A stretch of 50,821 bases of DNA from positions 1-50,821 of the forward strand of contig JARIHL010000060.1 in assembly GCA_029288315.1 (NCBI GenBank), given 5' to 3'. The notes below the pieces were generated by a model. That model was not told the origin of the DNA. It made no database searches and saw nothing but the letters and a program-made list of their open reading frames with translations. Made by a program: the position numbers and the translations under genes. This document shows positions 1 to 50,821 of the stretch, piece by piece. Each line of letters begins with the position of its first letter. Position 1 is the first letter of the stretch. Source of the stretch: Candidatus Saccharimonadota bacterium (GTDB lineage: Bacteria; Patescibacteriota; Saccharimonadia; Saccharimonadales; EFPC-124).

Positions 1-1407
1 CCCAGAAGTCTTAAAAAGAATTTTAATATCCAACCAAAAACTCCAATTTTGCGCATAATAAAGCTCAAGTTCAACGCGCTTATCAAAAGATAACTCACTC
101 CGGCCAGAGACCTGCCACAGGCCAGTGACACCAGACTTTACACTATGCAGCAGTGCGCCTCGACCGTGATAAAACTTTAGCTCTTGGGGTAAAATTGGCC
201 GTGGTCCAACCAAACTTAACTCGCCCCGCAGTACATTCAAAAGTTGTGGTAATTCATCAAACGAGGTTGAGCGAAGAAATCTGCCAAACCAAGTGATGCG
301 TGGATCATTTTGGACTTTACGGTGTTTTTCGTACTCAAGCGCTAACTCTTCACGACCCATATCACGAAATTCTTCAGCTGCGTCTTTCTTGCCGAATTCG
401 GGCCGCATACTACGAAATTTAAGGAGGCCAAATGCCTTCGAGTGGCGTGTGAGGCGTCGGCTAATATAAAAAACTGGCCCAGGATTAAAGAGTTTCTGCA
501 AGAGGATTATGAGTGCAAAGAGCGGCGAAAGCAGCAACACAATAAGGCTGGTAGCGAAGAAGTCAAAGATTCGCTTGACAACCACTCCCCACCCAACAAG
601 CGGGGTTTGATGCACTGAGATCATTGGATAGCCCAAGAAAACATCAACCGTGTTTTTGCCTGAGTAAAATTCTGGCTCCCCTGGTATAAAGCTATATTGT
701 ATATGCCGGCTTTGGGCGGCGGCTAAGATTTTTTGATTGCGTTCGGCTGAGTCGTATAAATCGGTTTGCACAATGGCGGTAATGCGTAAGTCTTTAAGAT
801 CTTTGAGAGCACTTACGACTGCGCTGTAGTGCTGCCCATGAAAGTTTTTTGGCAAATAACGCTTGGGGCCAGCAATAGCAACTATCCAGAAACCAGATTG
901 CTTTGTATTGTCCAGATGAGTGGCGATGTCAGTGAGTGCTTCAGTGGTGCCAATAAGTAATACGCGTCTAATGCCAATACCATAACGAAACAGCAGACTT
1001 CGTAATCGCCTGAGCAACTCACGAACAAATACTAACAATACAAATGAAGCTACCAAGGCGTAAACAGCAACAAGCCGAGCAGGAAAAACAGGCTCATCAA
1101 TCAAAAAAGCATAACCAAGCACAATCAAAATACCAATCAAGCTACCAATGAAGAGACGCCCTATTTCAGTGAGACGCCTATTGTATACGCGGCTATTATA
1201 GAGCCCCAGAAAAGCAAAGACGGCAATCCAAAACGGAATAATTGTGAGCGCTGTAATGAAAAAGTCAAGAGCGTACACCTCGTTAATTAATGGCCGGTTA
1301 TCTACTTGTACGCGAAGAATGTAAGCTAAGATGAACGCGCTTAAAAGAATAAGAAAATCTCCGAGAACAAGGGCGATACTGTAGAGTTTTACACTTCGAG
1401 TGGGCAT
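1..1407 (-). CDS. Polyprenyl glycosylphosphotransferase, C-terminus cut by window edge
   Basis: Membrane enzyme that transfers a sugar-1-phosphate from a nucleotide sugar to undecaprenyl phosphate, the first step of building an exopolysaccharide or O-antigen repeat. The reverse-strand frame is open from ATG at 1407 to base 1 (469 codons) with no stop reached. I read four to five N-terminal membrane helices, a central Rossmann-like CoA_binding_3 region (around RRVLLIGTTEALTD), one more membrane helix, then the bacterial sugar transferase domain with KFRSM, DELPQLLNVLRGELSLVGPR and GVTGLWQVSGRS. The family usually ends within about 10-20 residues of where the window cuts, so almost all of it is present. 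It is divergent from the Wzy-like gene at 1563, which fits one polysaccharide locus. Initial sugar specificity cannot be told. Confidence 0.93.
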   Translation of the reverse strand, partial: MPTRSVKLYSIALVLGDFLILLSAFILAYILRVQVDNRPLINEVYALDFFITALTIIPFWIAVFAFLGLYNSRVYNRRLTEIGRLFIGSLIGILIVLGYAFLIDEPVFPARLVAVYALVASFVLLVFVRELLRRLRSLLFRYGIGIRRVLLIGTTEALTDIATHLDNTKQSGFWIVAIAGPKRYLPKNFHGQHYSAVVSALKDLKDLRITAIVQTDLYDSAERNQKILAAAQSRHIQYSFIPGEPEFYSGKNTVDVFLGYPMISVHQTPLVGWGVVVKRIFDFFATSLIVLLLSPLFALIILLQKLFNPGPVFYISRRLTRHSKAFGLLKFRSMRPEFGKKDAAEEFRDMGREELALEYEKHRKVQNDPRITWFGRFLRSTSFDELPQLLNVLRGELSLVGPRPILPQELKFYHGRGALLHSVKSGVTGLWQVSGRSELSFDKRVELELYYAQNWSFWLDIKILFKTSG

Positions 1408-1562
1408 GGTATTTCCTTGCCTGTAATTGTACCATTAACATAGTGAAACGGCTTGGCAAACAAGATACTTCAACAGCTCGCTCGCCTCATGGAGGTACTG
1501 TCCGCTCGCATTGGCAACTTCCCTCTCTTTCTTTAGGCAAGCAGCAAGGAGCCGATTTCTTA

Positions 1563-2858
1563 ATGCGTGTCATGATCGCCAGCTTCGCGGCTATATTATT
1601 CTTGCTGCCGGTACATGCATTTCTGTCAACGTGGCTCGGTACAACAATCGGGCCGTTATTAGTTTGGAAATCATGGAAAGAGATAGTACTGTTCATGATT
1701 TTACCTGCGGTAGTCGCGTACTGCTGTCTGCGGCCAGACGTCGCGCGCATCATCTGGGGCAGATTGATTAATAAACTAATAGTAGCGTATGTACTGCTGC
1801 ATGTACTGCTAGCGTTTTTTACCACTGCTTCATATGAAGCAGTGGTAGCTGGTTTATTGATGAACTTACGCTTCCTGGCCATCTTTGTGTTGGCGCAACT
1901 GATTATAGCCAGCGATCATCCGTGGATCGAACGACTAAAATCATGGATACCTCGATGGTTGTTGTGGACGATGTTTGGTTTGGCCGTATTGGCCATGTTG
2001 CAGGTAACAGTACTGCCCAAAGATATTTTGACGCACTTTGGCTATGACAAAGATTCGACCATTGCGCCCTTGGTGCTGGTAGACGAAAACCCTGATGCTC
2101 TGCGTGCTTTTGCGACCATGCGCGGCCCAAATACGCTCGGCGCCTACTTACTCATTCCGTTAGCGGTGGCTGCGCACTTTTTATATAGACGCCGGTACAG
2201 GTGGCTTAGTGTGATTGCATTCGGTTTAGGATTTGTGGCTTTGCTATTGACTGGCTCGCGCAGTGCGTGGATAGGATTTGTGGTCATGATGGCAATATTG
2301 GCTTTTCTATTGCTGCCCCGAGAAAAGCTATGGTTATGGCTGAAGTTGTCAGCAGTGCCAGCATTAATCGTCGGAGTGATAATAGTGTGGGTGGCAGTCA
2401 CAGTGCCAGTGGCGCGCTTGGCAATATTTCATTCAAGCCCGGGTGATCCTCATTTATTGGAAGGTTCAACACAGAAACATTGGGAGGCAACCATGGAAAG
2501 TATACAGGCAATTGTTGAAAAGCCACTGGGGACTGGCCCAGGTTCGGCGGGGCCTGCTTCGTTCTACAACACTGAGGACGTGCCAAAGCTGAGTGAAAAT
2601 TACTTTGTGCAGATTGGGCAAGAGGTGGGCTTGATTGGTTTGCTACTCTTTTTGGCTATCTGTATCGTATTGGTACGGGAATTATATCGTCAAAGAAACT
2701 GGCTGAGTACGTGTTTGCTGGCGAGCTTCGCCGGTTTGTCCTGCGTCAACCTACTGCTCCATGGCTGGGCTGATGACCCCACTGCTATGACCTGGTGGGG
2801 GCTGGCAGGTTTGCTGTTGGCGCATACATCTTTTGGTAGGGACATTCGTTTTACGTAA
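1563..2858 (+). CDS. O-antigen ligase / polymerase (Wzy_C) family membrane protein
   Basis: Polytopic membrane protein of about 431 residues with roughly 10-12 hydrophobic segments. The large extracytoplasmic loop before the last helices and the motifs TGSRSAWIGF, GTGPGSAG and ENYFVQIGQEVGLIGLL are typical of the O-antigen ligase/Wzy polymerase superfamily, which joins lipid-linked glycan units outside the membrane. I chose ATG 1563 because AAGGAG lies 11 nt upstream. A GTG at 1443 would extend the frame by 40 residues, but it has no ribosome site, and that stretch contains a segment resembling one of the window's inverted-repeat cores (ACTGTCCGCTCGCA). Ligase versus polymerase cannot be separated from sequence alone. 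The divergent glycosylphosphotransferase supports a role in surface polysaccharide. Confidence 0.85.
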   Translation: MRVMIASFAAILFLLPVHAFLSTWLGTTIGPLLVWKSWKEIVLFMILPAVVAYCCLRPDVARIIWGRLINKLIVAYVLLHVLLAFFTTASYEAVVAGLLMNLRFLAIFVLAQLIIASDHPWIERLKSWIPRWLLWTMFGLAVLAMLQVTVLPKDILTHFGYDKDSTIAPLVLVDENPDALRAFATMRGPNTLGAYLLIPLAVAAHFLYRRRYRWLSVIAFGLGFVALLLTGSRSAWIGFVVMMAILAFLLLPREKLWLWLKLSAVPALIVGVIIVWVAVTVPVARLAIFHSSPGDPHLLEGSTQKHWEATMESIQAIVEKPLGTGPGSAGPASFYNTEDVPKLSENYFVQIGQEVGLIGLLLFLAICIVLVRELYRQRNWLSTCLLASFAGLSCVNLLLHGWADDPTAMTWWGLAGLLLAHTSFGRDIRFT

Positions 2859-3015
2859 GTGGTATTGCCGCATTTAGGTACCGCTCGCATTTCACCTAAC
2901 AATGGTACGGTCACTTATGTCGGAAACTCTAGAGATACTCTTCTTTGCCATATTCTGCTAGAATCATAAAGAATTGATTGATAATAAAATGAGTTAGAAA
3001 GGACAAAGTTAAAAG

Positions 3016-4374
3016 GTGAGCGAGGGATACCACCAAAAGCGTGATATTGCTGCCAGGCAATATCAAAAATTGCTGGAATCTCAGCAGCCAGTCCGGCTGA
3101 AAAAAGTTGTGTCTAACTTGTTTCGGGAGAGGCGTGGCAAAGCAGCTCTATTTGATGTGAGCTCATTTGACGGAGTTATCTCAATTGATGCCACGAAGCT
3201 GGTAGCTGATGTTGAAGGCATGGCCACCTATCGTACCGTCGTGGATGCCACGCTTGCCCATGGTTTATTGCCGGCAGTCGTGCCCGAACTGGCTACCATT
3301 ACTGTTGGTGGTGCGGTGAGCGGCGGCGGCATTGAAGCGAGTTCATTTCGTTATGGCTTAGTGCACGAGACAGTATTGGCTATGGACGTGCTTTTGCCAA
3401 ATGGTGAAGTAGTGACGGCCACGCCAAATAACCAGTATCAGGACTTATTTTATGGCATGGCCAATTCATTCGGCACCCTTGGATATATTTTAAAATTAAC
3501 GATCAAACTAATACCTGCTAAACGATTTGTGCATCTGACCTATCATCAATTCGATAATATGAACGATTTATTAGCAAAAATAGAGTCAGTTGCAAAAACT
3601 GGCAAACACCAAGGTAGAAATGTTGATTTTATGGACGGCGTTGGTTTTGGTGCTCATCAGCTCTATGTATGCTTGGGGCGATTTGTTGATACAGCGCCCT
3701 ATATCGGTAATTATCGTTATAATCGGCGGTACTATCGGTCAATCTTGCGCCGCAACGAAGACTATTTAACAGCGCGTGACTTTATTTGGCGCTGGGACAG
3801 TGATTGGTTTTGGTGCTCTAAAAACTTTTATATGGATAGGCTGTTATTGAGATTATTATTTGGTAAATTTATGCTTCGATCCGAATCATATTGGCGATTG
3901 CTGCGGCTTAACCAGCGGTGGCATATAGCCGAGAAGTTGCGTTGGCTAAGCGGCCAACATCAGCCGATGGAAGATGTTATTCAGGATGTGCAAGTGCCAA
4001 TTGAGCAAGCAGCCGCTTTTTGGAATTATTTCACCAAGCACATCCCCATCCAGCCTGTATGGTTTTGCCCGACTCGCTCGGCTCGAGCCAATCAACACCC
4101 TTTATACGAGCTGCAGCCTGATCAAACCTATATTAATTTTGGTTTTTGGGATCAGGTAGAAGCCCGGCCTGATGACCCGCATTACCACAACAAACAAATT
4201 GAAAAACAGGTGAGCAAGCTTGATGGCAAAAAGGGCCTCTATTCACAAGCGTTTTATAGTCAAACCGAATTTTGGCGTTTGTATAATGGCCCCGCTTATA
4301 AAAAGCTAAAAGCCAAGTACGACCCAAAGAAACGTCTGAAAGATTTATATCAAAAGTGCGTTGAACAGAGTTAA
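3016..4374 (+). CDS. FAD-binding oxidoreductase, DHCR24/TmsA-like
   Basis: Flavoprotein of 452 residues of the PCMH/VAO type. The segment PELATITVGGAVSGGGIEAS followed by GLVHETVLAMDVLLPNGEVV is the classic FAD pyrophosphate-binding part. The C-terminal half (WFCPTRSA, YELQPDQTYINFGFWD, KLKAKYDPKKRLKDLYQKC) resembles the D24-sterol-reductase branch. That branch includes the actinobacterial TmsA/BfaA enzymes that reduce a 10-methylene acyl chain made by a cyclopropane-synthase-like methyltransferase. Such a methyltransferase lies 460 bp away on the opposite strand, so a joint role in methyl-branched lipid synthesis is a reasonable inference, not shown. The start is GTG with AAAGGA about 12 nt upstream. 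No membrane segment is obvious. Confidence 0.85.
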   Translation: MSEGYHQKRDIAARQYQKLLESQQPVRLKKVVSNLFRERRGKAALFDVSSFDGVISIDATKLVADVEGMATYRTVVDATLAHGLLPAVVPELATITVGGAVSGGGIEASSFRYGLVHETVLAMDVLLPNGEVVTATPNNQYQDLFYGMANSFGTLGYILKLTIKLIPAKRFVHLTYHQFDNMNDLLAKIESVAKTGKHQGRNVDFMDGVGFGAHQLYVCLGRFVDTAPYIGNYRYNRRYYRSILRRNEDYLTARDFIWRWDSDWFWCSKNFYMDRLLLRLLFGKFMLRSESYWRLLRLNQRWHIAEKLRWLSGQHQPMEDVIQDVQVPIEQAAAFWNYFTKHIPIQPVWFCPTRSARANQHPLYELQPDQTYINFGFWDQVEARPDDPHYHNKQIEKQVSKLDGKKGLYSQAFYSQTEFWRLYNGPAYKKLKAKYDPKKRLKDLYQKCVEQS

Positions 4375-4381
4375 ATCTCGT

Positions 4382-4403
4382 TAATCATTGAGAAGAATGA
4401 TTA
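4382..4403 (+). terminator. Weak hairpin after FAD oxidoreductase gene
   Basis: An 8-bp perfect stem, TAATCATT with AATGATTA around a 6-nt loop, starts 8 nt after the stop codon. A T-rich run (TTTTTT) comes only about 13 nt after the stem, so this is a poor intrinsic terminator or a simple 3'-end stabiliser. Confidence 0.35.
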
Positions 4404-4465
4404 TTCGCTGGCTGTTTTTTCTCTGGAAAAGTGATCTCTATCACTATGGTCGCTCGTTCAACCTA

Positions 4466-4496
4466 TTGACGCCAAAGTATATTGCGTATATATAAT
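4466..4496 (+). promoter_or_regulatory. Sigma-70-type promoter of the 77-residue ORF
   Basis: TTGACG at 4466-4471 is followed, after 17 nt, by TATATA (4489-4494), or after 19 nt by TATAAT (4491-4496). The gene starts at 4533, leaving a leader of about 30 nt that holds the GGAAGG ribosome site. Confidence 0.6.
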
Positions 4497-4532
4497 GATA
4501 TGCCCTGCTTCTAACTCTGGAAGGCGGCTCAT

Positions 4533-4766
4533 ATGGAATTCGAAGGTGTTGACCTCAACGTTGGTCAAAAGCGTCAACTAATCGAAGCGGCTGGAGGAAA
4601 ATCTAAGGCTGCAGACTGGATTGTGACTGTCACGAAAAGGTCACGAGACCGGAGGATCATTATTGCATTATGGAAAAAGGGGTGGGCCAATAATGCAACC
4701 GTCCAGGGCTTGACTTTCGGGCAGGCGCTCGCTCGCTTGCGAAAAGAAGCTGAGAGCAAGGAGTAA
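4533..4766 (+). CDS. Small basic protein of unknown function
   Basis: A 77-residue soluble protein without signal peptide or membrane helix. It is rich in Lys/Arg (VTKRSRDRR, LWKKGW, RLRKEAESKE) and looks helical, so nucleic-acid binding is conceivable, but I recognise no family. It is supported as a real gene by a good promoter at 4466, the GGAAGG site about 10 nt before ATG, and a strong stem-loop just after its stop. It sits alone between the FAD oxidoreductase and the convergent cyclopropane-synthase-like gene. Confidence 0.65.
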   Translation: MEFEGVDLNVGQKRQLIEAAGGKSKAADWIVTVTKRSRDRRIIIALWKKGWANNATVQGLTFGQALARLRKEAESKE

Positions 4767-4777
4767 CAGGCTGTACC

Positions 4778-4812
4778 CTGTGGCAGCTGGCTCGATGAGT
4801 TAGCTGCCACAG
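4778..4812. terminator. Bidirectional stem-loop between convergent genes
   Basis: An 11-bp perfect stem, CTGTGGCAGCT with AGCTGCCACAG, closes a 13-nt loop. It lies 12 nt after the small plus-strand gene and 24 nt beyond the stop of the minus-strand methyltransferase gene. Read on the plus strand it is followed by ATCTATTGTTTTCTT. Confidence 0.65.
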
Positions 4813-4835
4813 AGATCTATTGTTTTCTTAAAATT

Positions 4836-6023
4836 CTATCCCTTCTGTTGATAAAGATATTCTCGCGTCAGCGGCAAATTATTCTTCAGGCCTTTGGTAA
4901 ACACAAACTGCGAAAGGTTATTACGTCCGTAGCGGAAGCTAGCAGCTGAACCACGCAAATAGAGTCGCCACATGCGAATAAAACGCTCGTCGTAGCCAAG
5001 TTTGCGCACTTTATCCAGGTTAGCTTCGAACCGTTTGTACCATTCATCCAACGTAAGCGCGTAATGCATACGCAGGCTCTCGTAATCGGTCAAGTGAAAA
5101 TCATAATCTGGTAATAAATGAATAATCTCTCGTTCGCTGGGTACATAGCCACCCGGAAAAATGTATTTATCAATCCATGTAGGGATATCAGCTTCGATCG
5201 ATGCGGTAATAGAATGCAGTACTGAAAGACCACCAGGTGCTAGTAAATGATCAACGACATCGAAATATTGGCGATGATTACCCTTGCCAACATGCTCTAG
5301 CATACCCACGCTGACCACGCGCTCATATTGCTTATCATGTTTTTTCATCTCTAGGTAATTGCCATGTTTGAAGACGGCCAGGTTGCTTACACCTTCGCGT
5401 TTGGCGAGTTGCGTGGCGTATTCGTACTGTTCTTTGCTGAGCGTGATGCCAATACCACGCGCACCATACTTTTTAGCAGCGCGTACTACTAAATGCCCCC
5501 AGCCGCATCCCAAATCGACAAATTCCTGCCCTTTTTGTAACTGCAGTTTAGCCAGTACATGATCAATCTTTTGCCGCTGAGCATTTTCTAGGCTGTCAGC
5601 CGGTTTTTTAAAATAGGCGCAGGTGTAGGTCATGGTGTCGTCAAGCCAGAGTTCGTAAAAATCATTACCAAGGTCGTAATGGCTTTTAATCTGGTCTGCC
5701 TGACGGTCGCGGGTATTACGGGAAAAACGATAACCACTTTTCTTGCCAAGAACCTGTGCGAGCGCTGCCTGATTAAGATCAGCGAATTTCAACAACTCAT
5801 CAAGATTATCAACGCTGACGCGCCCGTCCATGTACGCTTCACCAAAGCCAAGGTCAAATTTTTTGACGATATCACTTACAACGCCTTCATCATGCAATGT
5901 AAGCGTAAAATGTGGCTTGTCTTTGCCACCATATTGTTTTTGCTGACTGCCCCAATAATCAACCATCATCGGGCCGAATTTCATTCGTGAGAGAACGTGA
6001 TCAAATATAATTTTTGCTACCAT
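4836..6023 (-). CDS. Cyclopropane-fatty-acyl-phospholipid synthase family methyltransferase
   Basis: SAM-dependent enzyme of 395 residues that modifies double bonds of phospholipid acyl chains, giving a cyclopropane or, in the TmsB/BfaB branch, a 10-methylene group. SAM motif I is VDLGCGWGHLV, followed by GIGITLSKEQ, SVGMLEHVGKGNHRQYF and the C-terminal LRMHYALTLDEWYKRF and RLYLRGSAASFRYG blocks typical of Cfa. Length matches the family (about 380-420). A TAAGAT box ends 7 nt before the ATG, suggesting a leaderless mRNA. The nearby FAD oxidoreductase (3016-4374) raises the possibility of methyl-branched rather than cyclopropane products. Confidence 0.92.
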   Translation of the reverse strand: MVAKIIFDHVLSRMKFGPMMVDYWGSQQKQYGGKDKPHFTLTLHDEGVVSDIVKKFDLGFGEAYMDGRVSVDNLDELLKFADLNQAALAQVLGKKSGYRFSRNTRDRQADQIKSHYDLGNDFYELWLDDTMTYTCAYFKKPADSLENAQRQKIDHVLAKLQLQKGQEFVDLGCGWGHLVVRAAKKYGARGIGITLSKEQYEYATQLAKREGVSNLAVFKHGNYLEMKKHDKQYERVVSVGMLEHVGKGNHRQYFDVVDHLLAPGGLSVLHSITASIEADIPTWIDKYIFPGGYVPSEREIIHLLPDYDFHLTDYESLRMHYALTLDEWYKRFEANLDKVRKLGYDERFIRMWRLYLRGSAASFRYGRNNLSQFVFTKGLKNNLPLTREYLYQQKG

Positions 6024-6097
6024 AATTACTATCTTACAGCAAATATTCCTGATTGTAGAACCATAATGTATGATTTATTAATAAAGCCTTGTTCTTT

Positions 6098-6565
6098 ATG
6101 ATTCACCCTTATTACAAAACACCGCCGCTACAGTCCCTTTACCACTCAGGTGAGTTTAAAGTTATTATTTTTTACTTGCTTGCAGGTTTAATAACATCAT
6201 TGACCGACTATGTACTCTTTTTTATATTTTTTAATGTTTTAAGTGCTGGATTGCTGCTTGCGACAATCATTGCTTATATTGGTGGTCTGATTATTAGTTA
6301 TGTACAGAGCCGCTATATTGTATTTCGTAAGAGTGCTGTTGGGCAGAAGTTTACAACCAGTGCTTGGCGGTACATTGTGCTCCTTATTATTAATTTAGCT
6401 ATAACGTACCTCATGCTGTTAGCTATGGAAATATGGTTCGGTCTGACACCGCTCATTGGTAAATTCATTGTCTGGACTTTCCTCATCTTTTGGAACTATG
6501 TGGCAAATAAATATTGGGTATTTAAGGGTCCAAGAAAAGTGCAAAAGCGGCTTTTTGGGATGTGA
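6098..6565 (+). CDS. GtrA-like membrane protein
   Basis: About 155 residues with four membrane helices in the GtrA pattern: FYLLAGLITSLTDYVLFFIFF, GGLIISYVQSRYIVFRK, a third helix after a basic loop, and WTFLIFWNYVANKYWVF at the end. GtrA proteins are thought to flip polyprenyl-linked sugars or bring glycosyltransferases to the membrane in surface glycan modification. I start at ATG 6098; a TTG at 6089 in the same frame is the only longer alternative. It stands between the Cfa-like gene (divergent) and a small-ORF/LexA-like pair. Confidence 0.85.
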   Translation: MIHPYYKTPPLQSLYHSGEFKVIIFYLLAGLITSLTDYVLFFIFFNVLSAGLLLATIIAYIGGLIISYVQSRYIVFRKSAVGQKFTTSAWRYIVLLIINLAITYLMLLAMEIWFGLTPLIGKFIVWTFLIFWNYVANKYWVFKGPRKVQKRLFGM

Positions 6566-6622
6566 AATATAAATGAAGGAAGGGGTGCCAACTGGCGAGA
6601 GCTAGGTCCGCTCAAGTTACCC

Positions 6623-6652
6623 TTGACTATACAATACTTTTATGCTTATAAT
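6623..6652 (+). promoter_or_regulatory. Promoter of the 34-residue ORF
   Basis: TTGACT (6623-6628), an 18-nt spacer, then consensus TATAAT (6647-6652). Transcription would start near 6659, about 36 nt before the small ORF at 6695. Confidence 0.7.
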
Positions 6653-6694
6653 AGTTATTAAGAAATCATAAAATAAAAATGCAAGGAACGTACT

Positions 6695-6799
6695 ATGAGC
6701 GTCGAGATGAAAATTCTCAACTTTCAGCTCTATGTTAGCAAGCGAATCCGACAAATCAACAAACGGCTTGCCACTGAAGAGGTGACTATTGAAGAATAG
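6695..6799 (+). CDS. Small ORF, 34 residues, unknown
   Basis: ATG 6695 to TAG 6799 encodes MSVEMKILNFQLYVSKRIRQ and 14 more residues (ending ATEEVTIEE). AAGGAAC lies about 8 nt upstream and a near-perfect promoter precedes it, so translation is likely although the frame is short. The peptide is amphipathic and basic in its middle, with an acidic tail. No family recognised. It ends 15 nt before the LexA-like gene, so it may be its leader peptide or a partner, but the second gene also has its own -10 box. Confidence 0.5.
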   Translation: MSVEMKILNFQLYVSKRIRQINKRLATEEVTIEE

Positions 6800-6802
6800 C
6801 GC

Positions 6803-6808
6803 TATAAT
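6803..6808 (+). promoter_or_regulatory. -10 box giving a leaderless mRNA for the LexA-like gene
   Basis: Consensus TATAAT ends 6 nt before ATG 6815, and there is no Shine-Dalgarno sequence. RNA starting at the usual 6-8 nt after the -10 box would begin at or next to the start codon. The -35 region (around GTGACT) is weak. Confidence 0.5.
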
Positions 6809-6814
6809 TGCATT

Positions 6815-7255
6815 ATGAGCGTTATTCAGCCAAGTAAAAAACAGCGCGAGCTTTTTAATTTTATCGATAGCTTTATCGCCAATCATGGCTATAGCCCTAG
6901 TTATCGAGAGATTATGCGAGCACTGAATTATAAATCAATTTCAACTGTTGCTATTCATATTGATAATTTAATTGTAAAAGGTTATGTAAAAAAGAAAGAT
7001 CATTCGGCACGGTCGCTTGAAGTTTGTCACTCAACCGAACCACAGCTGCTTGCCAGTAGGCCAATTACTCCCTCAGAAGAGAAATGGTTGGTAGATTTAA
7101 TTGGCGCTCATTTTAAGACTATCGAACAAAAAAAGCCTGAAGTTGGCAAGATTGATCAACTGTATGTCCTCGTTGGTGCATTGCATATTCTGGGCTTTGA
7201 AGATGCTGCACGCTCTTTTAAAAGTAAATTATTGAACTTAGACAGACGTCAGTAA
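6815..7255 (+). CDS. LexA-like winged-helix protein without peptidase domain
   Basis: 146 residues. Residues 5-70 match the LexA DNA-binding domain: KKQRELFNFIDSFIANHGYS, PSYREIMRALNYKSISTVAI and HIDNLIVKGYVKK, with the SARSLEV end. LexA would continue into a self-cleaving S24 serine protease domain, but here a short helical tail follows (PSEEKWLVDLIGAHFKTIEQ, VLVGALHILGFEDAARSFKS) without the Ser/Lys dyad. It is therefore unlikely to respond to RecA like true LexA. It may be a repressor with another trigger, or rely on a second protein. Targets are unknown. Confidence 0.8.
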   Translation: MSVIQPSKKQRELFNFIDSFIANHGYSPSYREIMRALNYKSISTVAIHIDNLIVKGYVKKKDHSARSLEVCHSTEPQLLASRPITPSEEKWLVDLIGAHFKTIEQKKPEVGKIDQLYVLVGALHILGFEDAARSFKSKLLNLDRRQ

Positions 7256-7326
7256 GTCGGCAATTATCTTTACGCCCCAAAACATTACGCCTCACCCGTG
7301 TGTTTGATAAGGTAATTTTTACTGCA

Positions 7327-7355
7327 TTGACCTCATATGTCAGACTTCGTATAAT
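7327..7355 (+). promoter_or_regulatory. Promoter of tRNA-Asn
   Basis: TTGACC (7327-7332), a 17-nt spacer and consensus TATAAT (7350-7355), ending 11 nt before the first base of the tRNA. Confidence 0.8.
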
Positions 7356-7366
7356 AGCATTCGTAT

Positions 7367-7441
7367 TCCGGGGTAGCTCAGCGGTAGAGCGAGGGACTGT
7401 TAATCCCCAGGTCGGAGGTTCGAGCCCTCTCCCCGGAGCCA
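7367..7441 (+). tRNA. tRNA-Asn (GUU)
   Basis: Full cloverleaf: acceptor TCCGGGG with CCCCGGA, D-arm GCTC/GAGC, anticodon stem AGGGA/TCCCC (one A-C mismatch at its base), anticodon loop CTGTTAA with GTT, and T-loop TTCGAGC. The 3' CCA is encoded (7439-7441). The GTT anticodon reads AAC and AAU (Asn). Confidence 0.95.
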
Positions 7442-7500
7442 TAGTATATTTTGATAAGAATTCATAAGTATAATTTTTATAACATTGCTGTTTTTGTTAA

Positions 7501-7580
7501 GATACAGTCGCTGACTCATCGCTACTATTTCCAGAGACTTCCCCGGGAGGATGATAGCGAGCTGACTGTTTATCTTGAAG
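7501..7580. repeat. Degenerate core-1 inverted repeat
   Basis: Imperfect inverted repeat: GATACAGTCGCTGACTCATCGC faces the complement of ATAGCGAGCTGACTGTTTATC with several bulges. The centre CCCCGGGAGGATGATAGCGAG and the right end CTGACTGTTT match the core-1 family (CGGGAGGAAGGCAGCGAG and GGACTGTTTCT) found at 11388 and 18053. It is an older-looking copy lying between tRNA-Asn and the DUF6766-like gene. Confidence 0.5.
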
Positions 7581-7634
7581 CGGTGGCAGTAGGGTGATTC
7601 GAATACAATAATGTTTCTTTGCTATTATTAATAC

Positions 7635-8294
7635 ATGAAAAGATTTTTGAGAGAGAACTCACTGTCAATTGTTCTATTTGGGTTATTCTTGATATTTTTG
7701 GTGGGTCTCAGTATTACAGGCTATCTACGTCAGAACGAGGAATTGGATATGCATATGCAACCGCTCATAACCTACCTCGACTATATAGTCAGTAGTAACT
7801 TTTTAGAAGCCGTCTTTGAAAACTGGGAAAGCGAGTTTTTACAAATGGGAGCTTTGGTAGTGCTTACAATCTGGCTTGTACAGAAAGGCTCAGCCGATTC
7901 TAAAAAGTTACGCGGCGCAAATAAAGTAGATACCTCCTCGCGTTACTCAATTATTAAAGCCAGTAATTGGGGAAAACGGCGTAAGGCAATGAAAGAAGTG
8001 CTGTATGCAAATTCTCTATCAATTGCACTCTTTGGACTTTTTTTTGGATCGATCATCGTACATGCTTTTAGTGGCGCGGCGGCAGCTAATGAAGAAGCGA
8101 TCCTGCATCACCAACCGCAGGTGTCGGTTCTGCAGTATGCAGCCTCTGTACAATTTTGGTTTGAGTCGTTCCAGAACTGGCAGAGTGAATTCTTGGCAGT
8201 AGGATTACTTATGGTACTTTCAATATACTTACGACAACGCAGGTCACCCGAATCAAAAATGATAGGGGAACCAAACGCCAAAACCGGTTCGTAA
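7635..8294 (+). CDS. DUF6766-like membrane protein, tandem duplication
   Basis: 219 residues made of two copies of one module, residues 1-90 and about 119-210. Each begins ENSLSIVLFGL or ANSLSIALFGL (membrane helix), has a polar middle, then FENWESEFLQMGALVVLTIW or FQNWQSEFLAVGLLMVLSIY (second helix) and a QKGSADSKK or QRRSPESK tail. This matches my memory of DUF6766 proteins; their function is unknown. Four membrane helices in total. A TATTAT box ends 6 nt before the ATG and no ribosome site is seen, so translation is probably leaderless. Confidence 0.75.
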   Translation: MKRFLRENSLSIVLFGLFLIFLVGLSITGYLRQNEELDMHMQPLITYLDYIVSSNFLEAVFENWESEFLQMGALVVLTIWLVQKGSADSKKLRGANKVDTSSRYSIIKASNWGKRRKAMKEVLYANSLSIALFGLFFGSIIVHAFSGAAAANEEAILHHQPQVSVLQYAASVQFWFESFQNWQSEFLAVGLLMVLSIYLRQRRSPESKMIGEPNAKTGS

Positions 8295-8338
8295 CGGTCT
8301 GAAATTAGCTTGGAGCAGATAAGCAGCAGCTTGAGGAA

Positions 8339-8701
8339 TTAGAGTTTAAGAGGGTTAAGAATCTGCAGACCTTCAATATGGGCGAAATCTTCTTCGTTAG
8401 AAGTCCATAGTTCGCACTCTTGCTCCAAGGCAACAGCGGCGACAATGGAGTCACCGAGGCTCATTTTTTTGAGTTGTCGTAACCTAATAGCTGTTTGAAT
8501 AATTGAAGCATTCAGAGGTATCTCAATCATGGTCTCAAATAGTTCTTTTATTCGTTGTTCTTCGGCGGACAGTATATCCGGGTACCCAAGCGCTTCTATG
8601 AAGCTGATAGAAGCAAAGCATATAGGCTCATCTCCTATAATGCTTTCGTCCAGTGTATTATTGCCAAGATAAATAACTACGTTCGTGTCAAAACAGATCA
8701 T
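8339..8701 (-). CDS. PIN-domain ribonuclease toxin (VapC-like)
   Basis: 120 residues. The PIN-fold acidic residues are visible: Asp5 in MICFDTN, Glu in ISFIEALG, Asp in MSLGDSIVAA and the final acidic pair near TSNEEDF. PIN toxins cut RNA with Mg2+. The gene starts 11 nt after the stop of an AbrB-type antitoxin gene on the same strand, the usual antitoxin-first order. RNA target unknown. Confidence 0.87.
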   Translation of the reverse strand: MICFDTNVVIYLGNNTLDESIIGDEPICFASISFIEALGYPDILSAEEQRIKELFETMIEIPLNASIIQTAIRLRQLKKMSLGDSIVAAVALEQECELWTSNEEDFAHIEGLQILNPLKL

Positions 8702-8712
8702 GGCTATTTATC

Positions 8713-8979
8713 TTAATCTCTTCCTGAGAGGGGACGATCTTTACGGATCTCACGCTGCCATGCCACCGGGTCTTTGATTGTACCAAACGCGGCTTGTGCT
8801 TGGAGATTTCTGATAGCTTTCTTAACAGCCTCTGGATTGTACTCTTTTGATGTTACGACAGGCGCCCCTATCTGAACTTTTTGGCCCAATTCAAGCTTGG
8901 CATTTTCTATATAGGACTTCGGAACGCGGAGAGCGTACGAGTTGCCTGTTTTAATAATGGTTGCAGTATAGTTACTCAT
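8713..8979 (-). CDS. AbrB/MazE-family antitoxin
   Basis: 88 residues starting at ATG 8979 (MSNYTATIIKTGNSYALRVP). The N-terminal swapped-hairpin AbrB domain carries KTGNSYALRVPKSY and LELGQKVQIG. The C-terminal part (ALKKAIRN-like helix, then WQREIRKDRPLSGRD) probably wraps the PIN toxin. A longer in-frame start at 9018 would overlap the -35 box, so I reject it. The promoter -10 and an adjoining perfect palindrome sit directly in front of the start, consistent with self-repression. Confidence 0.87.
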   Translation of the reverse strand: MSNYTATIIKTGNSYALRVPKSYIENAKLELGQKVQIGAPVVTSKEYNPEAVKKAIRNLQAQAAFGTIKDPVAWQREIRKDRPLSGRD

Positions 8980-9018
8980 AGTAATTACTAATATAATTAC
9001 TATTGCTATGTATGTCAA
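8979..9018 (-). promoter_or_regulatory. Promoter and palindromic operator of the toxin-antitoxin pair
   Basis: On the minus strand, TTGACA (9018-9013), a 17-nt spacer and TATATT (8995-8990), then 10 nt to the ATG. The perfect 12-bp palindrome TAGTAATTACTA (8979-8990) fills the gap between -10 and start codon, and a partial copy AATTACTA follows just upstream (8996-9003). It is likely the operator bound by the AbrB dimer. Confidence 0.7.
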
Positions 9019-9140
9019 CTACTTGACAGAACTCATCAATTATTCGCCGGGCCTATACTACTGCAACTTCTATTTTTCTACCAAAAGACGTCTTTTTCGG
9101 TCCATCACAGCCCTCCAATTAGAGGGTTGTCGCATTCTGC

Positions 9141-9146
9141 TACAAT
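9141..9146 (+). promoter_or_regulatory. -10 box, leaderless start at 9154
   Basis: TACAAT ends 7 nt before ATG 9154 with no ribosome site between. A small hairpin (CCCTC CAATTA GAGGG, about 9110-9125) precedes it. Confidence 0.5.
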
Positions 9147-9153
9147 AAACACT

Positions 9154-10401
9154 ATGAAGCAGAATCAAGAAACTCAGTCTTCATTGCCGAGATTAACTCT
9201 GACAAAGAAGCATTTGCTTATTCTGACTAGTTTAACTCTCCTTATATTTATTGTGGGTGGTTTATTGCTCATATATGGAGGAAAGAAAAAGTCTTCAGAT
9301 ATTAAAGCGCCCGTTGTCACGCCAGTTATGACTGAAGACAATGAAAATAGCATTACCGTTGAATCTGAGCCGATGGGGGTGATAATACAGCCAACCGAAG
9401 CTTGCCTGGCAACAAAAACAACAACTCCATTTACCTGCAAATTGACCAATGCAAAAGATACAATTATTACAGCGCCCGAACGCACTACTTTTAATAATCA
9501 AGAATATACCTTTGCTACGTGGGAGGGTTGTAGTGTAACAAACCAGGATAAAAAAGTTTGCACCGTGTCGCTCAAGGATGGTACGGCGGCGAAAATCAAA
9601 GCGTTTTATGCGCCGAATAGCTTGATTGAAACAAACCAGCCTCAATCGAACGCACCATATTTTGAGACACGCATTGACGGGTACTCGAGCATTCATTTTC
9701 CGGGTGAGGTACCTACGTTTATGACAGATCAAAAAACGAAGGATGTTACCTTTGAGATTATTACAAAAAATGTAGATCTCAACACGTGTAGTGTGGTGCA
9801 TGAAAGCATATTAGATGACAGTGGGACTAAACAGATTGAAACATTGAAAGCTACCGCTAGCCAAAAAGTTGTTTTGTACGACGGCACATATAATTTTCAT
9901 ACTACTTGTAAAGTTAGTGGTCAGGACCGCACGATAACTATGAAGGGCCGCGTAGCCGATCGGCAACCTAAATTGTGCAAAGGATTTAGTTTCTCGGAAG
10001 GCGCATTATCAGTATCGAACATTGAAGAGCTGAAGGGTCAGATAGTTGGCCACTGGGAAGGTTGTGTATTTACGCCGTGGGTCCCGGCATACTTTGTGAC
10101 AATCGATTTCTTTGCAGACGGTACATACCAGGCAGTTACTGACGAAGTATTAGATGGCATTGCTATGAACGCGATGTACTATGGTACACAAGAGCCGACG
10201 CCATTGAAGAAATATTACCTTGATTACTTTCAGGATGGACACGGCACTGGCCAAATTGACATCGCTTTTAATACTTCTGGCAATACAAATCGTGGTTCGC
10301 TCGGTGCTATTAAAATCACGAATGGCGGTAGTACATTAAGTTTTGAATTTTTCCATCGTAGTCAATATGGCCCACTCATATTTAAACTTCATCGTACCTA
10401 A
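9154..10401 (+). CDS. Membrane-anchored extracytoplasmic protein, unknown
   Basis: 415 residues from ATG 9154; a TTG at 9127 would add nine residues but would overlap the -10 box. Residues 1-22 are polar, about 23-45 form one membrane helix (LLILTSLTLLIFIVGGLLLI), and the rest is outside the cell. An early region (ITVESEPMGVIIQPTEAC, ATWEGCSVTNQ, AAKIKAFYAP) resembles the bacterial Ig-like or InlB-type repeats of surface proteins, with paired cysteines suggesting disulfides. The C-terminal 130 residues (GHWEGCVFTPWVPAYFVTID onward) look like a separate beta-rich domain. No enzyme motif seen. Confidence 0.65.
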   Translation: MKQNQETQSSLPRLTLTKKHLLILTSLTLLIFIVGGLLLIYGGKKKSSDIKAPVVTPVMTEDNENSITVESEPMGVIIQPTEACLATKTTTPFTCKLTNAKDTIITAPERTTFNNQEYTFATWEGCSVTNQDKKVCTVSLKDGTAAKIKAFYAPNSLIETNQPQSNAPYFETRIDGYSSIHFPGEVPTFMTDQKTKDVTFEIITKNVDLNTCSVVHESILDDSGTKQIETLKATASQKVVLYDGTYNFHTTCKVSGQDRTITMKGRVADRQPKLCKGFSFSEGALSVSNIEELKGQIVGHWEGCVFTPWVPAYFVTIDFFADGTYQAVTDEVLDGIAMNAMYYGTQEPTPLKKYYLDYFQDGHGTGQIDIAFNTSGNTNRGSLGAIKITNGGSTLSFEFFHRSQYGPLIFKLHRT

Positions 10402-10636
10402 ATCTTAAACTCTATTAACCTAGGGTGGCACCCGCCAGAACGAGAACTGCCTGTGGCAGTTCGAGCAGTCTTTGCTGTGGCCGAGTGAGAGTCAGCTTTA
10501 GCTGACTACGAACGAGCAAGGGAAGTGTATATATGTATGGTACCTTAGAAAATGCTTTTTTCTGTACTTTAAGAAAAAACATTTTAGGGGCGGATGAGGG
10601 GAGAGGGGTTTTTATATAGGGTTTTGAGATTTAGGT
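10396..10636. repeat. Core-2 inverted repeat, enlarged and diverged copy
   Basis: Imperfect arms 10396-10415 (ACCTAAATCTTAAACTCTAT) and 10616-10636 (ATAGGGTTTTGAGATTTAGG) enclose core-2 landmarks: AGGGTGGCAC near the left, and AAAATGCTTTTTTCTG ... AAGAAAAAACATTTTAGGGG near the right. About 90 extra bases are inserted in the core and carry nested hairpins (GAACTGCC/GGCAGTTC and GTCAGCT/AGCTGAC). The left arm includes the stop codon of the preceding gene. Confidence 0.65.
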
Positions 10637-10672
10637 TAATCGTCAGTAAAAACACGTTACAATAGATAAGAT

Positions 10673-11362
10673 ATGACTGCCAGTGTTCTTATTGAATTAA
10701 AAAATATTACGAAACGGTTTTCGTCGGGTAGTGCTACGACGACAGTGCTTGATGACGTAACGCTGACTATTAGGCATGGTGAGTTTGTGGCTCTTGTTGG
10801 CCCTTCAGGTTCAGGTAAAACTACATTGACACATATTATAGGCGGTTTACTTCAGCCAACCTCAGGGAAAGTACTCATAGACGGCATTGGGCTGAACCAA
10901 AAAAGTGATAAGCAACTTTCTTACTACCGAAACAAACAAGTCGGTTTTGTATTTCAAAATTTTAGCTTGTTGCCTGATTATACGGCCCTCGAGAATGTAT
11001 CAGTACCGTTGCTACTAGCTGGTATGGACCAGCAGGGGCGTGAACAAAAAGCGAAGTACTACCTTACGACTATGGGCCTCGAACAAAAATTACACCACTT
11101 TCCTGCCCAACTCTCAGGTGGGCAACGGCAACGAGTAAGTATTGCCAGAGCACTCGCCGTTCAGCCAAATATACTCATTGCTGATGAGCCAACTGGCAGC
11201 CTTGATACGCAGCGCGGCGAAGAGATTATTACTATTCTAGAACAGCTGAATCGTCAAAAAGGTGTAACCTTATTGTTGGTAACCCATAACGCCGAGCTGG
11301 CAGAGCGAGCAGATCGCATTATTCATATACAGGATGGTAAAACGCGGGAGGTGCTTTCATGA
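10673..11362 (+). CDS. ABC transporter ATP-binding protein, MacB/LolD type
   Basis: 229-residue ATPase with Walker A GPSGSGKTT, Q-loop FQNFSLLPDY, signature LSGGQRQRVSIARAL, Walker B ILIADEPTGSLD and switch His in LLVTHN. Subfamily features match MacB/LolD/FtsE exporters that power extracytoplasmic events rather than solute uptake. It pairs with the permease starting at 11466. The two genes probably once overlapped by ATGA: the stop lies in TTCATGAA, and the same TTCATGAA returns at the permease start after a 100-bp inverted-repeat insertion. A TACAAT box ends 9 nt before the ATG. Confidence 0.95.
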   Translation: MTASVLIELKNITKRFSSGSATTTVLDDVTLTIRHGEFVALVGPSGSGKTTLTHIIGGLLQPTSGKVLIDGIGLNQKSDKQLSYYRNKQVGFVFQNFSLLPDYTALENVSVPLLLAGMDQQGREQKAKYYLTTMGLEQKLHHFPAQLSGGQRQRVSIARALAVQPNILIADEPTGSLDTQRGEEIITILEQLNRQKGVTLLLVTHNAELAERADRIIHIQDGKTREVLS

Positions 11363-11470
11363 ACAAATACTCCTTTGTTTGGCAAAGACTCGACCTTTCC
11401 GGGAGGAAGGCAGCGAGCTGTTTGCGAGCGGACTGTTTCTTTGCCAAACAAAGGAGTATTTGTTCATGAA
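11356..11470. repeat. Core-1 inverted repeat inserted at the ABC ATPase/permease junction
   Basis: Perfect 32-bp arms (11356-11387 and 11439-11470) run from TTCATGAAC to GGCAAAG and back. They enclose a 51-nt core (11388-11438) containing CGGGAGGAAGGCAGCGAG and GCGAGCGGACTGTTT, nearly identical to the core at 18053-18106 in inverse orientation. The arms have no relation to those at 18018. Both ends fall on TTCATGAA, so the ATPase stop codon and the permease start codon are each inside an arm. The stem could stall RNA polymerase or ribosomes between the two genes. Confidence 0.9.
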
Positions 11471-12809
11471 GGTGCGTGACTATCTGGCAATTGCCCAAAA
11501 AAATATTCGTCGGCAAAAGGTTCGCTCCAGCCTTACCATTATTGCCATGGCCATTAGTGCTACTATTTTGGTTACACTTACTGCAATCAGTCTCGGTATG
11601 CAACAGGCAGTGAAGAATATATTAAACATCGACAATTCGCTTACTAGTGTTATCGTTACGCCTAATAAAGCAACTGCCGGAAGTTTATTCGGCGGTGCTC
11701 AAAAAATCAGCAACAGCGAAAATAAATTGGATGAACTCAGCGTTGAAAAAATAAAAAATATTGAAAATGTGAGTACGGTGGCACCAGCTACTCATATTTG
11801 GGAGTTCCACTCATTTGTTATAGAGGGAAGCGATGAAGCTTTTGCAACGCAGGCACAAGGTATTGTGACAAATGAAGCCACTCAGCGTCCCTTGGCAGCT
11901 GGTGAATTCTTCCAGCCGGACGATGAACGGCGAGTGGTTATTATTGGTTATACCTATGCAAAAGAACTTGGTTTTGGGGATGTTCCCCAAATGCTCGTTG
12001 GCAAAAAGCTGACTGTCACCACTCAAAACGGCTACATTGGTGAGGGTGCTTCATTACCAAGAATGAACGCTACTGAACAAGAATTAAAGCAATTTGCACA
12101 AACACCAACTAAATTAGAGGCGACTATTATTGGCGTCACCCAGCGCGGGAGCGATGAAAATACTTTGTTCATACCGATGCATTGGGCGCGCCAAGTGCGA
12201 GCACACCATAGTAGGCAAGGAAGCGTCATAAAAACTGATGATCAGATAACCAAAGACGGCTACACACATCTTTACGCTAAAGTTGATGCATCTCAACACG
12301 TGCAGCAAGTAATGGATGGAGTGGATGATATGGGATTTGGCGCTACTTCAACCCTCGCTCAACTAAATCAACTGATGCAGGTATCGACCATTATTTGGGT
12401 TGGATTGGGAGCAGTCTCGCTCATTGCGCTCATTGCCGCTTCGCTGGGAGTAGTCAATACAATGCTGATGTCGGTGACTGAACAGCGTTATGCTATTGGC
12501 GTATGGCGAGCTTGTGGTGCTAGAAGGTTGACAATTGCCCAGCTATTTTTAGCCGAGGCTTGTTTGCTTGGTTTATGTGGTGGCGTGATTGGTGTAGGGC
12601 TAAGCTTTATAGTAGCCCAGCTGGTGAACCGTCAGATTGCTTTACTGTTGACAGCTCAAAACTTAGCCATTGTCGACGTAGTTTCTATGCCGTGGTGGCT
12701 GCTGTTCGGCGGTGTGGGGTTGACCGTGCTCTTTGGAGCGGTTTCGGGGTTGTATCCAGCGTACCGTGCCGCAAAACAAGATCCATCAGCTATTTTGGCG
12801 CAAAATTAG
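11466..12809 (+). CDS. ABC transporter permease, MacB/FtsX family
   Basis: 447 residues from ATG 11466 (MKVRDYLAIAQKNIRRQKVR). The frame is open further upstream but only through the inverted repeat. Membrane helix 1 is followed by a large extracytoplasmic MacB periplasmic-core domain (about residues 45-280), then three helices including SLGVVNTMLMSVTEQRYAIG and the FtsX signature IGVWRACGARR. Works with the ATPase at 10673 as a mechanotransmitting exporter, possibly for peptides or lipids. No adaptor (MacA) or outer-membrane partner is nearby, as expected for a single-membrane cell. Confidence 0.92.
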   Translation: MKVRDYLAIAQKNIRRQKVRSSLTIIAMAISATILVTLTAISLGMQQAVKNILNIDNSLTSVIVTPNKATAGSLFGGAQKISNSENKLDELSVEKIKNIENVSTVAPATHIWEFHSFVIEGSDEAFATQAQGIVTNEATQRPLAAGEFFQPDDERRVVIIGYTYAKELGFGDVPQMLVGKKLTVTTQNGYIGEGASLPRMNATEQELKQFAQTPTKLEATIIGVTQRGSDENTLFIPMHWARQVRAHHSRQGSVIKTDDQITKDGYTHLYAKVDASQHVQQVMDGVDDMGFGATSTLAQLNQLMQVSTIIWVGLGAVSLIALIAASLGVVNTMLMSVTEQRYAIGVWRACGARRLTIAQLFLAEACLLGLCGGVIGVGLSFIVAQLVNRQIALLLTAQNLAIVDVVSMPWWLLFGGVGLTVLFGAVSGLYPAYRAAKQDPSAILAQN

Positions 12810-12848
12810 ATCAGTTCTATGAGTAATAAGCCATTCGCTAAAATCAAA

Positions 12849-13394
12849 TTATTCTATGGTTTCAAGAAAAGCCTTCAACTGAGCAAATGGTTTTATTGTA
12901 AGATAAGTAGTTTTATCATCGTTTTCGTTAAGTGAGGCTCTTGTATGTGAATATCCCTTCGGGATAAATAATTTGTCCCAACCGAAGCCGTTTTCTCCTT
13001 CAGGATGCTCAGCAATTGTACCATTCATACTACTTTCGAAAAATTCTAACCGTTCACCGTCAAAGTAGCCAAACATACATCTGGCAATTGCACTCCGATT
13101 TAATCCGTCTAATGTACGGCAGATAGTCTCAAACGGCACCTCTTCAATATAATAACGAATAAAAGGACCTGGTAGTCTGCCCAGCGCTGTAAACTCTAGG
13201 GAAACATCCTCTACAAGCACTGGATTTTTGATGATCTCATAAGCTTGACGTACTTTATGCTCAACTATTTTATACAAATCTAAAGACTGAACTTCATTTA
13301 GATCTAATTTGTGATGATCGACTGGAAAATCAAGATACTTGGCCAAATAGTCGGCTTTAGCCTGATTGCCAGTGATAAAAGTAATTTTGAACAT
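12849..13394 (-). CDS. RdgB/HAM1-like non-canonical purine NTP pyrophosphatase
   Basis: 181 residues. ITFITGNQAKADYLAKYL is the N-terminal phosphate-binding TGN block, VLVEDVSLEFTALGRLPGPF matches the family's (T/E)D-S/A-L-x-V-x-L-GxPG region, and GFGWDKLFIPKGYSHTRASL matches its GFGYDPIF...TxAE-type block. Such enzymes hydrolyse ITP, XTP or dITP to the monophosphate and so keep damaged bases out of nucleic acids. The TRASL end differs from the usual TFAEL, so substrate range may be shifted. Convergent with the ABC permease gene. Confidence 0.87.
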   Translation of the reverse strand: MFKITFITGNQAKADYLAKYLDFPVDHHKLDLNEVQSLDLYKIVEHKVRQAYEIIKNPVLVEDVSLEFTALGRLPGPFIRYYIEEVPFETICRTLDGLNRSAIARCMFGYFDGERLEFFESSMNGTIAEHPEGENGFGWDKLFIPKGYSHTRASLNENDDKTTYLTIKPFAQLKAFLETIE

Positions 13395-13422
13395 AGGTTC
13401 TAGTATAGCAATAGGAATGCGT

Positions 13423-14958
13423 CTATGTTTGGCTATTCGAGTCAGCTTCTTGGAGTGCCAACGAAGAGCGATTTGAAATAAGAGTTAAGTAGACGCTTGA
13501 TAGGGCGGGAAGGGCAATGAGTAGTGTTGGCAGAGGGCTTTGATTGCAGATAATTGAAATGCCGAGAATTGCAATCGCGAACAGTAACTCGGCCTTATTG
13601 GCTTTCACGGCTTCCGAAAAAGAGATTTGATAATGGTCTTTTGGGGTAACCAAAAATATTGATTTATTAAATATCGATTTTAGTGAAGACTTTAAGCTAA
13701 TAAAGAACATTGAACCATACAACAACATGCTATGTGCCAGGTACCACAGAAGTCGGAAGGGGCTCAAGGTACCAGCGTAAAAAATAATATCGTTGAGCAT
13801 CGGCGCAATCAAAAATATGATTGTCGGAATCAGCAGCCATGCGGGATAGGTGAGGCTATAACCAAGCAATGGTAAGGCAATCACATTAATGATGACATAG
13901 AGTGCGAAAAAAGCTGTCAGTGGCAGATTGTAGGTAAACAACACAATATCCATCTTTTCAAACCACGTCATGCGTGAGCGAACAATCTTGCCCGTGTATT
14001 TTTTAATAAATTCCATATTGCCCTGAGTCCATTTGGAATGCCGTTTTTTAAAGGCCAGATAATTAATTGGATATTCTTCTTCACAAATGATATCTGGTGC
14101 GAATACGGTAAAGTAACCATGATTTCTGGCTTCAATACTAAAACATAAATCTTCTGCGACGAGATGAGGAAAACCGCCTGCAGTTTCGTAGCATTCTCGT
14201 TTTACCATAGCGCCATGTCCAAGAAGCGACAGAAAGCCGTGATAATGCTTAGCAGCTTGATACGTTAACCAGTGAGAGTTTACGCCAATAGCAAATAAAT
14301 TCATAAATTCGTTCACATTACGAGTGGCCACATGGTTGGCTTGCACAATGCCCGCTTTTGGATAAGCGGCAAAATAGTCGAGACTACGCCACACAAAATC
14401 TGAAGGAATGATTTCATCGCTATCCAAAATGACGAAGTAATCAAAATTAGCGCGCATTAAGAAGTTATTTAAATTGCCAGCTTTAAAACCAACGTTATTA
14501 TTACGCCTGATCACGTGAATGTTATGCTCTTTGGCAAAGGCATCCACCTGTGCTATATATGATTCTTTTTTCGAATCATCTAGAATTACTACATCATAAT
14601 TTGGATAGTCTTGTTGCATACTCGCCAGCAAGCTGGCACCATTGAAGTCGTTACAGGTACAATATACCAAAACTACATAAGGCTGCTGGTTACCCTTAGA
14701 GATTTTCCAGAAATGTTTTCTAGGTGTTCGGAGGAGTTGTTTTTTGTTCAAATAATAATACATGGTATAGACGATATCTTTTGTACCATTAAGCCAAAAA
14801 TAACCAATAAAGACACTACTCGTTATAACGAGGGTCATAACTCCAACCCCATAATCATCTGACCGTTGTATTTCGACAAGGAGCGGGAGGAACGTTAAGC
14901 CAATTAATCCAAGCCACAGGCCAATAATTAATAGATAGAGGCGAGGTGACTTTTTCAT
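13423..14958 (-). CDS. Membrane glycosyltransferase, family 2 (cellulose-synthase-like)
   Basis: 511 residues: two N-terminal membrane helices, a cytosolic GT2 domain, then about four to five C-terminal helices. Catalytic landmarks are DDSKKES, the metal-binding DSDEIIP, HGAMVKRECYETAGGFP, the general-base region VAEDLCFSIEARNHGY and KRHSKWTQGN, which replaces the usual QxxRW with SKWTQGN. Makes or extends a processive surface polysaccharide from UDP-sugars, or transfers a sugar to lipid. Its product may join the polysaccharide pathway suggested by the second GT2 at 16170. No cyclic-di-GMP-binding PilZ domain is present. Confidence 0.88.
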   Translation of the reverse strand: MKKSPRLYLLIIGLWLGLIGLTFLPLLVEIQRSDDYGVGVMTLVITSSVFIGYFWLNGTKDIVYTMYYYLNKKQLLRTPRKHFWKISKGNQQPYVVLVYCTCNDFNGASLLASMQQDYPNYDVVILDDSKKESYIAQVDAFAKEHNIHVIRRNNNVGFKAGNLNNFLMRANFDYFVILDSDEIIPSDFVWRSLDYFAAYPKAGIVQANHVATRNVNEFMNLFAIGVNSHWLTYQAAKHYHGFLSLLGHGAMVKRECYETAGGFPHLVAEDLCFSIEARNHGYFTVFAPDIICEEEYPINYLAFKKRHSKWTQGNMEFIKKYTGKIVRSRMTWFEKMDIVLFTYNLPLTAFFALYVIINVIALPLLGYSLTYPAWLLIPTIIFLIAPMLNDIIFYAGTLSPFRLLWYLAHSMLLYGSMFFISLKSSLKSIFNKSIFLVTPKDHYQISFSEAVKANKAELLFAIAILGISIICNQSPLPTLLIALPALSSVYLTLISNRSSLALQEADSNSQT

Positions 14959-15261
14959 GCTAGTTACGATTGCTCACTTTCCTGCGTTAGTTATATGGTA
15001 GTCTCTCGTTTTCGGGTATAAAAAATAAAACCTAGAGCGGTTGTAGGATTTCCCATACAAGCTTGAGCCTATCAAAGATAATTTTTATGAAATATAAGAA
15101 TTATTACATATTATTTAGTTCGTAAAGTGTTTGAAGTATTAAAAAATTCTAAACTAACAGGCTATGATGGCCAATAATGAGTATTTCCGCCTAAAGACTT
15201 GGGTATTTGTCTGAAGAAAGCTGCTGAGTAGCCGAAAACTCATAAATTTTATGTAATATTA
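14959..15261. other. Intergenic region with a three-way-junction-like structure
   Basis: AT-rich, no gene found. Positions 15177-15243 can fold: ATGAGT-(A)-TTTC pairs with GAAA-ACTCAT (10 bp, one bulged A), closing two small hairpins, AGAC/GTCT (15195-15212) and GCT/AGC (15220-15232). It lies upstream of the LPFTG-sortase promoter and about 220 bp upstream of the divergent glycosyltransferase start. No riboswitch or ribozyme class was matched. Confidence 0.4.
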
Positions 15262-15290
15262 TTTACAAAAATATAAAAATAGTGTATTAT
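15262..15290 (+). promoter_or_regulatory. Promoter of the LPFTG-sortase-glycosyltransferase operon
   Basis: TTTACA (15262-15267), a 17-nt spacer, TATTAT (15285-15290). The predicted leader of about 70 nt has two short hairpins (GCTC/GAGC, AGGT/ACCT) and ends in a strong AAGGAG site 7 nt before ATG 15368. Confidence 0.7.
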
Positions 15291-15367
15291 CTTGATCAAA
15301 CAAACGGTAAGGAATTGCTCTTGTGAGCGGTTGGAGGTAGCTGAACCTTTAATGCTAAGGAGTTTTT

Positions 15368-15559
15368 ATGTCTATTTCTTCAACAGCAGGGCGCGGTAGT
15401 GTTGGCCCTGTTATAACAGGTACCGTTGGTGCAACATCGCTGCCTTTTACGGGCGGTAATGAAACGCTGACAATCGTAGCTTTAGTGGCTATCGGTGTCG
15501 GTGCTGTGGCTATTCTCTCAAGAGTAGTGGTGTATGTTTCGCGCTTTATGGTCCGCTAA
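15368..15559 (+). CDS. Very short LPFTG sortase-substrate-like protein
   Basis: 63 residues. LPFTG at 25-29, then GNE, a membrane helix of about 20 residues (LTIVALVAIGVGAVAILSRV) and a short tail with R, which is a complete cell-wall sorting signal. In front of it stand only 24 small, Ser/Gly/Thr-rich residues and no signal peptide, so the protein is almost nothing but the sorting signal. The sortase gene follows 17 nt downstream. It could be a capped membrane peptide, an acceptor or pilin-like unit, or a regulator that occupies the sortase. Strong AAGGAG site and promoter argue for high expression. Confidence 0.8.
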   Translation: MSISSTAGRGSVGPVITGTVGATSLPFTGGNETLTIVALVAIGVGAVAILSRVVVYVSRFMVR

Positions 15560-15576
15560 ATATAGCGAGCTTCATT

Positions 15577-16170
15577 ATGTTGTTTCAGCGAAAAACGTTA
15601 CTTTACGTTAGTAAGCTACTGATTGCCTATGCCGTATTAGCTTTTTTCTTGGCCGCTCCGGCATTGAGCCATGACTGGCGTAGCCATAGAGCTGCCGAAC
15701 GCGTGGCTCAAACGATAACTCCTACTATTCAACCAATTGCCGAACAGACTATTGGCCAGCCGGCTTCAATAGTCTTTGTGCGTCAGCAAAAAATCTTACC
15801 CGTTACAGAGGGTCGTTACAGTGAAGACTTAGCGAGCTGGACAGTGGCAGACAAAGAAGTGCAATGGATTCAGGCTGGTCAGAAGCTCATTGATGGCAAA
15901 CCAGCAGTTCATACTATTTTCTATGGCCACGCCAGCGCTTCGGTTTTAGGTGTGACGAAAGATATTGTGACGAAAGATATATTGATAATCACGACAGAAA
16001 AAGGTGTTAAATTAGTGTATCAATATATAGGCGACGACACTGTGCTGCCAACTAACCTTTCGGTGTTGGCCGAAACAGACAGTAAGCGGCTTACGTTAAT
16101 TACCTGTAAAGGTCTCAATAATGAATATCGTCGCTTGTTAAAATTTCAGTTTGAGGGAGTAGTACAATAA
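15577..16170 (+). CDS. Sortase-family transpeptidase
   Basis: 197 residues: N-terminal membrane anchor (residues 8-30), then an extracytoplasmic sortase domain. The catalytic triad is readable: His118 in FYGHAS, Cys177 in LTLITCKG and Arg185/186 in EYRRLLKF. Sortases cut the LPxTG motif after Thr and join the protein to an amine on the cell surface. The domain is on the small side and the H-to-C spacing is 59, near the usual value. The gene is sandwiched between the LPFTG protein and a glycosyltransferase (TAATG one-base overlap at 16170), so the three are co-transcribed. Confidence 0.87.
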   Translation: MLFQRKTLLYVSKLLIAYAVLAFFLAAPALSHDWRSHRAAERVAQTITPTIQPIAEQTIGQPASIVFVRQQKILPVTEGRYSEDLASWTVADKEVQWIQAGQKLIDGKPAVHTIFYGHASASVLGVTKDIVTKDILIITTEKGVKLVYQYIGDDTVLPTNLSVLAETDSKRLTLITCKGLNNEYRRLLKFQFEGVVQ

Positions 16171-17471
16171 TGCAAGAATTCATGACGTTACTTATTATTG
16201 TGCTGGCAGTTATGAGCTTAATCCGTATGGGGATTTTTTTAGTGGCAACCGATTGGTATGAAATTAAACAATATAGAAGATATCGGGACGAACGCCGGGC
16301 CACTACAAAACCATATCGTCCTTGGATAAGTGTGGTTATACCGGCCTATAATGAAGAGCTTTGTATTATTCGAACCGTTGAGTCAGTTTTAGCAAATACG
16401 TATAGCTACAAACAAATTATTGTCGTTGATGATGGTTCAAAAGACCGTACACTGAGTAAACTTCGCTATTTTAAGCGAAAGCATGATTATAAAAACCTCA
16501 AAATTATACATCAAAAAAATGCGGGCAAGGCGGCAGCTATTAATAATGCCATTCGCTCTCATGCCAAAGGCTCACTGGTTATGGTGCTTGATGCTGATTC
16601 GCTACTAGAGCGACACGCCATTGAAAACATGGTGCGTCATTTTGCTAAACCTCAGGTTATAGCTTCGGCTGCCAATGTTAAAGTGTTGGACGATGATCGT
16701 TTGATTGGTCTGGCGCAGCGCATCGAATACCTTATTTCTTATCGCTTAAAGCGGGCACTGACAGTAATGAATATGGAATACATTATCGGCGGGGTGGGCT
16801 CGACGTTTCGCAAGAAGGCGGTTCAGGCGGTGAAATTTTATGATACTGACACCATCACCGAAGACATTGACTTCACCCTAAAGCTGATTGTACACAATGG
16901 TAATAAAGGGCAAGCCATCAACTATGCTGCAGACGCGATTGCCTATACAGAGGCGGTTATGACATTGCCCTCACTTATTAAGCAGCGTTTTCGTTGGAAA
17001 TATGGCCGTATGCAAAGTTTTGTAAAACACCGATTGCTTTTTTTGAGCGGGGAGCGTCGGTATGACAAGCGCTTAACCTGGTTTAATTTGCCATACGCGA
17101 TTATCGGTGAGTTTGCCTTATTGCTGGAGCCACTGATGTTTACATTTGTTATTATCATAGCCTATCTGCACGGTGACAGCCGCTCCCTGCTGAGCGTGTA
17201 TGCCATTATAACTGCCTACGTAGCACTTAACATTGCGCTGGAAAGTTCTGAAACTAAACTGAGTAAGCTTCGCCTTGTAGCAGGAGTGCCAATTGCCTAT
17301 GGATTAATGTACATTTTAACAATCGTTGAGTTAGCTGCGTTGTTAAAATCTCTCGGTAACATACCAGCGCTTTTTTCTTCAGAAGAAAAAGAAGGCCGCT
17401 GGGAACATGTAGAGCGAGCTGGTGGCGCGGTACTCGTGAAGCCTGAATTTACAAAATTAAGTGTAAAATAA
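16170..17471 (+). CDS. PgaC/IcaA-like processive glycosyltransferase, family 2
   Basis: 433 residues with an N-terminal membrane helix, a GT2 catalytic domain and about four C-terminal helices. Motifs: VVIPAYNEELC, VVDDGSKDRT, NAGKAAAINNAI, LDADSLLE, GGVGSTFRK, TEDIDFTLKL and KQRFRWKYGRMQ (QRFRW, the QxxRW motif). This pattern is typical of poly-beta-1,6-N-acetylglucosamine or related synthases, which add sugars and move the chain across the membrane. Co-transcription with a sortase and LPFTG peptide suggests the polymer and the sortase act on the same surface structure; that link is inferred. Confidence 0.88.
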   Translation: MQEFMTLLIIVLAVMSLIRMGIFLVATDWYEIKQYRRYRDERRATTKPYRPWISVVIPAYNEELCIIRTVESVLANTYSYKQIIVVDDGSKDRTLSKLRYFKRKHDYKNLKIIHQKNAGKAAAINNAIRSHAKGSLVMVLDADSLLERHAIENMVRHFAKPQVIASAANVKVLDDDRLIGLAQRIEYLISYRLKRALTVMNMEYIIGGVGSTFRKKAVQAVKFYDTDTITEDIDFTLKLIVHNGNKGQAINYAADAIAYTEAVMTLPSLIKQRFRWKYGRMQSFVKHRLLFLSGERRYDKRLTWFNLPYAIIGEFALLLEPLMFTFVIIIAYLHGDSRSLLSVYAIITAYVALNIALESSETKLSKLRLVAGVPIAYGLMYILTIVELAALLKSLGNIPALFSSEEKEGRWEHVERAGGAVLVKPEFTKLSVK

Positions 17472-17485
17472 TGTAGCCAAAAAAA

Positions 17486-17527
17486 GCCACCTAGGCAGTG
17501 ACCCAGTTGAGCCACTGCCTAGGTGGC
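17486..17527. terminator. Bidirectional terminator between convergent genes
   Basis: Perfect 15-bp stem GCCACCTAGGCAGTG / CACTGCCTAGGTGGC with a 12-nt loop. A run of seven A just before it supplies the U-tract for the minus-strand lipoprotein gene, while the plus-strand operon ends 14 nt upstream. Confidence 0.85.
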
Positions 17528-17538
17528 GGCCAGGCGAG

Positions 17539-17925
17539 TTATTGGTTTCGCCTCAGAAGCTCATCATAGTCGCAAGAGCAGGAGGCTGTATTCTCCTGTA
17601 CGACACCCGAAGTAGAAGCCTCACCGTAACTCACCGTACCGTCATGGTTGGTCATGCTGCAGCTACTGTTCAACCCTCGGACTGTCATAGAGGCATCTCC
17701 AGCGAGGCTAACCTCTTTTGTAATGGAGTTTTCAAACATCACTGTTTTGTTGCTGGTACCGTCGAAATAGTTTAGTTCGCCAGAGCCTTGTGTTGAGGCG
17801 ATATACTTGACGGTTATGAGGACAGGAGTACTCGTACTAGAACCAGCCCCAATTCCAGTTCCAGTGGCACAGCTAGTGATCACAGCGGCAACAATGACCA
17901 AGCACAGAAGCCTGAGCTTAGCCAT
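17539..17925 (-). CDS. Small predicted lipoprotein, unknown function
   Basis: 128 residues. Signal peptide LRLLCLVIVAAVITSC with lipobox ITSC, so Cys19 is probably lipidated and the protein tethered to the outer face of the membrane. The mature part is Ser/Thr-rich and beta-like (LITVKYIASTQGSGELNYFD, SLAGDASMTVRGLNSSCSMT) and ends with two close cysteines (SCSCDYDELLRRNQ). AAGGAG precedes the ATG. It lies downstream of the LCP gene but is separated from it by a core-1 inverted repeat. Confidence 0.75.
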   Translation of the reverse strand: MAKLRLLCLVIVAAVITSCATGTGIGAGSSTSTPVLITVKYIASTQGSGELNYFDGTSNKTVMFENSITKEVSLAGDASMTVRGLNSSCSMTNHDGTVSYGEASTSGVVQENTASCSCDYDELLRRNQ

Positions 17926-18017
17926 GACTACTCAACTCCTTCCTAGGAGGGATGTTCTCTTTGCAGTTAATCTGGCAAAGTATTACAACATTATCACAAT
18001 CTAGAATAGGTTAACAA

Positions 18018-18141
18018 ATTGCCCCCACCACACCTACTTCTTCTGTTTCCAGAGAAACAGTCCGCTCGCAAAAGCTCGCTGCCTTCCTCCCGGGAAGGTC
18101 GAGTCCCTGGAAACAGAAGAAGTAGGTGTGGTGGGGGCAAT
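18018..18141. repeat. Core-1 inverted repeat with perfect 35-bp arms
   Basis: Arms 18018-18052 and 18107-18141 are perfect complements (outer end ATTGCCCCCACCACACC). The 54-nt core (18053-18106), read on the minus strand, has GGACTCGACCTTCCCGGGAG, GCAGCGAGCTTTTGCGAGCG and GGACTGTTTCT. It lies 12 bp past the stop of the LCP gene, and the minus-strand read-out continues AATTTG, so it can also act as that gene's terminator. Arms are unrelated to other copies. Confidence 0.9.
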
Positions 18142-18153
18142 ATTTGACTAGTC

Positions 18154-19749
18154 TTAATGAGAAGCAGTGGAATTTGACCCAACAATAATAATAAAGTCTG
18201 CATCTGAGCCTACACCAGTCGGAACAGTAGGAGTAGCTTTAACATTCAAAACTTTCTCAAGTTTTTTCAACGTTTCAGGTTTTTTACCAGCGCTTTGATC
18301 AATGAGTTGGATGGGCGCAGTATTGACGGTGCTGGGGGCATTACCGGTTGTGTCGATCGTCAAGCCTTCTCGTTTTAACTCATCGGCTTTAGTTTGAGCA
18401 ACGCCTGGTGTTTCGGTGGCGTTAAGTACGGCAATGGTGGCGTTTTCTAGAAAAGCAAAGTCGCCAGTTGAGTAAGCTTTAACCACGCGCTGAATTTCGC
18501 TGTAATCAAACAGACCAGGGATTGCTTTGACGATACTCTCTCCATTAATCATGCCAGTAGTGACAAGCGGACGGTCTTTATCATTCAGTGAGATAGAACG
18601 AATATTCTCATTTTTAACATCTTGACCAAGCTTGACTAATGTCTTAATCTCTTCCGCCTCAAAGTTTGAGCGCACATTATTGCCAAGCGCATTTAATAAA
18701 TTATTGACAGCGACGGGATTAGCCAGTGTGCCTGCGCTTGCTGCTTTATCTTTAAGAGCAACCAGAATTTTGCGTTGGTAGACCTCCCGATCGAAGTTGG
18801 CTTGCTCTAGCCCATAGGTACGGCCCTCTAAGTCGGCGCCGCGTGCTCTTGCTAAGTAGAGGGCTTGTTTGCCATTGAGGGTAGCGGGGCCATTAGGGTA
18901 CTTTACGTTGTAGCAGGTATTTCTGCCTTTCGGACAATCCCAGTCAAAATTACGATCTAGGATGCCACGAGTATCAGTACTCTCAATAGTTACTGTAATA
19001 CCGCCGACGGCATCAACTGCTTCACGCAGCACCGTGTAATTAATATGCACGCTATACTGCATATCAAGGCCAAAGACTTCACCAACCTTCTGCCGCAGCG
19101 CTGTTTGCGCCGTATCTTCGCCATCTTCTTTATGGCAAAGGTAGGTAGCGTTAATTTTACCCTTATAACCACTCGGACAAGCTAGGCCATAGTCGACATA
19201 GAAGTCACGGGGGATGCTGACAAGGAAAGCATCCTTAGTTTTTTGATTAATGCTGACGATCATCATTGAATCAGTAAGATCAGCGCCGTCATGGCCGGGA
19301 TCGTCTTCGGACGTGCCAAAAATGAGAATATTGGTACGACCATTGGTATCCATTTTGAGCTCTTTGCCTTGAGATAAAATAGCATTAAGCGGATTACCTT
19401 TAAAAATTTGGTTACCAGTAATGAAAATCTTGTACGCAAAATAACCAAATATTACTGCAATAAGAAGGGCTAATACAATCAATGTGCGTTTAATTGTTTT
19501 GCGTGATGGTTTGCGAAAACTAAAGCGCCTTTTCTTGGTTTGTTGATCTTTTGAAGACTCAGGAATTTCAAGTGGCGGAAGCGTAGGCGCGCTTGGATTG
19601 TGGGCGCGTATGTTGGAGCGATCAATCGATGGTTTAACAGAGGGCAAAGAAACCGACGTATGGTTAATAGTATCAAGACGAGTATGCGCTTCAGGCCGCG
19701 ATCGCCGAGGAATAACGAAACCATCAGTGTTTAAGGGCTTTCGTATCAT
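18154..19749 (-). CDS. LytR-CpsA-Psr (LCP) family cell-envelope ligase with LytR_C domain
   Basis: 531 residues: Arg/Pro/Ser-rich cytosolic N-terminus (1-80), membrane helix about 87-110 (TLIVLALLIAVIFGYFAYKI), LCP catalytic domain about 130-400 and a C-terminal LytR_C domain (TIAVLNATETPGVAQTKADE onward). LCP hallmarks are LIFGTSEDDPGHDGADLTDS, SIPRDFYVDY, VGGITVTIES and LYLARARG. These enzymes move lipid-linked glycans such as teichoic acids or capsule to peptidoglycan. It fits the surrounding glycosyltransferases as the final attachment step. The divergent flavodoxin-like gene shares the 250-bp promoter region. Confidence 0.92.
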   Translation of the reverse strand: MIRKPLNTDGFVIPRRSRPEAHTRLDTINHTSVSLPSVKPSIDRSNIRAHNPSAPTLPPLEIPESSKDQQTKKRRFSFRKPSRKTIKRTLIVLALLIAVIFGYFAYKIFITGNQIFKGNPLNAILSQGKELKMDTNGRTNILIFGTSEDDPGHDGADLTDSMMIVSINQKTKDAFLVSIPRDFYVDYGLACPSGYKGKINATYLCHKEDGEDTAQTALRQKVGEVFGLDMQYSVHINYTVLREAVDAVGGITVTIESTDTRGILDRNFDWDCPKGRNTCYNVKYPNGPATLNGKQALYLARARGADLEGRTYGLEQANFDREVYQRKILVALKDKAASAGTLANPVAVNNLLNALGNNVRSNFEAEEIKTLVKLGQDVKNENIRSISLNDKDRPLVTTGMINGESIVKAIPGLFDYSEIQRVVKAYSTGDFAFLENATIAVLNATETPGVAQTKADELKREGLTIDTTGNAPSTVNTAPIQLIDQSAGKKPETLKKLEKVLNVKATPTVPTGVGSDADFIIIVGSNSTASH

Positions 19750-19814
19750 AATGCTCCACTTACTATAGCCGACTCAAGCATGAGCGTAAACAATGCGTAA
19801 CGTTAAAAACAAAC

Positions 19815-19843
19815 GATCATCTACCGTGTAAGGGCAGGTGATC
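19815..19843. promoter_or_regulatory. Inverted repeat in a divergent promoter region
   Basis: GATCATCTACC and AGGTGATC form an imperfect dyad (8 bp with one G-T) about 65 bp upstream of the LCP start and 155 bp upstream of the reductase start. It might be an operator; no gene ends here, so a terminator is unlikely. Confidence 0.3.
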
Positions 19844-19998
19844 ATTCTAACATGAAAAATCATTATAACGTCACATAATCCTGTTAAAGAAAACTTTATT
19901 GTGCAGTTGTATGCGCACTTATTCCCTTTAAAAATCCAGAATTATACTCATTAGACCCACTCATTTGCTACTATTAAAAAGCGAAGGGACGGTATATC

Positions 19999-20646
19999 AT
20001 GGCATTGAAAGCGCTTTTTCTCAATTGTACATTAAAGAAATCGCCGAGCGTTTCAAATACTGAAGCGTTGATTAAAAAGGTGGCAACACTATTTCAATTA
20101 AAAGATGTTGAGACTGAAATTATCCGGGTGGTAGATTATAAGGTGCATTTTGGCGTTAGTTCTGATGAAGGTGAGGGCGACGAATGGCCAAAGATTCTTG
20201 AAAAAATCAAAACTTGTAACATTTTAATTATTGGTTCGCCAATTTGGTTTGGTGTACGCGGGTCGGTGACTCAATTGGTTATGGAGCGGCTTGATGGTAC
20301 GTATGCGGAAGCAGATAAACTAAATGGCCAATACCCACTATATAACAGAGTAGCCGGTGTGATTGTGACTGGTAATGAAGACGGTGCTCACAATGTAGCT
20401 GCTCATACGCTATTTAATCTCACGCACTTAGGGTGCACGATTCCACCAAATGCCGATTGTTATTGGGTGGGCGAGGCTGGTCCTGGACCCAGCTATATTG
20501 AAGCTGGTGGTGACAAACATCTCTATACGAATCGCACAGCTCGGTTTATGGTGGAGAATTTAACTTTTATGGCTGATCAATTGCAGCGTCATCCTATAAC
20601 GACTAACCTAAACATGCTTAATCAACAAGCTGAAGAGGTAAGCTAA
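19999..20646 (+). CDS. Flavodoxin-fold NAD(P)H/FMN reductase
   Basis: 215 residues. The N-terminal ALKALFLNCTLKKSPSVSNT is an FMN-phosphate loop of the NADPH-dependent FMN reductase type, and IIGSPIWFGVRGSVTQLVME is the second flavin-binding loop. VAGVIVTGNEDGAHNVAAHT and the PPNADCYWVGEAGPGPSY segment match the flavodoxin-like WrbA/iron-sulfur-flavoprotein neighbourhood. Probably a cytosolic quinone, azo or flavin reductase for redox defence; substrate unknown. The ribosome site GAAGGGA stands about 9 nt before the ATG. Confidence 0.82.
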   Translation: MALKALFLNCTLKKSPSVSNTEALIKKVATLFQLKDVETEIIRVVDYKVHFGVSSDEGEGDEWPKILEKIKTCNILIIGSPIWFGVRGSVTQLVMERLDGTYAEADKLNGQYPLYNRVAGVIVTGNEDGAHNVAAHTLFNLTHLGCTIPPNADCYWVGEAGPGPSYIEAGGDKHLYTNRTARFMVENLTFMADQLQRHPITTNLNMLNQQAEEVS

Positions 20647-20672
20647 TAAATAAGCCTGTATAGCTAGTTAAA

Positions 20673-20707
20673 AGCCTACCTTGGGTAAATGTCATTGATT
20701 ATAGGCT
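20673..20707. terminator. Possible terminator between convergent genes
   Basis: AGCCTA (20673-20678) and TAGGCT (20702-20707) form a short stem around a 23-nt loop. The minus-strand side continues TTTTAAC and the plus-strand side CCTCCTTTTTAG. Weak, but correctly placed between the reductase and giant-protein genes. Confidence 0.35.
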
Positions 20708-20735
20708 CCTCCTTTTTAGATTTTTATCCAAATGA

Positions 20736-23700
20736 TTATTGGATAACGATAAAGTCATAGCTATATACAGTATCTTTGGTGAGCGATGCGTCAGTGCGCA
20801 ATTTAAAGCCGGTTGCTGTCTTCTCAGGGTAGACCGGTAGTTTCGCACCGGCCGCGTTCGTTGCTGTAATGCTGATGCGAGGTGTGTTAGCGTAAGCTTT
20901 GGCAAAGGTAATTTGCGCTAATTCCCCCGAGATTGCTGCCTCGGCTGTCACGGTAATGCTGCCTGCTGTGTCAGTGCCATCAATGGTGGCTGTTACGTCC
21001 TGGTGGGCGCTAATAATAGGAGTGTTACCGCCACCAACCAAGTGGCCTTCAATGCGGAGGTCTTGTTGCACGGTTAGTTCTTTGACAGTTACTTTGCCTT
21101 TGAATATGGCATCTCCAGTTACGGTTAAACGGTTGAGGGTTGTCTGGCCACTGACATTCAGGCTAGACAGGTCGGCGTTGCCACCATTTTGGATAGTCTG
21201 ATTAGCACCACCTTGTGTGCCAGCAGCCGGAGGCGCATAATAGCCAATTTCTACGAAGGTATTAATCTTGCCATTAGTACCGGTGAAGTTTTCAAGAGCA
21301 TAACCAACGATCATGCCTGGATTGGTGGCTTTCATGGCATGGCCAGGAGTAGACGAAGCCGTAAGCGGGTCGCCGATCGCGATCGCGCCATTTTCGTTAG
21401 TTACTTTGAGCGGTACGCGGCCGCTGAGGGCAATTGGCCGCGGATTTTTAACATGAGTTGCTTCTTTGACTGACTCACCGAATACTTGGTATGGGCTGGT
21501 AGAGACGATACCCATAGTGCGCCCCGATTGAGTGTTACTGCCTTTGCCGAGCACCGAGATAGTGTGGTCGACGTGCTGGCCGGTGGGTTCGCCAGTGGTA
21601 GGATTGAAAAGTTCTTCATCATAGGTAAACGTTTCATTGGTTGTCATTACGAGGTCACCAGCTTCAACGCCCTGCTTGGTTTCGTACCACTCAGCAATGT
21701 CAGAAGGAGCGGCACTACAAGCCACAATATCACGGTCTGCAAAAGTGGTAGTGGTATTAGCGCCACTGTGGCACAGGCCATTTGTGGTGGCAGTACCATT
21801 TGCATCAAGGCGGATATCGCCGTTTACCTCGAGTTCTTGACCAGCTGTAAAAGTCGTGGCGTCAGGCCCTATACCGACATTACCACCACCCGCTACTCTT
21901 ATTCGAGCAAATCCACTGGTACCGATATGAACTGGCAGATTCTCATAATTATATACATACCCTGCACCATTTAGGTCTACCCCTGTCACAAAACCATCAG
22001 TATTGGTCGTACCGGTTGTCGTGCCGACTGTAAATCGTATCAGACCGTTCGCACCGACCCCTTTATCGATTTGGACGGCGTCAACGGCTTCAATATTGTC
22101 GCCAATACCTACGTTACCGGCTGCGGTTAACTTTAATCTTACTGTTGAGTTGGTAGCAAAAAACATGGCTTGGTTTTCCCAATTCGTCAGGAAGGCGGAG
22201 CCGAATGCATCTATACCGAGTGTTGTGCCATCTAGGTTTGTCGTGCCAGTAGTGGTTCCGGCGGTAAATGATATAAATGAAGCTGTAGAAGTTCCTTGGT
22301 CAACATGTATAGCGTTGCTTGGTGCGCTGGTGCCAACACCGACAAAACCAGCGCTGGTGACTTGAAAGCCCTGGCGATGAATTCGATAATTTTGGCTGCC
22401 GACGGTTTGCGACGGAGTGACTGTTAGTGAAGTAGCGCTGGTAAAACCGGTGATGGTCGCGCTTGTACCATTGGCAAAGATAATCTTGCTGCCAATCATT
22501 GCGGCGGTAAAAGTCGTGCCACTGCCGGTAACTGTGGTGCCACTTTGGCTGGCGGTACCAGTGTTGTATTGAACAGGAGACACGCTAAATACATTATCTG
22601 GCTTTGTCGTGCCAATGCCGACATTGACCGCATTGCTCGCGGCACCTCCAAGTATGAACGTGTTGCTGGCCTGAGCCTGAGCGTACGAGCCAAGCACGGT
22701 ACTATTTTGCAAGTTGCTGAAAGTATAGAAACCGTCGAGATCATTAAAACCAGCATAATAGCCCATCGCCGTATTATTAGAGCCAGTATTATTGCCGTTA
22801 AGAGAATAGTGGCCAAAGGCTGTATTGTTAGAGCCGCTAGTATTGTTGTAGAGCGAAGCACTCCCAAAGGCCGTATTATAGCTTCCTATACTGTTATTGT
22901 TTAAAGCGTTACGGCCAACAGCTGAATTATCAACACCAGTGGTGTTGCCTTGAAGTGCGTAATTACCGATAGCGGTATTGAATTTGCCGGTCGTGTTACT
23001 GGCGAGTGAGTAACTGCCCACAGCTGTATTGCCGTAGCCACTGGAGTCGCCAGAGTTAGGTATATTATAGCGGCCAGAAGCAGCACCGAGGAATATATTA
23101 TGGGTGTCCCACTTACCAGTTCTAAATAACTGAGCATTAACACCGGTAGAGTCTTGTAAAGCGAGTGTTGCTTCGTAGACGGTAAGTTGTTTTACCGAGA
23201 CAGCCGAGATTGTCCCATTGAAATCAGAAGTTGGTGTAAAGGTAAGATTACCAGTGCCTGACGTATAGACTACTTGCGAATGGGTAGTATTGCTGCTCAC
23301 CCCATTACCACTCACTCCACCGATGCCAGGTGTTAATGTGCCAGTAGTAGTGCTGGCGAGCGTGAAGGTGATTAAATAGCCAGTATTGGCAGCAACGGTG
23401 AGCGGTGTAGTGGGTGAGAGCGCGGTTGTACCACTGGTGTGGGTGGCGCTGCTTGCACCTAAGGTCCAGCCTGTTCCCGTCCAGCTAGTACTAAAGTTGT
23501 TACTGGTGATCATTTCACTGCCGAGTGTAGCGCTGTCGGCACCAGCCCTGGCCTGCGTCTGACTGTTAATAGTATCAACTTTTAATACAGGGGTTCCGCC
23601 TGCATTCTGTACTTGGAACGCGTTGCTACCATTAGTGCTCGATTTGGCAATGATACTTGCTGAAGCTGAGTTAGTGGAGAGATTAAGATTGCCCGTACCA

Positions 23701-26700
23701 GCTTGGATGGTAGTTGTGCTAGTGCTATTGGTGCTACCCAGTGTGACTGTTTGAGCGGCGGCACCGGTACCGATGTTGATGGTGTGAGCAATGGCATTAT
23801 TACCCATATTAATTGTCGTCGCATTAGCATTGCCAATCGCGACAGTGCCTGCACCTCCGGTGTCGAGATCTAATGTATTGGTACTTGCTGCTCGTACAAA
23901 AAGATTGCCGCTGTCTGTGCTCCAGGTGCTCGTGGCATGGGCGGTGATATTTAAAGCCTGACTGGTTGCTGGTTGAATAAGTGCGCTGGTGGCGGCAGTG
24001 AAAGTCAAGCTGTCTGCTTCTAAGACATCGCTACCGTTAATTTTGTAGGCTGACCCGCTGGAAATATTAACATCACCAGCTACATCAAGTTTAGAATTTG
24101 CCGAAGCCAAACCAATGCCGACATCACCCCCATCTTCGATGATAAAACGGGTAGCATTTGCATCTTCGTCAATCACCTGGAAGATGTTATCGTCACCTGA
24201 TCCCCAAAGTATCAGGCCGTCATCACTGATCTTAAAACCACCAGCGTCAGTAGTGCCACCCCATTGCATGACGATACCCTGAACGTTAGTGCCATTACCA
24301 TAGTCAGCAATAGTTGTCAGTGAGGTGCCATTCAGGCCGCCGCGCGCGCTTGTGTCTGGTTGCGTGCCCACAAATAATTTCGCATTACCAGTAAAGACGG
24401 TTTCAGTGGCGACAAAGCGAAGCTTTCCATCTACATGCAATGCTTCGCTTGGCGTGAGGTTACCGATGCCCACACGACTATTGGAAGTATCAACGGTCAA
24501 AACTGTGGTCGCGTCTGCCTTTTGTATTTGTAGAGCTGTCGTAGAAGTATTTTTAAAGAGTGCGGCGCCCGTCGGGGCAATACTGAAGACATCAGTGCCG
24601 TCATCTTGAATGGCAAATCGACCGTTTGAGCCACACGATGTATCACATTGCAGATCGATCAACAAATTAGAATCAGTTGCAGTATCGGCCAAGGCGATAC
24701 TGACGCTCCGGGCATCGGTGGTAGTAATTGTATTGCCTGCATCATATGCTTGTTGGAGCGTTACACTAGTAGGATTGCTCGCACAGGTCGCTAATTGATT
24801 TGAGCCATTGCGGCATACAGCTGTTGAGCCAGCGCTGCCAAGGGTCGTAACGGCGACAGTGCCTGTAAAGCTTGCGGCACTGGAGATAGTCTGGCCGTTG
24901 ACAGTGCCAATATTCACTAAGTTACCGGAGTTATCAATGCGCGTCGTACTATTGGTTTGCAGGGTACCACCACTTGAGTTAATTGCGCCGGTTACACTTA
25001 AAGTGCCCGTGACAGCTGTATCTTCGTTCAAGTTGATAGCAGTGGCGGTGCCGCCAATATTTAAAGCTACTGCAGTCGCAGCATCAAGCAGTGGCGTCAG
25101 CAGTGATGTGTTTGCTCTTCCACTGCCACTAATACGAAAATCTGCAGTCTGATCGCTTGCGCTTTGATTTTGAATATAACTTCCAGAGCCACTTGTTGTC
25201 GCAAAACCACAACTGGTAGAATTTTGCAAACAGATAGTACCTGCTTCGTTTGGCAACAAGATGGCACGGTTTGCGGTAGGAGTAGTAGAGCTGAGGGTGA
25301 TAACGTTGCCATTGGTTGCATTCCTAAATAACATAGTACCGGTGAGCGTGCTCCCCTGGCCTAGCTCTAGCTCTCCGTCAATTGTATCAACAGTTGCGAC
25401 ACTGGTACCAGCGGCGTTAAGTATTTGGAAAGAGGTGGTACCATTGACGTTATTTTGAAAAATGGCTGCATTAGCATTCACTGTTAAGCCACCACCTAGG
25501 TTTTGTAAGAAGAGTGTGGCAACACCGCCATTATTGCGCGCAATAATCTCATTGTCATCAAATGCGAGGTTAGAGGTGTTATCGGCACCGATCTGTATCG
25601 CCCCAGTCGCTGAGCTTAAAGTGGCATCCGACCCTACAGTAGGTACTCTCACTAATGTATTGGTCGTGTCGACGCTAAAGAGTGAGGCGCCAGTGCTATT
25701 TTGTATTTGAAAAGCTGTCGTCGCGTTACTTGAGTTCCGGAAAATAGCCGCGCCACTGCTGCCAACACTAAAGAGCGGATTAGAGACGCCGTTGGCCTTG
25801 ACTTCTAAAATAGTAGCGCTTTGGCTCGCTGCTCCCTGTATAGTAGCGGTGACACTGCCAGCTGCGGCGCTGACGACATTAAAATTAGCAGTTTGAGGAG
25901 CGGTACTATTCTGGATGTAATTATTTGAACCAGCCGCTGGTGTACAACCACTTGACGTACAAATGACGGTTCCACCGATTCGGTACTGGGTAGAAGTATT
26001 GACATCGCCGGTCACATCAAGTGGGTAACCCCCAGTGGCGTTATTGCCGATACCAACATTAGCCGCTCCGCCATTGTTTTTAGCTGTTAAAAGATTCAGA
26101 CTATTGGCTTGCAAAGCCACATTGTCGCCGCTGGTTTTAAGCAAGCTGGTGGTATTAGAACCGTCCCATGACAGGCCAAAGATTTGATTTTCGTTAGGGC
26201 TAATTATCCCTAAGGTTGGTTGATGGGCGCCACTGCGTGCATCAAATAAGGTAAGAGCTCGAGTGGTTGAGGCGGCTGTCGAGGGTAAGCCCATGGCTAC
26301 TAACTGACCAAAAGCAGCTGGATTATAAAGTGGAATATTAATCTTTGTTTGCACAGTAGTACCTAAGGGGGTGATGAAGTTATCTATTTGTGTGGCACTC
26401 CCTGAGAGTTTAAGAGCGCCTTTAATCTCAAGGCCTTCATTGGCGAGGCTAGGTGTATTATTGCTGCCAAGATTGATGCCGACTCTGCCATTTGCTGAAT
26501 CCACAGTGAAGACATTATTACCAAGTGCTGTTTTAACATTAAAGACACTAGTGCCATCGACTGTTGGTTGGAAGAGGGCAGCCCCTTGTACGGTTAAAGT
26601 TTTGCCACTCGCAAGTGTTGTATTTTGGTTCAAGTTAATCACCGTTGCATTTGTGGTGCCAATATTTAAAGCTACTGCTGTGGCTGTATCTAACAGAGGA

Positions 26701-29700
26701 GTGAGTAACGACGTGTTAGCTCTTCCGGTGCCGCTGATACGAAAGTCAGCTGTCTGATCTGCAGCACTTTGATTTTGGATGTAATTACCCGATCCAGAGC
26801 TGAGCGCAAACCCACAATTCGTAGAGTTTTGTAAACAGATAGTTCCAGACTCATCTCCAAAAGTAACCGTACGATCAGCAGTGGGGTCGGTAATAACCAA
26901 AGTAGTTTCATTGGCGTCATTGGTAAGACCTTCAAAAACGAATGGATTACCACCTGAGATTGTTGCCAAAACGGTGAGAGAGTCGGTACTTACATCCCCG
27001 AGTGTGGCACTACCATTAACGAGGAGGTCATTGAGTGTGGTGAGGCCAGTTACTCCCAATGTACCGCCGACAGTCGTATTGCCACTAATACTTGCCGTGC
27101 CAGCACTGATAGCACCAGTCGTGCTAATAGCGTCCGCACCAGTATCGATCGAACCGAAACCAGAGGTGATTGAACCTACACCTAGCGCACCTGTACCTGT
27201 TATTGCAGTCGCAACAGCGTCATTCGTGTCAACTAAAGCGACATCGTGGCCGTCGAGTAGGTCTAGTTCGGCCGCTGAAATGGTTGCACCGCTGGTTAAG
27301 ATATCATTAGAGCCAATATTGACAGCAGTGCCAATTTCGGCATCACTGACATCGATAGCCGTGGTGAGGCCACCACCTGCTGATTGGATCTTCAAGCCGA
27401 TTGGCTGGGCTCGGTCTGTATCAAGATTATCAATGAGAGCCAGTTGAGCAGGGTCGGCAGTACCTACGCCATCAGCACGACTGACTGCAAAATAGCCAGT
27501 GCTACCAGTAGCAACTGACACGTTAAAGAGCGAATCAGTCGTCGTGTTGGCGAGTGTAACATTGAGGTTGCGCGCATCAGTTGTCGTCAAAGTATTACCA
27601 GCATCGTAGGCGCTTTGCAATGTCGCGCTGCTACCACCCGCGCCCCCATCGCAGTTATCAAATATCAACTGATTACCAGAGCCTTTCTTGATACACTGAT
27701 TCGCTGCACCTGAAGAAGTTGGCAGCACAAAAGTAAGGTTGCCCGTAGAGTCACCAGCCTGGATAGTGGTGGTTTGGCCATTGCCGTCATGTAAAACGAA
27801 CGAACCAAGCTGCGACGTGGTGCCAGCGGTTACATCTCCACCTTGCACAATCAAGTCAACGCTCGTCGTGACGCTCGTACCGTCATCAGTAATGGTTGAG
27901 TCGCCAATGGTACTACCGGTGGCCGTAAACTTAGACAGCCGGTTGTTGGTGCCACTGCCGGTCACACCTCCACCAGAACCAGCACAGTTACCAGTTGATA
28001 GACAAATTGTGGCATTAGCACCGCCTGGGTCGGGAAGGGTATAGATAGTATTTTGTCCTAAAGCCGCAACTTGCAAAGTGCCAGTATTTGATGAGCCGTC
28101 ATTCAGTACCAGTGATCCACTTTGCGAGCTGGTACCCACATTAACGGTGCCGCCTTGTAAAGTTGCATTGCCACTTGCCGTAAGAGAAACAATATTCACT
28201 AAATTGCCACTCGTATCAATCCGCGTCGTGCCGTTTGTTTGTAATACGCCTCCACTGGTATTGATAGTGCCGGTTACGCTCAATGTGCCAGTAATCGTTG
28301 TATCTTCGTTAAGATTAATAGCTGTTGCTGTACCACCTATAGTTAACGCCACCCCGGTGGCTGTATCGAGTAATGGAGTTAATAACGATGTATTAGCGCG
28401 TCCAGTTCCGCTAATCCGGAAATCAGCCGTTTGGTCGCTAGCACTTTGATTTTGGATGTAATTACCGGAGCCGCTCGTTAAAGCGAATCCACAATTCGTA
28501 GAATTTTGCAGACAAACTGTGCCACTTTCATTACCGAGTGTGACAGTGCGATTAGCGGTAGGGTCAGTGATGGCAAGGGTTGTCGTAAAGGCGTCGTCTG
28601 TGCCACCCTGGAAAGCAAGCGGCGAGGCGCCCAGTAATTGTGAAGTGATAGTTAAACGATCAGTGGTCGCATTACCTAAAATGGTGTCGCCATTGGCGGT
28701 CAGACTACCATTCAATGTGGTCGTACCGCTCGTATTAAGCGTGCCGGCATTTATTGCACCAGTCGTGCTAATAGTGTCCGCACCAGTATCAATTGAGCCA
28801 AAACCAGATGTTATTGAACCAGAGTTGAGCGCGCCCGTGCCAATGATAGCCGTACTAACAGCGTCATTCGTATCAACTAAGGCGACATCATGACCATCGA
28901 GCAAATTAAGCTCAGCCGAAGCAATACTCACTCCACCCGAAAGAATATCATTCGAGCCAATATTAATAGCATTGACAATTTCGGCATCCGATACATCAAC
29001 TCCGTCAGTGATCACACCACCGGTTGCAGCCGCTACTGTTAGGCCATTGGCCAAGGTTAAGTTCGTGTCTTGCATATCAATGAGCACTAATTCAGTTGGC
29101 GGAGTGGTACCCGCACCGTCAGCCAAAATGAACCGGCTTTGCGACGTGCTGCCAGTAGCTGTGGTAATGGTTAGATTACTGTCGGTCGCGGTGTCGGCAA
29201 GGGTGAATGCGAGATCGCGAGCATTTGTGGTTGAGATAGTATTACCGTTCGTGTAGGCGTCCTGTAAGGTGACACCTGTTCCGGCGCCGCTGGTGTCGAG
29301 GTCAGTTATCGTGCCGTTTTGACATTTTTTAATGCGGCCATCGCTAGAATTCGCCCAGACACGATAATCGCCAGCGGCACAGGCCGGGTTGCCCGCTTCT
29401 TCAGCAAATTCCAAATAGTCATTGCCTGAGCCATTACCAACGGTAATTTGCTCGTTAAAAGTGGCTGAACCTTGGATAGTGGTTTGTATACCTGCGTGGG
29501 CTATGGTGAGGGCATTGGCATTCGTTGTGCCAATGCTGATGCCCGCTGCACCTCCAGCATCAAGTGTCACAGTAGTGGCACCGCCACTTTGTAAAGCCAG
29601 GGCGCCCGAGCCAGTAATAGCACCAATATTCACAAGGTTACCAGAATTATCAACCCGCGTGGTGTTGTTGGTTTGTAAGCTGCCGCCGCTCGAATTGATA

Positions 29701-32700
29701 GTACCCGTGACACTGAGGGTGCCGGTGATTGCCGTTGACTTGTTTAAATTAATAGCCGTGGCGTTGGTAGTGCCGATATTCAATACCGCTGCGCTCGCGG
29801 TATCCAATAGCGGAGTTAAGACTGCTGTGTTTGCTCGCCCTGTGCCGCTAATCCGGAAATCAGCTGTCTGATCTGCAGCACTTTGATTTTGGATGTAATT
29901 ACCCGATCCAGAGCTGAGCGCAAACCCACAATTTGTCGAATTCTGCAAACAGAGAGTGCCTGTTTCGTCAGGCAAGGAGATAGTACGGTTCGCAGTTGGG
30001 TCAATCACGGCAATAGTCGCAGTGAAGCTATTATCAGTTGCTCCTTGAAAGACAAGTGGTGAAGCGCCTTGGATTTGGGCGGTAACAGTTAGGCGATCGG
30101 TAGCCGCGTTACCAATGGTCGTGTTACCGTTAGCCAAAAGGTCGCCACTGAGTGTGCTGACACCGGTAATCCCCAGCGTGCCGCCAATGCTCGCATTACC
30201 GCTTGTCGTTACGTTTCCAATATTGATTAGGTTGCCGGAACTGTCAATTCGAGTCGTAGAATTAGTTTGCAGCCCACCACCGGTCGTATTGATAGTGCCC
30301 GAACTCGTAATGGTCGTGCCACCCGAGATAGCACCTGCAAGCGTTACATTGCCAATATTAACCAAATTGCCGCTATTATCAAGACGTGTGGTTGAGTTAG
30401 TTTGGATCGCGCCACCAGTACTGTTAATGTTGGCAGCGGCAGTTACTGTGCCAGCACCGCTCACGTCAAAATTGGTAAAGTCGATTGCGCCGGTTGTGCC
30501 CACGATATCGTTGCCGCCCACATTCAGGGCTGTCACGATATCCGCATCGCTGGCATCAATAGCCGTGGTGATACCGCCACTAGCTGCCTGAAAGTTGAGG
30601 CCGATGGGCAGTGCACGGTCAGTATCAAGATTATTGATGAGCAGCATTTGAGCAGGATCAGCCGTGCCAGTGCCATTAGCCCGGCTAAATGATACAAAAC
30701 CGGTGCTACCATCAGCCACGAGCAAGTCAAAATTACTATCAGTTGCTGTGTTGGCAAGCACAATGTCAATATCTCGTGCATCAGTGGTAGTGATGCCATT
30801 GCCATTATTGTAAGCAGTTTGGAGGCTGGCACTGCTACCACCGGCACCGCCGTCGCAATTGTCAAACACGAGCTGGTTACCACTGCCTTTTTTAATACAC
30901 TGATTGGCTGCACCAGCCACGGTCGGCAAGATAAAGGTGAGGTCGCTACTCGTATCACCTGATTGCAGAGTAGTGGCCTGACCATTACCATCATGCAGAA
31001 CAATGGAACCCAATTGGCCAGTGGTTCCCAGGGTTAAATCACCACCTTGAATAATAGCGTCGACACTTGTTGTAACAGTTACGCCGTCATCAGTGATAGT
31101 GGAGTTATTGATAGCTTGCGAGCCGGTGAACTTAGCGAGCCGGTTGGCTGTGCCACCTGCTGTTGTCACGCCACCGCCAGAGCCAGCACAGTTGCCGACA
31201 GTAGTACAAATATCGTAGGTACCCGCAATTGCCGTTGCAAAGCGATACGTCACGTTTGCGGTGGGCGTCTGGAAGCTGATGGTTGTGCTGTTAATACCAC
31301 TTGTCGCACTGAGCGTGGTTGAAGTATTACCTTGCAAGACCAGTGCTTGGCCAGTGGCGCCAATGGTTAGGGTTGAGCTCGGGGTGATAGTGTTGGTGTT
31401 GATACCAGCAAAGGTAGGCGTCGCGCTCGCGTTGATATTTTGGATAGTGTTAACAATACCACTGGCGACACTGAAATTGGTACTGCTAAACTGAGCGATA
31501 CCTTTGGCGGTCGTTGAAGCATCGTCAATAGTAATCGTCGTGCCCAGACCGCTCGAGTTTGCAATGCTCAGGCCGCCTGTTAAGCCATTGAGTGAAGTAA
31601 CTCCACCGCCCCCGCCGCCGGGGCAGATCTGAAAGCTTGGCGCGCCCGCAGTCGAGACTAAGCAGAGTCCCGCCGCCCCAGCGGTGACGGTGGCCAAAGC
31701 GCCAGTACCCTGGCCAATCACTACGCCATTGTTGGTAAGTGAGCTGACACCTGTCCCACCCTGTAACACACTGAGTGCCGTGGTTAGGCCAGAAAGGGAA
31801 GTGATATCAGAGTTGGCGCCACTGGCTGCCGCACCTAAATTAGCCCGTGCCCCAGCACCGGTGCCAGCACCGGTGCCCCCACCACCTACGGATAAGGGGG
31901 TGCCCAAACTCAAAGCACCACTCACAGAAAGATCGCCATTCACGGTAACGACGGTACCACTTTCACTCAGCAACGAATCGGCAATAGTTTGTACTCCCGT
32001 AAATTTGGCTATTCGACCAGCCGTTCCGCCTGGGCTAGCTACGGTGCCGCCACCTCCGCCGCCAATATCACTAATAGTGATCGTGCCATTTGTTTTGGTA
32101 ACCACCAGATTGGCAGTGCCAGCTACGACATCTAGTACGCCCGTGTTATTGAGTATTCCGTTGCTTATAGAAAGGCCGCTACCCAGATTAATGATGCCAC
32201 TTTGGCCACCAAGCGCTAGCACGCCAGTGTTGGTCAATGTTGTGCCATCAATGGCCATACCGCCACCGCTTGTGAGGGTAACATCACCGCTTTGACCTTG
32301 TAGTGATAGAACGCCAGTATTTGATAGGCTACCGCCCGCAGCATTCAAGCCATTACCGAGAGTTATGTTGCCGCTGAGGCCAGCTAAACTAAATACCACA
32401 TTTTCTCGTCCTAGTAAGTCAACAAATTCGTCCCCGTTGTAATATGAGAGGACATTTTTACTTTGATCATAGTACATTTGTCCGGCAATAGCTCCCGTTG
32501 GTTGGCTTGTCGGAACCAGCACCAGCGAATTATTGACCCGAAGCTGACCATTAATACTTAACGTTCGGTCACCTTCAACTGTTACGCTGCCAATACTGGC
32601 TAGTTCACCAAGTGGTAACTGCTGAGTATCAAACTGGCCTGCCGGGTCAACTGCTTCAGATTGTCTGGCATTATTTGATTGAATAGTGCGCTGTACAATG

Positions 32701-33011
32701 GATGCAGCAAACACGCCACCACCCAAAACGAGCAATAGTAAGGCGATGAAGGCGTATTTCTTAATGATTGGCGGTATGTGACGCTTGCGACGCATTGATG
32801 GCGGTGGTGGCGGCACAGAATTGGTTGGAGGGGCGGGGGATGTCGGAGTGGGTATGTAGGCAGGTTGCGTGGGTGTGATTTGAGCAATGGGCTGTTGGGG
32901 TAGTGGTGCTTGAGGAGCTGTGGATTGAAGGGTATTTTGAAAAGAGGCTGACTGAGTGGTGGGGGCGCCAGCACCTTGAGCACCAGTGTTACGGACCTGT
33001 AATTCTTCCAC
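20736..33011 (-). CDS. Giant repetitive surface protein, 4,091 residues
   Basis: A single open frame of 12.3 kb. Residues 1-72 are Pro/Gln/Thr-rich and cytosolic, RRKRH precedes one membrane helix (about 84-107, YAFIALLLLVLGGGVFAASI), and about 3,980 residues lie outside. Most is tandem beta-helix-like repeat with recurring LTITSQ..., SGNYIQNQSAADQTADFRIS, NLNEDTTITGTLSVTG and TTRIDNSGNLVNIG, each block about 250-300 residues. Near residues 3,340-3,450 is a YadA-head-like run (NTAVGSYSLASNTTG, NTAIGNYALQGNTTG). About residue 3,770-3,930 is a compact domain (GVEAGDLV, RVPLKVTNENGAIAIGDPLT, GHAMKATNPGMIVGYALENF). The last 130 residues form another beta domain. Likely an adhesin or stalk for host contact. 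The start is GTG 33011; no better ATG exists before the membrane helix. Confidence 0.85.
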   Translation of the reverse strand: MEELQVRNTGAQGAGAPTTQSASFQNTLQSTAPQAPLPQQPIAQITPTQPAYIPTPTSPAPPTNSVPPPPPSMRRKRHIPPIIKKYAFIALLLLVLGGGVFAASIVQRTIQSNNARQSEAVDPAGQFDTQQLPLGELASIGSVTVEGDRTLSINGQLRVNNSLVLVPTSQPTGAIAGQMYYDQSKNVLSYYNGDEFVDLLGRENVVFSLAGLSGNITLGNGLNAAGGSLSNTGVLSLQGQSGDVTLTSGGGMAIDGTTLTNTGVLALGGQSGIINLGSGLSISNGILNNTGVLDVVAGTANLVVTKTNGTITISDIGGGGGGTVASPGGTAGRIAKFTGVQTIADSLLSESGTVVTVNGDLSVSGALSLGTPLSVGGGGTGAGTGAGARANLGAAASGANSDITSLSGLTTALSVLQGGTGVSSLTNNGVVIGQGTGALATVTAGAAGLCLVSTAGAPSFQICPGGGGGGVTSLNGLTGGLSIANSSGLGTTITIDDASTTAKGIAQFSSTNFSVASGIVNTIQNINASATPTFAGINTNTITPSSTLTIGATGQALVLQGNTSTTLSATSGINSTTISFQTPTANVTYRFATAIAGTYDICTTVGNCAGSGGGVTTAGGTANRLAKFTGSQAINNSTITDDGVTVTTSVDAIIQGGDLTLGTTGQLGSIVLHDGNGQATTLQSGDTSSDLTFILPTVAGAANQCIKKGSGNQLVFDNCDGGAGGSSASLQTAYNNGNGITTTDARDIDIVLANTATDSNFDLLVADGSTGFVSFSRANGTGTADPAQMLLINNLDTDRALPIGLNFQAASGGITTAIDASDADIVTALNVGGNDIVGTTGAIDFTNFDVSGAGTVTAAANINSTGGAIQTNSTTRLDNSGNLVNIGNVTLAGAISGGTTITSSGTINTTGGGLQTNSTTRIDSSGNLINIGNVTTSGNASIGGTLGITGVSTLSGDLLANGNTTIGNAATDRLTVTAQIQGASPLVFQGATDNSFTATIAVIDPTANRTISLPDETGTLCLQNSTNCGFALSSGSGNYIQNQSAADQTADFRISGTGRANTAVLTPLLDTASAAVLNIGTTNATAINLNKSTAITGTLSVTGTINSSGGSLQTNNTTRVDNSGNLVNIGAITGSGALALQSGGATTVTLDAGGAAGISIGTTNANALTIAHAGIQTTIQGSATFNEQITVGNGSGNDYLEFAEEAGNPACAAGDYRVWANSSDGRIKKCQNGTITDLDTSGAGTGVTLQDAYTNGNTISTTNARDLAFTLADTATDSNLTITTATGSTSQSRFILADGAGTTPPTELVLIDMQDTNLTLANGLTVAAATGGVITDGVDVSDAEIVNAINIGSNDILSGGVSIASAELNLLDGHDVALVDTNDAVSTAIIGTGALNSGSITSGFGSIDTGADTISTTGAINAGTLNTSGTTTLNGSLTANGDTILGNATTDRLTITSQLLGASPLAFQGGTDDAFTTTLAITDPTANRTVTLGNESGTVCLQNSTNCGFALTSGSGNYIQNQSASDQTADFRISGTGRANTSLLTPLLDTATGVALTIGGTATAINLNEDTTITGTLSVTGTINTSGGVLQTNGTTRIDTSGNLVNIVSLTASGNATLQGGTVNVGTSSQSGSLVLNDGSSNTGTLQVAALGQNTIYTLPDPGGANATICLSTGNCAGSGGGVTGSGTNNRLSKFTATGSTIGDSTITDDGTSVTTSVDLIVQGGDVTAGTTSQLGSFVLHDGNGQTTTIQAGDSTGNLTFVLPTSSGAANQCIKKGSGNQLIFDNCDGGAGGSSATLQSAYDAGNTLTTTDARNLNVTLANTTTDSLFNVSVATGSTGYFAVSRADGVGTADPAQLALIDNLDTDRAQPIGLKIQSAGGGLTTAIDVSDAEIGTAVNIGSNDILTSGATISAAELDLLDGHDVALVDTNDAVATAITGTGALGVGSITSGFGSIDTGADAISTTGAISAGTASISGNTTVGGTLGVTGLTTLNDLLVNGSATLGDVSTDSLTVLATISGGNPFVFEGLTNDANETTLVITDPTADRTVTFGDESGTICLQNSTNCGFALSSGSGNYIQNQSAADQTADFRISGTGRANTSLLTPLLDTATAVALNIGTTNATVINLNQNTTLASGKTLTVQGAALFQPTVDGTSVFNVKTALGNNVFTVDSANGRVGINLGSNNTPSLANEGLEIKGALKLSGSATQIDNFITPLGTTVQTKINIPLYNPAAFGQLVAMGLPSTAASTTRALTLFDARSGAHQPTLGIISPNENQIFGLSWDGSNTTSLLKTSGDNVALQANSLNLLTAKNNGGAANVGIGNNATGGYPLDVTGDVNTSTQYRIGGTVICTSSGCTPAAGSNNYIQNSTAPQTANFNVVSAAAGSVTATIQGAASQSATILEVKANGVSNPLFSVGSSGAAIFRNSSNATTAFQIQNSTGASLFSVDTTNTLVRVPTVGSDATLSSATGAIQIGADNTSNLAFDDNEIIARNNGGVATLFLQNLGGGLTVNANAAIFQNNVNGTTSFQILNAAGTSVATVDTIDGELELGQGSTLTGTMLFRNATNGNVITLSSTTPTANRAILLPNEAGTICLQNSTSCGFATTSGSGSYIQNQSASDQTADFRISGSGRANTSLLTPLLDAATAVALNIGGTATAINLNEDTAVTGTLSVTGAINSSGGTLQTNSTTRIDNSGNLVNIGTVNGQTISSAASFTGTVAVTTLGSAGSTAVCRNGSNQLATCASNPTSVTLQQAYDAGNTITTTDARSVSIALADTATDSNLLIDLQCDTSCGSNGRFAIQDDGTDVFSIAPTGAALFKNTSTTALQIQKADATTVLTVDTSNSRVGIGNLTPSEALHVDGKLRFVATETVFTGNAKLFVGTQPDTSARGGLNGTSLTTIADYGNGTNVQGIVMQWGGTTDAGGFKISDDGLILWGSGDDNIFQVIDEDANATRFIIEDGGDVGIGLASANSKLDVAGDVNISSGSAYKINGSDVLEADSLTFTAATSALIQPATSQALNITAHATSTWSTDSGNLFVRAASTNTLDLDTGGAGTVAIGNANATTINMGNNAIAHTINIGTGAAAQTVTLGSTNSTSTTTIQAGTGNLNLSTNSASASIIAKSSTNGSNAFQVQNAGGTPVLKVDTINSQTQARAGADSATLGSEMITSNNFSTSWTGTGWTLGASSATHTSGTTALSPTTPLTVAANTGYLITFTLASTTTGTLTPGIGGVSGNGVSSNTTHSQVVYTSGTGNLTFTPTSDFNGTISAVSVKQLTVYEATLALQDSTGVNAQLFRTGKWDTHNIFLGAASGRYNIPNSGDSSGYGNTAVGSYSLASNTTGKFNTAIGNYALQGNTTGVDNSAVGRNALNNNSIGSYNTAFGSASLYNNTSGSNNTAFGHYSLNGNNTGSNNTAMGYYAGFNDLDGFYTFSNLQNSTVLGSYAQAQASNTFILGGAASNAVNVGIGTTKPDNVFSVSPVQYNTGTASQSGTTVTGSGTTFTAAMIGSKIIFANGTSATITGFTSATSLTVTPSQTVGSQNYRIHRQGFQVTSAGFVGVGTSAPSNAIHVDQGTSTASFISFTAGTTTGTTNLDGTTLGIDAFGSAFLTNWENQAMFFATNSTVRLKLTAAGNVGIGDNIEAVDAVQIDKGVGANGLIRFTVGTTTGTTNTDGFVTGVDLNGAGYVYNYENLPVHIGTSGFARIRVAGGGNVGIGPDATTFTAGQELEVNGDIRLDANGTATTNGLCHSGANTTTTFADRDIVACSAAPSDIAEWYETKQGVEAGDLVMTTNETFTYDEELFNPTTGEPTGQHVDHTISVLGKGSNTQSGRTMGIVSTSPYQVFGESVKEATHVKNPRPIALSGRVPLKVTNENGAIAIGDPLTASSTPGHAMKATNPGMIVGYALENFTGTNGKINTFVEIGYYAPPAAGTQGGANQTIQNGGNADLSSLNVSGQTTLNRLTVTGDAIFKGKVTVKELTVQQDLRIEGHLVGGGNTPIISAHQDVTATIDGTDTAGSITVTAEAAISGELAQITFAKAYANTPRISITATNAAGAKLPVYPEKTATGFKLRTDASLTKDTVYSYDFIVIQ

Positions 33012-33203
33012 CTCTAAAAAACTTTTTTGTTTCGAGCTTATACTCTTGCTAAAATTATATAACGATTATGCTTTTAAACGCAAGGAGTTTGTAAGAAGTA
33101 ATCGCGGACTCTCATTTATTTAATTCTGTAAATAATAAAACTAACCCACGTTATATCTTGTATTGAAATCTAAATCCTTAACCACTCTATTTTATGATGT
33201 GAG

Positions 33204-33470
33204 CTAACTTTTTGCTTTTCGAAGACAAAGATAGCCGAGGGCTATAACAATGATAGGTACGAGAAAGACGCCAATACTCCTACCAGCTTGGTAGGCACCG
33301 TCGCTGCTACTCTCTAGTGACGCAAAAGTTCGCAGTGCAGAAAGTGTCATAAGTCCACCCAGCACGAGAAGGATGATGCCAGTAATTTTCCAGCCAGAAG
33401 CTTTTTTTGATTGTTCGGTAGAAGGTTGTTTAGACGGTTCCACGATATACTCCTTATCTTTGGTCATCAT
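33204..33470 (-). CDS. Small membrane protein, two helices, unknown
   Basis: 88 residues: hydrophilic N-terminus with many Lys/Ser (1-27), helix 1 ITGIILLVLGGLMTLSALRT, a short polar link (SLESSSDGAYQAGRS), helix 2 IGVFLVPIIVIALGYLCLRK. No family recognised. It follows the F1-like ATPase operon in the same direction with a 56-bp gap, so it may be its last member. The gap has no clear terminator. Confidence 0.6.
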   Translation of the reverse strand: MMTKDKEYIVEPSKQPSTEQSKKASGWKITGIILLVLGGLMTLSALRTFASLESSSDGAYQAGRSIGVFLVPIIVIALGYLCLRKAKS

Positions 33471-33526
33471 ACAGTATATAGTGAAGAAAAATCTACCCCC
33501 TACCCTTCGTAAATATTGCTGATGCT

Positions 33527-33817
33527 CTATTCGGTATTTTCAGCCAAATAGGCTGGCTCAATGTCGACAAACAGTACTACAGTGTTGTTCGTGACCTTGA
33601 TGATACCTTTGGTGATTGGAAAAGTAAAGTTCTGAAAACCATTATTAACAACGATCTGGCCTTCGTTGAGTAGTGAGAAGAAATTTGCATGATTCTCCAA
33701 AATATCAAAGGGCCCAACCTCATTGGTGGCAGAAACGACTGTTGCCATTCCGTTGTACAGCGTCTGGGTAGGGGACATAACTTTCACATGGATTTTGGCT
33801 TTATCAGGCAGCTTCAT
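33527..33817 (-). CDS. atpC: F-type ATPase epsilon-like subunit, short form
   Basis: 96 residues from ATG 33817, with GGAG 6 nt upstream. The sequence IHVKVMSPTQTLYNGMATVV, NEVGPFDILENHANFFSLL and FPITKGIIKVTNNTVVLFVD is the N-terminal beta-sandwich of epsilon, which binds gamma and the rotor ring. The C-terminal helical hairpin of about 40 residues that normally inhibits ATP hydrolysis is absent. A longer start at 33889 would pass into the inverted repeat and is rejected. It is separated from the beta gene by that repeat. Confidence 0.85.
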   Translation of the reverse strand: MKLPDKAKIHVKVMSPTQTLYNGMATVVSATNEVGPFDILENHANFFSLLNEGQIVVNNGFQNFTFPITKGIIKVTNNTVVLFVDIEPAYLAENTE

Positions 33818-33833
33818 GTTAAACTCCAGATTC

Positions 33834-34013
33834 GAGACGCCGCAGCAGTGCAGCTGGCAGGCAAAAATCCAGACAAACTGGGGTGGCACGCGGCGGGGCA
33901 GCTCCCAAAAATGTTTTTTCTTGTATTCAAGAAAAAAATTTTAGGGGCGGACCGCGTGACAGGACCCCTTCTTGCAATAGATTTTTGCCTGCCAGCTGCA
34001 CTGCTGCGGCGTC

Positions 34014-34015
<2 letters not shown>
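33834..34015. repeat. Core-2 inverted repeat inside the F1-like ATPase operon
   Basis: Perfect 36-bp arms (33834-33869 and 33980-34015; outer end GAGACGCCGCAGCAGTGC) surround a 110-nt core. The core has its own dyads: GGGGTGGCACGCGG near CCGCGTGACAGGACCCC, and AATGTTTTTTCTTG around TATT with CAAGAAAAAA. About 97 nt of the core match the copy at 45082-45188 almost base for base, while the arms do not. It separates beta and epsilon, the only pair in the operon from b onward that does not overlap. Confidence 0.92.
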
Positions 34016-36180
<2,165 letters not shown>

Positions 36181-36184
<4 letters not shown>

Positions 36185-37608
36185 GCTGGGGCCGCTCCCA
36201 TAGTAACCACCTGCAGTAACTGTCTAGCCAAGGCGTCAATGTCAGTATCTTGTTGTATGGACGGCGCCAGGTCTCTCGCTTGTTTTTTGAGCAGCGAAAT
36301 ATTGATTTTGTGTTGACCGCCACTGACAAGAATTGTTTCTAGGATTAACTGTTGCTCAATAAGCGAAAAGAGTTCGCTCGAAGTCTGATGAAAAGCGTCA
36401 TGTATCAATCTGCCAAACTCCAGTGAGAGTTTAGTCTCAGGCGTCATATCAGAGCCAAAATGGGCGAATTCAGCCGCTTGACGGTAATCGGCAAGTTTTT
36501 TAAAAAGAGTACTTGAAATTACTTTTTGCCGCGGTGTTTGGGCTCGCCCGCCCACGCGGGATACCGATAAGCCGGTATTGACGGCTGGCCGGATATTTTG
36601 TCGGAAGGTATTGAGATCAAAAATAATCTGACCGTCGGTGATTGACATAATACTGGTTGGCAAATAGGCTGTAATATCATCACCAGGGGTAACCACTGTT
36701 GGCAGCGCGGTCAGTGTTTTGCCGTTTTCAGACAGTTTGCCGGCTCGCTCAAGCAATGAGGAATGGGCAAAAAACATATCACCCGGATATGAATCACGAC
36801 CAGGGCTGGTTTGTGAAAGCAGAGAAACTTCGCGGTAAACTTTGGCATGCGACGATAAGTCGTCATATATAATTACCACGTCACGGCCGTTATGCCAAAG
36901 GTATTCGGCAATTGAGCAGCCAACATACGGTGCAATATACGACTGAGCAAGCGAGTCAAAAATATTGGCAATCACGACAATGCTACTGTTAATTGCGCCG
37001 CTTTCATTAAGCACCCGGATGGTTTGTTCAATCTCAATACGTCGTTTACCAATCAGTACGTACACCACAATACGGTCGAGATTAGTTTGATTAATGCCGA
37101 GTTGTAGCAAAAAACTACTTTTACCTGATTTAGTATCTCCCAAAATGGCAATACGTTGCCCTAAAACAATGGGAAAAAGTGTGTCAACGATGATAACTCC
37201 AGAAGGTAGCTGATCGTTCAACAGATTACGTTCATGAATCCCCGGTGCTTTGTTGTAGATCGGCCAGGTTGCTTCAAGACGTATCGGACCCTTCGTATCA
37301 AGTGGTTGGCACAGTGGTGTGATAATTCGGCCAATCAAGGCATCGCCGACATCAGTTGTAAAAGTATTATTGGCGAGCACCACAAATTCACCAAGTTTTG
37401 TGGCTTCGGTTTCAAGATTAAGTACCAATACGACATCTTCGCCGACTTCACGCACCATACCACGCTTACCGGATTCAAACATAATTAAGGCGCCAATCGC
37501 CACACCATCCAAACCGCGCACACTGACTAAATATCGTTCAACACCAACAACCTCGCCGGTCGGTAACCCATTTGAAACAAGTTGCTGGAAGGCTGAGTTG
37601 TCATACAC
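36181..37608 (-). CDS. atpA: F-type ATPase alpha-like subunit with short N-terminus
   Basis: 475 residues from GTG 37608, whose GTGTATGA overlaps the stop of the delta gene. The frame is open to 37728, but only inside delta. Walker A is GDTKSGKSS in place of the usual GDRQTGKT. VIIYDDLSSHAKVYREVSLL, SPGRDSYPGDMFFAHSSLLE, TDGQIIFDLNTF and the Arg-finger region NTGLSVSRVGGRAQT are conserved. The N-terminal helix that binds delta in ordinary alpha (about 20-25 residues) is reduced to roughly 15 residues, so stator contacts may differ. Length is below the usual 500-515. Confidence 0.92.
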
Positions 37609-38110
37609 TGGCAAAAATCTCCGCGATACGATATTTGTTGCCGAGCAATTGACGGCGGAAGGAAAAATCATATACGCCCGAGCCAGTTTGAAGGATAATA
37701 CCGCCGCCCATATCGGTACGGGTAACAAAGGTGAGAAAAGTATGTGGATGCACTTCGGAGCGAAACCAAACAGTCAGTTGCCGCTTAAACGTCCGATTTG
37801 GCAGGGCTGGCAAAGTGACGTGGACTATTGGCGCCTTATTGCGGATAAGTTCAAGCGCATGCAGTAATGATTCTGCCTTTGCCTGATTGCCGGGTGTCAT
37901 GCCGGCACCATGAAATACGCCAAGCAGGAGAGCTGATATATGAGGCATGTCGGCGGGTAACTGACTATTCGTAGCCTTTATCTTAATGGCCTGGTTGCGC
38001 AAAATACTACTATAGTCGTGCAGCTCAAGCATGATTGCGCTCAATTGATCAACCGAGTAGAGGTCGACGGGCAGTCTCAAGGCTTCGGCCGTTTTTGGTG
38101 TGGCGGTCAT
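37601..38110 (-). CDS. atpH: F-type ATPase delta-like stator subunit
   Basis: 169 residues. The C-terminal block DMGGGIILQTGSGVYDFSFR followed by RQL matches the typical GGxxxxxGxxxxDxSxxxxL end of AtpH/OSCP. The N-terminal helical bundle is short and divergent (VDQLSAIMLELHDYSSILRN). Delta links the top of alpha3beta3 to the b stalk. Overlaps b by four bases and alpha by eight. Confidence 0.82.
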   Translation of the reverse strand: MTATPKTAEALRLPVDLYSVDQLSAIMLELHDYSSILRNQAIKIKATNSQLPADMPHISALLLGVFHGAGMTPGNQAKAESLLHALELIRNKAPIVHVTLPALPNRTFKRQLTVWFRSEVHPHTFLTFVTRTDMGGGIILQTGSGVYDFSFRRQLLGNKYRIAEIFASV

Positions 38111-38727
38111 GATAGAACATCCCGCTTAATATCTGTTTTATGCTGTTCCAGGGCGGCAAAGATGTAGGTCGATTGAGCACCAAGATCAACTTGGCTGCCG
38201 AGGCATTCGGTGAGATAACTTGACACAACATCATTGAGGCGAACATTAAATTGATCCATGCGTTTTTCCCATTCTTTCGCTACTTCTCTGTCGAGATGTT
38301 CAAGAAGCCGAATTTTTTCTTGGTCAAGCTCTTTTTGAACTTTCGTAAATTCACTAATACTCTGATCTCTCAATGCTTGCAAGCTCACTTGATATTTTTC
38401 GAATTCTTGAGCCAACTGCATGCTAGTCATATCATTGATGTCAGCTGTAATTTGATCAACGGTATTGTTGAGCGATTGTTGAAGGCGTTTGGCTGCTTCC
38501 TGCCCGGCGTACATAAGGTGTTGCCGAGTTTCTTTGCTGACCTCGCCCATATCCATTTCACTCAGGACGCGGGCATTTTCAACGTGCACTTCATACATTT
38601 TTGAAGTAGTTAATTGTCGTTGTCGCAATTTTTGTTCAAACAAAGTAGAAAGCCATACCAGTCCGAGGCCATTGAGTGCAGCAATCACGACCAACCCTAG
38701 CACTAAAATGAGCTGCAACGAATCCAT
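38107..38727 (-). CDS. F-type ATPase b-like peripheral stalk protein
   Basis: 206 residues: one N-terminal membrane helix (residues 4-27, LQLILVLGLVVIAALNGLGL), then about 150 residues of charged helix suited to a coiled coil (QHLMYAGQEAAKRLQQSLNN, SEFTKVQKELDQEKIRLLEH, VAKEWEKRMDQFNVRLNDVV). It ends in a small helical part that would contact delta. Position between the hairpin protein and delta is where atpF sits in normal operons. Sequence similarity to AtpF is low, so the assignment rests on topology and order. Confidence 0.72.
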   Translation of the reverse strand: MDSLQLILVLGLVVIAALNGLGLVWLSTLFEQKLRQRQLTTSKMYEVHVENARVLSEMDMGEVSKETRQHLMYAGQEAAKRLQQSLNNTVDQITADINDMTSMQLAQEFEKYQVSLQALRDQSISEFTKVQKELDQEKIRLLEHLDREVAKEWEKRMDQFNVRLNDVVSSYLTECLGSQVDLGAQSTYIFAALEQHKTDIKRDVLS

Positions 38728-38743
38728 ATGCCCCCTAAAGTTT

Positions 38744-39601
38744 TTACGTTGTTAAGATCAAATATATCGTAATAATCATAAGCAGTAAAATGCCAAGGGC
38801 TGCGGCGCCGACTTCAAGCAGGCTTTTATGGACCGCTTGTTCTGATAGCGGGTTACGACCAATTGAGATAATACTCGATTGAACTGATGAATAAAGTAAA
38901 ACTCCAATACATATAAATCCAGCTAATAATACGAGCAGAGCAAGCAAGACGCGTGTGGTTGGAACTTCACGGCCAGCTACTGAATTGGCGATCTGTCTTA
39001 GAAAGGCTGGTAGAAATGCGCTTTCTTGATCTTCGGGCGCAGCATGGTAGGTGACATTTATTTGTAAGGGCAGTGTGCCAGCCCGGACAGTTTGGGATTT
39101 ACCATTTTTGTCGGTGATGGTGAGTTCACGTGTTTGAATATTTTTAAAGTCCTCCTGAGCGGTACCAACTACTTGAGAGCTATCAGTGGCTTTCATACCA
39201 ACTCCATTTACCGGTGAAGCGGTGATTTTATCGCCAGTCTTTATATCGCCATTAATATTGCTAACGAGGGTTGGTGTGATACCGCTAATGACGACCTGAA
39301 CTTCAGTGGCATTATTTGAGAGGGTTACCAATGGTTTATCACCAATCACGCCAACTAATTGTTCTACTCTGTCGGTGTTAGCTAATTGGACATTTCCCTT
39401 ATTAGCAGGTTCTAGGCTGACCAGCGCTCCACTAGTGATAGTGGCTTCGTTCGTCTGAAAGCCCTGAGAGATAGCAACCGTATTTTGAGCCTGCAGCGGC
39501 CAAGCAAAGGCAACAATAATAAACAGCGCGCTTAAAACAGCGAGCCTAACTCTCTGGTAGTGATCTGGAGCGAAATGAATCCGCTTATACCCACCGATCA
39601 T
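38744..39601 (-). CDS. Signal-peptide-bearing protein with c-subunit-like hairpin, first gene of ATPase operon
   Basis: 285 residues, not a standard ATPase subunit. Signal peptide 18-39 (AVLSALFIIVAFAWPLQA). Extracytoplasmic region 40-188 with two beta-like halves: GALVSLEPANKGN...QLVGVIG and NINGDIKTGDKITASPVNGV, then MKATDSSQVVGTAQEDF. Then helix about 217-240, a tight loop with IGRNP (247-251) and a last helix about 262-285 (EVGAAALGILLLMIITIYLI). The helix-RNP-helix layout resembles ATPase subunit c, but the residue 18 positions after the RNP proline, normally Glu/Asp for ion binding, is Leu269; only Glu263 is near. The ectodomain resembles the late domain of the giant surface protein. 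TATAAT lies 8 nt before the ATG. Confidence 0.7.
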   Translation of the reverse strand: MIGGYKRIHFAPDHYQRVRLAVLSALFIIVAFAWPLQAQNTVAISQGFQTNEATITSGALVSLEPANKGNVQLANTDRVEQLVGVIGDKPLVTLSNNATEVQVVISGITPTLVSNINGDIKTGDKITASPVNGVGMKATDSSQVVGTAQEDFKNIQTRELTITDKNGKSQTVRAGTLPLQINVTYHAAPEDQESAFLPAFLRQIANSVAGREVPTTRVLLALLVLLAGFICIGVLLYSSVQSSIISIGRNPLSEQAVHKSLLEVGAAALGILLLMIITIYLILTT

Positions 39602-39609
39602 GTGTATTA

Positions 39610-39615
39610 ATTATA
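39610..39615 (-). promoter_or_regulatory. -10 box of the ATPase operon
   Basis: Consensus TATAAT on the minus strand ends 8 nt before ATG 39601, with no ribosome site between. It implies a leaderless or near-leaderless operon mRNA. The -35 is weak. Confidence 0.55.
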
Positions 39616-39791
39616 ACGTGAGTGGGCGGGATTGATACTATTAATATATTAAGCTGGTGGCTCGATCATATGCCTACATCTCAAAACCCTTCGCATTATC
39701 ATTACGCTTGTGCTCACATTACCAATAAGTTAGACTAAAAATATACAATAAAAGTAATGTGGAGCAATTTGCTCCAGGTGGACTATAGGGT

Positions 39792-40352
39792 ATGGATTTT
39801 AGAAGTCGTAGCAATCAACCGCAACCTGCGCGACCTGCCGGACAAGCAGCTCGCCAGAGCTATGAAGAAAATACTAACAATGGGAATAGTAACGGAAATG
39901 GAAGTATGCACATGAATACGCCGCGTCCTGATAACAAGCGTCTATTAATGATAGCTGGGGTAGCACTTGTAGTAATAGTTCTGCTCGTCTTTGGCTTGCT
40001 CTTTGCTAAAAACAAGTTCATGGGTGTAGAAAATGAAATTAAGAAAGATAAATTCCAGGCTGTTTTCCTAACTAATGGCCAAGTCTACTTCTGTAAATTA
40101 GCACAGATCGAACACGGCTATGCAAAATGTCAAAATATCTATTATCTACAGGTTCAACAAGCCGTCCAGCCTGCCGATAGTAAGGATAAAAAAGATGAAC
40201 AACCACAAGTTTCTCTGACGAAGCTTGGCAATGAATTGCATGGGCCAGAAGATTCAATGTATATTGCGCGTGATCAAATTCTCTTCTGGGAAAACCTGAA
40301 GGATGATGGCAAAGTAGCCCAAGCAATTAAAGAGCATCAAACCAAGAAGTAG
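39792..40352 (+). CDS. Single-span membrane protein, unknown
   Basis: 186 residues. A 48-residue Gln/Asn/Gly-rich flexible cytosolic N-terminus is followed by a membrane helix (RLLMIAGVALVVIVLLVFGL) and an extracytoplasmic part DKFQAVFLTNGQVYFCKLAQ, AKCQNIYYLQVQQ, with a Lys/Asp-rich linker and a helical end. I have seen similar small proteins in CPR genomes but know no function. A GGAGCAATTTGCTCC hairpin and AGGTGG site precede the ATG, and two strong stem-loops follow the gene. Confidence 0.7.
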   Translation: MDFRSRSNQPQPARPAGQAARQSYEENTNNGNSNGNGSMHMNTPRPDNKRLLMIAGVALVVIVLLVFGLLFAKNKFMGVENEIKKDKFQAVFLTNGQVYFCKLAQIEHGYAKCQNIYYLQVQQAVQPADSKDKKDEQPQVSLTKLGNELHGPEDSMYIARDQILFWENLKDDGKVAQAIKEHQTKK

Positions 40353-40385
40353 GGCGCAGCCTATTCCTCGGCTAATAAATAAAAG

Positions 40386-40417
40386 GACCTCCTAGCCTCA
40401 TGGGCGGAGGTCTTTTT
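40386..40417 (+). terminator. Intrinsic terminator
   Basis: GACCTCC / GGAGGTC stem (extended by AAAG/CTTT pairs) directly followed by TTTTT, 34 nt after the stop of the 186-residue protein gene. Confidence 0.88.
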
Positions 40418-40449
40418 GTATGCGGCCTGAGGCTGAACAGGCCGCATAC
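40418..40449. terminator. Second stem-loop, serves the convergent hydrolase gene
   Basis: Perfect 12-bp stem GTATGCGGCCTG / CAGGCCGCATAC with an 8-nt loop, immediately after the first terminator. On the minus strand it lies 9 nt after the hydrolase stop and is followed by AAAAAGACC. Confidence 0.7.
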
Positions 40450-40458
40450 AAAGAGTAA

Positions 40459-41376
40459 TTAAGCTTGAGGCAACAAACTGTAAGCTGCTATTTCAGCCTT
40501 CAGCCACGGCGTTGGTGCTTCCGTAAAGCCAGCATGCATGACAATACTGCCGGGTGATTCAGCCTGGATCACCGTCCCTCCATCAAAAGCATCAAGCCAC
40601 GGTTGAGTGTCTGGCAAGACCAATGTGTCATGCGACGCTCTCACAACGACCATTGGTATATCACTGTACGCTCCTGGCTCGATTGTAGTGCGCCAGTAAA
40701 CCGAGCGTGCTTCACTGGTGATACCAGAGAATGGCCACTTGCTCATGGCCTGCCAGTGTGCTTCCAGATTGGTCCGATCAACACCCGGCCCAAGCATTTC
40801 AGGAGGAGGTGGATGTTCGTCACCTTTCAGGCGCTGATAGATGACGTTGGTGATATTGCCGCCAGGGATTATGCTTGCAATCCAGCCCAGCCAGGCTTCT
40901 TTACCCTGAATATCACCGCCCGTCATGGGCGGATCTTTGAGGACGACACCTACAACCTCAATGTGATTGCCTTGCTTACGTATGTAATCGATCAGGTCAG
41001 TGCCCACCCTTCCGCCCATCGATGTCAGGTTGAGGATGACTCGTGTTATGCCAAGCCGTATCAGCTCGTCGTAAGTGGCCTGAATCGTCTGGTAGCGATT
41101 AAAGTAGTACGGATTGAATCGCACCAGTAGGGCGCCACCTTGCTGTTGCCAGAATTCATGGAATGGCCTCGTGAGAATTTCATCATCAGTGCGTAGGCCG
41201 GGGAACGAAACAGTCAGTGGGTTTTGCTCACTACCACTGGTATTAGCAAGATGCACAAAGGTTGGGGCACCATCGTGTACAATCCGATGTACAATATGCT
41301 CACTGGCCAAGACAGCGACTAGCATGATCAACGGCACTAAGCCATATCGATGCCTGGACTTACTCCCCTTAGGCAA
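40459..41376 (-). CDS. Membrane-anchored alpha/beta hydrolase-like protein
   Basis: 305 residues: short basic N-terminus, signal-anchor helix (YGLVPLIMLVAVLASEHIV), then an alpha/beta-hydrolase-like domain. LNLTSMGGRVG looks like the nucleophile elbow (Ser in a T-S-M-G context), VVVRASHDTLVLP the acid strand, and HAGFTEAP the catalytic His. Substrate unknown. The start is TTG 41376 preceded at 3 nt by GGAGGTGATCC, an 11-base match to the 3' end of 16S rRNA, an unusually strong ribosome site combined with a weak start codon. Confidence 0.7.
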   Translation of the reverse strand: MPKGSKSRHRYGLVPLIMLVAVLASEHIVHRIVHDGAPTFVHLANTSGSEQNPLTVSFPGLRTDDEILTRPFHEFWQQQGGALLVRFNPYYFNRYQTIQATYDELIRLGITRVILNLTSMGGRVGTDLIDYIRKQGNHIEVVGVVLKDPPMTGGDIQGKEAWLGWIASIIPGGNITNVIYQRLKGDEHPPPPEMLGPGVDRTNLEAHWQAMSKWPFSGITSEARSVYWRTTIEPGAYSDIPMVVVRASHDTLVLPDTQPWLDAFDGGTVIQAESPGSIVMHAGFTEAPTPWLKAEIAAYSLLPQA

Positions 41377-41379
41377 GGG

Positions 41380-41390
41380 GGATCACCTCC
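41380..41390 (-). promoter_or_regulatory. Extended Shine-Dalgarno site (GGAGGTGATCC)
   Basis: Eleven bases fully complementary to the universal 16S rRNA tail GGATCACCTCC, just ahead of a TTG start codon. Most genes in this window have no or only 4-6-base sites. Confidence 0.75.
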
Positions 41391-41452
41391 ATCTAGCTCA
41401 TAGGTACCTGCCTAATATAATTAGAACATAATCATGACATTATGTACATAAT

Positions 41453-41569
41453 AGATCTCTTCACTACCCTTCATTCCTCTGCCAAACCGTGTTACCTGAT
41501 CAAACAGATCAGGTAACACCGCCGGGAAGGCGGCGTTTGACAGAGGAATGAAGGGTAGTGAAGAGATCT
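41453..41569. repeat. Core-3 inverted repeat with three-way junction
   Basis: 35-bp arms (41453-41487, 41535-41569; outer end AGATCTCTTCACTACCC) with one mismatch. The 47-nt core folds into two more hairpins: a perfect 13-bp GTGTTACCTGATC / GATCAGGTAACAC and GCCGGGAAGGCGGC. The inner CAAAC/GTTTG and GGCGGCGTTTG are shared with the copy at 45678. Lies between the hydrolase and CarS-like genes. Confidence 0.88.
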
Positions 41570-41570
41570 C

Positions 41571-41655
41571 CTTCCCTGCTTCAAGGGCTCGACCTTCCCG
41601 GAGGAAGGCAGTGAGCTGCCCCGCGAGCGAAGTGTTCTTCTAAGAGGGGTACTTT
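41571..41655. repeat. Core-1 repeat, degraded arms
   Basis: GGCTCGACCTTCCCGGAGGA, then GGCAGTGAGCTG and GCGAGCGAAGTGTTCTTC, align with the core-1 consensus. Flanks CCTGCTTCAAG and CTTCTAAGAGGGG are only loosely complementary. It directly abuts the core-3 element and ends 14 bp from the stop of the CarS-like gene. Confidence 0.6.
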
Positions 41656-41668
41656 TTTAGACCAACCT

Positions 41669-42235
41669 TCAAATTGGCCTGTCTTTAAGACTCAGCAAAT
41701 AACCAATAAAGCTAAAAAGCAAGTGGGCGCCGAACCATACGAACAAGATGAGCATATAGGTACTCCAAGGAAGGCGTACAACAAGCGCACTCATGAGCAG
41801 CCCGCCAATAATGTAATCAATTTGATCAAAAGGGAACCATGACCGGCCAGGCTCAACATTACATTGACGTTTGAAAAAACTCTCAATTGCATCACCAATT
41901 AAGGCTCCGGCACCAAGCAGCGCTCCTAATACTATAGAGAATACAGAAGCATAATTGATCAACCCGACGAGCTCATTAAACCAATGCCATTGCCAAGCTA
42001 GGAACATTTGTAAGAGACCAATCAAGCCGCCAACGAGCGTACCACCTACAAGCCCGCGCCAACGCTTATTCTCACCGAATAATCGTTTACCCCGAAAGGT
42101 CCGTTTGCCATCAAGAGGTGCATTAAAATTCTGCAAAACAGGGATTTTATTGAATAGTACAGGAGCGGCATTTGCTAAGCCGGCAGGCAAAAAGAACCAG
42201 AGCGCAAATAATAGTTCGTTCACATTGAATTCCAT
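41669..42235 (-). CDS. CarS-like (DUF46) CDP-archaeol synthase family membrane protein
   Basis: 188 residues with five or so membrane helices. The loop PLDGKRTFRGKRLFGENKRW followed by RG, and later the block GDAIESFFKRQCNVEPGRSW ahead of FPFDQIDYIIGG, match the CDP-archaeol synthase (CarS) family, which transfers CMP from CTP to a lipid phosphate. Members in bacteria probably activate phosphatidate or an isoprenoid glycerol phosphate; the exact lipid cannot be read. Last gene of a three-gene unit with a PHP protein and a CDP-alcohol phosphotransferase, overlapping the PHP gene by 16 bases. Confidence 0.85.
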   Translation of the reverse strand: MEFNVNELLFALWFFLPAGLANAAPVLFNKIPVLQNFNAPLDGKRTFRGKRLFGENKRWRGLVGGTLVGGLIGLLQMFLAWQWHWFNELVGLINYASVFSIVLGALLGAGALIGDAIESFFKRQCNVEPGRSWFPFDQIDYIIGGLLMSALVVRLPWSTYMLILFVWFGAHLLFSFIGYLLSLKDRPI

Positions 42236-42876
42236 AAAAATTTCTTTTTTGCCCTGTTTAGTTTTGGATACAAAAGAGTACTAACTGGCGGTCGGTGGTT
42301 TGTGACATGAGCGTTGGATAGTAAGGCAAGTGTCGTATTGATGCTCGGCATGGTTTCAACTGTCGTATAGGTATAGCCAAGGCCGCGCTGTCCATGTGCG
42401 TCACTGGCAGCTGCTTGTGCTACGTGATACTCTTCAGCCCAAGCGATGGCCGTACGGCTGTGGCTTTGAAGAATGGCACGGCCATTATATATTTCTATAA
42501 TATCGACGAGTCGTGTAATGCGCTTGAGTTCGTCCATTGATATCCCCTTGCGTATCGTCTCAAAGGGATGAGGTACATACACTAAACCGTGCTGGGCTTT
42601 TATAGCTTCGGCGGTTGCAAACGGTGTTTGACCCGGCTCAATTTTTTCTTGTAAGAATAATCCGATTAGCTCACCCTTTGTAGTGGTGATTTCTTCGCCG
42701 ATAATTATAGCCGGCCCGAGCTGTTTGTGTACTGTCTGGGCAAAATCTATACGATCATGGTCTGTAATGGCAATACAATCTAGAATGCCTTGATCTAATG
42801 TATGTTGATACTGCTTGCCCGTGATTGAGCCATCCGGCGAAGCAATGGAATGCGAGTGAAAATCAACCTTGATCAC
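42220..42876 (-). CDS. PHP-domain phosphoesterase
   Basis: 218 residues from GTG 42876 (MIKVDFHSHSIASPDGSIT), which overlaps the upstream stop as GTGA, matching the coupling used elsewhere in the window. The longer frame to 42945 would run 73 bases into the previous gene. Metal-binding PHP motifs: DFHSHS, ITDHDRIDF, GEEITTTKGE, YVPHPFET and SDAHGQRGLG. PHP proteins of this size hydrolyse phosphate esters. Located between lipid-headgroup genes, it may be a lipid-phosphate or inositol/glycerol-phosphate phosphatase; this is inferred from context. Confidence 0.87.
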   Translation of the reverse strand: MIKVDFHSHSIASPDGSITGKQYQHTLDQGILDCIAITDHDRIDFAQTVHKQLGPAIIIGEEITTTKGELIGLFLQEKIEPGQTPFATAEAIKAQHGLVYVPHPFETIRKGISMDELKRITRLVDIIEIYNGRAILQSHSRTAIAWAEEYHVAQAAASDAHGQRGLGYTYTTVETMPSINTTLALLSNAHVTNHRPPVSTLLYPKLNRAKKKFLWNSM

Positions 42877-43508
42877 GCTCGAAGTTTCCGGCTTATAGAA
42901 ATGAGTCGGCTCATGGCTGTCATCCATGAAAACAGGGTGATGCATACAACCAAAGGAAGAAGTTGATGTACAAGCAGGCCAATCACGAGGAGTGTCATCC
43001 GGATCTCAAAACGAAACAAGCCATCTTGAAATAGACGATTTACAGCTGCATGTGATAAGCCAGAACCCGCAACTGCAGTTTCACCTTTGGCTTTAACATA
43101 GCTAACCAGCAACGACCCACCGATAGCTGCTACCGCCCAAACTGCCCCATATGTTTGATCGTTTTCTACAAACCAAAAAGCGATGCCAGCATAGAGAAAA
43201 ATTTCTTTCATTCGATCAGTTGTGGCATCAAGAAGCATGCCGGCTGCCGAAGCCTTTTTTTGCAGACGTGCCATAGCACCATCAAGTGCATCGAGCAACC
43301 CAAATATAACCAACAAAGGAGCAGCAAATAAAAAGAAGCCCTGACCTATAAGCAACGCGATTGGAAGGTGGGCAAAAAGACCGGTTAGTGTAATGATATC
43401 AGGGGTCAGTTTACCATGTGTCATTTGATTAAGAAAAATTGCTAATTGGTTCATCGCGCTGCGTACGATTTGCCGAAGGCGATCAAGTAGTTGGTCAAGT
43501 GCTTTCAT
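42873..43508 (-). CDS. CDP-alcohol phosphatidyltransferase family protein
   Basis: 211 residues with about six membrane helices. The signature D-x2-D-G-x2-A-R-x8-G-x3-D-x3-D is complete: DALDGAMARLQ, then AAGMLLDATTD. The enzyme joins a CDP-activated lipid to a polar alcohol (glycerol-3-phosphate, inositol phosphate or serine), giving a phospholipid headgroup. The N-terminal 30 residues form an amphipathic extension. First gene of the CarS-like/PHP unit. Confidence 0.92.
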   Translation of the reverse strand: MKALDQLLDRLRQIVRSAMNQLAIFLNQMTHGKLTPDIITLTGLFAHLPIALLIGQGFFLFAAPLLVIFGLLDALDGAMARLQKKASAAGMLLDATTDRMKEIFLYAGIAFWFVENDQTYGAVWAVAAIGGSLLVSYVKAKGETAVAGSGLSHAAVNRLFQDGLFRFEIRMTLLVIGLLVHQLLPLVVCITLFSWMTAMSRLISISRKLRA

Positions 43509-43649
43509 GCTTAACGATCATTATGACATAAATCGATAGTTGTCGAGCCTGTTCGGCTTGTTTTGGTAAAAGAGTGCGAAATATCTTATTGTGGCGTTGT
43601 TGGGTGAAGGGGTATACTTTTTTCAGAAGGACTAAAGAAAGGGGTAGTT

Positions 43650-43883
43650 ATGGCAGATGAACCACAGTTACCGACACAAGACGACCAATACGGTCAAGGT
43701 GCAGTTGATAGCACGCTCGACGAAGACACGGCTCAAGAAGAAATGAGCCCCGAAGAGCGGCGGCAAGCCGAGGGTGATCTGGATGCTCAACAAGAGAATA
43801 ATCAATTTCCGCGACCTAGCGAAGATGGTGATCCTGATGCTGACTTGGATGAACCAGAATTACAGCAACACGATACGCAGTAG
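43650..43883 (+). CDS. Small acidic disordered protein
   Basis: 77 residues, nearly all polar: 24 Asp/Glu, many Gln and Pro, and almost no hydrophobic residues (MADEPQLPTQDDQYGQ, SPEERRQAEGDLDAQQ). No family known. A TATACT box around 43612 and AAAGGGG site about 8 nt before the ATG support expression. It lies alone between divergent lipid genes and the methyltransferase. Confidence 0.6.
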   Translation: MADEPQLPTQDDQYGQGAVDSTLDEDTAQEEMSPEERRQAEGDLDAQQENNQFPRPSEDGDPDADLDEPELQQHDTQ

Positions 43884-43969
43884 GAAAGAACACCCTACAC
43901 TAGTACTCTGCAGCTCGCTACGTTTCCTCTAAGCGGTAGGTTATGTATCTCTGAAACTATTTATACTCG

Positions 43970-44605
43970 ATGCACGAACTACTGAAGCGTTATTCAATTG
44001 TATCTGATCAAATTGAACCCGACGAGCTCACCGTTATATTACGGCAGCTTGAGGTTGTGCTTGCCAATAACATTGCTGGTGATGTTGTTGAATTTGGTTG
44101 CTACGAAGGTACAACCTCATTATTTTTGCAACGTATACTTCAAAGGCATAATGAGAAAATAGCCACGTCGATTGCTACGAAAAGAATGCTCCATGTCTAT
44201 GATTCATTTGCTGGTTTGCCACTAAAATCCGAAAAAGATCGTAGCCCTGCAGGCGAGCAGTTCAAATCCGGCGAATTACGCGCCACCAAAAGCCAACTGA
44301 TCAAGCATTTTAAACAAGCACATCTACCCTTGCCCATTATTCATAAAGCGTGGTTTAGCCAGTTGATTAATCATGATCTGCCACCCGTTATTGCCTTTGC
44401 CTTTTTTGATGGAGATTTCTATGAATCAATCAAGCAAAGCTTGCAGCACGTCTGGCCGCATATCTCGAAAGGTGGCATTGTGGTCGTAGACGATTACCAA
44501 TCCGAGTCGTTGCCAGGCGTGCGATTAGCCGTTGATGAATGGCTGCGAGATCACCCCGCACAAATATGTGTTGAGGCTAGTTTGGCATTGCTTGTCAAGC
44601 AGTAG
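43970..44605 (+). CDS. TylF/MycF-type SAM-dependent methyltransferase
   Basis: 211 residues. Motif I is VVEFGCYEGTTSLFL, then LHVYDSFAGLP (the TylF hallmark YDSFxGxP), AFAFFDGDFYESIKQSL and GGIVVVDDYQSESLPGVRLA. This family O-methylates sugars or small metabolites, mostly with Mg2+ bound by the Asp pair. Here a surface-sugar substrate is plausible but unproven. A TATACT box ends only two bases before this ATG, too close for a leaderless mRNA from it, so the true start may be slightly downstream or another promoter is used. Confidence 0.85.
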   Translation: MHELLKRYSIVSDQIEPDELTVILRQLEVVLANNIAGDVVEFGCYEGTTSLFLQRILQRHNEKIATSIATKRMLHVYDSFAGLPLKSEKDRSPAGEQFKSGELRATKSQLIKHFKQAHLPLPIIHKAWFSQLINHDLPPVIAFAFFDGDFYESIKQSLQHVWPHISKGGIVVVDDYQSESLPGVRLAVDEWLRDHPAQICVEASLALLVKQ

Positions 44606-44627
44606 CGAAAGGGTAAATGTGTAGGTT

Positions 44628-44655
44628 TTGTTCGCATCGCCGAACACGATATAGT
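44628..44655 (+). promoter_or_regulatory. Promoter with leaderless start at 44662
   Basis: TTGTTC (44628-44633), 16-nt spacer, TATAGT (44650-44655), then 6 nt to ATG 44662. Confidence 0.6.
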
Positions 44656-44661
44656 AGAGGT

Positions 44662-45069
44662 ATGAATGAGCTCTTTCACCATATCGCTGTTAAAGTTTCA
44701 CACAAAGTTGGATCATCAGGGGCATTCGTCATAGCGCTTACACTGATTGCCTGTTGGCTACTGGGCGGACTAGTCTGGGGTTTTAACGATACATGGTTAT
44801 TGCTAATTAATACTGCCTGTAGCGTGACAACCTTTTTAATAGTTTTCTTAATTCAAAATACGCAAAATCGTGAATCGCGCGCCATGCAATTGAAATTAGA
44901 TGAATTATTAAAAGCTATGCGGAGCGCGCGTACGGACTTGGTTGACCTCGAAGAACTGACTGATCAAGAACTCGATGATCTTCAAAATGATTTTCGTCGT
45001 TTACGTCAAGAATTTGTGGATAAGCAGACAAAGATACTGGAGAATAAACTGATTGAGAAGCAGCAATGA
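44662..45069 (+). CDS. Low-affinity iron permease-family membrane protein
   Basis: 135 residues from ATG 44662; a longer frame to 44617 would pass through the promoter. Two membrane helices (FVIALTLIACWLLGGLVWGF and WLLLINTACSVTTFLIVFLI) are followed by IQNTQNRESRAMQLKLDELL, the signature of this family, then an acidic helical tail. Transport of iron has not been shown for bacterial members. It converges on a Fur gene, which is suggestive. Its last nine codons are the left arm of an inverted repeat. Confidence 0.8.
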   Translation: MNELFHHIAVKVSHKVGSSGAFVIALTLIACWLLGGLVWGFNDTWLLLINTACSVTTFLIVFLIQNTQNRESRAMQLKLDELLKAMRSARTDLVDLEELTDQELDDLQNDFRRLRQEFVDKQTKILENKLIEKQQ

Positions 45070-45229
45070 TTATTAGAGATTCTTAACCTGGGGTGGCACG
45101 CGGCGGGGCAGCTCCCAAAAATGTTTTTTCTTGTATTCAAGAAAAAACATTTTAGGGGGCGGACCGCGTGACAGGACCCCTTCTTACTAATCTCTAATAA
45201 TCATTGCTGCTTCTCAATCAGTTTATTCT
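45041..45229. repeat. Core-2 inverted repeat whose arms contain both gene ends
   Basis: Perfect 41-bp arms (45041-45081 and 45189-45229; outer end AGAATAAACTGATTGAG). The left arm is the last nine codons and stop of the iron-permease-like gene; the right arm supplies the stop (TAA at 45225-45223) and part of the last codon of the convergent Fur gene. The 107-nt core matches that at 33870-33979. Can end transcription in both directions. Confidence 0.93.
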
Positions 45230-45633
45230 GCTTGACACGCCTTACAATAGCCGGTCAACTCAATAATATGGCTGAGTGCCAAAAAACTGTGTTGTTTAGC
45301 TATAGTTGAGAGTAATTTTTCTAATTCAGAATTAATAATATCAATACTCTTGCCGCATTGCTGGCACACTGCATGATGGTGGTGTGGAGTAAAAATTTCG
45401 CTTAGCTCGATCTGGCTTTTAAAGCCATGCCAAATACGATTAGCAATACCGAGTCGTTCAAATAATTCCACTGTCCGATAGACGGTGGCTCTATCGATAG
45501 ATGGCTTGGCATATTCAGCCAGCCGAGCCGTCGTTAGCGGTCCGTGCTTGGCGAGTGCTTCAAAAATTTTTTGGCGAGGAGTAGTAAAACTATAATCAGA
45601 GCTGCGCAGTGTGGCTTTAAATCTTTCGAGCAT
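45223..45633 (-). CDS. Fur-family metal-responsive repressor
   Basis: 136 residues. Winged-helix DNA-binding part with TPRQKIFEALAKHGPLTTA and SIDRATVYRTVELFERLGI, then the dimer/metal domain with HHHHAVCQQCGKSID. The zinc-site cysteines are CQQC and the final CKAC pair. Could be Fur, PerR or Zur; PerR's extra Asp is not obvious. Its last codon is part of the right arm of an inverted repeat, so its C-terminus may have been altered by that event. Confidence 0.93.
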   Translation of the reverse strand: MLERFKATLRSSDYSFTTPRQKIFEALAKHGPLTTARLAEYAKPSIDRATVYRTVELFERLGIANRIWHGFKSQIELSEIFTPHHHHAVCQQCGKSIDIINSELEKLLSTIAKQHSFLALSHIIELTGYCKACQAE

Positions 45634-45677
45634 TAGGGTGCAGTATACAATAAATGCGACTTAATTGCGATAACTCA

Positions 45678-45749
45678 CCTCCTCCCAAACTGTGCTCCCT
45701 GACCAAAAGGCCGGAGAGCACTACCAGAAAGGCGGTGTTTGGGAGGAGG
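45678..45749. repeat. Core-3 inverted repeat, short arms
   Basis: 13-bp perfect arms (CCTCCTCCCAAAC, GTTTGGGAGGAGG) enclose two hairpins, GTGCTCC/GGAGAGCAC and ACC/GGT around AGAAAGGC. It shares the layout and the GGCGG(T/C)GTTTG end with 41453-41569. Located between the Fur promoter side and the riboswitch. Confidence 0.75.
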
Positions 45750-45777
45750 AAATGAAGGGGTTAGCTAAAAAACGCTG

Positions 45778-45806
45778 TTGATAGTGTAAAATGAAATCAT
45801 TAACAA
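45778..45806 (+). promoter_or_regulatory. Promoter of the riboswitch transcript
   Basis: TTGATA (45778-45783), 17-nt spacer, TAACAA (45801-45806). Predicted start a few bases before the riboswitch P1 stem. Confidence 0.5.
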
Positions 45807-45811
45807 TTTAT

Positions 45812-45910
45812 CTAGAACGTAGCGGAAGTACGTGCAAATCGTACACTGTGCCGCAACGGTAATCCAAATGAGTATGCAAACTTTGGAAAGTCCGATACAC
45901 TACGCGCTAG
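45812..45910 (+). ncRNA. Cobalamin-type riboswitch
   Basis: Landmarks of the cobalamin aptamer appear in order: GGAA, the hairpin GTACGTGCAAATCGTAC (matching the GGTGNAANTCC loop), ACTGTGCCGCAACGGTAA (matching CTGTCCCGCAACGGTAA), a variable hairpin TCCAAA/TTTGGA (45863-45887), and AAGTCCGATAC (B12-box-like AGTCCGAATACC). An outer stem CTAG-aa-CGTAG pairs with CTACG-cg-CTAG. It is compact: peripheral helices seen in the long E. coli btuB type are missing. The downstream platform (GCGCTAGTTATTCCCGAGC) has no clear terminator, so control is likely at translation or unknown. The regulated gene starts at 45989. Confidence 0.75.
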
Positions 45911-45988
45911 TTATTCCCGAGCAGGAAGTGTCAGGTGGTTTCAGATACCCTTCTTTCTGTTCGTGTTGAGCAAAAGAAGGTTATTTTT

Positions 45989-47626
45989 ATGCCGGTGACC
46001 GTTTCGGGCGATCTGCGTCAACACAGAGCAGATCTTGAATTTCAGCGCTATGAAGCATTTGAGTTATGGCAGCGAGAGCATGCCCCAATCCAGGATGCGC
46101 GTGAAATTTTAGACCCACACCATTTTATGTACTGGCGTGCAGCGCAGCTCGTCGAAGCACAGCTTCAGAAAGTGGGACTTACTGAAATAGCCGATCCCAT
46201 GACTGACTTGCTTGGAGGGGCTAGAATGGTGCTGGCCTTTGAAGAGGCTGGCAAAGACTCCAGCGAAGCGTGGCGTAACCATCGAAATGATGTTCGCACA
46301 GCTTTTACCGAAGCACTGTTGAAGGGCGGCCATGTCTCTGAGACTGAAACCGAATTAAATGAAGCTGGCCAAGCAACTATTGGTAATCTAGTGCATTGGG
46401 AAGTTTTTTTGCGTGCCGCAGCAAAAAGCGACCCAACAATATGCGCCGCTGAAGTAAACGAAGAGTTCTTGTCGGCGGCTGTCTATAATAATGAACAGCT
46501 TAGGGATGATTATTATCTAGCGGTCATAAGTCCCTCTCGTCCAGATACGAAAGGGAATACAATGATGGTGCGATTTATCTCCTTTGAACAGACACCATTG
46601 GGCAGATGGATACGTCATACGCAACAGCTCTATCTCGATAACAGTAGTATAGAAGATGCTAATGCTTTGTTGCGTGACTGGGGAATGATGGCTAATAGTG
46701 AGGCAGATCGTGGCGCTACGGCTATTGTGAGTCAGCCGTTATTGCTACGAAAAGAGGCTTTTCCGGAAGGGGTAGTAGCGGTCGGTGCAATGCTTGATAC
46801 TCTTGCTTCTGAGAGGCTAAATCAGCCGGTTTTTTGTGGCACACCGATGAAAGAATCAGTAGAGCGAAGCCGGTATACAGAGCTGCCGGCTGTTTCTCGA
46901 AAGCGTGAACAAGATATTGATCAACATATTCAACGAGTAAGTCAAGAGTTACTGGGGCTTGTTTCTTCACACACGCTGTCGTTTGCTGAAGAGACGAATC
47001 GTTACAAAATCATACTGATAGAAGCCCTGCGCGAGATATGTAACGATCATCCAGAATATGCTTCTTCTGCGTTTGGAGAGGAAGCAGCCAAGCATTATCA
47101 AGCTGCCTTTGAGGCCAAACAGCGGGGTGATTTTGCTATGGCACAAAACGAAACCGAAGCTGCCCACCACCATTCGAATACGGTTTTAATTTGTGATGTT
47201 GAGATTAATGTCGAAGATCAGGCAGACGAAGTTGAGGCGAATGCTTCTTTGGCAATTAAATATGGCCAGGAGAAGCTTCGCAAAGGGCTCTGTATGGCTT
47301 GTCAGCGTAAAGGCGATCTTGGGCCTTGTGGTTTCTGCAATGACTGTGACACCAAAGACCGTCGTCGTCCGGGTTACATTCAGCAGCTTATAGCGCGTCA
47401 TAATGAAGTGGTTGAACAATCTGATGAAAACGTTACTCAGCCTATTTCACTGACTACACGCCGCCTTCAGAAAGGCAAAAAATATCGTATTGGCGATGAA
47501 CAGTTTGAATATAACGAACAGATCTCATTCGGCAGCGCAGATCCGATTTTTGTTTCTGAGAGAGGAAACAGGATAGAGGGAGAAGCTGCACACCAGTTAT
47601 GGCAAAGCTTCAGCCAGCCAGCATAA
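45989..47626 (+). CDS. Unknown protein with zinc-knuckle motif, under a cobalamin-type riboswitch
   Basis: 545 residues from ATG 45989 (AAGAAGG 8 nt upstream); a GTG at 45935 is a weaker alternative. Soluble and mostly helical, with many charged residues. A cysteine cluster CMACQRKGDLGPCGFCNDCD (around residue 440) resembles a zinc ribbon. A His run (AAHHHSN) stands about 40 residues before it. I find no B12-binding DxHxxG, radical-SAM CxxxCxxC, nor ribonucleotide-reductase motif. No family recognised. The last seven codons form the left arm of a core-1 inverted repeat. The riboswitch suggests the protein substitutes for, imports or handles a B12-dependent process. Confidence 0.75.
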   Translation: MPVTVSGDLRQHRADLEFQRYEAFELWQREHAPIQDAREILDPHHFMYWRAAQLVEAQLQKVGLTEIADPMTDLLGGARMVLAFEEAGKDSSEAWRNHRNDVRTAFTEALLKGGHVSETETELNEAGQATIGNLVHWEVFLRAAAKSDPTICAAEVNEEFLSAAVYNNEQLRDDYYLAVISPSRPDTKGNTMMVRFISFEQTPLGRWIRHTQQLYLDNSSIEDANALLRDWGMMANSEADRGATAIVSQPLLLRKEAFPEGVVAVGAMLDTLASERLNQPVFCGTPMKESVERSRYTELPAVSRKREQDIDQHIQRVSQELLGLVSSHTLSFAEETNRYKIILIEALREICNDHPEYASSAFGEEAAKHYQAAFEAKQRGDFAMAQNETEAAHHHSNTVLICDVEINVEDQADEVEANASLAIKYGQEKLRKGLCMACQRKGDLGPCGFCNDCDTKDRRRPGYIQQLIARHNEVVEQSDENVTQPISLTTRRLQKGKKYRIGDEQFEYNEQISFGSADPIFVSERGNRIEGEAAHQLWQSFSQPA

Positions 47627-47706
47627 TTTTATAGACTCGGCCTTCCGGAGGAAGACAGCGAGCGGACTGTTTCTATAAAACTTATGCTGGCTGGCTGAAG
47701 CTTTGC
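47602..47706. repeat. Core-1 inverted repeat made from a gene's 3' end
   Basis: Arms 47602-47634 and 47673-47706 pair over 33 bases with one single-base bulge. The left arm is the last seven codons plus stop of the riboswitch-controlled gene (outer end GCAAAGCTTCAGCCAGCC); the right arm is an inverted copy that ends on the stop codon of the convergent antiporter gene. The 38-nt core (CTTCCGGAGGAAGACAGCGA, GCGGACTGTTT) is core 1 with one inner segment missing. Confidence 0.92.
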
Positions 47707-49400
47707 TATCCTTCGGTCCGATGCTCCAACAACATAAGATGCTTATCGCGATAATGAGCGAATTCGCGTTTGCTAAGGCCTGCGCGTTTAATGAACGTAC
47801 TGATTTTTTCACTGCCAATCAAATGTGGCATCATGACATAGGTGGCACCGAGTTGATAGAGCCCAGCAGCTTGATCGTAATTATCAGAATGACACACAAT
47901 AATCGCTTCTGGATTCACTTGAATAATGTGTTGTACTAAGTTCACATTGGTTGTATGGTCTGAAATATTTGACACAACAAGCTTTACTTTCTCAATGCCC
48001 ACTTCTTGAAGGAGCTCCAGATCGGTCGCGTCACCATATAAATAAGGCAGGTGTTTATGCTCAAGTATCTCAATAACTTCCGGATCGTAGTCGACGATTA
48101 CATAGTTCTTATGAAGTGCTTGAAAGCTTTTTACAAATTCTTCGCCACCTTTTTGGTAACCAAATAAGACAAGGGCGTGAATAGAAGTCTGCTGATGTTC
48201 GGTGTGGATAGTTTTATTTTCGAAAAAGCGCAAACTTCGTTCAAGTTTATTAAAGAGTTCGTCGTCATACTTCATAAGGTACGTTGAAACAGCAATGGTT
48301 ATTATGGCCGCCAAGGTGATAATAGCGCCTGATTGCTCAGGTACAAGACCAATAGAAACTGCAAGCACCACAAAAACGAGTGAAAACTCGCTAATCTGGC
48401 TGAGCGATACAGCAGTTTTAAAGCTGGTGCGCTTCGTGTAGCCTAAAAAGCCCATTGTCGCGGTCACGATGAGTGGTTTAACAATAATGACCACAATCGA
48501 AAAGACAAGCGCTGGAATAAGAGCGCTCTGCAGATTGTCAAGATGTAATCCTTCACCCAAAGCAATAAAGAAAACAACCACAAAAAAGTCACGCAGCGGT
48601 TTAAGACGCGCCGCAACTTCCTGGGCATAAGGGAGCGAAGCAAGACTCACACCGGCAAACAAAGCGCCAACTTCAATTGAAAACCCAACCAGCTCAAACA
48701 GTGTCGCAATCCCAAAACCCCACGCTAGCGCAAATAAGAATAAAAATTCTTGTGAACTGGCTATAAACTTCGAAAATCGTGGCAGGATATAGCCACTCAC
48801 AAATACAAGCAAAGCACTTATCAAAATTCCTTTGGCTGCGAGTAATCCAAGCTGTGCTAGCGAAAGACCACCATTTTCACCAGCTGCTAAAAGTACTAAA
48901 GCGATGCTGGCCACAATATCTTGCACCAGTAGAATACCAATACTTACCTGTGCGTAAAGACGATTTTGCTCACGTTTATCATTAATGAGCTTAATAATAA
49001 TGATAGTACTACTAAACGTAAGCGCAATACTAAAGATTAAGGCTTCTGCGGATGAAAAACCGGTCGTCATAGCAATTGCGTAAGTTATAACTGCGCTCAA
49101 TACGATCTGCGCAGTAGCAGCGAGGAGTACGACTTTACCTAATTTTTGCAATACTGTCGCACTAAGGCCTAATCCAATAATAAAGAGTAATAAAGTGATG
49201 CCAATGCTACTAAAAGCTTCAAAAGGTGCCTTTTCAGATATAACGTGTAAAACAGATGGGCCAATCACTATGCCGGTTACTATATAGCCCATAATCAAGG
49301 GTTGTCGTAGCATCCGCATAAGGGTGGATACCCCAATGGCAACCACAATGACCACGCTCAGAACAGTAAAGAGATTATTTTCCATAGCAATATATCTCAT
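47706..49400 (-). CDS. CPA2 cation:proton antiporter with TrkA-N-like domain (KefB type)
   Basis: 564 residues; start at 49400 or the ATG at 49385 (MENNLFTVLS). Twelve or so membrane helices with VTGIVIGPSVLH, GLGLSATVLQ, AEALIFSIALTFSSTIIIIK (CPA2 core), EVGALFAGVSLASLPYA. Then a cytosolic Rossmann domain with LVLFGYQKGGEEFV (a loose form of GxGxxG), VIVDYDPEVIE, LYGDATD and VVSNISDHTTNV. No C-terminal TrkA-C domain. Exchanges K+ or Na+ for H+. It converges on the riboswitch-controlled gene and shares its first bases with the CorA promoter region. Confidence 0.92.
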   Translation of the reverse strand: MRYIAMENNLFTVLSVVIVVAIGVSTLMRMLRQPLIMGYIVTGIVIGPSVLHVISEKAPFEAFSSIGITLLLFIIGLGLSATVLQKLGKVVLLAATAQIVLSAVITYAIAMTTGFSSAEALIFSIALTFSSTIIIIKLINDKREQNRLYAQVSIGILLVQDIVASIALVLLAAGENGGLSLAQLGLLAAKGILISALLVFVSGYILPRFSKFIASSQEFLFLFALAWGFGIATLFELVGFSIEVGALFAGVSLASLPYAQEVAARLKPLRDFFVVVFFIALGEGLHLDNLQSALIPALVFSIVVIIVKPLIVTATMGFLGYTKRTSFKTAVSLSQISEFSLVFVVLAVSIGLVPEQSGAIITLAAIITIAVSTYLMKYDDELFNKLERSLRFFENKTIHTEHQQTSIHALVLFGYQKGGEEFVKSFQALHKNYVIVDYDPEVIEILEHKHLPYLYGDATDLELLQEVGIEKVKLVVSNISDHTTNVNLVQHIIQVNPEAIIVCHSDNYDQAAGLYQLGATYVMMPHLIGSEKISTFIKRAGLSKREFAHYRDKHLMLLEHRTEG

Positions 49401-49533
49401 TATGTCATACTCTGTTCTTGTACTGAGTGGGCTGCTCAGATGCCCTTACGCCACCTTATTAAATTTTACACGAAGTGCTAAGCATAAATGGTATATACTG
49501 TGGGCAAATAGCCAGGGACTAAAAAGTGTTGTC

Positions 49534-50463
49534 ATGATTACATACTATTACAAAAATTTGCGAAGCAAGGAGGTCAACGAAGTTGCCGACTACCGTCCGG
49601 GCAGCTGGGTGTGTGTGCAATCACCTTCACCGGAAGAAGTTGACTATCTTGTTGAACGTTTCAAGCTTGATTCTGGCCACCTAGAAGATGCGCTTGATGC
49701 TGATGAAATGCCGCGTCTTGAAAAGGAAGGTGATCTAACCTACATTTTTGTGCGCTATGCTTATACCAACGAAGAATTGGAGCTTGGCACCGCACCCTTG
49801 CTATTCGTTATTGGTCAAGATTTGTTGATTACGGTGGCTCTTAATAATTTGCCGCGGCTGCAGCGTTTTTTGAGTGGCAAAATTGAATTTGCCACCACCC
49901 AACGCACGAAGTTGGTATTGCAGATTTTGCACCAAACCGTCGATCAATATGAAGTATTTATTAATAATATCAGTAGGCAAATTAAGTTGATCCGTTCTCG
50001 TTTGCGTGGGCATGATATTAATAATCAAGACTTTATTGACTTTGTGCTGATTGAAGATGAGCTAAATGAATTTCTCTCAGCGCTATTACCTACAACGGCT
50101 ATTTTGCGGCGGCTATTGCTGGGGCGTCATATCCCGCTCTATGCCGAAGATCAAGATATTGTTGAGGATCTACTGCTCAACAACGAGCAGTCAATTGAAG
50201 GTTGTCGCTCCAACGTAAAATCGATCGTGAATATTCGTGAAGCATATTCCACCATTAGCTCTAATAACTTAAACCGATCCATGAAGGTGCTCACCGCTGC
50301 TACCGTGTTGATCACGTTGCCAAATGTCATTTACGGAATGTACGGCATGAACATCGGTTTGCCGTTTCAGGAAGAACCCTGGGCCTACCCGCTTGTCGTC
50401 GGCACCAGCCTCTTAGGTGCCGGCATGGTGTATGTTATTGGTCGGCGAAAACATATTTTTTGA
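49534..50463 (+). CDS. CorA family Mg2+/divalent metal channel
   Basis: 309 residues from ATG 49534 (MITYYYKNLRSKEV); the frame is open to 49324 but that would overlap the antiporter gene and the promoter box TATACT near 49492. Large cytosolic funnel domain (long helices ELNEFLSALLPTTAILRRLL, NNEQSIEGCRSNVKSIVNI), then two C-terminal membrane helices with the selectivity motif GMN in YGMYGMNIGLPF. Forms pentameric Mg2+ or Co2+ channels. No ribosome site is clear; AAAAAG is 9 nt upstream. Confidence 0.93.
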   Translation: MITYYYKNLRSKEVNEVADYRPGSWVCVQSPSPEEVDYLVERFKLDSGHLEDALDADEMPRLEKEGDLTYIFVRYAYTNEELELGTAPLLFVIGQDLLITVALNNLPRLQRFLSGKIEFATTQRTKLVLQILHQTVDQYEVFINNISRQIKLIRSRLRGHDINNQDFIDFVLIEDELNEFLSALLPTTAILRRLLLGRHIPLYAEDQDIVEDLLLNNEQSIEGCRSNVKSIVNIREAYSTISSNNLNRSMKVLTAATVLITLPNVIYGMYGMNIGLPFQEEPWAYPLVVGTSLLGAGMVYVIGRRKHIF

Positions 50464-50489
50464 AATAACAGATCCAACACAAAGCTTAT

Positions 50490-50510
50490 GCTTGACCTTT
50501 TCTGTCAAGC
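50490..50510 (+). terminator. Hairpin after corA-like gene
   Basis: GCTTGAC / GTCAAGC stem (7 bp, 7-nt loop), 26 nt after the stop, followed by TTTGATAGATTTC. AACAC/GTGTT pairs around it could lengthen it. Confidence 0.5.
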
Positions 50511-50638
50511 TTTGATAGATTTCGTGTTGTGTTTGCATGCCTCTTAGGCCAGAGGGGCAAATGCCGCGATTTTACACTGTCTTGATCAGTGGGTGGGTGA
50601 GATCGCGAACAAGTAAACAATGAAGGAGTTACGCGCTT

Positions 50639-50731
50639 ATGCCAATTGACATCCGCAAAGTTCCCTCGAGAACTAAGCGAATCGAGGTGGACGTTATCCC
50701 CGCCGAATGGCAAGTGTATATAGCACACTGA
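50639..50731 (+). CDS. Small ORF, 30 residues, unknown
   Basis: ATG 50639 to TGA 50731 encodes MPIDIRKVPSRTKRIEVDVI then PAEWQVYIAH. AAGGAG lies 10 nt upstream and a strong terminator starts 3 nt after the stop, so this looks like a real short gene. The peptide is basic and soluble. No family recognised. Confidence 0.55.
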   Translation: MPIDIRKVPSRTKRIEVDVIPAEWQVYIAH

Positions 50732-50733
50732 AA

Positions 50734-50764
50734 AATAAGGACTCGCGAAGAGTCCTTATTTATT
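50734..50764 (+). terminator. Intrinsic terminator after the 30-residue ORF
   Basis: Perfect 11-bp stem AATAAGGACTC / GAGTCCTTATT with a GCGAA loop, followed by TATT. Confidence 0.85.
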
Positions 50765-50802
50765 TATGATCAAGGCCTGTATAACGAGTCTTGCCTTCCC
50801 AA

Positions 50803-50821
50803 AGAAACAGTCCGCTCGCAA
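50803..50821. repeat. Core-1 repeat cut by window end
   Basis: The last 19 bases, AGAAACAGTCCGCTCGCAA, equal 18053-18071, the start of the core at that copy. The left arm would be the preceding GTCTTGCCTTCCCAA region; the right arm is beyond the window. Confidence 0.7.

Follow-up and report, generated by a model that had tools for sequence, protein, structure and literature searches.

An F1-type ATPase operon headed by a membrane protein with a predicted subunit c-like hairpin, and its linkage to surface fibre genes in Saccharimonadia

The operon and its neighbours

The window, by which we mean the whole stretch of 50,821 nucleotides analysed here, carries on its minus strand a tightly packed operon in the order c*-b-delta-alpha-gamma-beta-epsilon, with the gene for a giant fibre-like surface protein beyond its end (Table 1). 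The first gene, which we term c*, encodes the 285-aa protein that the initial annotation had taken for the ATPase itself; this was a misassignment, as c* is not the ATPase but stands at the head of an F1-type ATPase operon. The only genes between c* and epsilon are b, delta, alpha, gamma and beta. The distance given for the giant gene (0.7 to 6 kb) must be corrected to 5.7 kb from c* and 0.5 kb from epsilon, the last gene of the operon.

Table 1. Coordinates of the operon, the giant gene and their features within the window
Feature	Position	Strand	Basis
c* (285 aa): signal/TM helix, extracellular beta-domain, C-terminal subunit c-like TM hairpin (predicted)	38744..39601	-	
c* beta-domain (residues 40-190), phage cement/tail-fibre-type	39032..39484	-	BLASTP 3e-7; hhalign 2e-30; Foldseek
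c* two-helix hairpin (residues 213-285), predicted F-ATPase subunit c homologue without carboxylate	38747..38965	-	Foldseek, hhalign
GRNP loop (residues 248-251)	38849..38860	-	R and P invariant in alignment A1
b-like stator subunit (206 aa), N-terminal TM helix and coiled coil	38107..38727	-	conserved second gene
delta/OSCP (169 aa)	37601..38110	-	hhalign to canonical delta 3.4e-8, 95%
F1 alpha	36181..37728	-	PF00006 1.5e-64
F1 gamma	35312..36184	-	PF00231 2.8e-30
F1 beta, Walker A GGAGVGKT and GERIRE	34014..35315	-	TIGR01039 464 bits, above cut-off
F1 epsilon, N-terminal beta-sandwich only	33527..33889	-	PF02823 1.1e-12
Giant surface protein, fibre-like, 4091 aa, with a single TM helix near residue 78	20736..33011	-	
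c*-type beta-domain of the giant protein, residues 3760-3935	21207..21734	-	BLASTP, genome search, hhalign, model
Giant C-terminal ~150-aa domain, common to mini-fibres beside c*F1 elsewhere	20739..21188	-	HMM matches

The gene content is that of an F-type catalytic head, comprising alpha, beta, gamma and epsilon with the Walker A motif, the catalytic Glu motif and the Arg finger. These motifs are intact: GGAGVGKT and GER[IV]RE in beta, and in alpha the VSRVG finger, in 63 of 63 sequences checked. Alpha scores 1.8e-120 against the NCBIfam F1 alpha model, under its cut-off; its called TTG start is probably too early, with similarity beginning only at residue ~57. Epsilon varies from 82 to 135 aa across loci and matches the N-terminal beta-sandwich alone. 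Of the stator subunits, b is kept in 82 of 83 complete loci and delta likewise. The b subunit has only a weak profile match to canonical b (5.6e-4) and is otherwise identified by its position, TM helix and coiled coil. A TM helix is missing from the b-like subunit in one clade (18/105, with the complete genome TM7i and loci L061, L062, L063, L075, L079, L165 and L175 among them), where the stator must be held in another way.

Several neighbouring genes deserve mention in their own right. Divergent from c*, at 39792-40352 on the plus strand, lies a gene for a 186-aa protein with a single TM helix and no Pfam family, and in 24 loci a relative of it stands near c*, in one orientation or the other. 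On the far side of the giant gene, downstream of it at 18154-19749 on the minus strand, a LytR-CpsA-Psr protein is encoded (PF03816, 1.3e-20) that possibly attaches cell-wall polymers. Some 8 kb downstream of c* in L048, L139, L175 and 63 other loci there is a tandem family of secreted proteins (~180 copies in the 66 loci) with N-termini of the SSxxYQ type and ends like TYTSTLTYICTPTF; 31 loci also have a WxLIP_PGBD-like protein (PF06030, 1.7e-4). It is possible that these proteins, too, are surface components of the system.

The c* hairpin and ion binding

In the structural model of c*, long TM helices at residues 215-249 and 251-284 flank the loop SIGRNPLS, giving two helices joined by an R-[QN]-P loop as in F-ATPase subunit c. 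The cytoplasmic loop of subunit c is the part that contacts gamma and epsilon, and the canonical c of this very genome carries the identical GRNP sequence. Foldseek superposes the hairpin on the Chloroflexus subunit c (9itt_I) with a TM-score of 0.86 (by target length) and an rmsd of 1.4 A over 67 columns. Profile-profile comparison (hhalign) with 30 canonical c sequences of the same class, chosen with the requirement that they contain an acid, gave 6.1e-7 for all c* and 2.6e-7 over 54 columns for c* of other classes, with 0.37 for the reversed control. Outside the loop the sequence similarity is modest. The c* family profile, searched against PDB sequences up to an E-value of 5, had ATP synthase subunit c as its sole and weak match (E 1.8), and Pfam ATP-synt_C recognizes the hairpin of one genome (G050) at E 0.007. 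For c* itself, neither Pfam nor NCBIfam holds a family. On these profile and model comparisons we identify the predicted hairpin as a homologue of F-ATPase subunit c; that it assembles into a ring is inferred. A TrbC/VirB2-like pilin, which one of 38 members matches (TrbC, E 0.19), was rejected as the source of the hairpin because loop, fold and operon position all indicate subunit c.

What the hairpin has lost is the acidic residue. No Asp or Glu was observed at positions P+14 to P+24 in any of 121 c* sequences, nor in 22 from other classes (0/143 in total), while all 14 canonical c sequences, picked by loop motif alone and not by the acid, possess one. We likewise detected neither subunit a nor a canonical c in the 121 locus stretches. 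A complete ordinary F-ATPase is encoded elsewhere in this genome; its a and c lie on contig C85, and that a is the only one in the genome. A ring of c* subunits would thus be unable to carry ions, judging from sequence, because it has no carboxylate and no subunit a to work with. One variant c* has a loop closer to the E. coli type: in L067 (1413-2255, plus strand) it reads ARQP, a mini-fibre gene (described below) adjoins, and the stretch contains no F1 genes.

The shared domain and the linkage to fibre genes

It had been proposed from the sequence that c* and the giant protein share a domain, and that the match was too good for chance. This proved to be so. The peptides originally paired lie at residues 112-152 of c* and ~3775-3926 of the giant protein (21,234-21,689, minus strand), and c* residues 40-189 and giant residues 3760-3930 form a single common domain. 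BLASTP of c* 103-189 against giant 3860-3928 returns an E-value of 3e-7. With c* as the query, six-frame searching across the genome (1.2 Mb, 94% complete) found the giant as sole match (7.9e-7), and the reverse search with the giant domain found only c* (1.8e-7). The condition named beforehand as refuting the idea, that the domain be very common in this genome, is thus not fulfilled: the search finds two copies, in c* and the giant alone. Queried against 7,754 ORFs from 121 locus stretches, the giant domain retrieved, besides itself, c* proteins only.

Profile-profile alignment extends the similarity to 134 columns (hhalign probability 99.8%, E 2e-30) and takes in the weaker first half, in which GALVSLEP...VGVIG of c* aligns with GDLV...MGIVS, a resemblance already suspected. 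This E-value is not wholly independent, as homologues on the giant side were collected with the c* profile; the pairwise tests are independent. Structure comparison agrees with the profiles in finding the same domain. AlphaFold2 models of c* and the giant domain (pLDDT 87.9 and 89.2) retrieve through Foldseek identical PDB folds, namely 8pkh, 8hdt, 6qvk, 5wk1, 9kzj and 1td0, which are phage cement, decoration and head-fibre proteins; phi29 gp12 tail-spike structures are also among the fold matches. Viral models of tail-fibre and preneck-appendage modules match the c* ectodomain with E-values down to 1e-9, and Pfam adds matches to Peptidase_G2 and XM1 gp53, with Peptidase_G2 intramolecular-chaperone models matching 7 of 20 relatives (best 1.3e-6). 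The domain can therefore be described, on the strength of its modelled fold, as phage cement/tail-fibre-like: the fold is clearly similar, and the Pfam matches mostly fall under the curated cut-offs. A search of IMG/VR with c* returned no relative, and c* is thus not recognisable as a phage gene.

Sharing of the domain is an observation from sequence and structure prediction, but by itself it proves little about a common system because the domain is a common one, found in numerous giant surface proteins of the phylum; among the sampled loci, moreover, a giant that bears it occurs only in this window. Gene order and co-occurrence make a much better case. The N-terminal region of the giant protein matches fibre genes that stand beside c* in other genomes. 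Some of these fibres are long or giant proteins, but the commonest form is a mini-fibre of 300-420 aa, in which a disordered N-terminal tail and a single TM helix are combined with beta repeats and the C-terminal domain of the giant. Among non-redundant complete F1 loci, a fibre gene was observed in the fetched stretch in 71 of 83 and was absent in 12. Where c* stands without F1 genes, a fibre gene lies beside it in 11 of 12 loci, and the genomes with such copies of c* often possess a further, F1-linked copy (G116, G210). Fibre and c* remain together across genera, with or without F1, in same-strand and convergent arrangements alike. The co-occurrence check that had been suggested points the same way: across 393 genomes of the class, c* is present in 141 of the 143 that match the fibre profile (Fisher p 1e-72). 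These counts rest on a separate C-terminal HMM, the giantC HMM having drifted into c* through the shared domain, and neither they nor the p-value are corrected for relatedness, so that the p-value serves only as a guide. The original idea that a rotary ATPase and a surface fibre belong to one system is hence supported, mostly by evidence that was not available when it was put forward. In L050 (5089-11710) a fibre gene is paired with a c* that has no F1, and type IV pilus genes (PilB, PilC, pilin-like) come next, an arrangement that recalls reports of F-type ATPases next to pilus genes in Omnitrophota.

Within Saccharimonadia the operon is widespread, and it also occurs in other classes of Patescibacteria. 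The c* family is found in 172 of the 393 class genomes. In a scan of genome contigs with an 8-row c* alignment, named matches are to Candidatus Saccharibacteria/Saccharimonadia, including the complete genomes TM7i (CP075337, L175) and YM_S32_TM7_50_20. The beta subunits of these operons form one group apart from the canonical beta of the same class (support 99/97). In another class, four loci of one family (L259, L260, L261, L262) have two different c* genes flanking one F1 operon, which suggests a mixed ring or alternative rotors.

A possible drive for surface fibres and its relation to known systems

What might such a machine do? Probably, this second ATPase burns ATP to move or build a fibre and not to pump ions. 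We put at about even the chances that it is a dedicated F1 motor in which a ring that moves no ions passes force through the membrane to the fibre. In such a motor, alpha3-beta3 with gamma and epsilon would hydrolyse ATP while b and delta keep the head stationary; the rotor would terminate in a ring of c* subunits, and the turning ring would turn an extracellular crown of phage-fibre-type domains. The crown could then act on the adjoining single-TM fibre, which would probably be a trimer, the giant here and a mini-fibre in most relatives, so that the fibre may be rotated, pulled or reset when the cell meets another cell or a surface. Conceivably the arrangement is V-ATPase-like, with the TM helices of the fibre within the ring. 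What sequence and structure prediction show is the set of genes without an a, the homology of the hairpin to subunit c, its missing carboxylate, the intact catalytic motifs of F1, the domain in common and the link with the fibre; that c* forms a ring, that this ring rotates and that c* touches the fibre are inferred, as are the direction of force and the biological role. We propose only tentatively, and with rather more doubt than conviction, that a c-ring has been turned into a drive shaft across Patescibacteria, ATP inside the cell spinning phage-derived domains that rotate or drag an adhesive fibre.

Other explanations must be set against a motor. Since delta and b are retained and 148 of the 172 c* genomes also carry subunit a (present in 215 of the 393), the complex could in principle be an ion pump or ATP synthase that borrows a, and perhaps a mixed set of c subunits, from the ordinary F-ATPase. 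We hold this to be very improbable, given that no c* has the carboxylate and no locus holds a or a canonical c. Borrowing of a in trans is, moreover, disfavoured by the presence/absence pattern across the class, because 24 c* genomes have no detectable a, several of them (G001, G003, G011) being at least 99% complete. It could also be argued that the beta-domain is a mobile phage-like module, which many giant proteins of the phylum and phage proteins carry and which in the sampled loci is found in this giant only, and that ATPase and fibre are mere neighbours without a joint function. Such indifference is hard to reconcile with a pairing of fibre and c* that persists across genera and arrangements, with and without F1, and with the near-constant presence of c* in fibre genomes, and we consider it improbable.

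A closer competitor, unlikely in our estimation yet deserving more credit than either of these, is a machine for assembly or reset: c* would provide a platform aiding trimerisation or release of the fibre, and F1 would supply conformational cycles, not sustained rotation. The kinship of the ectodomain to chaperone/autocleavage domains of phage tail fibres, seen in the intramolecular-chaperone matches among domain relatives and the fold matches to the phi29 gp12 tail-spike, fits such a role, as does the fact that c* accompanies fibre genes even without adjoining F1; resetting of a surface complex has, in addition, been proposed for the mycoplasma Type 3 ATPase (PMC12994834). The full rotor-stator set would be superfluous for a simple chaperone, however, and the retention of b, delta, gamma and epsilon together is our reason for favouring a motor.

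The significance of a motor of this kind would lie in two open questions. Patescibacteria are tiny and mostly host-dependent bacteria, and it remains open how they grip or move on their hosts, and why fermenters without a respiratory chain keep F-type ATPase genes. A second F-ATPase, linked with a surface fibre and unable to pump ions, gives one testable answer and, if true, would be a case of a c-ring serving force transmission and not ion flow. The locus is present in TM7i, for which a complete genome is public. There is also a warning to be drawn, as counts of alpha and beta genes in Saccharibacteria may mistake the c*F1 machine for ATP synthase.

Gliding and antibody cleavage have been connected with F1-like ATPases of the mycoplasmas, of Types 2 and 3 (PMC3369863, PMC11864180, PMC12994834), which drive surface machines (PMC11864180, PMC12994834). 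Both types are without b, delta and a recognisable c, and both include a 12-TM protein. The Type 3 F1-like X0, associated with MIB-MIP (PMC3369863, PMC12994834), resembles c*F1 in having extra alpha, beta, gamma and epsilon without a and in its linkage to a surface protein system; its protein 5 is laid out as c* is, a signal peptide and an ectodomain being followed by two TM helices at the C-terminus. Type 3 has no homologue of b, delta or c and possesses a 12-TM protein, whereas in c*F1 both b and delta are present along with a recognisable c hairpin, and a 12-TM protein is missing. The Type 2 gliding motor of Mycoplasma mobile (G1-ATPase; PMC11864180) is, as the head of c*F1 would be, an F1 derivative thought to pass force to large surface proteins, but it differs in being a dimeric twin motor with other partners. 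Alpha and beta of the window score 258 and 376 bits against NCBIfam MSC_0619 and MSC_0618 (cut-offs 520 and 570) and 308 and 350 bits against the gliding models MMOB1660 and MMOB1670 (cut-offs 600 and 850), well below threshold in every case. Hence c*F1 may work like the mycoplasma types, but it is not a member of those families as they are defined.

In the part of the Omnitrophota account available to us, a beta subunit from Saccharimonadia is said to cluster with a non-respiratory F-type ATPase of Omnitrophota, for which attachment or motility is proposed (PMC10066038). This ATPase and c*F1 probably belong to the same broad clade, although the sequences have not been compared, and neither a c* subunit nor a fibre partner is described in that part of the account, which likewise mentions no lost carboxylate and no absence of a. 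With canonical F1Fo the operon shares the gene order c-b-delta-alpha-gamma-beta-epsilon, the F1 motifs and the GRNP loop; unlike it, the operon has no a, a c* without the carboxylate and with a secreted domain, an epsilon without C-terminal helices, and a beta that falls into a separate group. Phage tail-fibre and cement domains (Peptidase_G2, XM1 gp53, phi29 gp12 and gp8.5) have the fold of the c* ectodomain and the giant domain, and c* stands apart from them in being fused to a membrane rotor hairpin. Set against these systems, and as far as the open-access literature goes, what is new here is the c* subunit, the loss of both ion binding and subunit a, the breadth of the arrangement across the phylum, and the fibre as its partner.
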